Source: Phanerochaete sordida (Eukaryota > Basidiomycota > Agaricomycetes > Polyporales > Phanerochaetaceae). From it: a stretch of DNA of 64,000 bases. Under the pieces are notes generated by a model. That model searched no databases. It was not told the DNA's origin and saw only the letters and a list, made by a program, of their open reading frames with translations. The DNA is taken from the NCBI GenBank assembly GCA_019973155.2, contig BPQB01000043.1:217959-281958 (forward strand), read 5' to 3'. Shown one piece after another: positions 1 through 64,000 of the stretch. Both the position numbers and the translations under genes were made by a program. Position 1 is the first letter of the stretch. The number at the start of each line of letters is the position of its first letter.

Positions 1-1781
1 CGGACGACCTCGACGTGTATTCAATAGCGTTGGCGGAGTCTAGCCTACTGGCGGCGTGGCACTACCAGCGAACGTTCCCGGAAGGGGGCCCTATGCGTTC
101 TAGGATTATTCACAACATCTTTAGATGGTGTCTGACACGTATGCAGTTCGTCTTCTCTTCTTCGAGCCCTCACTTAGCTGATCGCAATCTCACAGCTAAA
201 CCGCGCGCGAAACCGCTGGTGAAGTTACTGGCATTCCCGTTGTCTCGCTACGAGCAATCCCTTCTCGAAGATTATGCTCTAAGCCCGCCGTTAGATCTTC
301 CTATACCCTCGATTCCTGCACTTCAGGATCTTGCGTGTACTCGTCTGATCCAAGGTGGCGAGCTAGCTGCCGCTGTCAAGCTCGACAGGAGATTCGCCAT
401 CACTCCCATAAGAGGCACCTTCACGAATAAACTCAACGATCATGCCCGCAAGATTGCTGCTGACAGGAAGCAAATTATCGACGAGATTATGGCCGTCATG
501 CCGGTGGCGGAACGCATGCTCCTGGAAGCCGAGCTAGAACAAATGGGCCAGGAAGGCGACAACGCCTCCAAAACGCCTGATACGCGTTCTCCTAGAGTCA
601 ACGGCGACGCCAAGCGTGGCCCTCGCAGGATGGTCGTCGACCCGCCTATTTTACCCATCCCTCAACGCTCCGGTGCCCCGCGGTTCGGTGGACCGGTCCC
701 CGCCAACGCGTCGAGCTCCTTTGCAGCGATACGACAGATGTATGAAGCGATCTCCGCAGGTAAACCACTCCCCCATCAGGGGGGTTCGCCCAAGCCACTA
801 GCTCAGGAAGACACCGATCCTATTATCGAGTCTCAGGATGCTCCTTCTACTGGAGTTAAGCCAGGAGAATCCGGCGAGACTGCTACATCTATCTCTGCCC
901 GCAAGTCCTCGTCCAAATCGCCCAACCGCGCCGCAAATTCCACACCGACCTCTGCCCCTCCCCGCCAAAGCTCACTGTTCGCATCAAAAGGCAGTGCCAA
1001 CCGCGCGCCGAATGCATTCTTCACGCCCACATCCGCAGCCGGCCCATCTGTCGGCTCGAAGCGCCCTCGTCCAGAGGAACACTCTCCAAGGCGGTCAACT
1101 ACGCATCCCGCCAAGTCCTCCACAGCTCCCGCTCTCGCTCCCACTGCAGAAGAACCAGAGGAAGACGGTGACGTCGATATGCAGGAGATCCCGCCGGAAG
1201 CTGAGCACGGGGAAGACATCTCCGCGGAACCACCTCTGGGTCAGAAGTCTCGCGCAGGCTACACCACCTCCGTGTTCTCCGCTGGAGAAGACATCGACAT
1301 GGACCTGCGAGCACGGGGTTCGGCAAGCTACAAGAGCTCCTCAGCCTCTGCTACGCCTGCGCCGCCCGGTGCCTTTGCCGCCGAGGCCGAGGAAGCAGAC
1401 GAGCCGGAGCCTTCCACGCCGCCGCGTGCCCAGCCCAGCCCCCCTCCTGCGTCGCGCATCCCGGCGCGCAGGCAGCCGACGCGCGTCTCGCGTGCACAGA
1501 GCTCGGCCGCGGATCTCGCGCGCAGCGTGCCGGGCGCGTTCGTGGACGAGGAGGAGGACACAGTGCCGCCACTGCCTTCGACGCGCCCGCCGCGGAGGCG
1601 TGCGTCGCGCGCGGTAGACGAGACCCCGAGGACCACCAGGCGGTCGTCCAGGCTCGCGATGTCCGCGTCAGAGCGCGGATCCTCGTCACCCGAGCCCGAG
1701 CCCGCGCCTGCAAAGACGAAGAGGAGCTCGGCAAGGACGCCAGCGACGCCCTCGAAGAGCAGGGCGCGCAAGCAGCGGTGA
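1..1781 (+). CDS. ELYS-like domain nucleoporin/chromatin protein, 5' partial
   Basis: The reading frame is open from the first bases of the window (codons start at base 3), so the 5' end lies outside; it ends at a TGA at 1779-1781. The first ~140 residues look like the C-terminal helical part of the ELYS-like domain: an AESSLLAAWHYQRTFPE segment, then YALSPP, then LACTRLIQGGELAAAVKLDR, which resembles the repeat of vertebrate ELYS and fungal ELYS-domain proteins that help assemble nuclear pores on chromatin. The following ~400 residues are disordered, rich in Ser, Pro, Ala, Glu and basic clusters (SKRPRPEEHSPRR, RRSSRLAMSASE, and a basic SKSRARKQR end), as expected for a nuclear, DNA-contacting tail. 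The family assignment rests on motif resemblance. The tail alone would not be diagnostic. Confidence 0.75.
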   Translation, partial: DDLDVYSIALAESSLLAAWHYQRTFPEGGPMRSRIIHNIFRWCLTRMQFVFSSSSPHLADRNLTAKPRAKPLVKLLAFPLSRYEQSLLEDYALSPPLDLPIPSIPALQDLACTRLIQGGELAAAVKLDRRFAITPIRGTFTNKLNDHARKIAADRKQIIDEIMAVMPVAERMLLEAELEQMGQEGDNASKTPDTRSPRVNGDAKRGPRRMVVDPPILPIPQRSGAPRFGGPVPANASSSFAAIRQMYEAISAGKPLPHQGGSPKPLAQEDTDPIIESQDAPSTGVKPGESGETATSISARKSSSKSPNRAANSTPTSAPPRQSSLFASKGSANRAPNAFFTPTSAAGPSVGSKRPRPEEHSPRRSTTHPAKSSTAPALAPTAEEPEEDGDVDMQEIPPEAEHGEDISAEPPLGQKSRAGYTTSVFSAGEDIDMDLRARGSASYKSSSASATPAPPGAFAAEAEEADEPEPSTPPRAQPSPPPASRIPARRQPTRVSRAQSSAADLARSVPGAFVDEEEDTVPPLPSTRPPRRRASRAVDETPRTTRRSSRLAMSASERGSSSPEPEPAPAKTKRSSARTPATPSKSRARKQR

Positions 1782-1974
1782 CGAACGCTACCGCCTTCGC
1801 CTGTATATCCCATCTAAGCAGTATTTACCCGCCGAGCACTCTTAATTGAACTTTTCGGACTCTGCCCCTTGAGCCATCAGCAAGAGAGCAACTGAGCATA
1901 TAGACTCTCCCAGCGTCTCCTATAAAGAAGTTTCAATAGAGCGCTAATGCATCGTAACGTCTACCACCCTTGTC

Positions 1975-2910
1975 ATGGACAGCTTACCGGTCGAGACTTG
2001 TACTCATATCTTTCTCTTGGCCTGTACAGATGGTGGAGCCACTGGATGCGCGCTGTCACAGACATGCCGGTACTTTCGTGCCGCAGTCCTGCCGGTGCAG
2101 CTGCATAGCGTCGCGCTTATCGGCGGCGACAAGTGTCGAACTCTTTTGGACGTCCTCGAGAACCGACTGCCCGAACACCGCCGCGTCGAGCACCTCTTCA
2201 TCTCACAGCAGGACGGCAACCCCGTCTCGTTCGATGCAGTCGTGCAGGAGCGCCTCCTCACGCTGGTCGCGCCGACGCTACGCACCTTCACGAGCACGCT
2301 CCCGCAGAAGATCCTCCTCCTCGACCGCAGCAGCGTGCTCGCGCACGCAATGCCCATGCTCGAGGAGCTCACGATGCACGGCTACCTCGTCACAGACATG
2401 CAATGCGCCCCCGGCGTGCGCCTGCACGCGCTCCCCGCGCTGCGCCGCCTGCACCTCCTCTCCGCGGCCAACGCCGCGCTCGTGCTCGTGCCGCACGCGC
2501 CGCGCCTCGCCGCGCTCCGCATCTCCGGCGCATGGAGCTTCGCGGACGCGCTCGCCGCCGCGCTCCTGCGCTGCGTGCAAGGCGACTCCGCCGCGTCGCC
2601 TGCGCCCGACGCGCCGCGCGCCGCGCTCCGCCTCCCGCCGACGCTCGCGCGCGTCGTGCTCGCGCCCGACTGGACCGTCGCGCGTGCGTACTACGGCTCG
2701 CACCGCGAGACTGCGGGCATGTACCGCCGCCTGCAGGCCGCGGACCGGCGCGGCGTGCTCACGCTCCTCGAGCCGCCGCGCGCCCCCGGGGACGCGCGCG
2801 GCGAGTGGGAGGAGCGCATCGGCGGCGGCGACGGGTGCTGGGGCGGCGCGCGGGCGCAGGGTGTGGCGCAGCACGCCGGCAGGGCGCGCCGGAGGCCTGT
2901 GGAGGTTTGA
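1975..2910 (+). CDS. F-box-like / LRR-like protein
   Basis: Single-exon gene of 311 residues starting at ATG 1975. The N-terminus MDSLPVETCTHIFLLACTDGG and the following LSQTCRYFRAAVLPVQLHSVAL have the spacing of a degenerate F-box (LPxE-x2-IF-x3-CxxxxLSxxCxxFR), the pattern of the large basidiomycete F-box-like family. Residues ~120-210 repeat leucine-rich segments (LHALPALRRLHLLSAANAALVLV and similar) suggesting a short LRR-like region. Such proteins usually act as substrate receptors of SCF ubiquitin ligases, but no substrate can be inferred. The second half is extremely GC-rich with strong GC3, which creates long open frames on all strands; the chosen frame is the only one with an F-box-like start and a TGA just after the LRR-like part. 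Confidence 0.7.
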   Translation: MDSLPVETCTHIFLLACTDGGATGCALSQTCRYFRAAVLPVQLHSVALIGGDKCRTLLDVLENRLPEHRRVEHLFISQQDGNPVSFDAVVQERLLTLVAPTLRTFTSTLPQKILLLDRSSVLAHAMPMLEELTMHGYLVTDMQCAPGVRLHALPALRRLHLLSAANAALVLVPHAPRLAALRISGAWSFADALAAALLRCVQGDSAASPAPDAPRAALRLPPTLARVVLAPDWTVARAYYGSHRETAGMYRRLQAADRRGVLTLLEPPRAPGDARGEWEERIGGGDGCWGGARAQGVAQHAGRARRRPVEV

Positions 2911-5750
2911 TGGTGGAGGCTCTGGCGGGTGCGTGCCTGGGTGGCCCGGAGCGCATTTGGGACAGGGTTTGCGTGCATGTGCTCGCTGTGGCTCGTGCTG
3001 TGGTCATTGGATGCCATTCCATGGCTCGGCGACGGTCGACAGGTCCATCTTTCGCACAAACTACAGCGGAGAATCCTCCTCTAGCCGACGCTGCCATTAA
3101 GATTCCGCGTCTCTTACGCCCGTCGTACCTGGTGCATGCTTACCACCTTCTTCTCCTCAAATGTGCGTGTATAGCTCTCAAAATATTTGTGTATATCAGA
3201 ATAAGTAGCACGGTACGGCCAGCATGTGCTATGATAAACCAGATTTCCGAAGGCCTGTCACAGAGAGCGTGTCGAGGATGGCATTGGCGTCATTGCATAA
3301 CGTGATATCTGTGCCAGCAGCGCACCGCACGAGTCTTCCGCGATAACTCACAGCGGCAAGGCACAGCGGTGACGGACGCGCACGTGCGCGCGGTCACACT
3401 GGCAAAACGCGCGCGAAGCCGCCCCAGACCGCCGGTCGATGTCGTACTGCGAACCTTCAAGCACCCACGCCCGCGGTCCGCCGCCCTCGCGCCCCGACCG
3501 CCCTGACCGGCCGTAGCGCATAGCTGCGCGCGCCGCCGTACGACCCCGCACGCCCAGCGCGCGAGCGCGCGGCTGCGGAGAAGATTGCAGAACCCAGCCC
3601 ACCCTGAGGCCAGGTACGCCCGCGCCACCCGTGTTTCGCCTGCTGATCCTCGCCCGGAGCGGCAACGCAGCTGCTGGACGCGGCGCGCGCGCCAGCGGCA
3701 CCCGCAGGGCCTGCGGGGCGCGGAGATGCAGCGACGCGTGCCTGGGGCTCGCATGCGTCTGCGGATCCCGCCACGGCGCACCCGCGCGTGTGCTGGGCTC
3801 TGGCCCGGCGCGCGCGCGCGATTGCCAGGGCGGGCGCCGTCGGTTCGCTGCTCGCAGAGACAATAGGCGGTATGAAGGGCGCGAAGCTGCGAAGCGGCGT
3901 GCGGCCTTCGCTGCCTGCGCGGGCGGGCGGCTGCGCGTGTCCGGTCAGATCTCGCACGCCACATCGTATGCAGCGCAGACGCGTCGGTCCCGGGTGCTGA
4001 TCCGCGGACGCGCTTGGCTGGGCGGGTGCGCGATGGGGGCGTGCGTGTTGTGTCGGACCGCTGGTTCGTGCGGGCTGCAGAGTCGCGGCCGGACCTGAAC
4101 GTAGCTTCAGAGTTGTGTGCAGACGGTGGGGCGTCGAAGGCAGCGCGCGCTGCCTCCTGTGGAGATGTCATGAGGACCGCTGAAGAAGCCAGAAGCTTGA
4201 GCTCGAAGAAGGATTCCTCAGGTGAGTTACAATCTTGAGCCTCGTTGACTGTTCGAACCCAAAGCTCAGTAACAAAGCTATTATCTCCCGGCGCGATGTC
4301 CAACTCTACACACTATCGATGAGCTCGTGGCGACGCTTGGGCGGCACGTTCTTCAGAGAGCTCCATGCGCACCCGGAAGTTACAGCAGAGACTTCAAACA
4401 GGCTCAAAGTTCGTTCAGTTGAGTGGCAAAATTTTGAGAACGGTGTCGGAGCGATTGCACTACAGGACCTGATACCACGCGCACGCGGGCAGCTCGGACG
4501 AGTGCAGGGATCGTATTTCCGACCAATAGTGTACTTGAGACACGAGGCCAGCTTTGCGAGCTGGGATTCAAGTGCGCACGCTTGTGGGCAGGCTCTATTG
4601 TCTAGCTGATCCGGCATTCCCAAATTTCGACACGGGTGCGAGGTCTTGCTGGACAGTGGTGTTCCCCACTTTGTGTCCGTGATTCGACGTACGACTGTAA
4701 TTAATTAGGAGGAGATTCCGCCGACATATTCTTGATTGCGCCGACAGCCACGTACCGAGATGTCTGGTTGTAGCGCTGGTGACATATGTCGAGCGGAGTG
4801 GAATTGCAAACAAGCAGCCCGCTGCGGATGCATTTTGGGTTGTTTATTACGCTCGGAGCGGGCAATTGCAAGTGAGTCAGGATCCGACGGACGGGTCTCC
4901 TGGGCTACGCGACTCTTCACTCGTCCGTCACGGCGTGAAAGGGCATGGAGCTGCCTTTTTGAGCTAGCGGTTCATTTCGGGTCGGTTGGGGCGCAGCGGA
5001 GGTGAGAGCCAAGGACGGCGGGGGCTCCGAGGGAGGCGAAAAGGTTCCTCCGCGGTGGGAAATTGACCGACGGCGTCGGTGAGCATGACGCGACGCGAGC
5101 GCGGAGCTCGCTGCGACAGGGCGGCCGGACGAACGCCTGTCGCCGCACTTTTGTCTTTTCGCCGCATCCGTCGACGCCGCACGTTTCATATACCTTCTTT
5201 TGTTGCGCTCGCCGCGATGTCGAAGACGGCGAGGCCTCTTTGCTTGTTTGCGCGTGCTTCGGCGGGCGTGGGAACGACGACACCTGCCAAACGGAGGCCG
5301 CGCGTGGGCCGCTGCCGAGTCTGGCAGCGTGGGCGGCACCTGCTGCGTACGCTTCGCGGACAACCGCGACCTGGGTGAGCCCGCCGTCTTCTGTCTGCAC
5401 GGCACAGCACCGTCTCAACAGCTGTCCTAGCACGCACTGAATGGCCCACATGCACCGCAGGACCCTAGCCAGGGCCCGGCCTGCGGTGTTCGCGCTTGCG
5501 CGACATGGCGGACCAACGCCGGGCAACTTGCGTTGCTGTCATGGCTGACTGCCGTCGAGATTGGCTTGAGTTCGGAGCGACATCTCAGATCGCTCCGCGA
5601 TTCCAGGCGCCGTCACGCGAAGCAGGCCTGCCGGGTCTCCCTGCCGCTTCCTGCGCCTCGCGAGCCTCTTCCTTGGGCCTGAGACCGACATATGACGCCC
5701 ACGGGCCCACTCCCAATCGCCCTCCTCTCGCGGGATATGCCGCCCGGCCA
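2911..5750. other. Intergenic region, no supported gene
   Basis: About 2.8 kb between the F-box-like gene and the terpene synthase promoter. It is GC-rich (especially 3350-4100) and filled with long arginine/alanine-rich open frames on both strands, for example a 337-codon frame on the minus strand at 3290-4303. None shows a recognisable domain or a codon pattern different from its antisense shadow. No tRNA, transposon protein or terminal repeats were seen. Confidence 0.5.
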
Positions 5751-5752
5751 GC

Positions 5753-5758
5753 TATAAA
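5753..5758 (+). promoter_or_regulatory. TATA box of the terpene synthase gene
   Basis: The hexamer TATAAA lies 148 bp upstream of ATG 5901 and is followed by a C/T-rich leader (5761-5900) typical of fungal core promoters. Confidence 0.6.
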
Positions 5759-5900
5759 GTCTGCCTCGCCTCCGCCTAGTCTCGCCAGGTTCTCCTCGTC
5801 TTCACTTCAAGGACCCTCCAGGGCTCGGTTTCTCTCCTCCTCGCTTTGTCACTTCTGTTGTACCTCTCCCCTCCCCTCCTCTCGAGACGCGAACCCCACC

Positions 5901-7192
5901 ATGCAGACGCAGCAAACCTCGGCCGCCGTTGCCCCGGCACCCCGCAAGATCGTCATCCCCGACCTCGTCTCCCACTGCACCTTCCCGCTCCGGAACAACC
6001 GCCACCGCAAGCAGGCGACCGTCGAGTGCAAGCAGTGGCTCTTCAAGGGCGGAAACCTCTCCCAGAAGAAGCGCGACGCGTTCCACGGCCTCAAGGCCGG
6101 CCTCCTCACCAGCATGTGCTATGCCAACGCCGCCTTCCCCCAGCTCCGTGTCTGCTGCGACTTCATGAACTGGCTCTTCCACATGGACAACATCTCCGAC
6201 GACATGGACGACCGCGGCACCATGAGCACCGGTGTGGACGTCATGAACGCGTTCTGGCTCTACGACAACTACCGCCCGGCCACCCGCGTCGGTAAAATGG
6301 CCAAAGAGTGCGTGTTTCATGCATGCTTCTCTCAGGATAGAGCACATGTGCTCACCGTCCTTCCAGCTTCTGGAAACGCGCGGCCGTCACCGCGAGCCCA
6401 GGGACGCAGCAGCGTTTCCGCGAGACCATGGACTTTTTCTTCCAGGCCGTCACGCAACAGGCCCAGGATCGTGAGGCTGGTATCGTTCCCGACCTCGAGT
6501 CTTATATCGCGCTTAGGCGAGACACGAGGTACGCGTCCGTTCTCATGCTTATGATGCTCCCGGTCATTAACTAGCCACTCCGTAGCGGCTGCAAGCCATG
6601 CTGGGCCCTCATCGAGTACGCGTATAACCTCCATATCCCGGATGAAGTCATGGATCACCCCTCTATCCTCGCTCTCGGCGAGGCGGCCAATGATTTGGTG
6701 ACCTGGTCTAACGTAAGGAGTTTCCCACGGAACACCGAATCGCATCTCACCACCCTGTTTGCCGCCGCAGGACATCTTCTCGTACAACGTGGAGCAATCC
6801 AAAGGTGCCTTTCGCGTCCCTGATTGACGTCTTGACGCCTCAGTACTCATGGCCACTTTTCTACAGGCGATACGCACAACATGATTGTTGTGGTGATGCA
6901 GCAGGAGGGGCTTGATCTCCAGTCGGCGGTGGACTTTGTCGGCGATCTCTGCCAGCAGTCCATTGACCGTTTCGTTCATGAGCGGGAGAACCTTCCTTCA
7001 TGGGGCCCGGAGATTGATAGAGACGTGAGCATCTACGTCGATGGTCTGCGGGACTGGATCGTTGGCAGTCTCCACTGGTCCTTTGAGTCCGAGCGGTACT
7101 TTGCGAAGGCTGGCCTAGAAGTCAAGAAGAACAGGAATGTCAATCTTCTTCCTCTTCGGCCTTCAGCTCCGCAGCCGTCTATGGAGATATGA
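5901..7192 (+). CDS. Class I terpene synthase (sesquiterpene cyclase type)
   Basis: Five exons: 5901-6307, 6367-6528, 6586-6712, 6771-6804, 6867-7192, giving 351 residues, the usual length of basidiomycete alpha-muurolene/germacradienol-type cyclases. The aspartate-rich metal site reads HMDNISDDMDD (D96 to D104), and the NSE/DTE metal motif is NDIFSYNVE (N232, S236, E240); both bind the Mg2+ cluster that ionises farnesyl diphosphate. The conserved SERYF near the C-terminus contains the diphosphate-sensing Arg-Tyr pair. The intron after residue 232 cuts the NSE motif between N and D, so gene prediction without splicing would lose it. The product cannot be predicted from sequence. Next downstream on the same strand is an MFS transporter; no P450 or other tailoring enzyme is visible nearby. 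Confidence 0.93.
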
Positions 7193-8269
7193 GCATCGCA
7201 GCTCATTGATCAACCATACCAGTCGATGGCGAGTATTCTTTCCTCCCAGTGTACGGCATCAGAACACCAGCTGACCACTCATGCTCCAGACGCGCACGCA
7301 CGTTGATCTCACGACTGCTCACCTCCGCACATGCCAGAAAACGGTCATCTCATGACTATACCGATGTCTTCGTTCACGCGGCCGCCCAGCCATGCAAGCC
7401 TCTCTTTCACCTCTGTACTCCTAGCCGACGCCCCCGATGCTCACTGCCGCCCTCACGCGATCCAGATGCCCATTGTATCCGCCCCGACGTTTCGTCGCCA
7501 CGTTGATACGCCCAACAAACGCCTTGCGACGCTCTGTCTCGTTCGCCCCTTCTCGATGCTCCGCACACCTATCCTATGGATATGTTTAATCACGCTCCTT
7601 TGCTCCATTTGCCCACATTTCTATCCCGACCCTCTTTTCTTGCTCAGATCTAGCATACACCCACACTCCTTTATTTGCGGCCCGTGTTCGTCTTCCTTTC
7701 TGTCTTCTCCTCTTTCGAGCTGGGCCTCCGGGACAGTACGCCACGAGCGCGCTCCCGACTGCAGGCGACCCTCGCATTTTTTCCCATCTTGTTCGGCGAC
7801 TCGGATTCGTTCAGCCGGAGTTGACTCCTTGGCATACATAGCAGTATGGTACATTCTATTGTGTAGGATACTCCCTAGATTAGCTGGACTGTGATAGACT
7901 ATTTGATACGGCCTCGCGACTGTAGTCGCGGGTGCACTACGCAGAATATTGGAGGGAGCTGGTGGTCGGCACATCGGCTCACGACGCGCATGGCTGCGCT
8001 GAAGATGCTCTGTGAGAGCGACTATACGAGATGGTCTCATGGTCGTAGCGCGGCGCTGGAGGGGTATGTGGCCGTCGCGCTTTGTGGCGTAGTGTCGCGC
8101 GACGCGGCTTGACGTCAGATCTAGGCCATGCCAGATAAGATAAGATGAAGCCGCGCAGACCCACGGACGCTGTCCACGACAAGCGCCAGCGTAACCTGTC
8201 CTCGACTTTCAACATCTCCTCCGCAGTGCCCTCCGCCCCCCGCAGAGCACCTGCCCGCCGCCCCCAGCA
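7193..8269. other. Intergenic region between terpene synthase and MFS gene
   Basis: About 1.1 kb. The stretch 7400-7720 is pyrimidine-rich on the plus strand. Short open frames exist on both strands, but none has a recognisable domain or plausible splice extension. Probably 3' UTR of the terpene synthase plus promoter of the transporter gene. Confidence 0.5.
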
Positions 8270-11200
8270 ATGAGCGGCCTGCGCACCCCCAGCCCCGCGC
8301 CGCTGCCCGGCCCGCGCACACTCCGCGGCGCGAGCCCCGGCGAGGCGTCGCCCGCGCGCACGCCCCAGCCGCCGCACGCGCAGCCGCGGCGCCCGTCCGC
8401 GCGCATGTCCTTCGCGAGCGCAATCGCACGCCGCCCGAGCTTCGTCGCGCGCTGGCGCGCGGGCACCGGCGACGAGGAGGGCGGCGCGACGCCGAAGGGC
8501 GAGCGCCCCCCGATCCCGAGTGCGCTGCAGCCGCCGCCCGAGGCGTGCGCGACGCCGCTGCCTGCGCTGTCGATGGTCGTGCTCTCTATCGTGAGTGATT
8601 TCTCTGGTATGGTTGGGGAGGGGGCGGGGGCTGACGGAAGACAGACGATGCTCGGCGAGTTCCTCTCCGCGAACGTCTCTGCGCCCTTTTTGCTGTTCAT
8701 GGTCGAGGGCTTCGGCCAGTTTGAGGACGAGGCGGAGGTCGGGAAGTGGACGGGCATCCTCGGTGCGTGCGCGCGATTCGCTATTGGGTGTATCTCGGCT
8801 GATTGCTGTGCAGTCTCGACGTTCTTCCTCACGCAGTTCCTGACGTCGCTGCTCTGGGTGCGTTCTCGCTGTGTATTTGCGCTTTGGAGGTAGACTCACC
8901 TGGCCCGCAGGCGACGGTCGCGGCAAAGCATGGCGCACGGCTCGTCATCGGCATTTCTCTCTTCGGAAGCGCGTTGACCTGCACACTCTTCGGCACAGCG
9001 ACCACCATCCAGCAGGCCATGGCGATCCGCTTGATGCAAGGCGTCTTTGCTGGGGCTATCGGCGTCGCCAGAGGCGCAGTCCCGGGCATCACTGACCAGA
9101 CCAACGAGGGCCGGGCGTACGCCATCCTGGGGTGAGATCGCAGAGGAATGTCCATGGCGCGCTGTCTCACTCCCGTCTTTAGGTTCTCCTGGGGTCTTGG
9201 TGGTGTCGCCGGCGCGATCGTTGGTGGAAGCTGTGAGTCAAACGCCTGATGGCAGGTGTATACCATCTGACCGTTCCATTCAGTCGAGAACCCCGCCAGA
9301 AAGTGGCCTGGGGTGTTCAACTCAGTTCCACTATTCGTCAAGTACCCTTATTTGCTGCCTTGCATGGTTGCTTCTGCGGTGACATTGACAGGTGCGGGTG
9401 GTTGATGTAATCGGCCGCGCAACTTGTGTGTTCACATCACGCTCTGCAAGGTTCAATTCTATGCCTCTTCCTGGGGCCAGACTGCGGCCCAAGAGAGGGG
9501 GCCATTCGGCTGCCCCCCGAGAAGACCTCTGTCTCGACGATCCCAGAGGAAGAATCCCCACCGATCTCCCCAATCGATGAAGAGGAGCCCCGCGGAATTG
9601 TGGGCACCATTGGACGCAAAGTCAGCAGAAAACTGTCTGGCATCTTCGCCTCTCGGGTCCCAGATGCAAACATCGCCGCGTCGTCTTCCCAGCCGGTCCC
9701 GCTCTCTTCCACGCCTGCCCGCAACCGCGCGTTTTCGCGGGCAAGTCGCACTGGAGGCTCGGCCTATGGCTACAACGGCTCTTATCGCGCCCGCCTCGCC
9801 AGCCGAGGGACCCTTGCTGGACTCAGTGCTCGTCGTGGGAGCAATGCCGGAGTGTCGTTGCGCGGCCGCAGGGACAGCGTGGCGAACACGATCACTGGAG
9901 AGCCCATTTCTGCATCGTTTGCGACAGGCACTGATCTCAATTTCGCCCAACGGCTCCTCATGGCGAATGAGAATACAGTAACCAATATTGCTGATCTCTG
10001 GGTGGCGGCTGCCATGAACGCTGACAACGAGGATCCCTTCGAATCGGAAGACGAGGGTCAGTACGAGGACGAGCAGGCACTCGTGGCAACGCCTGCGGAC
10101 GAGTTCGACGAAGGAGACATTTTCGGTTCCGGTCAGACTCCGCGAGGCGATCATTTCGTCCGAGGGTCGTCTGCCTCGCCCTTGGTGCGCCCCGCACTTG
10201 GCTCCCCGCACGTGTCCGCCACGCCCCAGCGCCGCGCCTCGAACGCAACAACGCGGCGACCCTCGACTGCCACCGCGCTCCAGGTGCCCATCGGCGGTGC
10301 GGACTCCGCGGCGTACACTCCGGGGCGGCGGATGTCCAACTCCGTCGCACCGATCTTCTCACATGTCGGCGTCCGCACCCCGCCCGCCGTACTCGAGGCG
10401 CAGCAGCTGCTCGCGCTCGCGGACGACGCCGAGGCCACCGCGCAGGACACGCTCGCGCCCATCATCGAGGGGTCCAGGCTCTCGCCGACCGAGGCGACTC
10501 CGGCGGCGCCTGTGCAGGAGCCTTCGTTAATGTCCCAGCTGCCGCTTCTCGTGATTTTCCAGTACGGCGTGCTGGCGCTGCACTCGACCACACATGACCA
10601 AATTTTCTATTTGTATCTTGTATCGTGAGTGCGGCCTGCCACCCTCGTCTTCATTTGCGGCGCGGAGATTAACGTGATGAACGACGATAGGAAGTACCCG
10701 TCGGGAGGGCTCAACCTGAACGCTGGCCACTTCTCCCAGCTGAGTGAGTGTTGACATTTCTGGTGCGCCGCACGTACACGTCGGTGCTAACCCAATTCAG
10801 TCGCGCTCATGTGTCTGGCGCAAATCGTGTATCAGTTCTACTTCTATCCGTACGTTCATGCCTCGTTTCGGATGCTGTAGAAGCTCGTTGTTGACGCTTT
10901 GCCTTCCATGCAGGAACATCGGGTATGGTGTCGTCTTACATGTTGTGCGCTCGGGCATGGACTGACGCCTCTGCAGACCGCCGCGGGGGCGCTTTTCGCA
11001 CCTCGCAATGTTTCGCATAGGCTCGCTTCTGTATATTCCTGCCTACCTCTCGGTCGTCCTCTACCGCGTCTTTGCAAGTGACAAAGACGACGGGAACTTG
11101 GTCCTTATGGGAGGTGCGTGCCCACCGTCTGGTCATACCACCGAGACTGGATCACTCATATGGCAACATGTTATGTTTTAGCATTGGCAATTAGCACGTA

Positions 11201-11614
11201 AGTCTCTTGTTCTGGCCCTTGTCTGTGATCCTCACGAGTCGTTTCAGGGCCATAAGGTTCTGCGGCATCACCTTCAGCTACACCGCCATCTCTGTTCTCC
11301 TGAACTATAGTAAGCTTCCACCGATGCTCCCGGAGTGCGTTCTGACTCATGGCTGTCCTAGTGAGCCCGCCGCACATTGTCGGCTTCGCCAATGGCATCG
11401 CGCAGAGCATCGTCAGCCTCGCACGTTTCTGCGGTCCGGTGCTCGGCGGCGTGGTATGTCTGACTGCTGGTATGGCTGCGCGAGCTGCTTCTTACGCCCT
11501 GGCTAGATTTGGTCCGTCAGTGTCCAGGATCACCCGTCCGGGTACCCCCTCGGATTCCTCATCTGCGCGGCTACCGTCGCTGTCGCTGTGGCACACAGTT
11601 TCTTCATCCGGTAA
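8270..11614 (+). CDS. Major facilitator superfamily transporter with large central loop
   Basis: Fifteen exons: 8270-8590, 8645-8762, 8814-8857, 8911-9131, 9183-9232, 9284-9391, 9451-10624, 10691-10743, 10801-10849, 10914-10922, 10977-11113, 11182-11197, 11248-11309, 11362-11453, 11507-11614. They join in frame to 853 residues. Six membrane helices follow a ~100-residue Pro/Arg-rich cytosolic N-terminus; the loop after helix 2 carries the motif-A-like AAKHGARLVIG. A very long Ser/Arg/acid-rich loop of roughly 350 residues (exon 7) separates the two halves, then six more helices end at FFIR. This plan matches the yeast YCR023C / plant ZIFL-like branch of MFS_1 proteins, probably in vacuolar or plasma membrane. 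Substrate unknown. Exons 10 (9 nt) and 12 (16 nt) are micro-exons needed to keep frame. Confidence 0.85.
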
Positions 11615-14386
11615 CCGCATACAAGTCTGGAACCTGGAGCCTCCTTCTCGCAGCTAGACGCACCCGACGGCCGACCCTGGGATACCCCTGTACCATACCA
11701 TCTCTTCATCCCGACCTTCGATTCTCACTCGTGGACATTTGTACACTTCTTGATTGACATGTACGCGTACCGATGGCAACAGAACGTGTAATGATAGCAG
11801 TCTCGATTCCATACACCCTCCAGCGGCAGCACCTGTCTCGGCGACCCTGGCCTGCATTTGTTGCTATGAGGCACGGAGCGGCGGCGCAGGGCGCTCCAGG
11901 CGCATCACCGCGCACGACGGCACTCGACGGCAGAACCGCGGCGTCCGTGCCCTGTTTCGCCCCGGAGACACACCCAGGCACTCTCGGAGGGCGCACGCGA
12001 CAACGCGGGGGCCGGGGCGCTCTGGACCCTGCGGGGTACCCCAACCACCCGCGCCGCCACCCGTTGCCAGCACCGTTGTCGCCGCGCCCCTAATGCCGCT
12101 GCTGCCACGCGCGAGCCCAGACCCGCAGGCCGTGCCGCCGCGGCAGCGCTGCCCCTCGAGCGGCGTACACGCGCACGCGGTGTGAAGAGCGCAGACACGT
12201 AAACAGGAGCGCGCTGACCAACCGCGCCACGCGTGCTGCGCGACCGCCCGAGCGCAGGGCGCGGACGCAGGATGCCGCGGGGCACGCGCACCTGCGGGCC
12301 CGCGCGCCCGTCTCATGCAGGTTTTCGACTCGACAGGCCCGCTACTCAATGCACGGCATTCAGTCGCAGACGCAGCGCGCGGCTTGGCGGGCGACGGCTC
12401 GCGCGGACGTGTGCTGGCACGCCGGGCAGCGCGGGCGATCCGGCGGGCCTGGGCTCGTCGCGTGCCCGGCTGTCTCTCCGTGCTCTTCTGGCTGCAGGTG
12501 GGATGCGGCGCAGGTGATGGGATGTGCGGGATGGACCCTGTGCCGAGGCTGCTGCGCGCGCCCGCGCAGAGATGCGTGCATGACGCGGTGCGCCAGAGCC
12601 GCCCGTCTCGGTGCGACAGCGCGGCTTCTGCGATGGGAATGCAGGACGGGAACGCGGCAGGGCCCCAGAAGGCCCTGCCCTGCGCGAGGCGCGCGCTGCC
12701 CGCCGCGCCCTTATGTCCGAGCGGGCGTTCGGAGGCACTAGAGCCTTGTGCGAAGGGCTGTGCGCCCGCCGAAGCCCGCGCCGCGGCCCGTGCGTCGGAT
12801 GCCGCCTCGCCCTCTGGCAGCGGTTGGGATGCGGGAGGTGCGGGTGGCAGCGTGGGCGACGCACCTGCCCCCGTTGCGCAGGGAGAAGCGTCCGCCTGTA
12901 TCCTGCGCCGACAGGAGCGAGGCCAGGCCTTGCCTGCTGGGCCTGTCGGGCGAGGAATGGGGGCGCAAGGATGCGGACTGGCCTGATCGCGAGCCAAGCA
13001 AGAGGAGGATCATGAGCTGCAACATAGATCACATCGCAGCGAAGGTAAGACGGCAGGCGTATGCTTACCGGCAAGGTTCGAGTGAATGGGCAGGCACAGC
13101 GGGTCGATGGCTGCGAAGCAACGCACCCGGTCGTCTGATCACCCGCAAGCGGAAGGTGTTCACTGAAATGGCGGGTTCTCACTTGCAGCGAGCGGCTCGG
13201 GGTCGATCGGGGGTTTGTTCTCCACACGACATGCGGTGTCTTGTCCTGTGCGCAATCAGCATAGGGAGGTGCAGCTGGATTCGGCGACCGCTCGAGGTTT
13301 CTCAGACTATGCCACCGCTAGCAGCGCACCTGACCTCTTGCTCCTGTCGCATCGGATTAGACGGCGGTCAGCAGCGCCGTCCCTCGCCCGGGATCTCTTG
13401 CGCGTGTCCGGCGCGATAGGTCACTCGCACTATGGACGACCCTCGGGACTGCTGAGTGCTGCGCTAGAATACACGCAGTCAGCGCCTCGCCACCGGGACG
13501 ACACGTAATAAGAACGTACCGCCCGTCGCAAGCCGGTGGGTCGATTGCAAGAGGCACCGCCAGCCCTCGGACGACGGTGGTGTGCTGGAGGCGAGGGCAG
13601 GTCGTGGCGCGACGCTGGGGGCTCGGGCGATGCCTTGTGCATCTCTCGGCTGTCGCACGACCGGAAGAATGACGCACAGAGGGTCGCGCGTGAATTCCGC
13701 ATCGTGTTTGCTCAGCCCTGGCATGGAACGGGCATTTCCCAAAGGCCGTGACAGACGGCAGAGAACAGTCCGGGAAAGCCGCGGCAGCTACGGAAGATGC
13801 GAATGTTGCGATGGGGCCCTGGCAGTGGCACTGCGGGTGAGCGAGCAGAGGAATAGGTGCGATTCATGGGGAAGGGCATGGAGCTAGGATCAACACCCAG
13901 GACGCGTGCAAGCGACAGCTAGGCGGCGAGCAGGGGAGCCCAAAGCGCGGCCTGTCGTCACCAGGCGTGTTGGGGGAGCACCCTCGGTGAGAAAAGGAGG
14001 CACCCCAGGGTGTCCTGTCAAACCTTGGAGGCTTTCCTGGGCACTGTGTCGCGTTGCCAGACAAACGCTGGCTGGGAAGACGCGGTCGCTGGGCTCGCTC
14101 CGACGCGTTGAGCGCGCCGGAAATTACAAGAGGGGCTGGCCTGCGCAGACAGGGTGAGGGCGGGAGGGCTCGAGGATGCTCCTGAGAGAGGAGGCCTCCG
14201 CTGAGACCTCGCGGGCGGGCGGGCAGGCGGGAGGACGGTTGCAGGGCTCGGTCGGGGCGGCTGGGACAGAGTCTGGATCGACAGATCTGGCCGATTGTGA
14301 ACGTTCCCGATATGGGAAATAACATAGCAACTCCGTTAGACGCCGGAGCTAGCCCGTATCAGCTTTACCGCACTCTTGTACGGCCA
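11615..14386. other. Long GC-rich region without a supported gene
   Basis: Nearly 2.8 kb, strongly CpG-rich between about 11.85 and 13.0 kb. Overlapping open frames occur in all six phases, a compositional effect of low stop-codon frequency. I found no domain, splice-linked frame, tRNA, or inverted-repeat element. It could hold a non-coding transcript, but the sequence gives no positive sign. Confidence 0.45.
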
Positions 14387-14393
14387 TATAAAT
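14387..14393 (+). promoter_or_regulatory. Possible TATA box with C/T-rich leader
   Basis: TATAAAT within an A/T-rich patch in otherwise GC-rich DNA, followed from 14405 to 14590 by a pyrimidine-rich tract with runs of TTC. This is the usual shape of a strong fungal core promoter and points to transcription toward 14631. Confidence 0.4.
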
Positions 14394-14630
14394 ATTTATA
14401 AGTCTACCCCCGCCACTCGTTTCTTTCAGCCCCCGCGCGACTCAAGCACCGTCCATCCGATCCCGACTTTTTTCTTCTTCTTCGTCCACGACCAAGTCGC
14501 GTGCCCCGCGAGCCTTTGTCCTTCAGCGGATAAATACCTCCTCGCCCGCCTCCTCCCTCTTCTCGTTCACGTACTCCTAATCGTCAACCCAAATTTTCAC
14601 GCTTCAATTCCAAAACCCGTCCTTCAAGCA

Positions 14631-14916
14631 ATGCCTGGACTCGTCAGCGACGCCACGCGTGTATGGGAGGTCAATGTGTACTGGGCTTTGAACGCGCAGT
14701 GCGCAGTGTGGGATGTCAAGGGCAAGGGTGTGGACGTATGGGAGTGCATCCGCCCTCGTAAGCACCACTCCGCCTTGCATCATCGCTTTGGTTCGCTGAC
14801 TCGCGCCTGCCCACCCAGACCAGTCCACTCCTCAAACACAAGTGCGTCCCATGTCTTCCGCTGCTATACTCATGAACGCCATGCTCATAGACACGCTCCG
14901 AACAGCCACCAAATAG
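14631..14916 (+). CDS. Possible small protein gene (uncertain)
   Basis: ATG 14631 opens a 42-codon exon (14631-14757) rich in Trp and Val (TRVWEVNVYWALNAQ, then VWDVKGKGVDVWECIRP), followed by a good donor GTAAGC and a 61-nt intron ending CACCCAG at 14818. Exon 2 (14819-14916) completes 74 residues. Alternatively a second 49-nt intron (14842-14890) gives a 68-residue product ending at 14947. The gene lies 240 bp downstream of a TATA box and C/T-rich leader. I recognise no family. Support is the promoter geometry, strong splice sites and the non-random Trp/Val composition of exon 1; it could equally be a non-coding RNA. Confidence 0.33.
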
Positions 14917-14949
14917 CCAGTACTGGCGTTACGTTACACGCCGGTAATC

Positions 14950-17900
14950 TTCGCTGAGGCGCATCTATCCGCACCACGTCTCGCGCCTTCGGGCCGGGAC
15001 GGTCGGCTTTTGTGCTCTCGTGCCCACCGCCCACGGCGACAGTTCCTTCAACCGCGTCTTCGCATTCAAATCTTGCTCCCCATTCACACACACATCGATT
15101 ATCGCCTGTTCGGTCGATACGAAGGCATTTTTACACCCTCGCGCGTTCCGAACGCTGCTTCACCACTCGCCCACATCATCGACATCACCAATCCGCAGCA
15201 CGGCTCGTTGCAACCGACGCAGGCCGAATCAGATGGCCGGAATGGGAGAGCACATAACCTGTGCCGGCGGGGCGTCGGGAGTCGAACGCCGTGCGCGCGC
15301 GCTGGTGCCGCGTCGTGATCGTTCTTATGGCGAGTGTTCGTTCAACAGTGGCCTGGCTTGCCATTATTCCCGGCCCATTTTCTCCTCACCGCACGTCTAA
15401 ATTATAGCGTACTTTGCTTGCTCTCTATAGTCATCTTGTATCGCGTCCCCGTCCCTCCTTCTGATCATCCTGATATCTCGTCTTTTTATTCCGTACTCTT
15501 CCTATCCTCATTGGCGGCTCGGAGCTTGTCCCCACGCGTTTCCCCCCGCTTCTTGACCACCTTCACAGTCCACTGTGTTTTTAGTTTGCGCTCTCATACC
15601 GTCCTTCGCTAGTCGTCTTGCTTCTCTAGAGTAGACTCAAAGGCCTATGCGCCGCTGTATTGTATCGTACACCACATTGTCAATCCGTTTCGCATCGAAC
15701 CGAGACACTATTATACAAAAGCTCGAAGTTTCACGAATCCTCCGTCTGCTCCGAAGTCCATATGGTACTTAGTAAGAGCCCATTCGCCGAGGAGCGCGTC
15801 CGCGCAAGTTATTCAACCCAAGCCTCGAGGCTCGGCTGAGACAGCCCCTGGCAAGATTCGAGGAGTCTAATGACCTCCTCTTCTGGTAGATCCACCTGTC
15901 ACTCGCATCGCGGTCACGTCCTCGTGTTCCGTTAAGCTGCAGCGAGCCTATGGATTGTCGCGATAGCAGAGACAAGGCGATGCAGATGGTAGATTACACG
16001 CCCATTGGCCCAGCGGCGCGGTTCCGACGCGACATCCTGGCTTGTCGCCCGGGTCGAGCTCGAGGCTGGATCTCGCTCATCTCTTTTTTACGCGTTGCAT
16101 CTGCCCAGCTCCCAACCAATCCCGGAGCTGGGAACAGGCGTACCGAGTGATCACCGGCGTTTTGGCCTCGAGCCTAATGCCCCGCCATCCGACTATTTTT
16201 TTTCTTGCCCGTTCTAGAAGGTGTGCAACCCAAATTCCTCGAGCAGCCGCGTCCTCGGGCGAGGCGGACGACGGGGTGAGACGGATCGCACCGCTCCTTC
16301 GCTTCCACGTGGGTGCGCGTGCGAGCCTCCTGCCCGCTCTCGATTCCCAGTGGTCCGCGGAAGAAGGAAGACGCGGTCTGGACCCTCCCGTGTACAGCTG
16401 AGCGGGACTGCGTCGCACACCCGGAAATTGTGAGGCATCCAGGGATGCAAGTCCCGAGCCAGCAAAATCCGTTTCGAACTGAATACGAGCCCAGCAGCTG
16501 ACCGGACGCGACAGGCCCCTGCGCGCATCGCGGCTCACGGTCGGCTCTCCCCGCGCGTTCGTGCGCAGCGGGCCCCAGCCCTCCAGCGCAGGCACGTCTC
16601 GCGACGGCCGCGTGCCTGCCACCGTGCCGCTGCCTTGGCAGCACCCATGACGCTCCGTTTCGTAAGCCCGCGGGCCTATCGCCGACGCGACCGCGCAAAT
16701 TTTCGAGTTTTCAAGAGTTTTCACCGCCGCTCGCGTTGCGGCATGGCAGCAGCCCTCAGCCCTAGGGGAATGCTCCGGGCGCAGCTCCCCGCCTGGCCAG
16801 GCCGCGCGGCATTTGGCTCCGCGGGCCTCGCCCAGGCAGCCCGCGCCGACGGCCGATCGCCGCGTCCGCGCGCTCCCGCTGCGTGCGCCACCCGCCCGCT
16901 GCAGGCCCTCCGCGAGGCACGGCCGCGCCGCAGGCCCCTCGCACGCGCGGGGCCGTCCCGTCAGGCTGGAGGAAGGTCGGCCGATCGACGCGCCGCACAC
17001 GCCCCCGGGCATCCGCCCGCCCAATCAGGCCGAATCGCGGCTCAGGAGCTGCGACGTGCTTCCGCCGTGCGCGAAGGCCCGGCGCCGCGTCATAGCTTGC
17101 GTACGAGGGAAGTGCGGGCCTTGTTGCGGCGGCCGTCTGCGCGCGGCGCGCCGCGTGGGGGTGCTCCCGTGCACGCCTGGCGCGGAAAAAACTACGGTGC
17201 CACGCTGCACGCTCGAGTCTGGAGTCCATACGGCGAAATCTGGGGCAGTCAAGGAGCGGCAGCATCCAGGTATTTTTTACAGCTTCGACGACTGCGGCAA
17301 TGTAGGATCTCGGGCCCCGCGAGCGTCGGTCCGGCCGCTCGAGCATCTAGACTACAAGGCCACAGGGATGAGTCAGCGCTCAGGAGCGTGCCTGCGTGGA
17401 AAGGCCACGTACGCCGCCTGAAACGACTCCTGAAAGTCTGTACCCTCGTTCGACTGAACGTTCCAGACCGCACGCCGTGCGCCCGGTCGGCGCAGGGGGC
17501 TCGAACGGCCTTCGCGCCGGATAGGGATGTCGCAGCTGCGACAGATAGGAAATAGGCGGTAGTATCGTGGCGTTCGTCGGTGACGGCAGCGGTGTGGGTC
17601 CGTATGTACGCGGCCTTGGAGCAGGGCGACTGGGTGCGAGGTCTGTTTTCTGACAAGAAAGGCAAATGCGGGGACGGGTGCGGGGCGATCGGAGGGATAA
17701 TTGTCTGAGACCGAAGGTTTCCAGAGATGAAAGCGGTGGGGTAACGGACGCTGCCGAAGGTTCGTCAGTGACCCGTGGTGGTCAACAAGCTCAGGCTGGG
17801 GCTGGCTTCTAGCCTGAGGAAGCGGCAATCCGTCGTAATGAACGCCGTCGAGAAACGGGGCTCTCGCTACGGTCGCGGACTCAACGTGTGGGTCGACAAT

Positions 17901-18921
17901 GAATGCGGGGATATGGTGCATGATGAACGACGTCATCGTATGTGGCATGGGAAGCAAACCTAAGATTATCGCAGGTAGAAGGGCCCTGGTGGGACAAAGT
18001 AACCTGGAGCGACCTGGTCGGATACCATGCATGAACGGACTTAGCTAACAGTGTGGCACAACCGATTGGCTGGAAGGACTTACCAAGCCAGATAAGCCAA
18101 GCTGTCCTGAACAAGCGGACATTACGACGGTGCTTCGCGTCCAAACGTCAGGTAACTGCTGACCGCGTTTGCCTCCGAGCGGAAGCATAGCGGACGTTGG
18201 CTGTACTGTTTTCCGTTTTCGCTTTCCAGCTGGCCGTGCGCGCAGCGGAGTGTCGCAACCGGCTTGTGAAAACCTGGCAACTGAGATTGCAAATGTCAAA
18301 GCTAAGTGCAGTAGAAGAGCGGCGTTCTCCACTGCTCGACCCATCTGCCGCGGAAAAGTCTCACCTAGAGGATTCACCGAGGCACTTTACGAGAAAGAGC
18401 GCGATAGGGCGGCGACCCGGGTATGCTCCGTCACTACAATACAGCCGTGCAGAACAGCTTTGCATTGGCCGAGTGTTTGTATATCCTCTCAAAGTGCCAC
18501 TATCGGGAGAGTAACGGAGGAGCGGCAACGGAGAAATGAAAGGTGCATCGAGACCGGTGTCGGAGAGCTGCGCATGGCAAGCTCGCACCCGCTGTGCGAT
18601 TCCGTGAGCCCGAGTCCGAGTCCGTTCCGTTTAATTTCGGCAGAAAACGTGCTCACGATTTGCTAGCGTCGGCGACACGACATAACGAGGGCCGTAACCA
18701 GGTCGTCGCCTCGCGACCGCAGCGTTGCCCGCTCCCGACAGCGTGGCATCCGCGGCGCTAGTCTGCCTTCCCCTGCTTGGCAATCGCCACGCGAGCCGGT
18801 CACGTGGCACATGCCCGTTGTGGCGGCCGGCCTTTGCCGGGGCCGCCCGTCTCCACGAACACTTCAGCCGCGAACCGGTTTGGGTCCAACCCTTGTCTGA
18901 ACAGCGTGATTTACGCGAGGC
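14950..18921. other. Second long region without a supported gene
   Basis: About 4 kb. The part 15380-15640 is pyrimidine-rich on the plus strand, and 16250-17550 is GC/CpG-rich with arginine-rich open frames on both strands. No conserved domain, spliced frame, tRNA or transposon protein could be seen. Together with 11.6-14.4 kb it forms the longest gene-poor stretch of the window. Confidence 0.45.
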
Positions 18922-19334
18922 ATGAACAACCCCAAGAGCACAGTAAGCCATAGTTATCTTGACGCGCTGCAGCTTTGCTAATTCACGCGCTTTGCGCTTG
19001 TAGGCACTCGGCTGGGGAAGCCTGGTTGCCGCAGCTGGAATCAGCTACTACTTCGCGAAGAAGGGGATCAACGAGAGGAGAGAGCAGCAGGCGAAAGAGG
19101 GCACCAGGCCGACGGAGAAACTTGACTGTAGGTACAAAGCCGCCTCATAGGTCGCTCAGTGTTGGCTAACACGTCACGCCAGGGCGACAGAGGATAGAGG
19201 CTCCCTCGCCGCAGGATGCACCTGATGTGGCAGGAGCTGGTGCCAGTACTGCCTCCCAATCGACTGTAGGCGCGAAGATTGATTCATCTGGAGGAGCAGC
19301 CGGGGCTGCAGGGGATCCCCGCGGGCCAAAATAG
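18922..19334 (+). CDS. Small DUF4748-like membrane-anchored protein
   Basis: Three exons, 18922-18942, 19004-19127 and 19183-19334, joined in frame to 98 residues. The start MNNPKST is followed by a hydrophobic segment LGWGSLVAAAGISYYFAKKGINERR, matching the short fungal proteins of the DUF4748 type: one membrane helix followed by a basic stretch and a low-complexity tail. The C-terminal half is rich in Gly, Ala and Ser. Function is unknown; a mitochondrial or ER membrane location is common for such small anchored proteins, but here it is only inference. The first exon is seven codons long and is easily missed by prediction programs. Confidence 0.7.
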
Positions 19335-19715
19335 CGTGATCTACTAGGATTGCAAAAGCTTATGAGGTCACCTCAACCTGTCTCTTTACGTTGCTCTGAG
19401 CAGACTATGCGAATAAATGAGCGACAGCCTAGCTAGATCCGACGCTGAGTGCATGCTCGCAGGACAAGGGCCCGCGTGATTGTCTCGCGTGGGCGACACG
19501 TTGTGGCGTGGGAGCCATGTCTTGTTTCAAGCGGAGTCTGAATGGCATGGGTGTCGTCGACGACGTCGCAAACCAACGTCCCCCATCCTTTCCTTCTTGT
19601 CCCTCTACTTCTTGCTCATAAACATAGACCATAGGCGTGCTCACGTCCTTTCTCTCCTTCTTCTTTACATTCCTTTCTCTTGTTGGAACACTTGACCGCA
19701 CATCCGCGAAGCAGA

Positions 19716-21544
19716 ATGACCCTTCCCAGTCCCAACCCTGTTTTCAGATTCCATGGCGAAACGTACTCCGTGAAGGTCGAAAACGTAGCGCATACAGGTG
19801 TGTAGCTTAGCGGACAGCAGATTACATGCTTCTCATGTTTTCTGCCAGTCGCTCGGCAAGAGCTTGTCAAACTGTTCACTACACTCATCGGTAACGTTGA
19901 CCCATCCCGCTGAAACCGCCGACGTCGTCTCAACGATTTTACCATCTTCATCAGGTGATGTCTCAGACTGTACCGAATATCACAACGAAAAGAAGCAGCG
20001 CGTCTTTGAGCTCGCATTCACGAGCCCCGATGCTTCCAAGTGAGTGCAGCGCCGAGGAAGAATGGACCATGGCTCTAAGTTCACCACTTCTAGAAAAGCG
20101 CTTTGCATGTCCGGATACAACGTAGCAGGGATGCCTCTGTAAGTGCAGCGACCTCTGCGCTCTATATGCGCTGACGTCATCACTCAAGTTCGGTTTCCGA
20201 AACTCGCGCATTCGACGGTCGTCGCCCAGGCAAATCTGGCTCCGGGCGTCTGAACGACTCGCGTCGCAACCTATACGTGCTCGGTCTACCATTCGACTTG
20301 ACAAAGTAACGACTTGGTATCATCTCATGACGTTCGAGCCGTTGACCGAGCTATATACAGGCCGGAATTCGTAGAGCTGTTTTCACGCTATGGCGCCGTC
20401 GCGCACGCAGTCATCTTGGCCACTGTCGACAACGCTTCCAGGCGACGTGGATTCATTGTGATGAACAGCCACCAGGAGGCTAGGGCTGCCATGGACGGGC
20501 TCAGTCGCAAAGAGATCAAGTGAGTATCGGCAATCTTCTCACCGCTCTATCTTACCTTGTGGTAGGGGTCACACGATCGATGTGTCCTGGGCTGTCGTTC
20601 AGCGCTCTGGAGGTATAATTAAATCTTATCATCAGTTTGTCGCCTCATGAGCTGATCACACCACATTCCAGGTTTCCTGGACGGAGGTGACCGTACTATG
20701 GTTCTGTCCCAGCAAGCTACCTCGACTGCTTCCGGTGCCACCTCCGACTACGATGCAACTGAACCTGTTGCCTCCCCTGAAACTCCCGCTATCTGCACGC
20801 CTCCGATGGACTGCAGCCTCCCGTCTCTTTCGGCTCCGATCTTGCTCGTCACGAACCTGCCTACCGTCCTATTCTCTCATGCCGCCGATCTGCACCCTCT
20901 CCTCTACCCATTTGGAGAAATCGTCCAGCTCAAGATTATCAACCAGTCTACCGATACAAGCACCCTCTCTGTCTCGGTCGAGTACAAGACCGCGACTCAA
21001 GCACGAGAAGCCAAGGACGCTCTGAACGGCCAATTCTATCATGACCGCTATGTCAAGGCAGAGTTCTTGCTTCCGGAACCTTCCTCGCCGGCTGTCCCCG
21101 ACTTCAGTGCTTGGTCTACCACTGCTGGTGACAAACCTAGACTTAATCCTTACGCTGCTCCGTTCAAGGTTCAATCTGCCATCGCATCGGACACCTCTGG
21201 TGGCTACAACCCTTTCCAGTACCAATCTCAAGACTGCTACGGAAGCGACGAGGACTTCTCTTCTGCTCGACGCTGGTCTGGTTACTCTACGCCTCTGCAT
21301 GCGCCGATCTCTTCGCGGTCTCAGGCATTCTCTGCTAGTTCTGACCTGCTTGCCCCTCCACTCGCTACTTTCCGACCCCACTCTGCGCCTTCCGAGTGAG
21401 TGTTTTGGCGTTAGGCTGTGACCCGACATGAACTCATGGTGTAACAGTTCTAACAAGGGCTCGCTCCTCCGCCCCGGAATCTGGCCCTCGTCTCAAAACT
21501 ACGCGGGCCTCTCCTCTGCCCCGTTCTCTGCGTTCTCAGCCTAA
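19716..21544 (+). CDS. RNA-binding protein with three RRM domains
   Basis: Nine exons: 19716-19797, 19849-19890, 19955-20039, 20094-20138, 20189-20305, 20361-20519, 20566-20612, 20672-21395, 21448-21544; 465 residues. RRM1 (about residues 10-90) is divergent. RRM2 (about 110-205) is the clearest: RNP2 reads NLYVLGLPF and the RNP1 position RRGFIVM, with an SRKEIKGHTIDVSWA end. RRM3 (about 250-330) starts ILLVTNLPTVLF and ends YVKAEFLL. The last 130 residues are low-complexity Ser/Tyr/Pro/Phe-rich (QYQSQDCYGSDEDFSS), as in Mei2-like or other post-transcriptional regulators. It probably binds mRNA; targets cannot be told. The exon-exon joins all fall inside the domains, which supports the splice model. 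Confidence 0.85.
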
Positions 21545-22097
21545 GCCTTGCGCGCTTACGCCACCTTCCCTGTCTCCTTGTGCTTTCGTCATTCATTTCT
21601 TCCATCGCGGTTCGTCACTTTCAAACTTAGGCACTCTTTAAGTAAGTCGTTTTCTTCCAAGGTCAATATGGAGCTGACTGTGTCGTGGTGGCCCAGTCGC
21701 TGTGGATTCGCGCAACCCCGTCCTTACCGTTTCCCTTTGGACGCTAGCCTATCGTACTTCACACTCTTTACTGGACCCTTCGTGAACATTGTCTGTACGC
21801 AAACTGGAATGTCACTCTGTTGTACATGTACCACTGCATCGGCCAGCGCGCAAGCCTTTGATCGAATGAGAGTGCCTCCTCCTGGTACCCATGCAGCCGC
21901 CTGAGCGTCTTCTGCCACGTGCACGTGCAGTGTCGCAGAACGCATCAACGGCGCTTTCTCGTCGCGCTCATATCCCGCTGACATCCAGACCGCAGTGCTC
22001 GTGTACAGCCCAACCTGATGTATCTCCTCTCATCGTCTTGCATATGACCTTCTCAAATCTCTCCACACTTTGAAAATCACGCGTATCTTACACCGTC

Positions 22098-25000
22098 ATG
22101 CCTCCACGGTCAGACACGCCCTCGAAGAAGCCCGCAGGCGGGAGGCCAACTCCCAAGAGGCTTTGGTCATTGGACCACCTTCGGAGGGACCGTAGCAGCT
22201 CGGGAACGGATGAAGAGGTCAAGGCAGATAAGAACCCGTTTCGTTCTAGACAGACTGAGAAGACTATCCTAGAGCACTCTGACGACCCGTTCTCCGACCG
22301 AGCCCAGTACACCGATGGGGAGCTAGTCACCTCCCCCGAGATTCAGGATGGGCGGGAGCACAAGTTCCGGCTCTCTGCTTCCAAGATTGTGCCTCCAGCT
22401 CTGGACCTTGGCAAGCCTGGCGCCATGGCGTCCGAAGGGCTCCCTCCTCCGTCCCCCTCCAAACGTCGCTGGGACACCATCCGACACCATGTCATCGCAC
22501 CGACAGTCTCGTCCCCGCCTCCAGAAGCTCCAGCCGCGCCTGAACGACCGTCCACACCGAAACTCCCAAGGTTCGCGAACAAGAAGACGTTCCAGAGGGT
22601 CGTCGAGACCGCGCAGACGCAGTCTCACTTCGAGAGCAAGCGGTTCTCTGACGCGCTGTGGCGCGCATGCTGGGCGGCGCACGTACCAGAGGCGTCGTAC
22701 CGCGCGCGTCCAGAGCGCGAGGGCACGCTCGGCGCCCTCGGAAACCTGGGGAATCTAGGCAACGTGGGCCTCGGCTCGATGGGCTCCTCGCTGCACCTGC
22801 CGTTCATGGCGTCGACGACCTCCCTCCAGACGCCCGGCACCGCGGGGTCGTCGCTCATCAACTTTCCGAACAGCTTCAAGAGCAATGCGCTGCGCCGCCC
22901 GCAGTCCATGGCGTCCCTGGCCACTGTGGCAGCCGGCACGACCACCGTGAGCAGGATCATCCAGGTGCTCACCTCCGCGGGTTCCGCGAACCGGCCGCGT
23001 CAACTGCCCTACGAAGCGTTCGTCCTCTCCGCACTGTTGACGCCGTTCTTCGCCAAGACCGCCCATCCGAACGTGGAAGACGAACAAGGCATTGCGGTCG
23101 AAACGTTCGAGTTCATTCATAAAGCGTTCGCAGCGCCTACTGTCCAGGTACGCATGTGCATATGCGCATTCGACCTGCCTTTCGCAATACTCACGGACCG
23201 CAAACCTGTTTAGGCAGAGCTAGACCGCTGTATTTGGTGCTGCAAAGCTGCCTCGGTCACCTCGGCCTCGCGCAAGCGCATCCTAGGCACCATCTCCGCC
23301 ATCCTCTTCTCAAGAGGCCGGTCGTTTGTGGCGGACAGCCCGGTCGTCCTCCAAACCTTGCTCCAGGCCCTGTTCTCGCTGCAATACAACCTTATCGCCT
23401 CTCGGGCCGCGCCAGACGAGGTCCAATCGGTAGCGGGCTACATCGCCGGCGTGCAGGCCGGAAGTTGCGGGCAGCTGACTGCTGCGACTGTCGAGAAGGA
23501 GTTCGGCGTACGCTTCTCGGAAAGCGACAACGAGGTCAATGTACGAGAAGCGGTCATCACCGAAGGCTTCGTCTCGTGCGTCGAGACCGGCCCGGCTGAG
23601 GGGCGTCGGTGGGCCCTGTCCACTATTGCAGATGTAAGGAATGGCAATGCACTGTCTGCTTTATTGCTGATGTCGATTGCGTTTAGCATTGGCCTGCGCC
23701 CGAGCCGAACGTCCGCTATACACCATTGCTGGCGTGCATACACTGGCGGAAGCTGAAGCGCTTCCTCGCAGCTTCCCTCTTCTTGCTATCGGAGCCCTCG
23801 CAGGACCTAGGTCCACACACTGAAGTGTTGACTACCCTGCTTCGCACGCGTATCCTTCCCGAGATCGATGGCCTGCGAGAGGAGGATGCACCCGAGATCA
23901 GGAGCAAGGCAGTCCAGCTTGTCTTGGAGCTTCTGTGCCTTGGCGGAGACGAGACGGTGGAGTACCTCCTGATGCGGATCTGCGACTGGTACCAGAAGGA
24001 CAAGAGCTGGAAAGAAGGCATCGAAGCAGCCCTGGGTGAGATCGTAAGTCAATACTCTCGTCGCTTATCTCTCTGACTAACCCGGGGCACACACAGATTG
24101 GCCAGTCCCAGTGGTCAGCTGTGCTTCGCGTCGTCCCGGCGGCAGTGTCACTACTTCCGAACGAGCTCCAGGTGCCAATCTTGACTTTTGTGCTGCCTGC
24201 AATTCACAAGGTGGCTACCGCCTCTCATTTTGCTACCAATATTGTTCTGATTATTGTTTACAGCGCCTCATCAGCGACTCACCTGAACTTCCAAACCCCG
24301 CCTTGTCGCAATTTCTGGACAGTACCTCCCGCCTGTTCCCGAAGGTCTTCTACAAGCCGCTATTCGCGTGTGCAGCTGCGAGCAAGGATGCCACGGTTGT
24401 GAATCAACTGTGCATCCTCAACGCACTGTCGAAGTTTGTTCCGGATATACTCACGAGGGACGCTGAGATGATCGCCGTTGCCCTCGTCAGCGACACCGCA
24501 ACTATGTCGCAATCCACAACCACAGACGGCGGCAAGCCATGGGGCGTGCCGCGCATCGGCCAGACCGCATTGCTCATAGAACTCGTTGAGCGGCTGCGCC
24601 AAGTACCTCTCATGCGGGACATGGCATACGTAAGTTCTGGTAGTTGCATTACTGGAATTTTGGCTAACGCTTATTCACAGACGGCTGCTCACATAAAGTT
24701 TGCATCTGCGTTGGAGGTCCGCTTGGGCGTAGCCATCGAGGCGAAGGTAGGTTGCCCGATATAATGCTCCCCTCGTGCGTTCTGACTTCAGTCAATTTTA
24801 GGAACGGAACGTCAACATACCACTTTCGCAAAGGTTGCTGTTCTGCGCTTTGTTCCGCGAGATAAGGCTCTTGACTCGTACGTTGAAGTCGTGAGTACTT
24901 GTGTTCTGCACTCGTGTGTTCTCTCTGACAAAGAGCATTCAGTGCGACGTGGCTCTCGTCGGTTCTTGATTGGACGGTCTATCTTGAAGACCTGTCCGAA

Positions 25001-28000
25001 CAAGATGTTACGTATCGCGAGATCATTGAGACTATGCGCCGACTAGAACTTATCTTCAGCCAAGCCGAAGACAGCGCCCAGCGGGATCACAAGGTCAGTC
25101 TATCGAGCCCGAAGGTTGCGCTGGCCTCACACCCAAATATTTTTTAGCGCAGGCCGACAGCATTTTCGCCCCTATCAGCTGAGACTAGACCAAACGACTC
25201 TCAGGAGCCAAAATCTGCGGCGGTCGACCACTTCAAGGCAAAGATGAAGATGGCCGCATCAGTGTCAAAGTCGGTGAAGCAAACAGCGCTTGACCTGCTG
25301 GTCACGATTTCCGGAATGCTCGAGGCAGACCACTATCAACGACTGGGATCGCTGTTGTGGAATGTATGTCTGCTAGATAGCAAAGGTGTTACGCCCGCCG
25401 CGGTGAGTGTTCTCGACGGCTACCTTATCGATATCTGCTGAAGCCCCTTCATCAGAGCTGCTTCTTATTCATGCAGTACGCAGAGAAGAGGCCAACTGAC
25501 TTTGCGCAGCTGATTGAGGGAGACATAGCGAGGTTCGTACTTTACCTAGGTTTAACGCATCCTTTTGAGCCTGACTATCGTAGTTCTGAGGTTGCGAGGC
25601 GGCGTGCCGTCTTGGAGAAATTGATGGTCTTGTCGACCTGGCGCTACCAGATTCTGGCGCAGGAGGTTATCCTAGACAAGAATCACCGGCGACCTTTCAA
25701 GCTACAGCGGCCCCCTGTACTCTTTGTTGCGACTGACATCGGATCTAGTCTGTTCATCTATGAGGATGACAGTGAAGAGTACAAAGATATTCATGGCCAT
25801 GTAATCCCTCTCGAGCTTCGGCGACGGCTCTCGGAGATCGGTTGGGCTCAGGAGGATCGAGTTGTTGACCCAAGACTCCAACGCATCAAGACCCCAATGT
25901 CCCTCCTACCAAACAATCAAGTCGAACGCCTTGACCCCACTTCCCAGGAAAGCGTTTCTGGCGCTGACTCTGCGTCGCATGATGCTAGTCCCGATCCATC
26001 CCCGAAGTCGTCACCGACAAGCAGTCCGATTAGTAGAAAGGACTCGAATGCAAGCACGAGGCAGACGGTGAAGCGACGTCCGGTCTTCGTCCCAACACTG
26101 GTCGCGCTGTTCCCTCGAATCTCGACGATGCTCGCAGACGATGACTTTGTTGTAGCAAGTCTCGCCAGGGACCTACTCATGGATTTCATGCGCGATGATC
26201 CAACCCTAGTCGCGCGACAAGTCTTTCAGATCATCTCTGGCGACGATCAAGAGGTCACCGCCGCCATCTCCACGCTACGAGCCTTCCTGCATGTCCGAAA
26301 CATTCTCCCCCCTGCTATGACGCATCACGTCCTCAATCACTTGACCGGCTTTCTGAAGACCTCTGTGAAGCAAATCGGCCCTGCGGATCCTTTGCGCGCC
26401 TTCGCCTACGCTATGCCAGTAATGGCGAAGCTGGTGACTCAGGTCTCGAAAATGTCCATTCGCGAGATTCGTCGTGCCAAAGTCGACCCCTTCATGATGC
26501 CGTCAGGTTCTCTTTGGTTTCCTACTACCGCGCCGACTGCGTCTATGTTCCCAAGGTACTTGGAAGCTAGCGACGTCCATCCTTTTTCGGAGGTCCCCGC
26601 CAATCTGGTATGGATCACCATGGTCCGCACGTCACAGAACATGCTATTCCTCAGCATGCTCAGGCGTAACCCTCAAGACATCAAAGTCATCCGGAAGAAT
26701 ATGTCTCATTTCGAGCTACCCGCACTGACTCCCGACGGCGTCGCTCCTGCTCTATCGCTGCAAGATATGTTTCCGCGTCGACGTCTTCCTCAGCGTGGCT
26801 CGCGTTCGAAGGCACAGACGACTCTCATGTCACTCTCGCTCATACTGTCGCGGAGCTATCTTCTTCTAGTGGAGCAGATTTTCCTTTGCATGTCCCGCCA
26901 TCTTAGCGATAGGGAGGAATTAGCTTTGCTCATCGACGGCCTCATACGAATTTTGCTTGCCCACGGCGATGACATCGGAATTGTTGCCCATGTCATGATA
27001 GGTAAGCTCCACTGGCTCGCCTCAGTCCTATCATACTGAGTCCATGTTTGCAGCTCTCATGACTGCCGCGACACGATTCAAGCGACTGTTCATTTCAGGT
27101 GGCGGCTACACGCTGTTCATGCCCGCGGTAATCAAGACCTTCGTTGAATCGGAAGAGCACCCCAACCTCAGACGGTCCATCTTATACGCCGCCAATCGGT
27201 TCTATGCGCTACACCAGGAGTCTTTCATCTTCCAGTCCTTTGATACCTTCGCGCCGGTACTTTCCGCCCCGGAAGTCGACGGAGACTGGGTCGCTCCGAG
27301 TGTATATCTGCTCTTCTCGAGTCTCAAGAGCGGCATTGCTCCTGGTACTCCCGATGCTGCTGGTCTGCATGACATGAACCGGGCCCAAGAACGGGAGGCC
27401 TTGATGATGACGATGGCTGAAGAAGTGCCTCAGACCTTCATTGCCTCTATCAAACGCAGTGCCGCCAAGGATGAGAAAGCGCTCGCCTTGACGGTACCCG
27501 AGGAGTACGAAGGCAAGAGGCTCAAGCTGGACGATCTCGTGAAGCTGTTCCTGACGGTCATCGCTCACAATCCCGGGAGCCCTCGCGCGGAACACTTCCT
27601 ACGGTGCCTCCGCCTTCTCACGCCTCACATGCATACAACCTCGAGAAGCGTGCAGACGGTCTTGCGTGGCGGCATTCTTGCTCTCGGCAGCATTTTGTCA
27701 AACAAGGTGCTCGCCAAGCAGCCAAAAGAAGCCACGAAAGAAAAGCTCGCGGAAAAGCCTGTAGAAGAGGCCAAGTACGAAGCTCTCGCGGATGCGACAC
27801 CTAACCCTGTACGCGCCACCGACGGTCAGCCGGCCGTTCAAAGCGACTTCCTTGCCATGCGGCTGGAGTACCTTCTGCTGGTCACCGCGTTTACCAAAGT
27901 AGGCGGGCATATTGGCAATCCCCAATCGCTCACTTCTCGTGTTCTGGACATCATCAAAATCGTCCTCCGTGACTCCAAGACCAGCGGCGAGAAAGTCTCG

Positions 28001-29755
28001 ATATTCCTCTCCGATTTCATCAGCTCGGTCTTGATGCGTACGAATGCTCCGACCTTGAAAGAAGCAGCAGCGATCCTCGAGGCGTTCGTACCCTTGGCAA
28101 GCTCGTATATGGCTGCATCGGTGGACTTCTCAAGACTCTACAACGTCCTTGCCGAGCTCATGGAGAACCCGGTACTGGGCTGCGACACCGATTTCTCGAA
28201 ATTGATCGTCTCGCAATATTGTCGTCTCGGCTTAGATGCTTGCGAAGCGGCAGCATCGGAGGACTTCCTCTTCACATTCCCTCTTCGCGAAGCCCTTGTC
28301 AAGCTCCTCGTTAGTTCAGCAGCGAACTGCGGCCCGGATGTAATGTCGGAGCTCGAGAAGCAACCTCTCAGCCATAATTTCCTCGCGGGGATCATCCTAC
28401 CGATGACATTGTTGCTCAGGACCTCGAACGATATCATGGAACAGGGCCAGTGGAGAGACAGCTGGCAGCGCGACACGTACTCGAAGATCTGGTTGCGCTT
28501 GCTGGCTCTCATCCTGGGCGTACTCAAGGGAGAGCAAATGGTGGCGGACCCAGCCATGAGCGCGGCGGACCGTCGCAAATCTTCAGCGGACCAATCCTCG
28601 AGATCACAGTCCTTTGCTTCCGTCAAGGCGTTCAGCATTGCGCTTCAGATTCTCAAGATCATTGTGGTTCGCGCGCAAGACGACATTTCAGAAGCTTTTC
28701 CCGGAGTCTGGATTCATGTCGCAGGAGTCCTCAAAGCGGTGTTGGAGGACGGTGACGCCATGTTCGCTTTCAGTTTCCGCGACGTCTCCGAGCCGCCTTC
28801 ACCAGCATTCTCTCCGCGGCTCGGCGATTCTTTCGATCAGCAACAACAGCAGCTGTTCCCAACATTTGCCTCTACTGCGTCCATGCATTCCCGCAAACGC
28901 TTGATACCTCCACGGATGATCGACTACCTCACCTGGTCATTCATCCAATGGCTATGGCTCAAGCGCAGCCCGCTTATGATACAAATGCGCATCTTCATTC
29001 AGGAGCGTGTCGCCAATCTCTCGAACGAGATGCGACAACAGGGCTCGCAGTCTATTAGCGCGGTAGGGAGCGCAAGCCGCCGCAGCCAGCGGTACTCCTC
29101 GATCTTCTCCAAGCCCCGCAAGAGCATGCTCGGCGGGTACAGCCCGACGAACTCCGCGCCCTCGACGCCGCGCCACTCCGCCTTCCTCCAGGGCTCCGTC
29201 TCGCTGCCCGTCCTCAGCGACTTCCCGTCGCCGAAGCTCACGGCCTCGCAGAGCCTCGGGCCGCCGCGGCAGGCGGGCTACGCGCGCATGCCGAGCCCGA
29301 TCTCGCCGTCGGGGCGGCTGTCGCAGGACTCGGGCGGCCCGCGCATCGTGCACCTCGGCCCCGTGAGCAGCCCGTACGCGGGCGCGGGCGCGCCGCGCGC
29401 GTCGCTCGACGTGCGCCCCGACACCGCGGGCCGCTCGCTGCGCGCGCTCGCGAAGGAGATGGGCGTGCGCGCGCCTGGGCTCGTCATGATGACCTACCGC
29501 CGCATCCGCCTCGTGCAGAAGCTCATGGGTTACACGGAGCTCCTGCCGCTCGCCGGCTCGCAGTTCTACGCGGACGAGGACGAGGGCGACCTCGACGCCG
29601 ATATACGCGTGTGGAGCCAGCGTGACGCGATCGATGCGGTCGTGGAGGAGACGAGGGACCTGTTGGACGAGTTCCGGGAGAGCTTCGGGGATGTTGGAGA
29701 CGAGAGCATGGTAATGGTCGACTCGCAGCTGACCCTCATTCAGGACTCAATGTAG
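22098..29755 (+). CDS. Very large helical-repeat protein, UNC80-like family
   Basis: Twelve exons: 22098-23147, 23214-23633, 23687-24043, 24097-24210, 24264-24629, 24681-24746, 24802-24890, 24943-25093, 25148-25402, 25477-25532, 25584-27001, 27054-29755; 2347 residues in frame. The intron 25533-25583 is 51 nt and could be read through in frame, so 17 residues are uncertain. Residues 1-165 are Pro/Ser/Lys-rich and disordered; most of the rest is amphipathic helices of HEAT/armadillo character (for example SKLIVSQYCRLGLDACEAA). The last 250 residues are again Ser/Pro-rich, ending in a short helical region and an acidic end. Size and layout resemble basidiomycete proteins annotated with the UNC80 C-terminal domain; animal UNC80 supports the NALCN cation-leak channel, whose fungal relative is Cch1. 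This family call is from memory of the pattern and needs a profile search. Confidence 0.6.
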
Positions 29756-29974
29756 ATCTCATGCATTGTTTTTTCTCTGTACACTCAGCACCACTGTAGA
29801 TTATCCTCACCCGCATTACTTGGAGCACTAGATAGATATTTGCTATTGGTACATTACAACCCAGGAGTTCCCTTGAACAGATTCGAAACAAGACTACGAT
29901 CACGCTATACTACTTGATTTCACGACAGCTATAACCAGTTTTGACAAGGCTACCAGTCCCGAAGGAGGATAAGT

Positions 29975-32900
29975 TCACAGCTTCTCTCCCGCAAGCCACC
30001 GCTGATAGAGCACCAACACCTCTTCCCCCTTGTCGTACGGCGCCTATGTCATGCCGCGTCAGCACCGTATCCGCCCCGTTGATACCCACAAAGACGCACC
30101 ATGTGCCCCGCGCCACGGACAGTCGCGAAGACGAGCTCGCCGGAGCCACGAGTGACACCTACAGCGCGGCCGTGCACACTCCACTCGCGGAGGGGCTCCC
30201 CGCGGAACGCGTCCGCGCCGCCCCACTCGAGGTTCAGCGTCATCTGCTCGTTACCGACCTGCCGTCTCACCCTCAGCTACTAGCTACAACAGGTAATAGA
30301 GAAAGAAGACGCACCCAGTTGCAGACCCAGTCGTTCTCGCCCACGTACAGCAGCACGCGCACGCCGCGCTCGAGCAGCGCCTCGACGTACGTCTCCGTCG
30401 GGAACACCTCGTCGAGCGACGCGTCGAAGCGACGCCCGACGGCGTTGTTACACATTTGGAATGCGGACGGTACGGCTGCGTCGACGCCGAGCGCCGTGCG
30501 GATCGAAGGCCGCGAGAGGAACGCCGCGATCTCCCTGCGGGGGTGTCAGTGAGGGAGAGTGGGCGGCGGAGAGAGGACAGACTTGAGGATAGGGTAGCAG
30601 AGCGTGTCGGAGAGTTCTTCGGGGGTGCTAGGTGGGGCCTCGTTAGAGAGCGTGGTGAGGTATCGAGAAACGGAGGGTGTCGCACCAGGGTTTCGTGATG
30701 TCGTAGACGTTATGGCCCGAGGACAGGAACGGGCTTTGGATATACGTAGCGCAGAAGGACTGGGCTGCGCGGCAGTTGATCGGGTCCGTCGTGTGGTAGC
30801 ACGCCTCCTTGAGCCATTTCTCGCAGCGGGGAAGCTGTCCAGGAATCAGCGATGAACACCATATTGAGAACGCGCGACAGACAGCTCGCTTCATCTCAAC
30901 ACAGGTGCTGCACGGCAGGACTTAGCTTCGCACTCAGAATCAAAAGCGAGTACTTTACCTGATGCCAAGCACGGGTGCGATGGTCCTGTTCTCGCACACT
31001 TGCTGGTAGTGCGCAGGATACATTGTCTTCCAGTCCGTACATCCATTCTCTAGCTCGCTGAGTAAGTTGGCAGACCAGTTGATTCGATATATGCACCCAC
31101 GTATGATGATGGAAGTCAAGTTTATTGGCGTCATGCCGGCCGCAACTAGCCGAGGGTTCTGGTCGTAGACGTACGATGCGAAGGTTGGTATGTATCGCCC
31201 CTGCACGCAAAGAATGTGAGACAGGATGCAAGTAACAAAGGACCGCAACGTACGCCATAGGACATGCTGGCCATGTGGAACGCTCGGCCTTTAAACTTGC
31301 TGAAGTGCTCGAAGAAGATGGCTACAAAGGCAGCAACGTCCTTGGCCGTTTCTTCGGATGTGCTCTGACGTGGGACGGTCACAAGACGAACTTGGATAGC
31401 CCTCTGGGAGAGCACTCACGACATATTCTCCATGGTCCGCGTACGAAAAGCCGACGCCGATTGGCAGGTCGACGAAGAAAACGTTCGCGTTTTCGGTCAA
31501 GGAGTACGGGTTGAAGGTGACATTGTGGGCGTCGTTCACCTTGCAGGGCCCTACACGGAAGGTATACGTGAGCTCAGCGGAGAAAGGTGAGAAGCGTAAG
31601 ACGCACCCAGCTCCATGAACACACTGTGGGATCGGTCGTGGGCGAAAACCGCCCGATTTTGACATGCGAGGAAATGCCGCGTAAGTCGGGGAAGAATCCC
31701 AGAACATGCACGAAAACCTGGCGTTCGAAAACGGGCAGTCCCTGGGACAAAGATCCCGCGATATTTCCGGTATCCCCATGTCCTCGACACACCTGTATCC
31801 GGGAGTTAAGTCCTGCAGAGCGCAGACCGGGTCTTTATTGTCATATAACGCAGTATTTAAGCTTTGCTCTCGAGCTTTATCCACACAGCAGAAAGGTAGG
31901 GCAGCAATAATGATTCGATTGTAGTGTACACTAATACAACAATACAGTGTAATGTACAGAGGTTCCAGGGCACTAAATGCTACAGACTCGTTGCAGTACA
32001 TGCACCGGCACGCGAAAAGATGTAGAACATACCAACGGCAGCGCCCCGCCGTCTCCCCTGACGCTATCTGCTGAGGCGCGCTAGGGACGGCATTGGGGTT
32101 CTGTACAGCACGGCAGCGCATGTAGAAGTTGAGGATACCACAGGTAGGGCTGAGGGCGGTGTACCTGATGAACGCGTGAGCATTCAGTTCGAGACGCGCC
32201 AGAGACACGTACCGCTGCGAATTGTGCGCGAGATCTTCCGGCAGGGCGAGCACGACGACGAACCGGAATGTATATGGAGGGGACTTAAAGTCAGATGCGG
32301 CGATAGGGTCAAGCAGGATACAGCGTACCATGCTCCAGAATCATACATCTGCTGCCTGTGTGATCACCTATTGACTGAAGCGAGGGGGGAAGGCTCGATG
32401 TCAGCATATCATTGTGAAGGTACGAGCCACACGGCAGACCTCTTTATCGTCACGGCCCGTGCAATGAACCGGGGCAAAAACGCCAACATTGCGTGAGGGG
32501 AGAGTCAAGAGGAGAGGTGTCGCGGGGAATGGAGGGCGCAGAGGGGAAGACGCGGCAGCTTATATACGTCTTGGACCGTGTGACGCGACCTGGGACTTTG
32601 GCACAAGGCGCGAGGGGCGTGACCGCGGCGCGCGGCGCGACACGTTCCGTGTCATTGCCGCCAAGTCCGACCGCCTCGGGCTGGAGCGCAGGCTGCGCTT
32701 GCTTCTGACTATCATCCATGCAAGCCGTGCCGCCAGCCCACACAATGCACTCGCCGCCTGCTACACTATGCACCACCAACATCCTGTCGACAACAACGTT
32801 ATGAGGTACTACGCCCTTCAAGGGGACATGAAGCGGGTCAGAGGAGGGCGCGACATGCATGCTACGAGCATGTGGGTGTACTATCTACCTGGATTGTGAT

Positions 32901-33778
32901 GTGACCATGTTGCTGAGGTGAGTTTCTATTCCTACTTTCCTCGCAGGTGTTGCGCCGGATGCTGGACTTCCCCCGCCGCCGCCACCATGCATGGATATCC
33001 ACCTCAAGTACTAGCTGCGACCATGAAGCCAAAGTCATCCCTCAACGCGACCTGCACGTAATCATACGACACCAATATGCAGTTGAGGAAGGTCGTCGGA
33101 GACCTTCCGCGAGCTGTATGAGCGCAGGCCAGCGGAGGACAGGATGAGGTGTGTATTTTGCGCTGAAGTAGCCCATATGTGTATTTTTACTGTGCAAAAT
33201 ACATTTTACACATTTACTACCCTCTTTCTGGATCCTGGTATTTTCTACCCAAAACCGAACATCCCCAGAACCTGCCCGTTTCTTGGGCAGTTTGGGACTT
33301 TTTGCCAACCATCCGGGCGATTTTTCGGACCTCTGAACCCCATAGTGACACCCCAATCGCCGTTGTGCATCCAGGTCCGCCCTCCGTCCAGAAGATGACA
33401 TCGTCCTTCGGGGTCGCCGCGGCTTTCAAAGAAGTAGAAGAAGAGGTGCCTCGCCTCGATGTCGATGTAGCCAGTGTATGCCCTGCGTGACCGCGGTGAG
33501 TATCGGAGCCGCTTAGCACTGGAGCCACTCTACCTGACAGTAGTGTCGCAGAAATCTGACTTCTTGATGCGCACGCTGTGCTTGGGAAAAGCGGGGTGCT
33601 CAAGCGTCGTAAATCCTGCAGTCCCGAGGAGGCCAAGGTCTTCCGCAGGATTGAACCGCCCAGCGGTGTGAGCCTGGCTATTGCTGCCACCAAGAGCGAC
33701 TTGCTGCAGCGAAGGGCCGGCGGCGGCGGACGCAGCGAGGCCTAAGAGTGACACACCACCGAGAACAGATGCAAACAT
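29975..33778 (-). CDS. Secreted serine carboxypeptidase (peptidase S10)
   Basis: Thirteen exons on the minus strand: 33778-33534, 33482-33350, 31623-31607, 31550-31421, 31364-31254, 31200-31101, 31049-30959, 30907-30883, 30834-30686, 30627-30583, 30534-30315, 30258-30100, 30043-29975. They join in frame to 497 residues, the usual S10 length. MFASVLGGVSLLGLAASAAAG is a signal peptide. The catalytic triad is present: Ser210 in SMSYGGRYIP, Asp in ENDWVCNW, His in GAGHMAPYDK. Odd features: the usual WTNGGPGCSS is WTEGGPGCTT (Glu115), and the usual GESYG is SMSYG (Met209), changing two residues that bind the substrate C-terminal carboxylate. Intron 2 is 1726 nt while all others are about 48-60 nt. 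Secreted S10 enzymes trim peptides from the C-terminus; specificity here may differ. Confidence 0.85.
31624..33349 (-). other. 1.7 kb intron of the carboxypeptidase with promoter-like core
   Basis: In relatives a short intron would be expected between GPGC and MELGPC; here 1726 nt intervene. On the minus strand it contains a TATA motif (32559-32566), a C/T-rich leader and, about 70 bp on, an ATG at 32489. That ATG can be spliced into a short frame of some 85-90 residues without recognised homology. At 33140-33200 there are A/T-rich inverted stretches (TGTGTATTTTGC against GCAAAATACA). I see no transposon protein and no clear terminal repeats. It may be an old insertion or a nested small gene. 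Confidence 0.45.
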
Positions 33779-34133
33779 GGCAGATGAGAGCAAGTTGAGC
33801 TACTCCAGGGTTACGAGGACGACGGCTTTGGGGGTGATAAGTACAGGGTGGGAAGCGCGGACGGGGCCCGCTCACGAAAACCGAGACACGAAACACCGGC
33901 GGATATGGCCAAGGAGCGCTGAGCATGTGGTCGCTGTTGTGTGCTATCTCAGGCATACTGAGGAGGAAGTGGATGGCGGGAATTTTGTTAGATGCGTCGA
34001 CGGGAGGAGGCAGAGCGTGAGGACATGACACGGATGTGACGGGCCTAGAACGCGCCGCGCGTGACATAACGCGGTGTCATGCAGACGCGCGACCTCTTTC
34101 TTTGACGCGTACCACCATCTCCCCCAGCGCAAC
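33779..34133. promoter_or_regulatory. Divergent promoter: carboxypeptidase (-) and DUF7918 copy 1 (+)
   Basis: The two start codons are 355 bp apart and face away from each other. The plus-strand side carries GCGTGACATAACGCGG and GACGCG motifs (34050-34110) similar to those upstream of other DUF7918 copies. Confidence 0.4.
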
Positions 34134-35414
34134 ATGAAGTGGAAAGACTTTGAAGCTTTCATCACGGTTGGTGACCATAATATAGAGGAGTATGATGTGA
34201 AAGACGACGGCGAAAACAAAAAGACAGGCTGGATTGCCAGCGAAGAGGGCGCGGTGGGTGGCACATTGTGATCATCTCTTGCATATACTCACGAGCCACG
34301 CATGCATTCCCTTTACTTAGTCTTTTGCCATCAAGGTACAAAACAAGTCGTCTACAGCCGTCTCGTGTACCGTGTACATAGATGGCCGCCTCTTGAACCA
34401 TGTGCTTATTCGACCAGGCCTACTCCAAGAGATCAACGGCGCGCGTATAACACCTGTGGTCATCCGACCGTTCATCTTTTCGCGTATCAGCGTCTCTGAC
34501 GGTGAGCCTAATGTCGTTCTGAACCACTCTCGTCTTAACATTCCTAGATGACGCTCTACTGCATCAGGATATCAAGAATCTTGAAGCCATCGGCACTGTC
34601 CGCATTCTAATCCGACGCGTCACGGTCGACGAAACTTCGACGAGGACAAGGCAATGCTTCAATTATGAGACTGAAGATATCGGGATTGTCCATGAGCGCA
34701 AAAAGAAGGCGGGGGTACACTGCGTCTCGTACGTCAATCGGCTCATTTGCAGTCGTCTGGTCTCTCTCAACAGACGTGCGAAGTCTTGGGAAGGAGATCA
34801 CGGAGCAACGAGCACAAACCGTAGTCGACGTACAATACCACGACACTGCGGAGAAACCTCATTGCGTCTTCCTTTTCCGTTACCGATCGAAAGGTTCGCG
34901 TCGCACTGATAGCACGACATACTATGGCTCATGGGTTCCCCAGACTTCCTCCAGGCACAGGGAATTCTCCCGCTGCCAATCTCTGCTCCCATTCAAAGGC
35001 AGGTAACCCCCACTAGCAATATACAAGCTCGAGCAGCTGGGTCATCGGCACAACCTGTAGGCACTGCAGCCAATACCACCAAGAGGAAGCGAAAGGGATC
35101 TGGTCCGTAAAACGGTCTTCACTTCGGCCCCAGACTTCTATGCTTACTTTCCCGTAGCTGCGCAGAAGTCAGGAGTCAAAGAGGAGTCAGATGACTCAGA
35201 CACCGAGGACGCGGACGCGATACAGGTGCGCCCGCTTTGCCTTGTCTCAATAGCGGTGTAATTGAAGACGATGTGTACGCAGGCCCAGCTCGACGCGCTC
35301 CAGGCGAGGCTCTCCAAAGCCAAAAAGAAGGATGCGCGCAAACGCGTCAAGCGCGAGCCGAGTCCCATCCTGATGCAGACGAGCGGGGATATCATAGATC
35401 TCACATCCGACTGA
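34134..35414 (+). CDS. DUF7918 protein, tandem copy 1 (subfamily A)
   Basis: Seven exons: 34134-34253, 34321-34501, 34548-34728, 34784-34893, 34944-35102, 35158-35225, 35283-35414; 316 residues. Residues 1-205 form the DUF7918 domain known from basidiomycetes: EEYDV near the start, GWIASEEG at the end of exon 1, HERKKKAGVHCVSLG, and EKPHCVFLFRYRSKDFLQAQGI. Then a Ser/Thr/Gln linker with a nuclear-localisation-type KRKRKG, an acidic stretch preceded by VKEE, a short helix QLDALQARLSKAKKK, and the terminal module RVKREPSP...DIIDLTSD. VKRE fits the sumoylation consensus and IIDLT a SUMO-interacting motif. Function of DUF7918 is unknown; the layout suggests a nuclear protein. First of six head-to-tail paralogs. 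Confidence 0.88.
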
Positions 35415-35784
35415 AGTCACTCCTGCGGTATCTCTTTGGCTATTGTTGAACACACGTTAATGCCATTGAAGGCTACTGTTTCAATAATCATTAATCAATG
35501 CCACTGTCGCCATACTAGACGTCACCAGCCCCAGAGCGAAAGTTTGCTAGAGGGACTTGCGAAGCTGCAGCCCAACTGCAGCCTGCATGTTCTGTGCGTG
35601 GTCCGACTGCACTTGATGCCTTGGGGACGTACTGACGCGTCATGAGCGCTCAGCAGGTCGTCGATGTGCAGCCCTATGGACCTCAGTCATATGTTCCGAC
35701 TTGTGGTGTCTTCCTTTTCTTGTTGCGAAGCAGCACACGAGCCCGAGATGGACGCCAGCCTGGTCGGACGTCCTCGCCGTTCTG

Positions 35785-35790
35785 CACGTG
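35785..35790. promoter_or_regulatory. CACGTG box upstream of DUF7918 copy 2
   Basis: Palindromic E-box-type hexamer 113 bp before ATG 35903, within CACGTGACATAGCG. Similar boxes precede copies 3 and 6. Confidence 0.35.
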
Positions 35791-35902
35791 ACATAGCGTG
35801 AGAGTGTCGCTTAGCGTCGCGTGCACGCCTGAGCCGTGTGCAGCGAGGCGTCTCTTAAGTGCGAGACACCACGTACGACCCTCTACGACGACTTTGGAAG
35901 GC

Positions 35903-37156
35903 ATGAAGTGGAACGACTTGGAGGTGTCCATCATTAGCGGCAGCAGCGACGTGTTCGAAGAATACGACGTGGCAAATGTCGGCGAAAATGAGATGGCATG
36001 CTGGGTTATCAGCGAAGAGGACAAGGCGAGTCCTCATGGCACCTGACTGCTTCATCGTGCTAAAAGAGCTTGTCCTACTAGGAATTTGTAATCAAGGTCA
36101 AGAATACACATCCCGATGTTGCCGTGAGCTCGCAGGTAGAACTCGACGGCCGCGTAATGGACCGCGCTTTGTGGCCACCGAGGACTGGAGGCGAAGTGGG
36201 GGGTGCATGGGTATCCCCTAGCTCCCTCCGTCGTTTCCGATTCGGTCGGATTAATATATCTGATGGTGAAGTCTATTTCTAAGCTGACGACTCTGATTTC
36301 TTGACGGATTCCCAGATGATACCCTCCTCAAAGTCCCTCAAGACGCACAAAAGCTGGAGGCTATTGGCACCATCTGCTTAAAATTCCGGCGCTTCAAACT
36401 CAACGGGACCAAATCCGTAGACGGGCAGCCCCGTCGCGGCCTCGATACAACTGATATAGGCGTACTACACGAGCGCAGGAAGAAAGTAGGAGTCCACGTC
36501 GTATCGTACGTGCACCATGACCACGCCGATCAAACGAGTCGCTCACTGTCACTAAGCCTAGGGGAAGAAGTTGTCCGGCCAAAGCCGATGTGCTTCATGC
36601 ACGGAGAATATGTAGACACCATCGACGACCCGCAGTGTGTTTTCATTTTCCGGTATCGGCCCAAAGGTCTGTTGTTCTCGCAAAGCAGTTCTCACAAGAC
36701 TTATGTATGTGTTTCGAAGGCATGCTGCAGGCTCTAGGAGTCATACCCCTGTCGCCACCGGAGCCTAATCCTCCGAGATCCGAGAAGAGGCCGCGGGAGC
36801 GATCTGGCAAGTATAGCGGGAGCTGTCGGCCTAGTGATTGTCCTGACCAACCCTCAAAAGCGTCGGTTGAAATCATCGGCACCAAGATCAATGATGGCCA
36901 TGGATTGACCCTCAATGAGCTGGAAGCAAAGAAGGTGTGTGTCTTCACAGCTACTCATATCCTCTGGGCGCTGCTGAACTGCGCTCTCCAGGCGGCCGCG
37001 GCTGCCGAGCAGGCCCATTACGACATGATGATAAGCTCACTTAGAGAACAGCGGAATGGTAGGCGCAAGCGGATCAAGCGGGAACATAGCAGTCTCCTCC
37101 AGCCCAACGACGGTGACGGCTTGGATGTCCTCGACCTGACATCCAACTCAGAGTGA
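35903..37156 (+). CDS. DUF7918 protein, tandem copy 2 (subfamily A)
   Basis: Six exons: 35903-36025, 36082-36265, 36316-36505, 36557-36666, 36720-36934, 36992-37156; 328 residues. The domain core is kept: EEYDV, CWVISEED, HERRKKVGVHVVSLG, PQCVFIFRYRPK. Intron 1 (36026-36081) starts GCGAGT, a GC-AG intron, where the other copies have GT. At the place of intron 5 in the paralogs the sequence GCAAGT...AAAAG (54 nt) is in frame and without stop, so I read it through; splicing it as a second GC-AG intron would remove 18 residues. The C-terminus diverges most in the array: RIKRE followed by a three-residue-longer spacer and DVLDLTSNSE. Both the sumoylation-type site and the SIM-type core are still recognisable. 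Confidence 0.85.
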
Positions 37157-37347
37157 CATCGCCTCGAGCCTCTGAACCCCATCCTTTACCGTGGTGTGAT
37201 GGCAGTTTGATTGTTTATCACACAGGACCTCCACCGAAATATATTACCTTCCTCTCTTCAGCGCGGTTTTCTGACCTATATACGCGGTGGTTCGCTCGAG
37301 AGAGTTACCAGTGAGATCTCGAGAGTCGTAACTTGAAAGTACTCGAA

Positions 37348-37353
37348 CACGTG
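37348..37353. promoter_or_regulatory. CACGTG box upstream of DUF7918 copy 3
   Basis: CACGTGACC 80 bp before ATG 37433, followed by GACGCAACGCGCG and TTGACGCGGACG, the same mixture of ACGTGAC and GACGCG words found upstream of copies 2 and 6. Confidence 0.35.
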
Positions 37354-37432
37354 ACCAATCTCGCGCGTGACGCAACGCGCGTCTGTGTCCACTCGCTCCT
37401 TGACGCGGACGTCGACGACGCCAGGTCGCAGT

Positions 37433-38696
37433 ATGAAGCGCAATGGCCTGGAAGTCACCGTCGTCGTCGGCAATGAGCCCCTATCTGAGTATACAATCGC
37501 AGAGGAGGGCGATAGCACGGTGATCTGCTGGATACCCAGTGAAGAGGGAAAGGTGGGTTATCTCCAACCTTTCGCCAGCGCGCGCCATGTTCAAGAGAGC
37601 CTCTCAGGAGTTTAGTATCAAGACAGTCAACGATACGCCTTCGACAATCATAACATGCGAAACGGACGTCGACGGCCGCTCCATGGATCGGACGATCTGT
37701 CGAGCGAAAGCTAGCACACTCGTGCGGGGCACATATTCATCCGCATCAGCGGTTCGGCCGTTTACCTTCACCCGCATCGGCGTGTCAGATGGTGGGAAGG
37801 CCTTTTATAGTGAGATACCATATCTGTTAACTCGTCGAAGACGACGACCTCCTAGACACGGACAATGCGAACATCGAGGCGATAGGGACAATCCGAGTGA
37901 GCGTACGGCGTGTTGAGGAGCTCGAGAAAAGGGCGTTCGTCGCGGGCGAGTACGATACTACTGAAATTGGGCTCTTGCATGAGCGTCGGAAGAAGGCTGG
38001 TGTCCACTGTGTGTCGTAAGTGCATATCCTGCGCCGCCGACCTCCACAGACTGACCAAGCGTTCAAGTCTGGGCAAAGAGATCGCGCTACAGAAGAAAAC
38101 GAATCGTGGTAGCGTGGGCGTAGCGTATCTCGACACCCCCGAGAAGCCGTATTGCGTCTTCATCTTCCACTACCGATCTAAGGGTGCGTAATCCTGTCGG
38201 GCCGCACGAGCACGAGACTGATTTGGACGCCTGTCAGACATCTTGCAGGCTCAAGGGATCATTCCGACCATCGTAGCGCGGCCCAGCGGTGTGGCGTCGT
38301 CTAAGGGCGCAAGCGGTAGACCAGCGCGTGCATCCCCTGTGCAGCACATTGCTTCGAGAGCCGTGAAGAGACAGCGAGAAGGCTCTTGTAAGTACGAGAG
38401 TATACACTGATACAGAGGGTACTCACGCCTCGTCTTAGTACCAAAGGATTCAGATGTCAAAGAAGAGGCCGAGGAGTCGGACATGGAGGATGCGGACGCA
38501 TTACAGGTGGGCTTTTGTTCCGCTTGTCTTGGTGCGATGCACACGACTCACCGGCTTTTCCAAGGCCGAGCTGGAGGCTATCCAGATCAGACTATCCAAG
38601 GCGAAGGCGAAGGCAAGCCATAAGCGTGTCAAGCGGGAACCCAGTCCAATACTGCTCGCAACGAGTGGGGATGTTATTGATCTTACTCTGGACTAA
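37433..38696 (+). CDS. DUF7918 protein, tandem copy 3 (subfamily A)
   Basis: Seven exons: 37433-37552, 37608-37791, 37841-38015, 38068-38183, 38238-38387, 38439-38506, 38565-38696; 314 residues. Domain landmarks: LSEYTIAEEG, CWIPSEEGK, LLHERRKKAGVHCVSLGKE, TPEKPYCVFIFHYRSKDILQAQGII. The linker holds a basic AVKRQRE, then SDVKEEAEESDMEDAD, a second sumoylation-like site inside an acidic stretch. The helix AELEAIQIRLSKAKAKA leads to RVKREPSP and SGDVIDLTLD at the C-terminus. VIDLT is the same core as the SUMO-interacting motif of animal PIAS proteins. It shares with copy 1 the SLGKEI start of exon 4 and the exon-6 wording, so copies 1-3 form one subfamily. All introns here are GT-AG. Confidence 0.88.
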
Positions 38697-38762
38697 TTGA
38701 TGGTCATAATCGGATGGAAATATTGCTCACGAATGTGCTATACCCGCACTAGGTGGGACGCT

Positions 38763-38843
38763 GCAAGCGTGTCAAACGCGAGCTCACTGAGCCCGATCCG
38801 GCTGACAACGAGCGGAGACATAATCGACCTCACAGAGGACTGA
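38763..38843 (+). pseudogene. Solitary relic of a DUF7918 last exon
   Basis: Only 66 bp after the stop of copy 3, AAGCGTGTCAAACGCGAG reads KRVKRE, the conserved sumoylation-type module. One frame over, from 38790, the sequence reads SPIRLTTSGDIIDLTED and stops at 38843. The two parts together match the terminal module of the array but are separated by a frameshift. No other exon of a DUF7918 gene is seen in the 66 bp before it. This is a left-over 3' end of a lost copy or of an unequal crossover. Confidence 0.7.
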
Positions 38844-39492
38844 GGGGCTTTCGTTGGTGCTCAGTTCGAGGAACATGTACACAGCTAAACGTCGCAGGTC
38901 TTTTTGTCAATATGCAACGCTCCTGTTCGCTGACCGAACGCTGGCTATGTGGTGGTCCGCGCCGTGTCTAGTACTACTGGCGCCGCCAGAGTGGTGGCGT
39001 CAGCGTCAAATATAGCCGCTGAGATCTGAGAGCGAGACCGAGCGAAAGCTTTTCTTCAACCGATCGCCCATGATCCCCACAGATGAAGTACCGGGAGCTA
39101 GAGATCTCAATCCAGGTTGATGAAAAGCCTCTGGAAGAGTACGATATTGCCATAAATGACGAAGAATGCACCATAACATGCTGGATCCCTAGCGAAGAGG
39201 GCAAGGTAAGACGTGTCTTGCACAGGTTGGCGTTGGTTCGCTGCACAAGCTTTGCTGAATACAGTCGTATAGGAATTTGTCATCATGCGTCGAAATCATT
39301 TCCATGAGCAGGATGTGTCAATGAGCGCGACTGTAGATGGTCGCAAAATCATACCTGGCTCGTTCATTCGTCACAGGGAGCACCGAACGATGTACGGCCA
39401 AAGAGTCAGCCTGGAAAGTGTCCTGCCCTTTAAGTTTGCCAAGCTCCAGCTGACAGATGGTCCGTCGCTTGTTTCTCGCTGGTATACAGTTA

Positions 39493-39677
39493 TTAGCCGC
39501 CTTGTGAGACACGACCGTCTGGTGAGACACCTGCCTTATGAGGCAATCAGGCGCCCCATCCCGACGCTGGGGCAACCGTGGCGCCAAGCTCCCAATGAAA
39601 GCCTCTCGGGACTGGGCGCCCAATTCCCGCATAAGGCAGGTGTCTCATCGGACGGTCGTGTCTCATAAGGCGGTTAA
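39493..39677. mobile_element. MITE-like hairpin element in intron 2 of copy 4
   Basis: Two 48-bp arms, 39493-39540 and 39630-39677, are inverted copies differing at only a few positions (ends TTAGCCGCCTTGTGAGACACG and, reversed, TTAACCGCCTTATGAGACACG). Pairing continues weakly inward, so the whole 185 bp can fold into one hairpin. It has no coding capacity. It lengthens intron 2 to 251 nt against about 50-60 nt in the paralogs. The target-site duplication cannot be fixed because the flanks are A/T-rich (TTAT/TAAT). Confidence 0.7.
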
Positions 39678-40105
39678 TGACTGTAATATGGAAAGACTTA
39701 CAGCTAGCAGACGAAGGTCTCTCATCGGGCCTGGGCCAAAACCTCGACGCGCTCGGAACAATCGAGATCCGCGTCCAACGCGCGACAGAACTCGGGCCTA
39801 AATACGACATAGTCGCGATGGAAACGGCAGAGAACGCCATTGGCCCAGTACACGAACGAAGCAAGAAGGCCGGGGTGCACTGTGTTTCGTATGTGCTTCG
39901 ATTTATCTTACGTCTCCCCGCTCACGCCTGGGACAGCTTCGGTAGGGAAAGGAGAGTAGGTGGCACCAGCCACGGAGTCAGCTGCACCTACCGCGACACC
40001 CTGGACCAGCCGTACTGCAAGTTCGTGTTTCGCTATCGCTCCAGAGGTGAATTCGCTGTCGCGCAGATGCAGTCGCTGTACTCACTTGGCTCTAGACATG
40101 CTATT

Positions 40106-40744
40106 AGGGGAGTTCAGAGTTCGATTCTGAGCTCGATTCTGGCTCGATTCTGGGTGCGATGCGAGTTTGCAGAATCGAGCGGTTCCGGGGTCCCGGGAGG
40201 GCGATTCTGGCTCGAAATGCGAGAATCGCGGTTCTGCGTCGAATCGCCTCCGGAGGCGATTCGCCGCTCGATTCTGCGCGATTCCGCTTGGTTTTCTACT
40301 GCTACCCCTCGATACCTATGCAGTCCTGTCTTCTCTGACCACAGTAGTACTCGATTCTGGTGTCTGTCGGCTCTCATTCGATGTATAACATATCTCTGAC
40401 CCAGAATCGAGCCTTCAAGGCTGTTTGGAATGCAATTAAGACTGCTAGATCGCCATTCCCGTCATATTTCGAGCCCAAGGGCGTTTCAATATATATCTAT
40501 AGCATGCAGGAGTCATGAAGACATAGAATCACGCTACAGATATACGCTTGCATCACGCGGTAGCGTAAGTTGCGGCATTCGAGTCCGCATTCGAGGCTGG
40601 AATCGAGGCTGGATATTGCAGGCGCGAGACGGGTTGTTCAGAGTCAGAGGCGATTTGATGGAAAGTTTGCTTTCGGAATCGCGTTCGCATTCCTCCAGAA
40701 TCGCGCTCAGAATCGCCCCAGAATCGCCGACTCTGAACACTCCT
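40106..40744. mobile_element. 639-bp MITE-like element inside exon 5 of copy 4
   Basis: The ends are imperfect inverted repeats (AGGGGAGTTCAGAGT at left; AGGAGTGTTCAGAGTC read inward from right), followed on both sides by repeats of CGATTCTG/GAATCG words. A perfect 22-bp palindrome, GAATCGCCTCC plus its reverse, lies at 40241-40262. The flanks show a 3-bp duplication, ATT at 40103-40105 and 40745-40747 (equally readable as TAT). Removing the element and one ATT restores D-M-L-L-A-Q-G-I-I in frame, as in copies 5 and 6, so this is a recent non-autonomous DNA-transposon insertion. No transposase frame is present. Confidence 0.8.
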
Positions 40745-41474
40745 ATTGGCTCAAGGGATCATTAACATCCCTGCACAAGCACCACGGCTGGCGTCCGTTG
40801 CTTCTCTCCTCAGGAAGCGGCCTGGTGGTCCTGAACAAAACCGTACCGGCTCCGGCCATGGCAGCAATAAGAGGCCTCGGCACGAACGAGGTGGGTTCTT
40901 CCTGGTCTAGAGGCGTTATTAGGCACTGAATCATTGCCTAAGCTGACGCTCGGGTCAAACCTATCGTCAAAGACGATCCAGATGCCCCTGGTGACGAGAA
41001 CGACGCAGCGCTCCAGGTAGCTTTGCTACTACTAGTAGAGCTCTGCTGGTCGAAATCGCTGACAACTGCAACCTTCCAGGAACAGTTAGACTCGTTGCAG
41101 GCTAGCATGGACGCCATCCGGGCCAAGCTGAATAAGTCGAGGGCGAACATGGCCAAGCGCGAGCCGAGAGGAGCCGAGTCCAATAAGGATGGCCTCGAGC
41201 GGAGACGTCATCGACCTCACGTTTGATTGAAACCCAGTCAAAGCTGGTACACTTGTCCTGCCCGCCATTCGTATGATATCCTTCAGCGGCTCTGATATAC
41301 TACTGTGGTGTCTTTAAGCATGGTCATACATTGCGTGGTCTCAACAGCGTAAGTACCCTGGGTGGCTGCCTGACTCCTCCAAAGAACTGGCGCCCGGCCA
41401 AGGCCGAGCAGTGGCGTTCGACCGTGGGCGCCAGACGCCACGCAACCTGCTTTCCTACCAACCACCAGCACACT

Positions 41475-42745
41475 ATGAGATACAAAGATATCGACATCTC
41501 TGTCCAAGTCGATGGGAAAAGTCTGCCGGAGTATGCAGTGACGACTGACGATGCAGAACGGACCATGACATGCTGGATCCCCAGCGAGGAAGGGAAGGTT
41601 GGACAACGCGCGCGCTCCCCCCGTTTACATTGCTCATGCCGGGTACCATCCTAGGAATTTGTCATCATGCGACGCAACCGTTCGAAAGTACACGAGGTGT
41701 CGATGAAGACCTGTCTGGACGGCCGGCAGATGCCGTCTGACTCGCACTTCCGCCGCAGATCATCGAGGAAGATGTATGGCCAGAGAGCTAGCGAAGATTC
41801 TATTCTCCCATTCAAGTTTGCCTCAATCAAGCTTACAGAAGGTACATGTTGCGAAACGCGATCTGCGAGACTGCATATGCTGATATCCTCCCAGAAGAAG
41901 GCCACGTGTCTTCCCATAAACTCGATCTCGACGCTCTTGGGACCATCGAGATTCGCGTCCTTCGCACGGAGGGAAAAGGGAAATATGCTACACCCATTCC
42001 CATTCAGGACCTAGCTGAAGACTTTGGCCCCGTGAATGAGCGAAGTAAGAAGGCTGGGGCTCACTGTGTTGCGTACGTCCCCTTTGTTATAGACCAATCG
42101 CTACGCACTCACATGAGCAGTTTCGGGGACAAGAAGAAGTCAGGCAAGCCGAAGGAATTAGTTCGACACAAATACTTGGACAGAGTGGATAAGCCGTACT
42201 GCAAGCTCCGGTTTCGCTATCGCTCGAGAGGTGATTTGCGAGCCCCTTGCGTATTATAGTCGCGCTCCACGCTAACAAGCTTTGCAGATATGCTGTTAGC
42301 ACAAGGAATCATGGCTGATCCTGCCCCTTTACTCCCTACTGCCTCAGGCTCCAAGAAGCGATCGCACGTGGCTGAAGTAGACACCGCGGATGCTGCTGGG
42401 ACAAGCAACAAGAAAGCTCGGCTTAACCCAAGTGAGTGCTTCCGACGTCCCAATGTATCGTTTCCATTCATCGATGATCGCAGAAAGCGACTCTGTGGCC
42501 GTCAAGGAGGACCCAGAGGCACTTGACGACGAGGACAGTGTTGAGTTGCAAGTGAGGCGCTCCGTTCACGATGCTTATGGACGCTACTCACGGATTACGC
42601 GGAGGCCCAGCTAGAATCAATGGAGGCAAATCTGGCAGTTATGCGCGCGAGACTTGACCAGGCGAAGTTGAAGGCCGTCAAACGCGAGCCAAGTCCTATC
42701 AGAATGGTGTCGAGTGGGGATGTCATCGATCTGACGTCGGATTGA
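41475..42745 (+). CDS. DUF7918 protein, tandem copy 5 (subfamily B)
   Basis: Seven exons: 41475-41597, 41655-41841, 41895-42072, 42121-42230, 42288-42431, 42484-42551, 42605-42745; 316 residues. Landmarks: SLPEYAV, CWIPSEEGK, EFVIMRRN, MYGQRAS, LPFKFAS, VNERSKKAGAHCVASFG, DKPYCKLRFRYRSRDMLLAQGI. These wordings are shared with copies 4 and 6 and define subfamily B. The linker has NKKARL and KKRS basic patches, then VAVKEDPEALDDEDS, a sumoylation-like site in an acidic run. The helix AQLESMEANLAVMRARLDQAK precedes AVKREPSPIR and SGDVIDLTSD. All splice sites are GT-AG and the frame is intact, so this is probably a working gene. Confidence 0.88.
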
Positions 42746-43046
42746 CACTGGCTAGCGCAGCCGTATCACCAGCAGCCACATCACTTTTCACTGCTCTATT
42801 GCACACAGTGTGGGCTGTCAGAACGTCCCAGCATTCTTGTACTGTATGTCGTCAATAATGTCGTCGGCAACAGTGGTTGTATGCATGTATGCTGCAGCTC
42901 TCTTAGTTGCTATAGACCTCCACCTGTATCAGTAACAGCAAAAGTTCTGCGAAGAGTGTGATCTCAATATCTGTACGGTCGCATGCATGCAGACTCACGA
43001 ACCTCAAGGCTCTGACGAGTGACTTTGGCTGTTACGCGATGGGCGT

Positions 43047-43089
43047 CACGTGACACGCTGTGTCTTCAGACGCGTCGCTGTGTCACGTG
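43047..43089. promoter_or_regulatory. Two CACGTG boxes upstream of DUF7918 copy 6
   Basis: CACGTG occurs at 43047-43052 and again at 43084-43089, 82 and 45 bp before ATG 43134, with an ACGCGTCG word between them. Repeated E-box-type sites suggest a shared bHLH-type regulator, which is inference. Confidence 0.35.
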
Positions 43090-43133
43090 GACGTGATAGC
43101 TCTTTCCCACCAGCCACGACCACCTCTGTCCAC

Positions 43134-44466
43134 ATGAAGTACAAAGGTGTCGGCGTCTCCATCCTGGTGGATGGACAGCCTCTGGAGGAGTATTCTGCTA
43201 CCGTTGATGAAGCAGAGAATACCATCACCTGCTGGATAGCGAGTGAAGAACATAAGGTTCTTCGTGCTGGCTCTGCTGTTCTGACACTCTACTGACGAAG
43301 AATGACGCGCTAGGACTTCACAATCAAACGTTATAACGATATGGATACCCATGGCGCATCATTCGAATTCTTTGTTGATGGCCGTACCGTGAACCGAAAG
43401 GGTCATAGTCGTCCTGGAAAGTCTGGATGCACCTATGGCCATAGAGTTAGCCAAGACACCGTTCTCCCATTTAAATTTACAAGACTTTTACTCACCGATG
43501 GTAACTGCTTCTCATGCTTATATATTAACACCCCGTTAACTTGGATAAATCTCGTGCAGACGATGCATCATCATCGGGTCATCCACCTGCCAATGTCGAC
43601 GTGGTCGGCACCATTGAAGTCCCTGTGAGGCGCTCGACATCCATTTCGGAGGTCAAGTGGCCTAGGAAACTAGGCAAGCTAAGAAACAACGTCGTGGCCA
43701 TGCATGAAAGTACCAAGAATATCGGAGGCCATTGTGTTGCGTGCGTTGCTCCCTTCCGGACTGCGCATGGGCTGAGATTCTGTGCGGGCAGTTTTGGCGC
43801 AGCAACCAAGATTCCCTCTAATCCAACACTCCACGTCGAATACCTAGACCCACCAGACATGCCATATTGCAAGTTTCGTTTTCGGTATCGCTCCAGAGGT
43901 CAAACTTGGCGTTCAATACTCTAGATCCTAGAGCTTACACGTCTTGCAGATATTCTTCTAGCGCAAGGGATTATACCCGCACCCTCTATCTCTCCAGAAC
44001 TTGCTCCTTTCGCGTCTACATCGTCCATAGCGTTGAATTCGAAGAAACGAGCCGCGGCTGCCGAGCCTTCCAGCGCAGCCGGCCCCAGTAGTAGCAAGAA
44101 GGGGCGGCATACCGCAGGCGAGTCTTGGGCCCAACAGAAACGGTGGGGAATGCACTCATCCGTACAATTTGCAGAAGTCGTGCAGCTACCAATCAAACCT
44201 GACCCGGATGGTCGTTCCAACCAAAATGCGTCGCTACAGGTAGGACGCGCGAATGTTTTGCCCGTACCTTGCGTCGACGTCTCTGACGGTATCCAAATCA
44301 GGCACAACTGGATGTCATGGCCGCAGCGATGGACACCATGAGGGCGAACATGGATACAATACGCGCGCAGCTCCAAAACAATGACATGGATGCAGCCAAA
44401 CGCGAGCCGAACCCGATAACGATGACCACTAGCGGCGACGTCATCGACCTCACGGACGATGACTAG
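43134..44466 (+). CDS. DUF7918 protein, tandem copy 6 (subfamily B)
   Basis: Seven exons: 43134-43256, 43314-43500, 43560-43740, 43792-43898, 43950-44117, 44175-44239, 44302-44466; 331 residues. Landmarks: PLEEYSA, CWIASEEHK, YGHRVS, LPFKFTR, MHESTKNIGGHCVASFG, MPYCKFRFRYRSRDILLAQGII. Intron 5 (44118-44174) begins GCGAGT; it is a GC-AG intron of 57 nt without an in-frame stop, so read-through would add 19 residues. The linker has KKRAAAAE and SKKGRH basic patches. The terminal module is AKREPNPI followed by SGDVIDLTDDD, with the most acidic tail of the array, which should favour SUMO binding. Last member of the tandem series; MSH6 follows in the opposite orientation. Confidence 0.87.
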
Positions 44467-44736
44467 GCTAATCAAGCTTCAAGAGTAGCAGGCTGCTTGC
44501 ACATCGTTTCTTTCACATACGGACCAGGGTTGTAGCGTACAGCACATCGTACATTTTCTTGCAGAGCTAGCCAGCAACGCGAGGGAAATAATGGAGGTAT
44601 ATTGACCAGGAACGGGTTAAGAGAGGAGTACAGTATATACAGCAATAACGACATCCATAGAGCAAATCCATGCAGTTGACATAGCAGGCGACGAGAAAAC
44701 ATGGCAGTAATAACGAGAGTAGTTTTGAGCACCGGA

Positions 44737-47700
44737 TTAAGCGGCGGCGGCAGCAGCAGTGGAGTGGTCCAAATATCCCTTAGCAGCGGCTTTCAAGACC
44801 TTAAGCACCTCCCTCCTTCGGACCTTGTCCGCGGGCAGCTCCGCCTTGCCAGTGACCAGACTGAACAGGTAGGCAAAGTCGGCCTGGACAGACAGTGGCA
44901 GCCGCGAAGTGCTACCCTGCTTGCCGGCTTGCATCTTCTCCTTGAACTGTTTTGCGAAGTCGTCCGAAACGACCTCCGCGCGCTGCACAACCTCCGGCGG
45001 GACGCCGGCGAGGTTGGCGACGTGCGTGCCGAAGGAGGAGGAGGCGACGCCCTCGACGAGTTTGTAGAGGAAGACGAGCTGCGCGGGTGTCAGCTATCGA
45101 GCTAGTGGGCAAGACTTTGGTGCGTACCTCCCGCTTTTCGTCGTCGACGTGGGTCGCCATGTGCATGGTGCGGATGTTCGGATGATACGCGAAGTCGTCC
45201 GTGAGCGAGCCGTAGTGGGTCGCAAAGAATGACAGCGAGAGCGTGTGGGTCGCAAGCTCGTGCAAGACCGCGCCAGCAATAGCCATGCCATCCTAACGAG
45301 TTTCGTTAGTCGAGCCACATCAATGCTGAGGGCTGCTACTCACGTAGGTCGAAGTTCCTCGGCCAAGCTCTGAGCTCGGAATGTCAGTTTCAGCACGCTT
45401 GCAGTGACACGTTACACACCATCGAGAATTACCAACGACCGTGGCGTCGCCTCGCGCAATATTTTGCAGCTAGTGTCAGGAGATCAGACTCGGCGTGACA
45501 GGAGAACACAGAACAGAAGACGTACCACTCATCAAGCTCGACCTTGAATGTGCTTGCATTCGAGAACATGTTGTCGTAGGCACCCATGCGAGTAAGAATC
45601 GCGTCCACGGGGCACAGTCTCGCACGTCTGGCTGGTACAAACATTCCGAGCTGAGCCATGATCTTCATCATACGGTTAGAAGATCAAGCACGGAATAATA
45701 TGCAGCACGTACCACCCCTGCAGCCGTCATGCGCATCGCCTGAAGAAAGATCAGTGTTCGATTTACAGCTAAAGCCTGGTATCAGAACTAACAGTAGATT
45801 TGCCTCTGTGCAATTGGTCAGTCATGTGCCTTGTATGCGATGCTCACCATTGCACTCACCCCATGTTCGGGCCAGTCAACAGCGCGATCCTGCCCACACC
45901 CTTGCCGAGCTTGACGTCGTTCGGGATAAAATCGCCTCTGAACCCGGCGCTGACACTCAACGCCGGGTGCCTGAGCTCGTCGAAGTCGATGAACGCCTCG
46001 TCACCAGCGACGAATTCGGGCCTGCACGCCGGCTCGCCAAGCGCGACCGAGGATTTCGCAAGCGAGAAGAGGCAGTCGAGCTCCGACAGCACGCGGATCG
46101 CGCGCAGCCACACGGAGCGGTCCCTGTCGAACTCGGCATACACCCGGTCCTTGAAGGATTTGATCGCAATTTTGCGGTTTTCGCGTGCTTCCTTGAGTGA
46201 ACGGATCGTCGTGGCGAGATCAGGGACGTTCCACCGGGTGACAGCCTGCAACAGCGTTCAGCGCGAAGCTGAACCAGAAATCTAGTGAACTACCGACCTT
46301 CGTACCACTGCCCTTCGTCCAGCTGGCCGGAACCTTTTCCTTAGGCTTTGTCTGCACTAGGTAAATTTCCTGCCAATACCGGTCAATCTCTGCAAACGCA
46401 GCCTTGCTCTGCGAGGCGTACTTTGTTCCCTTGAGCGCTGTGCCAGTAGGACAGCTTCAACCTAGCGAAGTTGTCAACGTGGTGCTACGCTTGATGTTCT
46501 GCCAGTACACACCCAGTCTTCTTCTCGAGCTTCTTCAGCTCCTTATCCAGAGTATCCTCGAGCTCTCTGATTTCTTCCATGACCGCGTCGTACTCTTCGT
46601 CTTTGCCCTCCCGAGGCATCAATTCGTCGACTGATTAAGTTCCAGGATTAGCGAAAGGCGCAAGTTTGAGTACAATGATAAACACACCGCCCTCGACGTC
46701 GAACAACGCCCTGACGTTCTTGACGTGAGGCGACAGATCCGGTGCACCCCTGAGAAGACCGGCGATGGTCTTCGAATCAAAGCCTTCGGCTGTGTTCGCA
46801 AGAGTGGACAAGCCCTTGCTGAGGGTCTTGAAAGACTGTACGAGAGCCCGTGAGCATCGTCGATTGTAAGTTAGAGGTCGCACGTACGTCTAGGACTTTC
46901 AGGAAGTCCTTGACTTTGCAGTTCTTCGCGTGGATACGCGAGACAATGCGCTCGAGGTCCCCGAGACCCTTTGCGACCTCGCTGAACTCGGCCTCGAAGG
47001 ATGGGTGGTTCATGAGGTCCTGTACCGCATCGAGCCTGCCAAAAGCCACGTTAGATGAGGTTTCAGCAAGAAAGCGTCGCATATAACCCACCTAGCGTTG
47101 ATGTCATCGATCTCTCGGAGGGGCATGCACAGCCAGATGCGGAATAGTCGCTTGCCTAGTACCAGTCAGACACCGGCATGCGATCTACAAATGCATAAAC
47201 TCACCAGAAGGCGTGACACAGCGGCTGAGGAGCTTCAACAATGAGCCGTCCTCTGTACCTTCGCTATTGACCAGAACCTGGCGGAAATGCTCAGCACAGA
47301 TACCCCACTACCACCGTAGCCACACGTACCTCGATATGCGCCAAAGTCTGCCCATCGAGGACCAAGCCCTGCCCCTTCTTCATCGGGTCATACACATTGA
47401 AGTTCTTCATCGTCAGGATGTCCTTGTCGATGTTAAGGGTGCGCAGGTACCAGATCATCGAGCCGAGCGCCTCGACCGCGCCGCGGGACTGGATCATGCT
47501 GAGGATCGCCTCTGGCACGGCCGCGCTGAGCCCGTGCGGCCGCGGCGCGAGGTCGTCGTCGTCGTCTGCCGAGGGCGGATACAGCTCCTTGAGCGCCTTC
47601 AGTGTGTCGTTGAACGAGAGGCCCTCGGAGTCGCGCAGGCTCGTCCACAGGCAGTTCGACGGCAGGATGGACTTGAGGAGGCGGGTCGTCGGGACGGAGA

Positions 47701-49739
47701 GGTTGCCCTGATCGTCGCATGAGCACGTCACCTCCAGGCTATACCATGTGTGAGAGCGCACCTTAGTGAAGATGATCTCTTTCGGCCGCAGCTGCCGGAC
47801 CATCGTCTCGAGCTTCGTGCGGCAGACGTCGTCCTCGAACGCGCTGAGGTTGAACTCGCTCGTGCTGCTGTCGAGCACGCACAGCCCGAAGGTCTGTTTG
47901 CCAGTCTTAGGGTCTTCTTCGCCGTCCTCGCGGATCGCGACGCAGTGCCCCGCTTGTTCATCCGTGAGGAGCGCCTCGTCGACGAGCGTGCCGTTCGTGT
48001 ACACCTTGTTCAGTTCGCGCCGCACGATCTTGTCCGCGGTGCTTGCCTTCGCTTTCGTCTTGCCCTTGTCCGCCGCGACGCGCATCTCGGCGCCGAGCGC
48101 GGTCTCGGCTTGGTCGACGCGACCGACTTTGTATCCTATGTGCGACTGTCAGAAGAGTGCGGAGGAACTATGCGATATGAGTACCTTTGGCGAGGAACTT
48201 CGCAGCCCAAAAGTTGAAGTTCTGCTCCGGCACACCGACCATGCTCATCTTGACGCGCTGCGTCAGCTTGAGGTCGAATTCTTGGTGACCAATGCGTGCA
48301 TCTTCCTCATACAGCTCGAGGAACTTGCCCTTCTGGAAGAACAGAACAGTATCAAAGTGGTTTTGCTTGATCTCCCAGAACTAACAGAGCATTGATCAGC
48401 ATTGTACGCACACAAGCGGCTGCGACGTGCACCAACCTGCTTCTCGAACGGCGTGAACGTCTTCCACGCCTTCGGCGGGATGTACAGCGTTCGGGGGTCG
48501 TACCCCTGCTCATTCGGGCGCGCGCCGTCCTTGTCGCGGACGTCGAGCAGGAAGTCGAACGGGTCTTCGCCACTCTTCTTCTCCTCCTTCTGCGCCTGCT
48601 GCCGCTGCTCGGCAGCGGTGAGGAAGATGTTGCTGCTCCCGCGCTTCACGCCCGGTTTCTTGCCGACCCTGGGGCGCTCGCGGTGCGAGCTCGGTTCAGG
48701 CAAGCCGTCTTCGCCCTCGGACGCGGATGTATGCGCGTAGTTGGAAAGGCGAGAGGACGCGCGGGAGGAGGAGGTTGAAGCGCGGGACTGAGGGCGCGTG
48801 TCGTCGTCGTCGTCGTCTTGATCTTCGTCCTCGGAGACGTCGTCGGGAACAATGAAATCGTCGTCGTCGTCTGCCTTGGATGCCTTGCCTATGAGAGCGC
48901 CATAGTGAGTATGGATACATACTGTCACAAGCTGGTTCAGCGTACGCTTTGGCTTGGCCTTCGCTGGAGGTTTGAACTTTGTGAGCCTCTGGGAGAAGGA
49001 TGAAACATCCAGCTCGTCTTCGTCTTCGTCATCGGACAGTTCGACAGCAATACGCTGCTTCTTCGCACGTCCTACGGAGCAGTGAGACACATAATTACGC
49101 CAAAGCCCTTTCCAGTGCATACCTTTCTTCTCCTCAGGCTCAGGAGATGGCTTGTATGCGGACAGACCTTGCTTGTAAGCATCCGCGTCTAAATCCTGAA
49201 TCTCGTCGTCCGAGTCTTCGAACACCAGCTTGCGTTTCTTCCTAGTCGGAGCAGTCTGATACGCGAATCGCTTTAGTACGAAGTCAGACGCACGAACAGG
49301 CAGCCATAGGACTCACAGTAGCCTTAGCCTTCTTTGGTTTCTCTTCCTCGTCCGGCGACAGCATATCAACATCTATGGGGTCGCTCGTCGGCGGCGTTTG
49401 CGCATAGCTCTCAGCACCGTCGGAGCTGCGTGTGAATGTCGCGTCCACGACGACACTCGACCGCGACGCGCTCTTTGACATCGGGGTGCGCGCCTCAGGC
49501 ACGACGGGATCCGAGGACGTGTCGTCTGACCCGCGCGCTGGGAGTGCCCGCGACGCGTCACCTGCTTTCTTCGGCCTCTCAGGCGCAGGCACGGCCTTCG
49601 TGGTCTTCGGTTCCGCGTCGCTCGACGCAGATCCCGCGGCGGCGGGTGTCTTCGCGAAGAAAGACATGAGACTCTTCTGCTTCATTTTGCCGGCGTTCTG
49701 GCTGTCTTTCGCGGGTGTCTTTTGGGTGGCTGGCGCCAT
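44737..49739 (-). CDS. MSH6: DNA mismatch repair protein MSH6
   Basis: Twenty-two exons on the minus strand join in frame to 1295 residues. Main ones: 49739-49317, 48888-48437, 48380-48185, 48135-47762, 47707-47330, 46245-45860, 45292-45128, 45078-44737. Near the N-terminus KQKSLMSFF is a PCNA-binding PIP box, followed by an acidic, Ser-rich linker typical of MSH6. The mismatch-binding domain begins [37 protein letters not shown] matches the Phe-x-Glu region, here read as KGKFLELYE. The ATPase has Walker A TGPNMGGKST, split over three exons with a 13-nt micro-exon (45805-45793), Walker [17 protein letters not shown] and the SFFATHY His loop. MutS-alpha (MSH2-MSH6) recognises base mismatches and small loops. 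Only an alanine-rich C-terminal end is unusual. Confidence 0.95.
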
Positions 49740-50058
49740 GGCGGGCAGGGAGGCTCTCGAGCGCGACGACGAGCGGAAGGAGCGCTGCTGAGAGAGGTTG
49801 GGTTCGAGCGACGCTCGTGGAGGTTTGGGATGCCCCCGCGTCTGGCGCCGGCTGCCAAATGAGTTACGCGACGCGTGCTGACGCGCCGATGATGACAAAC
49901 CAGCATGAGCGCGACGATCATCTCATCGTCGAACAGGACAGCGCGGAAGCATTTTCTTCGTATTTCGCGAGAAAATCCCAGGAAAATCGTTTAGTACGAT
50001 AAGCTAGTCAAGAATGTGGTATGTAGACTGGTGTACGTCTGCGCGTACTCTCGTTCTG

Positions 50059-51012
50059 TCAGTCCGCAGAGTACAGCTCGAACTCCCAGGGCAGGTCCAC
50101 CGTCGCACCCGTCTGGCTAAACCATAACCTCCTCAGCCGACACGTCGCGTACACTTTCACATACGAGACGTGCGACATTGTGCCAGAAGGCACCACACCA
50201 GCGAGGCGCGCTTTTTTCCTCGGACGAGGCTGGTTCCCGTAGTCTTCGTCCTCCGATGCATCTTCCTCCTCTTCCTCCTCTTCCTCGAGTAATGATACAT
50301 CAGAGAAGCGAGGGAGGAGATTTGCGAGATTTACGTTGATGATCGCCCAGCCGGTCAAACGATGCGACGACTGAGGGAAAGAAACAGGTAGATGCAGGAT
50401 GGGGAGTTCGGCTGGCTTCAGCCGCGGTGTTCTCTGCGACAACGTGAGCACTGGAGTATGGTCACACACCGAACAAGATACACCGGACTCTTTGCTTTCA
50501 TATACGTCTGCATTAACAGGATCACTCGGGAACTTGTCGTTTGATCCGCACATAACAAGGTCGGACTGTAGGAAGCTGGACATTACCTGGAACGTTGAGA
50601 ACCGTACAATGCCCTCTCTACCTGCTCTATCCACTATTCCGACTTCGAACGCCCACTCCTTTCCCAAGCTCCGAACCTGCAGATGTATCCATGGGTGTTT
50701 CAAGCCCAGGCTGCCGGTTGGTGGGCATCGGACATACGTTGAGCGTATGTCTGGGCTTTGGATGTGCAGAACAGTCTGACTGAGGGTGCGACCCTGACCT
50801 CGCCCATGCTCGTCGTCACTATCGATCGGCGGAGATGCGACCAGCTTTGCTGGTTCTGGCGGTGCCGGTGCCGAGCTCGTGTCTTCAAAGAGGCATACGA
50901 CCGAGTCTTCTGGCAGCTCCGCGTGCTTGCTCACTGTCCACAGAGCAAGCGGTTCCGAGCCGGTGGACGAGAAGAGAGAGACAATGGGTGGCTGGACGCT
51001 GTGTGCGAACAT
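50059..51012 (-). CDS. CFA20 domain-containing protein
   Basis: Single-exon gene of 317 residues, ATG at 51012. The block LKHPWIHLQVRSLGKEWAFE, followed by GREGIVRFSTFQ, and the later HLPVSFPQSSHRLTGWAIINVNLANLL are typical of the CFA20 (DUF667) fold found in CFAP20 and WDR90. The C-terminal strand YATCRLRRLWFS fits as well. Compared with animal CFAP20 (about 190 residues) it has an extra N-terminal ~95 residues, a ~35-residue insert after the second block, and a long run of eight Glu followed by EDYGNQPRPRKKARL, an acidic stretch next to a basic nuclear-localisation-type patch. Agaricomycetes lack flagella, so the role is probably nuclear or RNA-related, which is inference. Confidence 0.78.
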   Translation of the reverse strand: MFAHSVQPPIVSLFSSTGSEPLALWTVSKHAELPEDSVVCLFEDTSSAPAPPEPAKLVASPPIDSDDEHGRGQGRTLSQTVLHIQSPDIRSTYVRCPPTGSLGLKHPWIHLQVRSLGKEWAFEVGIVDRAGREGIVRFSTFQVMSSFLQSDLVMCGSNDKFPSDPVNADVYESKESGVSCSVCDHTPVLTLSQRTPRLKPAELPILHLPVSFPQSSHRLTGWAIINVNLANLLPRFSDVSLLEEEEEEEEDASEDEDYGNQPRPRKKARLAGVVPSGTMSHVSYVKVYATCRLRRLWFSQTGATVDLPWEFELYSAD

Positions 51013-51076
51013 GACGGTGAAGGATAAGAAAGGGAGATGGACGTCCGCCCTCGCGGCGCGGCGCTCACGAAATATT

Positions 51077-51381
51077 AGGGTGTTTCACGGTAGCCTTTTT
51101 GACGCGTTTTTGAGAGCCTTTTTGAGAGCCTTTTTGAGCCCTTTTTGAACCCTTCCCGGGAGGTCAAAACGACTCCGTAGGTTCAGCCCACGCTCCCAGA
51201 GCTCAGAAAAAGGGACAGCTCAAAAAGGCTCCCAAAAAGGTTTGCAAAACGCCTCTCGAGGCGTTTTGACTCGGAGCGTTTTTGGCCGGAAAACGTTTTT
51301 GGGGCCGCTCCCGCGGTCATCAAAAACACGCCCAAAAACGTCTCCAAAAAGCCGTCCAAAAACGCTACCGTGAAACGCCCT
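51077..51381. mobile_element. 305-bp MITE-like element between CFA20 and ERG3 genes
   Basis: Terminal inverted repeats: left AGGGTGTTTCACGGTAGC, right (read inward) AGGGCGTTTCACGGTAGC, one mismatch in 18. Sub-terminal regions carry GAGAGCCTTTTTG-type repeats and their complements, and a perfect palindrome AAAACGCCTCTCGAGGCGTTTT sits near the centre (about 51246-51267). Flanks show ATT on both sides (51074-51076, 51382-51384), the same target pattern as the element at 40106. No coding capacity. Likely a non-autonomous DNA transposon. Confidence 0.82.
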
Positions 51382-51738
51382 ATTGATGCGCTCTTCCCAA
51401 AACGGGAGGCGTCGGTGCGGCAGTCAGTCCTTTGCCTCTTCCGCCATGTAGCGTCCTGTAGCGTCAGAACCAGACGTTGCAATTTCATCCTTCCTCTACA
51501 CCTTTACTCACATGCTGTGCCAGCAGAGCCTATTCCCGCGCATAGTACGAACGCACACTCGCAAAAATTTACAACGTGCTCGGTCCCATTATCATTAACA
51601 GCACATTACAGTAGAGCGTAAGTCTGGTATCCTCTTTTTCCCCATGCTAGGCGGGGGTATCATACAAACAAGCAAACACAACGGCGCGCAGCCGCGAATA
51701 AATGAAGCGAGTAAAGTAAAAAGTCTATGCGACCTTGT

Positions 51739-52923
51739 CTAGGCCTGCTTTTTCTTCTCCGCCTCGAGCTTCTTGATCTCGAGCATCGGGTCGAGCTCGG
51801 AAAGCGGCTGGCGGTACGAGCCGCCCCACCGGTCGGAGAAGGTGAAGTACTGTCCGTAGTTGACAGTGAAGTACAGATGGTGCAGTGTGTGATGTGCGGG
51901 GCCGTTGATGACGGTCTCCAGTGGGTGACCAGTGATCATGTCTGAGTCGTGAATCTGCAAAGAGACGTTAATGATCAGGAGGAGTTTTTTTAGGGCAAGA
52001 GGGCGTACGAGGACGGTCCAGCAGTTCACGAATACAAACAGGCCGAGGTAAAGCTTCTGGTGAAGCGGGAAGAGGAACGGGAAGAGGTGGTACGGGATGG
52101 ACTGGAAGTAGCCGTCTAGTGGGTGGAATGCAAAGGAAGCGAAGGGCGTGGGGACTGGACCAGGGGTTAGACGATGGTCTGAGCGTGGGACAAAAATAAC
52201 ACGTACTGAGCCATTTGTGGTGCGGCTTGTGCAGCCACTTGTACACGCTCGGATGGTGTTCCCACCGATGAATCCAGTAGATGGCGTAGTCTGTGAACGC
52301 CAAGAAGCTGCACAAAGCGTCGTCAGCGATGCGGCACCGAGCAAATGTATGGAGAGCACGTACAAGAAGATAGAGAAGAAGAAGTAGGGCCAGCCGTGCT
52401 CGCTCACGTCGCCATACATGTTCGAGTACCCCCGCACTTCGGCGAGGAACCACGGGATCGTCAGCGCAATCATGGCCGGGAACGCCTTGAGGCTGGTCAT
52501 GATCTCGAGCTTGACCTGGTTCTTGAGGAACCGGGGGTGCTTCATCATCTCGTGGTTGAAGATGAAGGCATATGAGATGCCGGCGAAGAGGAAGTACAGG
52601 ATGTGTATCCCAATGAATGTGAACGCGGAGAGCGAGATGAGCTGCCGCAGGATGTAGTCGCGCGGCCACGCGGACAGCGGGGGAATGTCGGAGACGACGG
52701 GCGAGAGGAGGAGCTCGCTGGGGAGCGGCGGGTGCGGGAGGTGCGACACGAGGTACGACCACGTCGAGGCGGACGACGACAGGAGCGGGTGCGACGCGTT
52801 CAGCGACGCGGCGCTCGTGAGCATGTTCGCGTCGACGCTGCCCGCGAACGCGGAGACGGGGACAAGGCGCGCGTAGACCTTGTCGAGGAGGTACTCGTCG
52901 AGGACGTGGAGGACGAGATCCAT
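51739..52923 (-). CDS. ERG3: C-5 sterol desaturase
   Basis: Four exons, 52923-52364, 52307-52207, 52154-52009 and 51954-51739, join to 340 residues. The three histidine boxes of the fatty acid hydroxylase/sterol desaturase family are HRWEHH, HKPHH and HTLHH; they hold the di-iron centre. Hydrophobic helices include [22 protein letters not shown] and [23 protein letters not shown] and [17 protein letters not shown] are characteristic of Erg3. The enzyme introduces the C5(6) double bond into episterol in the ER during ergosterol synthesis. The C-terminus is lysine-rich (EAEKKKQA), resembling a KKXX-type ER retrieval signal though not exactly placed. Two exon joins occur at or next to His boxes. 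Confidence 0.95.
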
Positions 52924-53716
52924 GGCGGGGGCGGCGCGCTTCCAGGCGGCTCTGCGCGTCGTGTGTGGTGCGCGGGGCGGCGGGGGCGGCGGCGAGGGTA
53001 GGGGCGGTCGTCAGAGACGTGCCAGGTGTGGACGGCCGAGCGATCCGGGCTGTGTGCTTTTATGAGTGCGCCTGGGCAGAAGTCAGACCACTCCTGAATT
53101 TTGGACGGGGTTGCTTACCGATTAGATCATTGATCGGGCGCCTCCCGATCTTGGAAAGGCAAATCGCCGATAGTCGCGGCCGCCCGCCGACCGCTTCGTT
53201 CCTCGGCCACCCCAGGCCTCCAGACCCTGCATGCTCGCCCGCTCGCCCCGCACGGTCGGAAGAGGGCCGAGTCGTGCAGCGAGTCGTACCACGCACCTGA
53301 GCCCACCCAACCGCGTGCTCTGGATTCCTGGAACACTTGCCGCGGAAGCAGACACCGCCTGCGATCGCCCAGGCTGGTCACCGGCCGAGCCTCTGACGGG
53401 TAGGATGCATCTGGCAGCGGCGTGCCTCCCGTCTGGATCGAACCGGGGCCCAGGACCATTCTCATGCCGACGCACGGGAGGGCCGCGTACTTGTTACAGA
53501 GTCATGCCTTCTCGTGCGGTGAAACGGACCGTAGTGACCACCCACGCCGTCGTAATCAGCATCCGGGTCCAGCGCGGAGACTTGACGTCGGCCGTGCAAC
53601 TACGAGTGAGGGGTGAAGATGCATGTATGCAGAGGGTATGTGGGGCATTAAGCAAGAATGTACAGTAAATGGCGCCGCCGCCTGCCCAAGAGCACCTGTG
53701 AAATGCGAAGGAATTA
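52924..53716. other. ERG3 upstream region and DnaJ 3' flank
   Basis: About 0.8 kb with no supported gene. A TCGATCC/GGATCGAACC word at 53436-53448 resembles a tRNA T-loop but does not form a T-stem, so it is not called. Confidence 0.45.
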
Positions 53717-55559
53717 TTATTGCGGCCTGCACTCCCCATCGTCCATGCCATCCTCCTCTTCATCGTCCTCCCAATCGTTCTCATCATCACCGAACTGGTG
53801 CGCAAACCCGTGGTCAAAGAAGTTACCACCAGCGAAAGGCGTTTCACGCACATCGGCGAGGTCGCTCTCCTCGAAGGCGACCTCATCTATGACCGCGGGC
53901 TTCGGATCCAGCTCGGGCTTCTTCGGCGGCAGCAGCGCTTCGAGGGCCTGAAAAGCAAGTGTCAGAATCGAACAGCCAAGGACACCACGACCGCGCAGTC
54001 AAACCTTGGGGTCGATGGTCTTGAGCCAGTCGGCGTCGGGCATGTCGACCTCGAACACGATGTATAGCAGGCCCTTCTGGTCCGGGTTCTTGAAGAACGG
54101 CATGCCCTCGCCTCGTATCATGACGGAGTCGCCTGACTTGTAAATCCTGCCAGGTGTACTCGTGACATGGATTCCGCGGCCGTCGAGGTGCGTAAGCAGG
54201 ATCCGCGAGAAGCCAAGCAGTGCTTCCGACAAGTTGATGTGGACCTTGGTCAAGAGGTCGTTGCCCGAACGTTCGAAAGATGCGTGCGGCTTTTGTTTCA
54301 GGACGAAGATCACGTCACCAGGTGGCACACCGGGCTATACACACATTCTCAGCACACGGTGAATATGACCAACAACAGAAACACATACCTCTTCATCACC
54401 AGCGCCCGAAAGGACGATTCGTTGCCGATCCGCCATGCCCCGCTCTATGAAGATCTCTTGACGGGTCTTCTCCTTGACAGTCTTCTTGCCCTTGCACTTC
54501 TTACACCTGCACCGCAATGTAATCAGCTACCATTCATGACCCAGATCATATTCACGCACTGGTCCTTCTCGCGCAGCTTCTCTCCTCGACCACCACAGTC
54601 CGAACACATGGCTCGCGAGGTACCGTAGCGTCCAGCGCCAAGCTGTCATGGCAGGAATGTGAGCTGACACTTCAAGACGCCTTGAGGTGAGCCTTACGTG
54701 TGTTTGGACGATGTTGAACCCTCTGCCCTCGCATTTCACACACTGCTTGGGCTTCGCAGACCCCTTGGCTCCCGAGCTGGACACGCAGGGTCAGATTAGA
54801 GCAGTATCTCGGCAGATTGCTTTGCAAACACACCCTTTGCAGACGGAACACACGGCCTCCTTCTCCATGTTCATCTTCACCGACTTGCCATTATACAGGT
54901 CTTCCAGCGTGACATCGTACTGAATGACCGAGTCCTCGCCCTTGCTTCTCCGGTGGCCGGGATGGCCGCCAGGCCCAAAGTCGAAGCCAAAGTGCATGCC
55001 GCCGAAGAGCTCGCTGAAGAGGTCGGCGGGGTCCATGCCGGGGCCGCCGCCGCCCTTGAGGCTGTCCAGGCCGAACCGGTCGTACGCCTCGCGCGAGTCG
55101 CTCTGGCTCAGGATCTCGTATCTAGGCGCATGCTGTCAGCGTGCGGGCGCGCTCCTCGGCGTGTGCGACGTACGCGGCGGCCATCTCCTGGAACTTTGCG
55201 CCGGCGTCGGGGTCATCTGGGTTCTGAGTGCGGGGTCAGCAGGGGTCGGCATGTCAACTGGGGGCGAAGGATCTCACTTTGTCCTGTGTGCATGATCGGT
55301 TAGGTTAGGCGCGATCGGAAGAGAGAGAGGACGCACTGGATGGTGTTCCCTGGCCTTTGGGCGTCGCACACGTCAACAGATGTTCGCTATGGAGAGCATC
55401 GTCCATCCACACCTTTTTACGATACGCCTTCTTGATGTCGTCTAGGCTGGCCGTTAGCCTAAGGATACAGGTGGTTAATGAGTCCATGCTGGTGCGCTTA
55501 CCGTCAGAAGCCTCGGGATGCACGCCCAGCAGGTCGTAGAGAGAGGTGTCGACAGCCAC
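53717..55559 (-). CDS. Type I DnaJ/Hsp40 co-chaperone (Ydj1/DNAJA-like)
   Basis: Eleven exons: 55559-55502, 55441-55413, 55354-55337, 55283-55278, 55223-55174, 55121-54834, 54776-54698, 54642-54560, 54506-54389, 54334-54005, 53947-53717; 429 residues. The J domain has YDLLGVHPEASDDDIKKAYRKK and HHPDKNPDD; the D-K of HPDK is encoded by a 6-nt exon. A short Gly/Phe-rich region (GGMHFGFDFGPGG) is followed by the four zinc-finger repeats CSVCKGSG, CVKCEGRG, CSDCGGRG and CKKCKGKK. The client-binding domain includes PGDVIFVLKQKPHASFERSGNDL. It stimulates Hsp70 ATPase and delivers unfolded clients. The acidic tail ends GECRPQ; no CaaX farnesylation box is seen, unlike yeast Ydj1. Confidence 0.92.
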
Positions 55560-56073
55560 TGGACATGGATGAGGTCTCGTTGGATGGCCTGGGCGGACGG
55601 ACTCACTTGGGTGTCAAGCGTGTGGCTTGTGGCGGTCAGCGACAGGAAGCAGGCCCCTGCCAGAAAGCGCGCACGTTGATCGCGGCGGATCACCCCGCCA
55701 CGTGTGCCCATAAATTTCGCGCCATCGCCGGCGCTTGCATTTTCTTTTCCTCCTCTTCGCTCTCCAGCGTCGGCCGTGGTCGACTGGCAGTCCTCCCAGG
55801 TGAGCCTCGTCTTCCGACTTTCAGGCGTTCGCATGATGCCTATGTTTAAACTTATCTACATTGTCCGACTGGCTTTCGCCGGATTTGAAGAAAACATTCA
55901 TTTTCTGACCTCCCAAACCTCTTCGTCAATCTCACGTTCGCTGACTCTCGCTGTCTCAGGTCTCAAGGTCCCTCATCTGCCAGAGGGCCCCCGCTTCTCC
56001 TTGTATATGCCTTCTCATGCGAAGATAGCAATTTAGCTAATGCTGCCGCGTCGTCTTGTAGTAGCTTTGTGCA
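55560..56073. promoter_or_regulatory. Divergent promoter: DnaJ (-) and Rcm1-like (+)
   Basis: The start codons of the two genes are 514 bp apart in opposite directions. No other coding frame is supported. A chaperone and a ribosome-maturation gene sharing a promoter region would fit common growth or stress control, but this is inference. Confidence 0.4.
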
Positions 56074-57959
<1,886 letters not shown>

Positions 57960-58344
57960 GTGGGATGCGCGCCACACGCGGCGTCGCCCCGGTGACTGTT
58001 TGTAGTCTCATGCACAATCACACGGAGTAAAGCCATGTCAGTTGTCATGTTGTAACATCGGAGGCTACACAACCACGGTGATATCGTTTACAACGAGCGA
58101 GAATAAGTCATGATCCGTACCAGAAATCGAGGCAGTTAGCTATCATCATGAGTATAGGCTCTGTCCTAGCAGTCGTCCTGCGATAGGTGAGCTGCTGTCA
58201 TATGCGATGAGAACGAATGTCAGGAGCGAGGAAAGGAGGCGAGGTAAGGCGTGCTGCGATCTGGTTTCGACAGCGACAGGGAGGTGAGTCGAGACTGCAA
58301 GCTGAATCAATTGGTCGGTTAGGGACAGAAATGCGATAATGCGA

Positions 58345-60175
58345 TTAGTGCGCTGGCGCGGGGGCTTGCTGAGCGTACTGGTTTTGATAGTACTGTGCGT
58401 AGTTGGATGAGTAGTCGGCTCCTGGTTGCTGGTAGTAGCCTTGACCGCCGCCATAGCCTTGACCGTATCCGGAAGCGCCGCCGTAGCCATTGTCAGGGCC
58501 ACTACCGTAAGGACCGCTGTAGCCACCCTGGGGCGGACGGTAGCCGGCGTTCTGCGGAGGAGGGATGGCCGTCTGCCAGACTTCGGGGCGTCGCCAAGGA
58601 GGGATGTTAGAGCCGCCGGCGGTAATATCGTGACCGGCCGACCCCGTCCATGGCTTCGAGTCGCCGCCAGGACCCTTCCCAGTCTCTCCGAGCTCCGCCA
58701 TGAGACTAGCATACTCTGAATCGAATCCGCCTTTCATAGGCGGCGTGGCGTGAAGAGCAGCGTTGGGATCCCTGTTGACGGTACAGTCGCGAGCCATGTG
58801 TCCGGCACTACCGCAGACGCGACAGATGATGTTTGCTGTGAAGTTACGCTGTTCAGGGCAGTCATACTTCCGATGACCGACACCACCGCAGTTCTGACAG
58901 ATCTGGTTCTCGTCGTCACGAAGCGTGCCGTTTAGAGCAGCCAGCTCTCGCAGCTGATTGCGCTTGTGATCGTTCTGGCCCTCGGGGGTGGAAGCGGCCT
59001 GCATGGATTATCAGCGAACCTGAAGAATAGGGGGTGATATCGCTACACACCGTTTCAATGACCCTGTTGATCAACTTGACGCAGAGCGCAACCTTCTCAG
59101 GAGAGTCAGCAGTTACCAGACAATGCAGGTCTTCTTCGGCATCTTCTGCGTATTGCTCTGGCCTGGCCTTGCCCTCCTTCACGCTACCCTTGCCACGGAT
59201 ACTGATCTTGGCACCACTGTCCCTCTCCATCTTCTTCAAACTATTGCCGCGAGGGCCAACGAGCAGACCAAAGAAGTTGATCTCAGGGAATTCCTTCACG
59301 GGGATATACACCTTCTCCGAGGGACGCTGCGAACGTTTCTGCTGATGATATTCAACGGGAGGACGGAAGTTCGGATCGTTCTTCATGGCACGGTCGACGA
59401 GCTTGATGCGTTCGTCTTCGAGCTTCTTGCGATAACGAACTTCTCGGGTATTGGTACGACGACCGTGAGAATCGTACGTAGGCGGAGGAGAGGGGGACCT
59501 AACCAACCGTCAATAACGACCCAGACACATTCTACACAACAACATACCTCTCCTTTTCCGGGGGAATGAAGTCGTTCATCCGCAGCTTCCTGTTGATCTC
59601 CTCCAGCCGAAGATGGATAGCATAGTTATCGAGGTGAGCTTGGGATACGCCGTTGGCAGAGATAGCAGTTGGAAGACCCGGGATCTCTGTCTTCGCATCA
59701 CCCCACCGACTGCGACGCTTGCGAGGCTGGTTGGGGTCAGCTATGCAGCAGAATATGTAAAAATACAAGCATGTGGTTAGTACGTGTCAGGTCAGTGCAC
59801 CACGAAAGCTGCCCCGGAGCGGGCTTGCGAGATTAGTCATGAGTAGGACAATCTGCAGCTAGGAGACAGGTAGGAAACGGCTTTGAGCCGTTGGTCAATC
59901 GGTCAGTGACTTACGAGTAGCAGAATTGGACGTGGGGGAATCGTCACGGCTTTGACGAGGGCCATCCCGGTCGCTGGGGGGAGCGCGGGGATAAGCAGAC
60001 GGGGACGGCTGAGCTAACTGAGGGGGCGCATGGTCTTCCACTGGAGCAGGTCCAAAACGACGGCGGTTGCCCAAAGGTACTGAAGAAAAAGCAGTCAGTT
60101 TCTGAAACTACCACAGAAAGGGAGATACACACTCTCGTTGGTGCCCGAAACCTCACGAGTTGCTGGCCTCCACAT
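58345..60175 (-). CDS. MSL5: Branchpoint-binding protein (SF1/BBP)
   Basis: Five exons: 60175-60133, 60079-59915, 59740-59548, 59498-59051, 58998-58345; 500 residues. The start [13 protein letters not shown] and [10 protein letters not shown] are typical of fungal [12 protein letters not shown] is the U2AF65-binding ligand motif (U2AF ligand, with the key Trp). The KH domain runs over [26 protein letters not shown] with the GPRGNS loop, followed by the QUA2 part. Two zinc knuckles, [14 protein letters not shown] and [14 protein letters not shown], follow, then a Gly/Tyr/Gln-rich tail. The protein recognises the intron branch point in the early spliceosome. Intron 2 (59741-59914) is 174 nt, about three times the local norm. 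Confidence 0.95.
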
Positions 60176-60486
60176 TTTGAGCTGGCGAAGTAGAGAAGAA
60201 GGCAAAGACGGTGCGAGAGGCTGGAAACGCAGATGGACGTCGGCCAGGAAGTTCGCGCAAGTCAGCGACAGAGCCTACGAGGTCGCATTTGAAAAGTTAA
60301 AACTCCGCTCAAACTGACTAAGCTAGCTTTCGCGTTTGTCGCGTCTCGCCGCCTGCAACTCCAGGCTCAATACCACCACGTCCTTCTTGTACTCTACAAT
60401 CCTTCCTATCATTTTCTCGCCCTCGGCGACGAGGGCATATCTAATCGGTGCGACGCAGATTCTTTGCTAGCCCTGCAGTCTGTAGG
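60176..60486. promoter_or_regulatory. Divergent promoter: BBP (-) and XPB (+)
   Basis: Only 311 bp separate the start codons of the splicing factor and the TFIIH helicase, so both genes must share or overlap their upstream control regions. Confidence 0.5.
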
Positions 60487-63863
<3,377 letters not shown>

Positions 63864-63953
63864 CCAGGAGGCGTGTGCGGTGTACGAGTAGACGGGTGGT
63901 GTAGTGTATAGAATTATAATGGCTGCACGTCCGGGTCGTGTAGCGAGTGCGAC

Positions 63954-63968
63954 GGGGGGGGGGGGGGG
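63954..63968 (+). repeat. Run of 15 G residues
   Basis: A G15 homopolymer lies 90 bp after the XPB stop codon. Such runs are unusual in fungal DNA and are often mis-sized in assemblies, so the exact length should be treated with caution. Confidence 0.7.
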
Positions 63969-64000
63969 TGGCGGCGAAGGCTCGGGGGCCTGTCGCCATG

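What the first reader, a model, noticed from the sequence alone, without database searches (positions are those of the whole stretch)
34134..44466. Tandem array of DUF7918 paralogs that all end in a sumoylation site plus a PIAS-like SUMO-interacting motif
Six head-to-tail genes share one domain and one exon plan, and the last exon of each encodes a short module: (V/I/A)KRE, matching the psi-K-x-E sumoylation consensus, then 14 residues from that Lys (17 in copy 2) a VIDLT, IIDLT or VLDLT core with acidic or polar neighbours. VIDLT is the core of the known SUMO-interacting motif of PIAS proteins. A protein that can both be sumoylated and bind SUMO, present in many local variants with nuclear-type basic patches, could form SUMO-dependent assemblies or act as a diversified nuclear effector. 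The DUF is of unknown function; the sequence pattern is seen, the role is inference.
Basis: partly seen in the sequence, partly recalled or inferred. Interest (0 to 1): 0.86.

Follow-up and report, generated by a model that had tools for sequence, protein, structure and literature searches.

The report
Fungal DUF7918 proteins with SUMO tails
A row of related fungal genes encodes proteins of unknown function whose intact copies end in the same short tail, predicted both to be tagged with the small protein SUMO and to bind it, and most relatives found in other fungi keep the core of that tail.

Summary
The window (Phanerochaete sordida) carries six head-to-tail DUF7918 genes. Five are intact, each with seven exons and identical intron phases. 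Copy 4 is broken: an inverted-repeat insertion lies in exon 5, and its AKRE and VIDLT are in different frames.

The tail was tested outside the array. Of 131 family proteins with a complete domain, 119 end in DLT within 6 residues of the C-terminus; 112 match the published SIMb pattern, and 103 of these also carry psi-K-x-E close by. In 63 cluster representatives (all tail-bearing) psi-K-x-E occurs 96 times (10.8 in shuffles) but psi-R-x-E only 6 (11.4), which argues against a plain nuclear signal. Two ascomycete (Coleophoma) proteins share the IDLT end, one with VKRE. The fungus's own PIAS-type gene (PINIT and SP-RING) has VKRE and IIDLTLD too.

Best reading: a SUMO-regulated, probably nuclear adaptor made of a beta-sandwich domain, a disordered linker, a helix and a SUMO-substrate/SIM tail. 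SUMO binding and sumoylation are untested. The homolog searches leaned towards tail-bearers. A predicted fold match to large DNA virus proteins is an open lead. No paper in the searched library names DUF7918.

The parts
34134..35414 (+). c1 (PsYK624_110390), DUF7918 gene, exons 34134-34253, 34321-34501, 34548-34728, 34784-34893, 34944-35102, 35158-35225, 35283-35414; 316 aa
   Evidence: identical public protein P0002
35903..37156 (+). c2, DUF7918 gene, 7 exons (two GC-AG introns), 310 aa
   Evidence: no public protein for it among the hits
37433..38696 (+). c3 (PsYK624_110410), DUF7918 gene, 7 exons, 314 aa
   Evidence: identical public protein P0001
39083..41230 (+). c4, broken DUF7918 copy: insertions in intron 2 and exon 5; AKRE and VIDLT out of frame with each other
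41475..42745 (+). c5 (PsYK624_110430), DUF7918 gene, 7 exons, 316 aa in my model (314 in the public one)
43134..44466 (+). c6 (PsYK624_110440), DUF7918 gene, 7 exons (one GC-AG intron), 331 aa
   Evidence: identical public protein P0003
35346..35357 (+). c1 VKRE (psi-K-x-E)
35391..35405 (+). c1 IIDLT (SIMb core)
37073..37084 (+). c2 IKRE
37127..37141 (+). c2 VLDLT
38628..38639 (+). c3 VKRE
38673..38687 (+). c3 VIDLT
42677..42688 (+). c5 VKRE
42722..42736 (+). c5 VIDLT
44395..44406 (+). c6 AKRE (Ala in place of the large hydrophobic psi residue; weaker consensus)
44440..44454 (+). c6 VIDLT
35175..35186 (+). c1 exon 6 VKEE followed by SDDSDTED (acidic, NDSM-like second site)
38456..38467 (+). 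c3 exon 6 VKEE followed by AEESDMED
42501..42512 (+). c5 exon 6 VKED (weaker, D at +2)
44192..44203 (+). c6 exon 6 IKPD (weaker, D at +2)
38756..38843 (+). remnant of a second last exon behind c3: KRVKREL and SGDIIDLTED in different frames
39485..39685 (+). inverted-repeat (MITE-like) insertion in intron 2 of c4, 80-nt arms 86% complementary
40100..40750 (+). inverted-repeat-ended insertion in exon 5 of c4 (arms 40100-40120 and 40730-40750, 81% complementary)
41152..41221 (+). c4 last exon: AKRE (41152-41163) and VIDLT (41207-41221) in different frames; a short tandem duplication lies between them (seen by eye)

Best explanation
DUF7918 proteins are SUMO-regulated, probably nuclear adaptors. 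Predicted anatomy: an N-terminal Ig-like beta-sandwich (about residues 1-206), a disordered basic linker, one helix, and a C-terminal SUMO module. In the module one to three psi-K-x-E lysines accept SUMO, and a SIMb core, (V/I)(I/L)DLT at or within a few residues of the C-terminus, holds SUMO. The likeliest working is that the SIM captures Ubc9-bound or substrate-bound SUMO. That promotes modification of the Lys usually 11-17 residues upstream, and in trans it links sumoylated partners, while the sandwich domain picks the partner. The sandwich diversifies by duplication and the SUMO module is held constant. Shown here: gene models, conservation, enrichment and specificity of the motifs, order of parts, predicted fold. 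Inferred: SUMO binding, sumoylation, nuclear location, assembly, partner choice.
For: (alignment A4, 80 of the 138 proteins then held): weighted frequencies V .82, K .92, E .91, then I .97, D 1.00, L 1.00, T 1.00; these K, E, I, D, L and T columns are among the 40 most informative of 314 positions; terminal DLT in 119 of 131 complete-domain proteins, SIMb pattern in 112, 103 of these also with psi-K-x-E in the last 46 residues; reversed motif at the end 0 of 131. (63 of 64 usable clusters, those with a DLT end): psi-K-x-E 96 in 55 proteins versus 10.8 shuffled (maximum 19), psi-R-x-E 6 versus 11.4, reversed E-x-K-psi 6 versus 10.8; SIM cores before the terminal one 13 versus 0.1; acidic NDSM-like site in 14 of 64 representatives versus 0.5. 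Both Coleophoma proteins (Ascomycota) end in TIDLTSD or TIDLTSDS, one with VKRE upstream. The own-genome gene with PINIT (1.6e-25) and SP-RING (9.3e-18) carries VKRE and IIDLTLD. SIMb = [PILVM][ILVM]DLT (PMC3395311, passages). A PIAS1 VIDLT peptide binds SUMO2 with KD 16 uM (PMC3901395, passages). Two AlphaFold models give a confident domain, a low-confidence linker and tail, and one helix.
Against: No biochemistry. Psi-K-x-E often overlaps a basic KRVK stretch that could be a nuclear signal. c6 has AKRE and c2 lacks the exon-6 site. 12 of 131 complete-domain proteins lack the DLT end (several look truncated or mis-spliced; not verified). 10 of 64 representatives have no psi-K-x-E after the domain. 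The core fails the strict SIMb pattern in 7 of the 119, both Coleophoma proteins included. The two large homolog searches used profiles that contained the tail, scored only 7,995 candidates each, and one search listed the best 120 of 129, so counts lean towards tail-bearers. The domain-only search returned only its query and one relative, too few to correct this. The 63 representatives were chosen for a DLT end, so their terminal SIM count is no test. No expression or localisation data.
Confidence: 0.66

Rival explanations
1. The tail is a nuclear localisation signal (KRVKxE, like the c-Myc type recalled from memory) plus an unrelated protein-docking peptide; sumoylation plays no part.
For: KRVK precedes many sites and the linker is basic.
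Against: Lys-Arg before the site is poorly kept (.37.38) while V, K and E are kept (.82.92.91). Arg does not replace the Lys: psi-R-x-E 6 observed versus 11.4 shuffled. Two or three psi-K-x-E sites stand before the SIM in 54 of 118 SIM-ended proteins. The docking peptide is exactly SIMb in 112 of 131.
Confidence: 0.14
2. PIAS competitor: the proteins carry the substrate/SIM tail of a SUMO E3 ligase without its SP-RING, and act by competing with PIAS for SUMO, Ubc9 or SUMO-bearing sites.
For: The own PIAS-type gene shares VKRE and IIDLTLD. No PINIT or SP-RING was found in 5 of 5 array proteins.
Against: The shared tail is too short to show descent. Spacing differs (32 versus 14 residues). The family is widespread, not a recent PIAS fragment.
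Confidence: 0.12
3. Read the other way: a SUMO-directed E3-like cofactor in which the SIM clamps Ubc9-SUMO and the sandwich domain presents a substrate; the tail lysines are autosumoylation by-products.
For: Fixed SIM with variable psi-K-x-E number and spacing. Some viral proteins with a similar predicted fold are named RING-type or ubiquitin-like.
Against: The lysine is as well kept as many domain-core positions, unusual for a by-product. The RING-type and ubiquitin-like viral hits have E of 0.001 or worse.
Confidence: 0.06
4. The motifs are inherited ornament of a local array, or shared by gene conversion, with no constraint outside it.
For: All 7 family matches found in this genome lie in one array (a lower bound).
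Against: The tail is seen in relatives from many other genera and its IDLT end in two Coleophoma proteins. The tree groups c1-c3 with P. carnosa and c5 with c6.
Confidence: 0.02

Closest known systems
DUF7918 (Pfam PF25534)
   Same: Five array proteins match it; in c1 the match covers residues 8-207.
   Different: The Pfam model (228 positions) covers the domain alone; in c1 the SUMO tail lies beyond the match. No paper in the searched library names DUF7918 or PF25534.
PIAS/Siz SUMO E3 ligases
   Same: VIDLT/IIDLT SIMb (PMC4907222, passages); in P. sordida also VKRE before it.
   Different: No PINIT or SP-RING found in the array proteins; a different N-terminal domain; SIM at the C-terminus.
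PML, Daxx and other sumoylated SIM proteins (general knowledge; PML also in the listing)
   Same: SUMO site and SIM in one protein, suited to SUMO-dependent assemblies.
   Different: No sequence relation looked for or seen; function is shown for those, not for these.
Uncharacterised proteins of giant viruses, baculoviruses, ascoviruses, iridoviruses and nimaviruses (BFVD models)
   Same: Predicted fold: best E 4.3e-11 and 7.4e-11 from two separate fungal models.
   Different: Sequence identity 5-17% in the rows with E at or below 0.001; SUMO tail not examined there; descent not shown.

Membership tests
DUF7918 (PF25534) | Pfam profile match above the gathering score | tested here: met
   c1 92.1 bits against a cut-off of 27; 5 of 5 intact copies match, best E 5.2e-27.
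SIMb class of SUMO-interacting motif | [PILVM][ILVM]DLT core (PMC3395311) | tested here: met
   5 of 5 intact array tails; 112 of 131 complete-domain proteins, array included, near the C-terminus. 7 others have DLT but fail the strict pattern.
SIMb class of SUMO-interacting motif | Binds SUMO | not testable with these tools
   No binding assay.
Consensus sumoylation site | psi-K-x-E | tested here: met
   c1, c2, c3, c5 have V/I-K-R-E; c6 has AKRE, which fails strict psi. 103 of 112 SIMb-ended proteins have it in the last 46 residues.
Consensus sumoylation site | Lys modified by SUMO in the cell | not testable with these tools
   No proteomics held.
NDSM extended site | psi-K-x-E followed by acidic residues, family-wide | tested here: not met
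   Present in c1 and c3 and in 14 of 64 representatives against 0.5 in shuffles: real in a subset, not family-wide.
PIAS/Siz E3 ligase | SP-RING and PINIT domains | tested here: not met
   Pfam scan of 5 array proteins at E up to 1 lists neither; the same library finds both in the own-genome PIAS-type gene.
PINIT fold (structure) | Structural match of the N-terminal domain | tested here: inconclusive
   Not seen among the 50 entries listed by VIA-align for either model; absence excludes nothing.
TEAD YBD / RhoGDI-like beta-sandwich | Clear structural match | tested here: inconclusive

The most novel reading that the evidence does not exclude
Mushroom-forming fungi possess a fast-evolving, duplicating family of SUMO-hub proteins, working like PML as organisers of SUMO-dependent nuclear bodies. 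Its N-terminal fold is shared by descent with proteins of large eukaryotic DNA viruses, so that one domain was moved between cells and viruses and in fungi was coupled to the SUMO system, possibly for defence against invading DNA.
Probability: 0.1. Interest if true: 0.92.

Novelty: new variant of a known kind. Interest (0 to 1): 0.72.

Why it matters
A domain of unknown function found across many Agaricomycetes gets a testable role. If the tail works as read, these are unusually clear SUMO substrate-plus-SIM proteins in fungi, with tail residues conserved on a par with the best-kept domain positions and attached to a domain that keeps duplicating. It would offer a handle on SUMO-dependent nuclear assembly in mushrooms, and it raises the question why large DNA viruses encode proteins of a similar predicted fold.

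Tried and rejected
Chance or composition: rejected by shuffles, reversed motifs and the psi-R-x-E control. Array-only feature: rejected by relatives. Plain nuclear signal: made less likely. PIAS membership: no PINIT or SP-RING found; PINIT was not seen among the listed structural matches, which excludes nothing. Solved relatives by sequence: one match at E 1.7 only. PDB by fold, first model only: no match with E at or below 0.001, best 0.013. PHROGs: 18 families, each matched by one of 80 members, best 0.00028 to a phage head protein, taken as chance. A first regular expression for the domain end failed for most proteins, and its null (n = 6) was discarded and replaced by an HMM. The acidic exon-6 site is not family-wide: 14 of 64 representatives. 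The PF11976 search of the genome mixes repeated ubiquitin-like genes with possible SUMO genes; I did not sort out which is SUMO, so the presence of SUMO itself is assumed. The tree is weakly resolved (5 of 19 inner branches starred). The literature search for the viral homologs gave only baculovirus papers in the 8 of 16 listed, not followed.
Full report
What is there. The window lies in an unnamed 40.8-Mb assembly of 222 contigs. Protein hits identify it as Phanerochaete sordida (Polyporales): P0002 (PsYK624_110390) is identical to copy 1. Spliced models were made for copies 1, 2, 3, 5 and 6 and rechecked. Each has seven exons, intron phases 0,1,2,1,1,0 and introns of 46-67 bases; three of the 30 introns are GC-AG. 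Public proteins are identical for c1, c3 and c6, and two residues shorter for c5. All five match DUF7918. A genome search with the Pfam model gave 7 exon matches at E up to 1, all in this array (such counts are lower bounds).

Copy 4. One search shows an inverted-repeat insertion in intron 2 (39485-39685) and another in exon 5 (arms at 40100-40120 and 40730-40750). The last exon holds AKRE in one frame and VIDLT in another. I treat it as a broken gene. Another out-of-frame last exon lies behind copy 3 (38756-38843). So the claim that the copies all carry the module is true for five of six.

The tail inside the array. The last exon reads KRVKREPSPI...SGDVIDLTSD or close to it. Mean pairwise identity is 62% in the tail, 38% in the domain and 23% in the linker. 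In the whole genome the DNA pattern for [VI]xDLTxD-stop occurs six times, five of them here: c1, c3, c5, broken c4 and the remnant. DNA for VIDLT without the stop is common: 38 matches against 20 for the backward control.

The tail outside the array. Three homolog searches gave 139 proteins, P0001-P0139. each scored only the 7,995 candidates sharing most words, one search listed the best 120 of 129, and both query profiles contained the tail, so counts may lean towards tail-bearers. The domain-only query (P0020, itself first found) returned only itself and one relative. Both are from Coleophoma, an ascomycete, and end in TIDLTSDS and TIDLTSD; one also has VKRE upstream. With copy 2 added, 140 proteins were scanned with a domain profile: 131 reach the end of the domain, and 9 were set aside, of which 8 also end in DLT. 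Of the 131, 112 end in the SIMb pattern within six residues of the C-terminus and 7 more in another xxDLT, together 119. The 12 without it are listed; several stop at what looks like an exon border, as if the last exon had been missed, which was not verified. Weighted by clusters at 60% identity (66, of which 64 usable), SIMb scores 55.2 of 64.

Sumoylation consensus. In 63 cluster representatives (those of the 64 with a DLT end) psi-K-x-E appears 96 times after the domain, in 55 proteins (10.8 in shuffles, maximum 19). Psi-R-x-E appears 6 times (11.4), reversed E-x-K-psi 6 (10.8), K-psi-x-E 3 (10.8), psi-K-x-D 6 (9.1) and psi-K-x-x-E 18 (10.7). Arg does not replace the Lys, which fits SUMO attachment and not a mere basic signal. 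The two residues before the site are poorly kept (K .37, R .38) while V, K and E are kept (.82.92.91) (80 of the 138 proteins then held). Among 118 of 139 proteins with a strict terminal SIM, 54 have one site in the 40 residues before it, 28 two, 26 three, 1 four and 9 none; in 95 of the 109 with a site the nearest Lys is 11-17 residues from the SIM. 14 of 64 representatives have an acidic NDSM-like site (0.5 in shuffles), and 10 of 64 have no psi-K-x-E after the domain. SIM cores before the terminal one number 13 in the 63 (0.1 expected); with a looser core and an acidic run after it, 12. The terminal SIM count is no test, since the representatives were chosen for it.

What the motif is known to do. 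SIMb is given as [PILVM][ILVM]DLT in PMC3395311 (passages read). PMC3901395 (passages) reports that a single PIAS1 SIM peptide binds SUMO2 with KD 16 uM, and a tandem one binds di-SUMO2 with 3.8 uM. PMC4907222 (passages) uses VIDLT to AADLT as the PIAS1 SIM mutation. The same P. sordida genome has one PINIT match. That locus (L024) holds PINIT (1.6e-25), then an SP-RING (9.3e-18), then a tail with VKRELSPS and, 32 residues after the Lys, IIDLTLDSDDED.

How it most likely works. The sandwich binds a partner. The tail is sumoylated at psi-K-x-E and binds SUMO through SIMb, in cis to aid its own modification and in trans to join SUMO-bearing partners. The conserved tail against a diverging domain fits a common output with varied input. 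Modification, binding, nuclear location and partner are inferred.

Known and new. SUMO sites and SIMs are known kinds. Their pairing at the C-terminus of DUF7918 proteins was not found in print: searches for DUF7918 and PF25534 each returned 0 papers, and listings for SUMO with Agaricomycetes (11 of 11 seen) and sumoylation with basidiomycete (15 of 47 seen) showed nothing on it by title and abstract start; full texts were not read. Only open-licence papers were searched. In the tree c1, c2 and c3 group with P. carnosa (99/99) and c5 with c6 (99/93), on long branches, so the copies look old.

Noticed in passing
   Followed up: partly
L024 (G000:C7, about 269003-270500): The fungus's own PIAS-type gene (PINIT, SP-RING) has VKRELSPS and then IIDLTLDSDDED, the same motif pair as the array tails, with 32 instead of 14 residues from Lys to SIM.
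   Followed up: partly
Mycena-type relatives such as P0023, P0025, P0026: A second SIM-like core, VLDLT followed by an acidic run, lies between domain and helix, and up to three psi-K-x-E sites stand in a row before the terminal SIM.
   Followed up: partly
P0013 (Steccherinum ochraceum): Public model looks like two neighbouring DUF7918 genes fused into one, with the KREASPI and KREPSPI tails both kept.
   Followed up: no
window 39485-39685 and 40100-40750: Two unlike inverted-repeat elements sit inside one broken copy; not classified or dated.
   Followed up: no
window 25381-29752, 31294-32340, 44740-48148, 50062-51084, 51742-53010, 56078-56956: Neighbours: UNC80_C-like protein, S10 carboxypeptidase, MutS homolog, CFA20-domain protein, fatty acid hydroxylase-like (just below cut-off), NSUN5-like. 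No evident link to the array.
   Followed up: no
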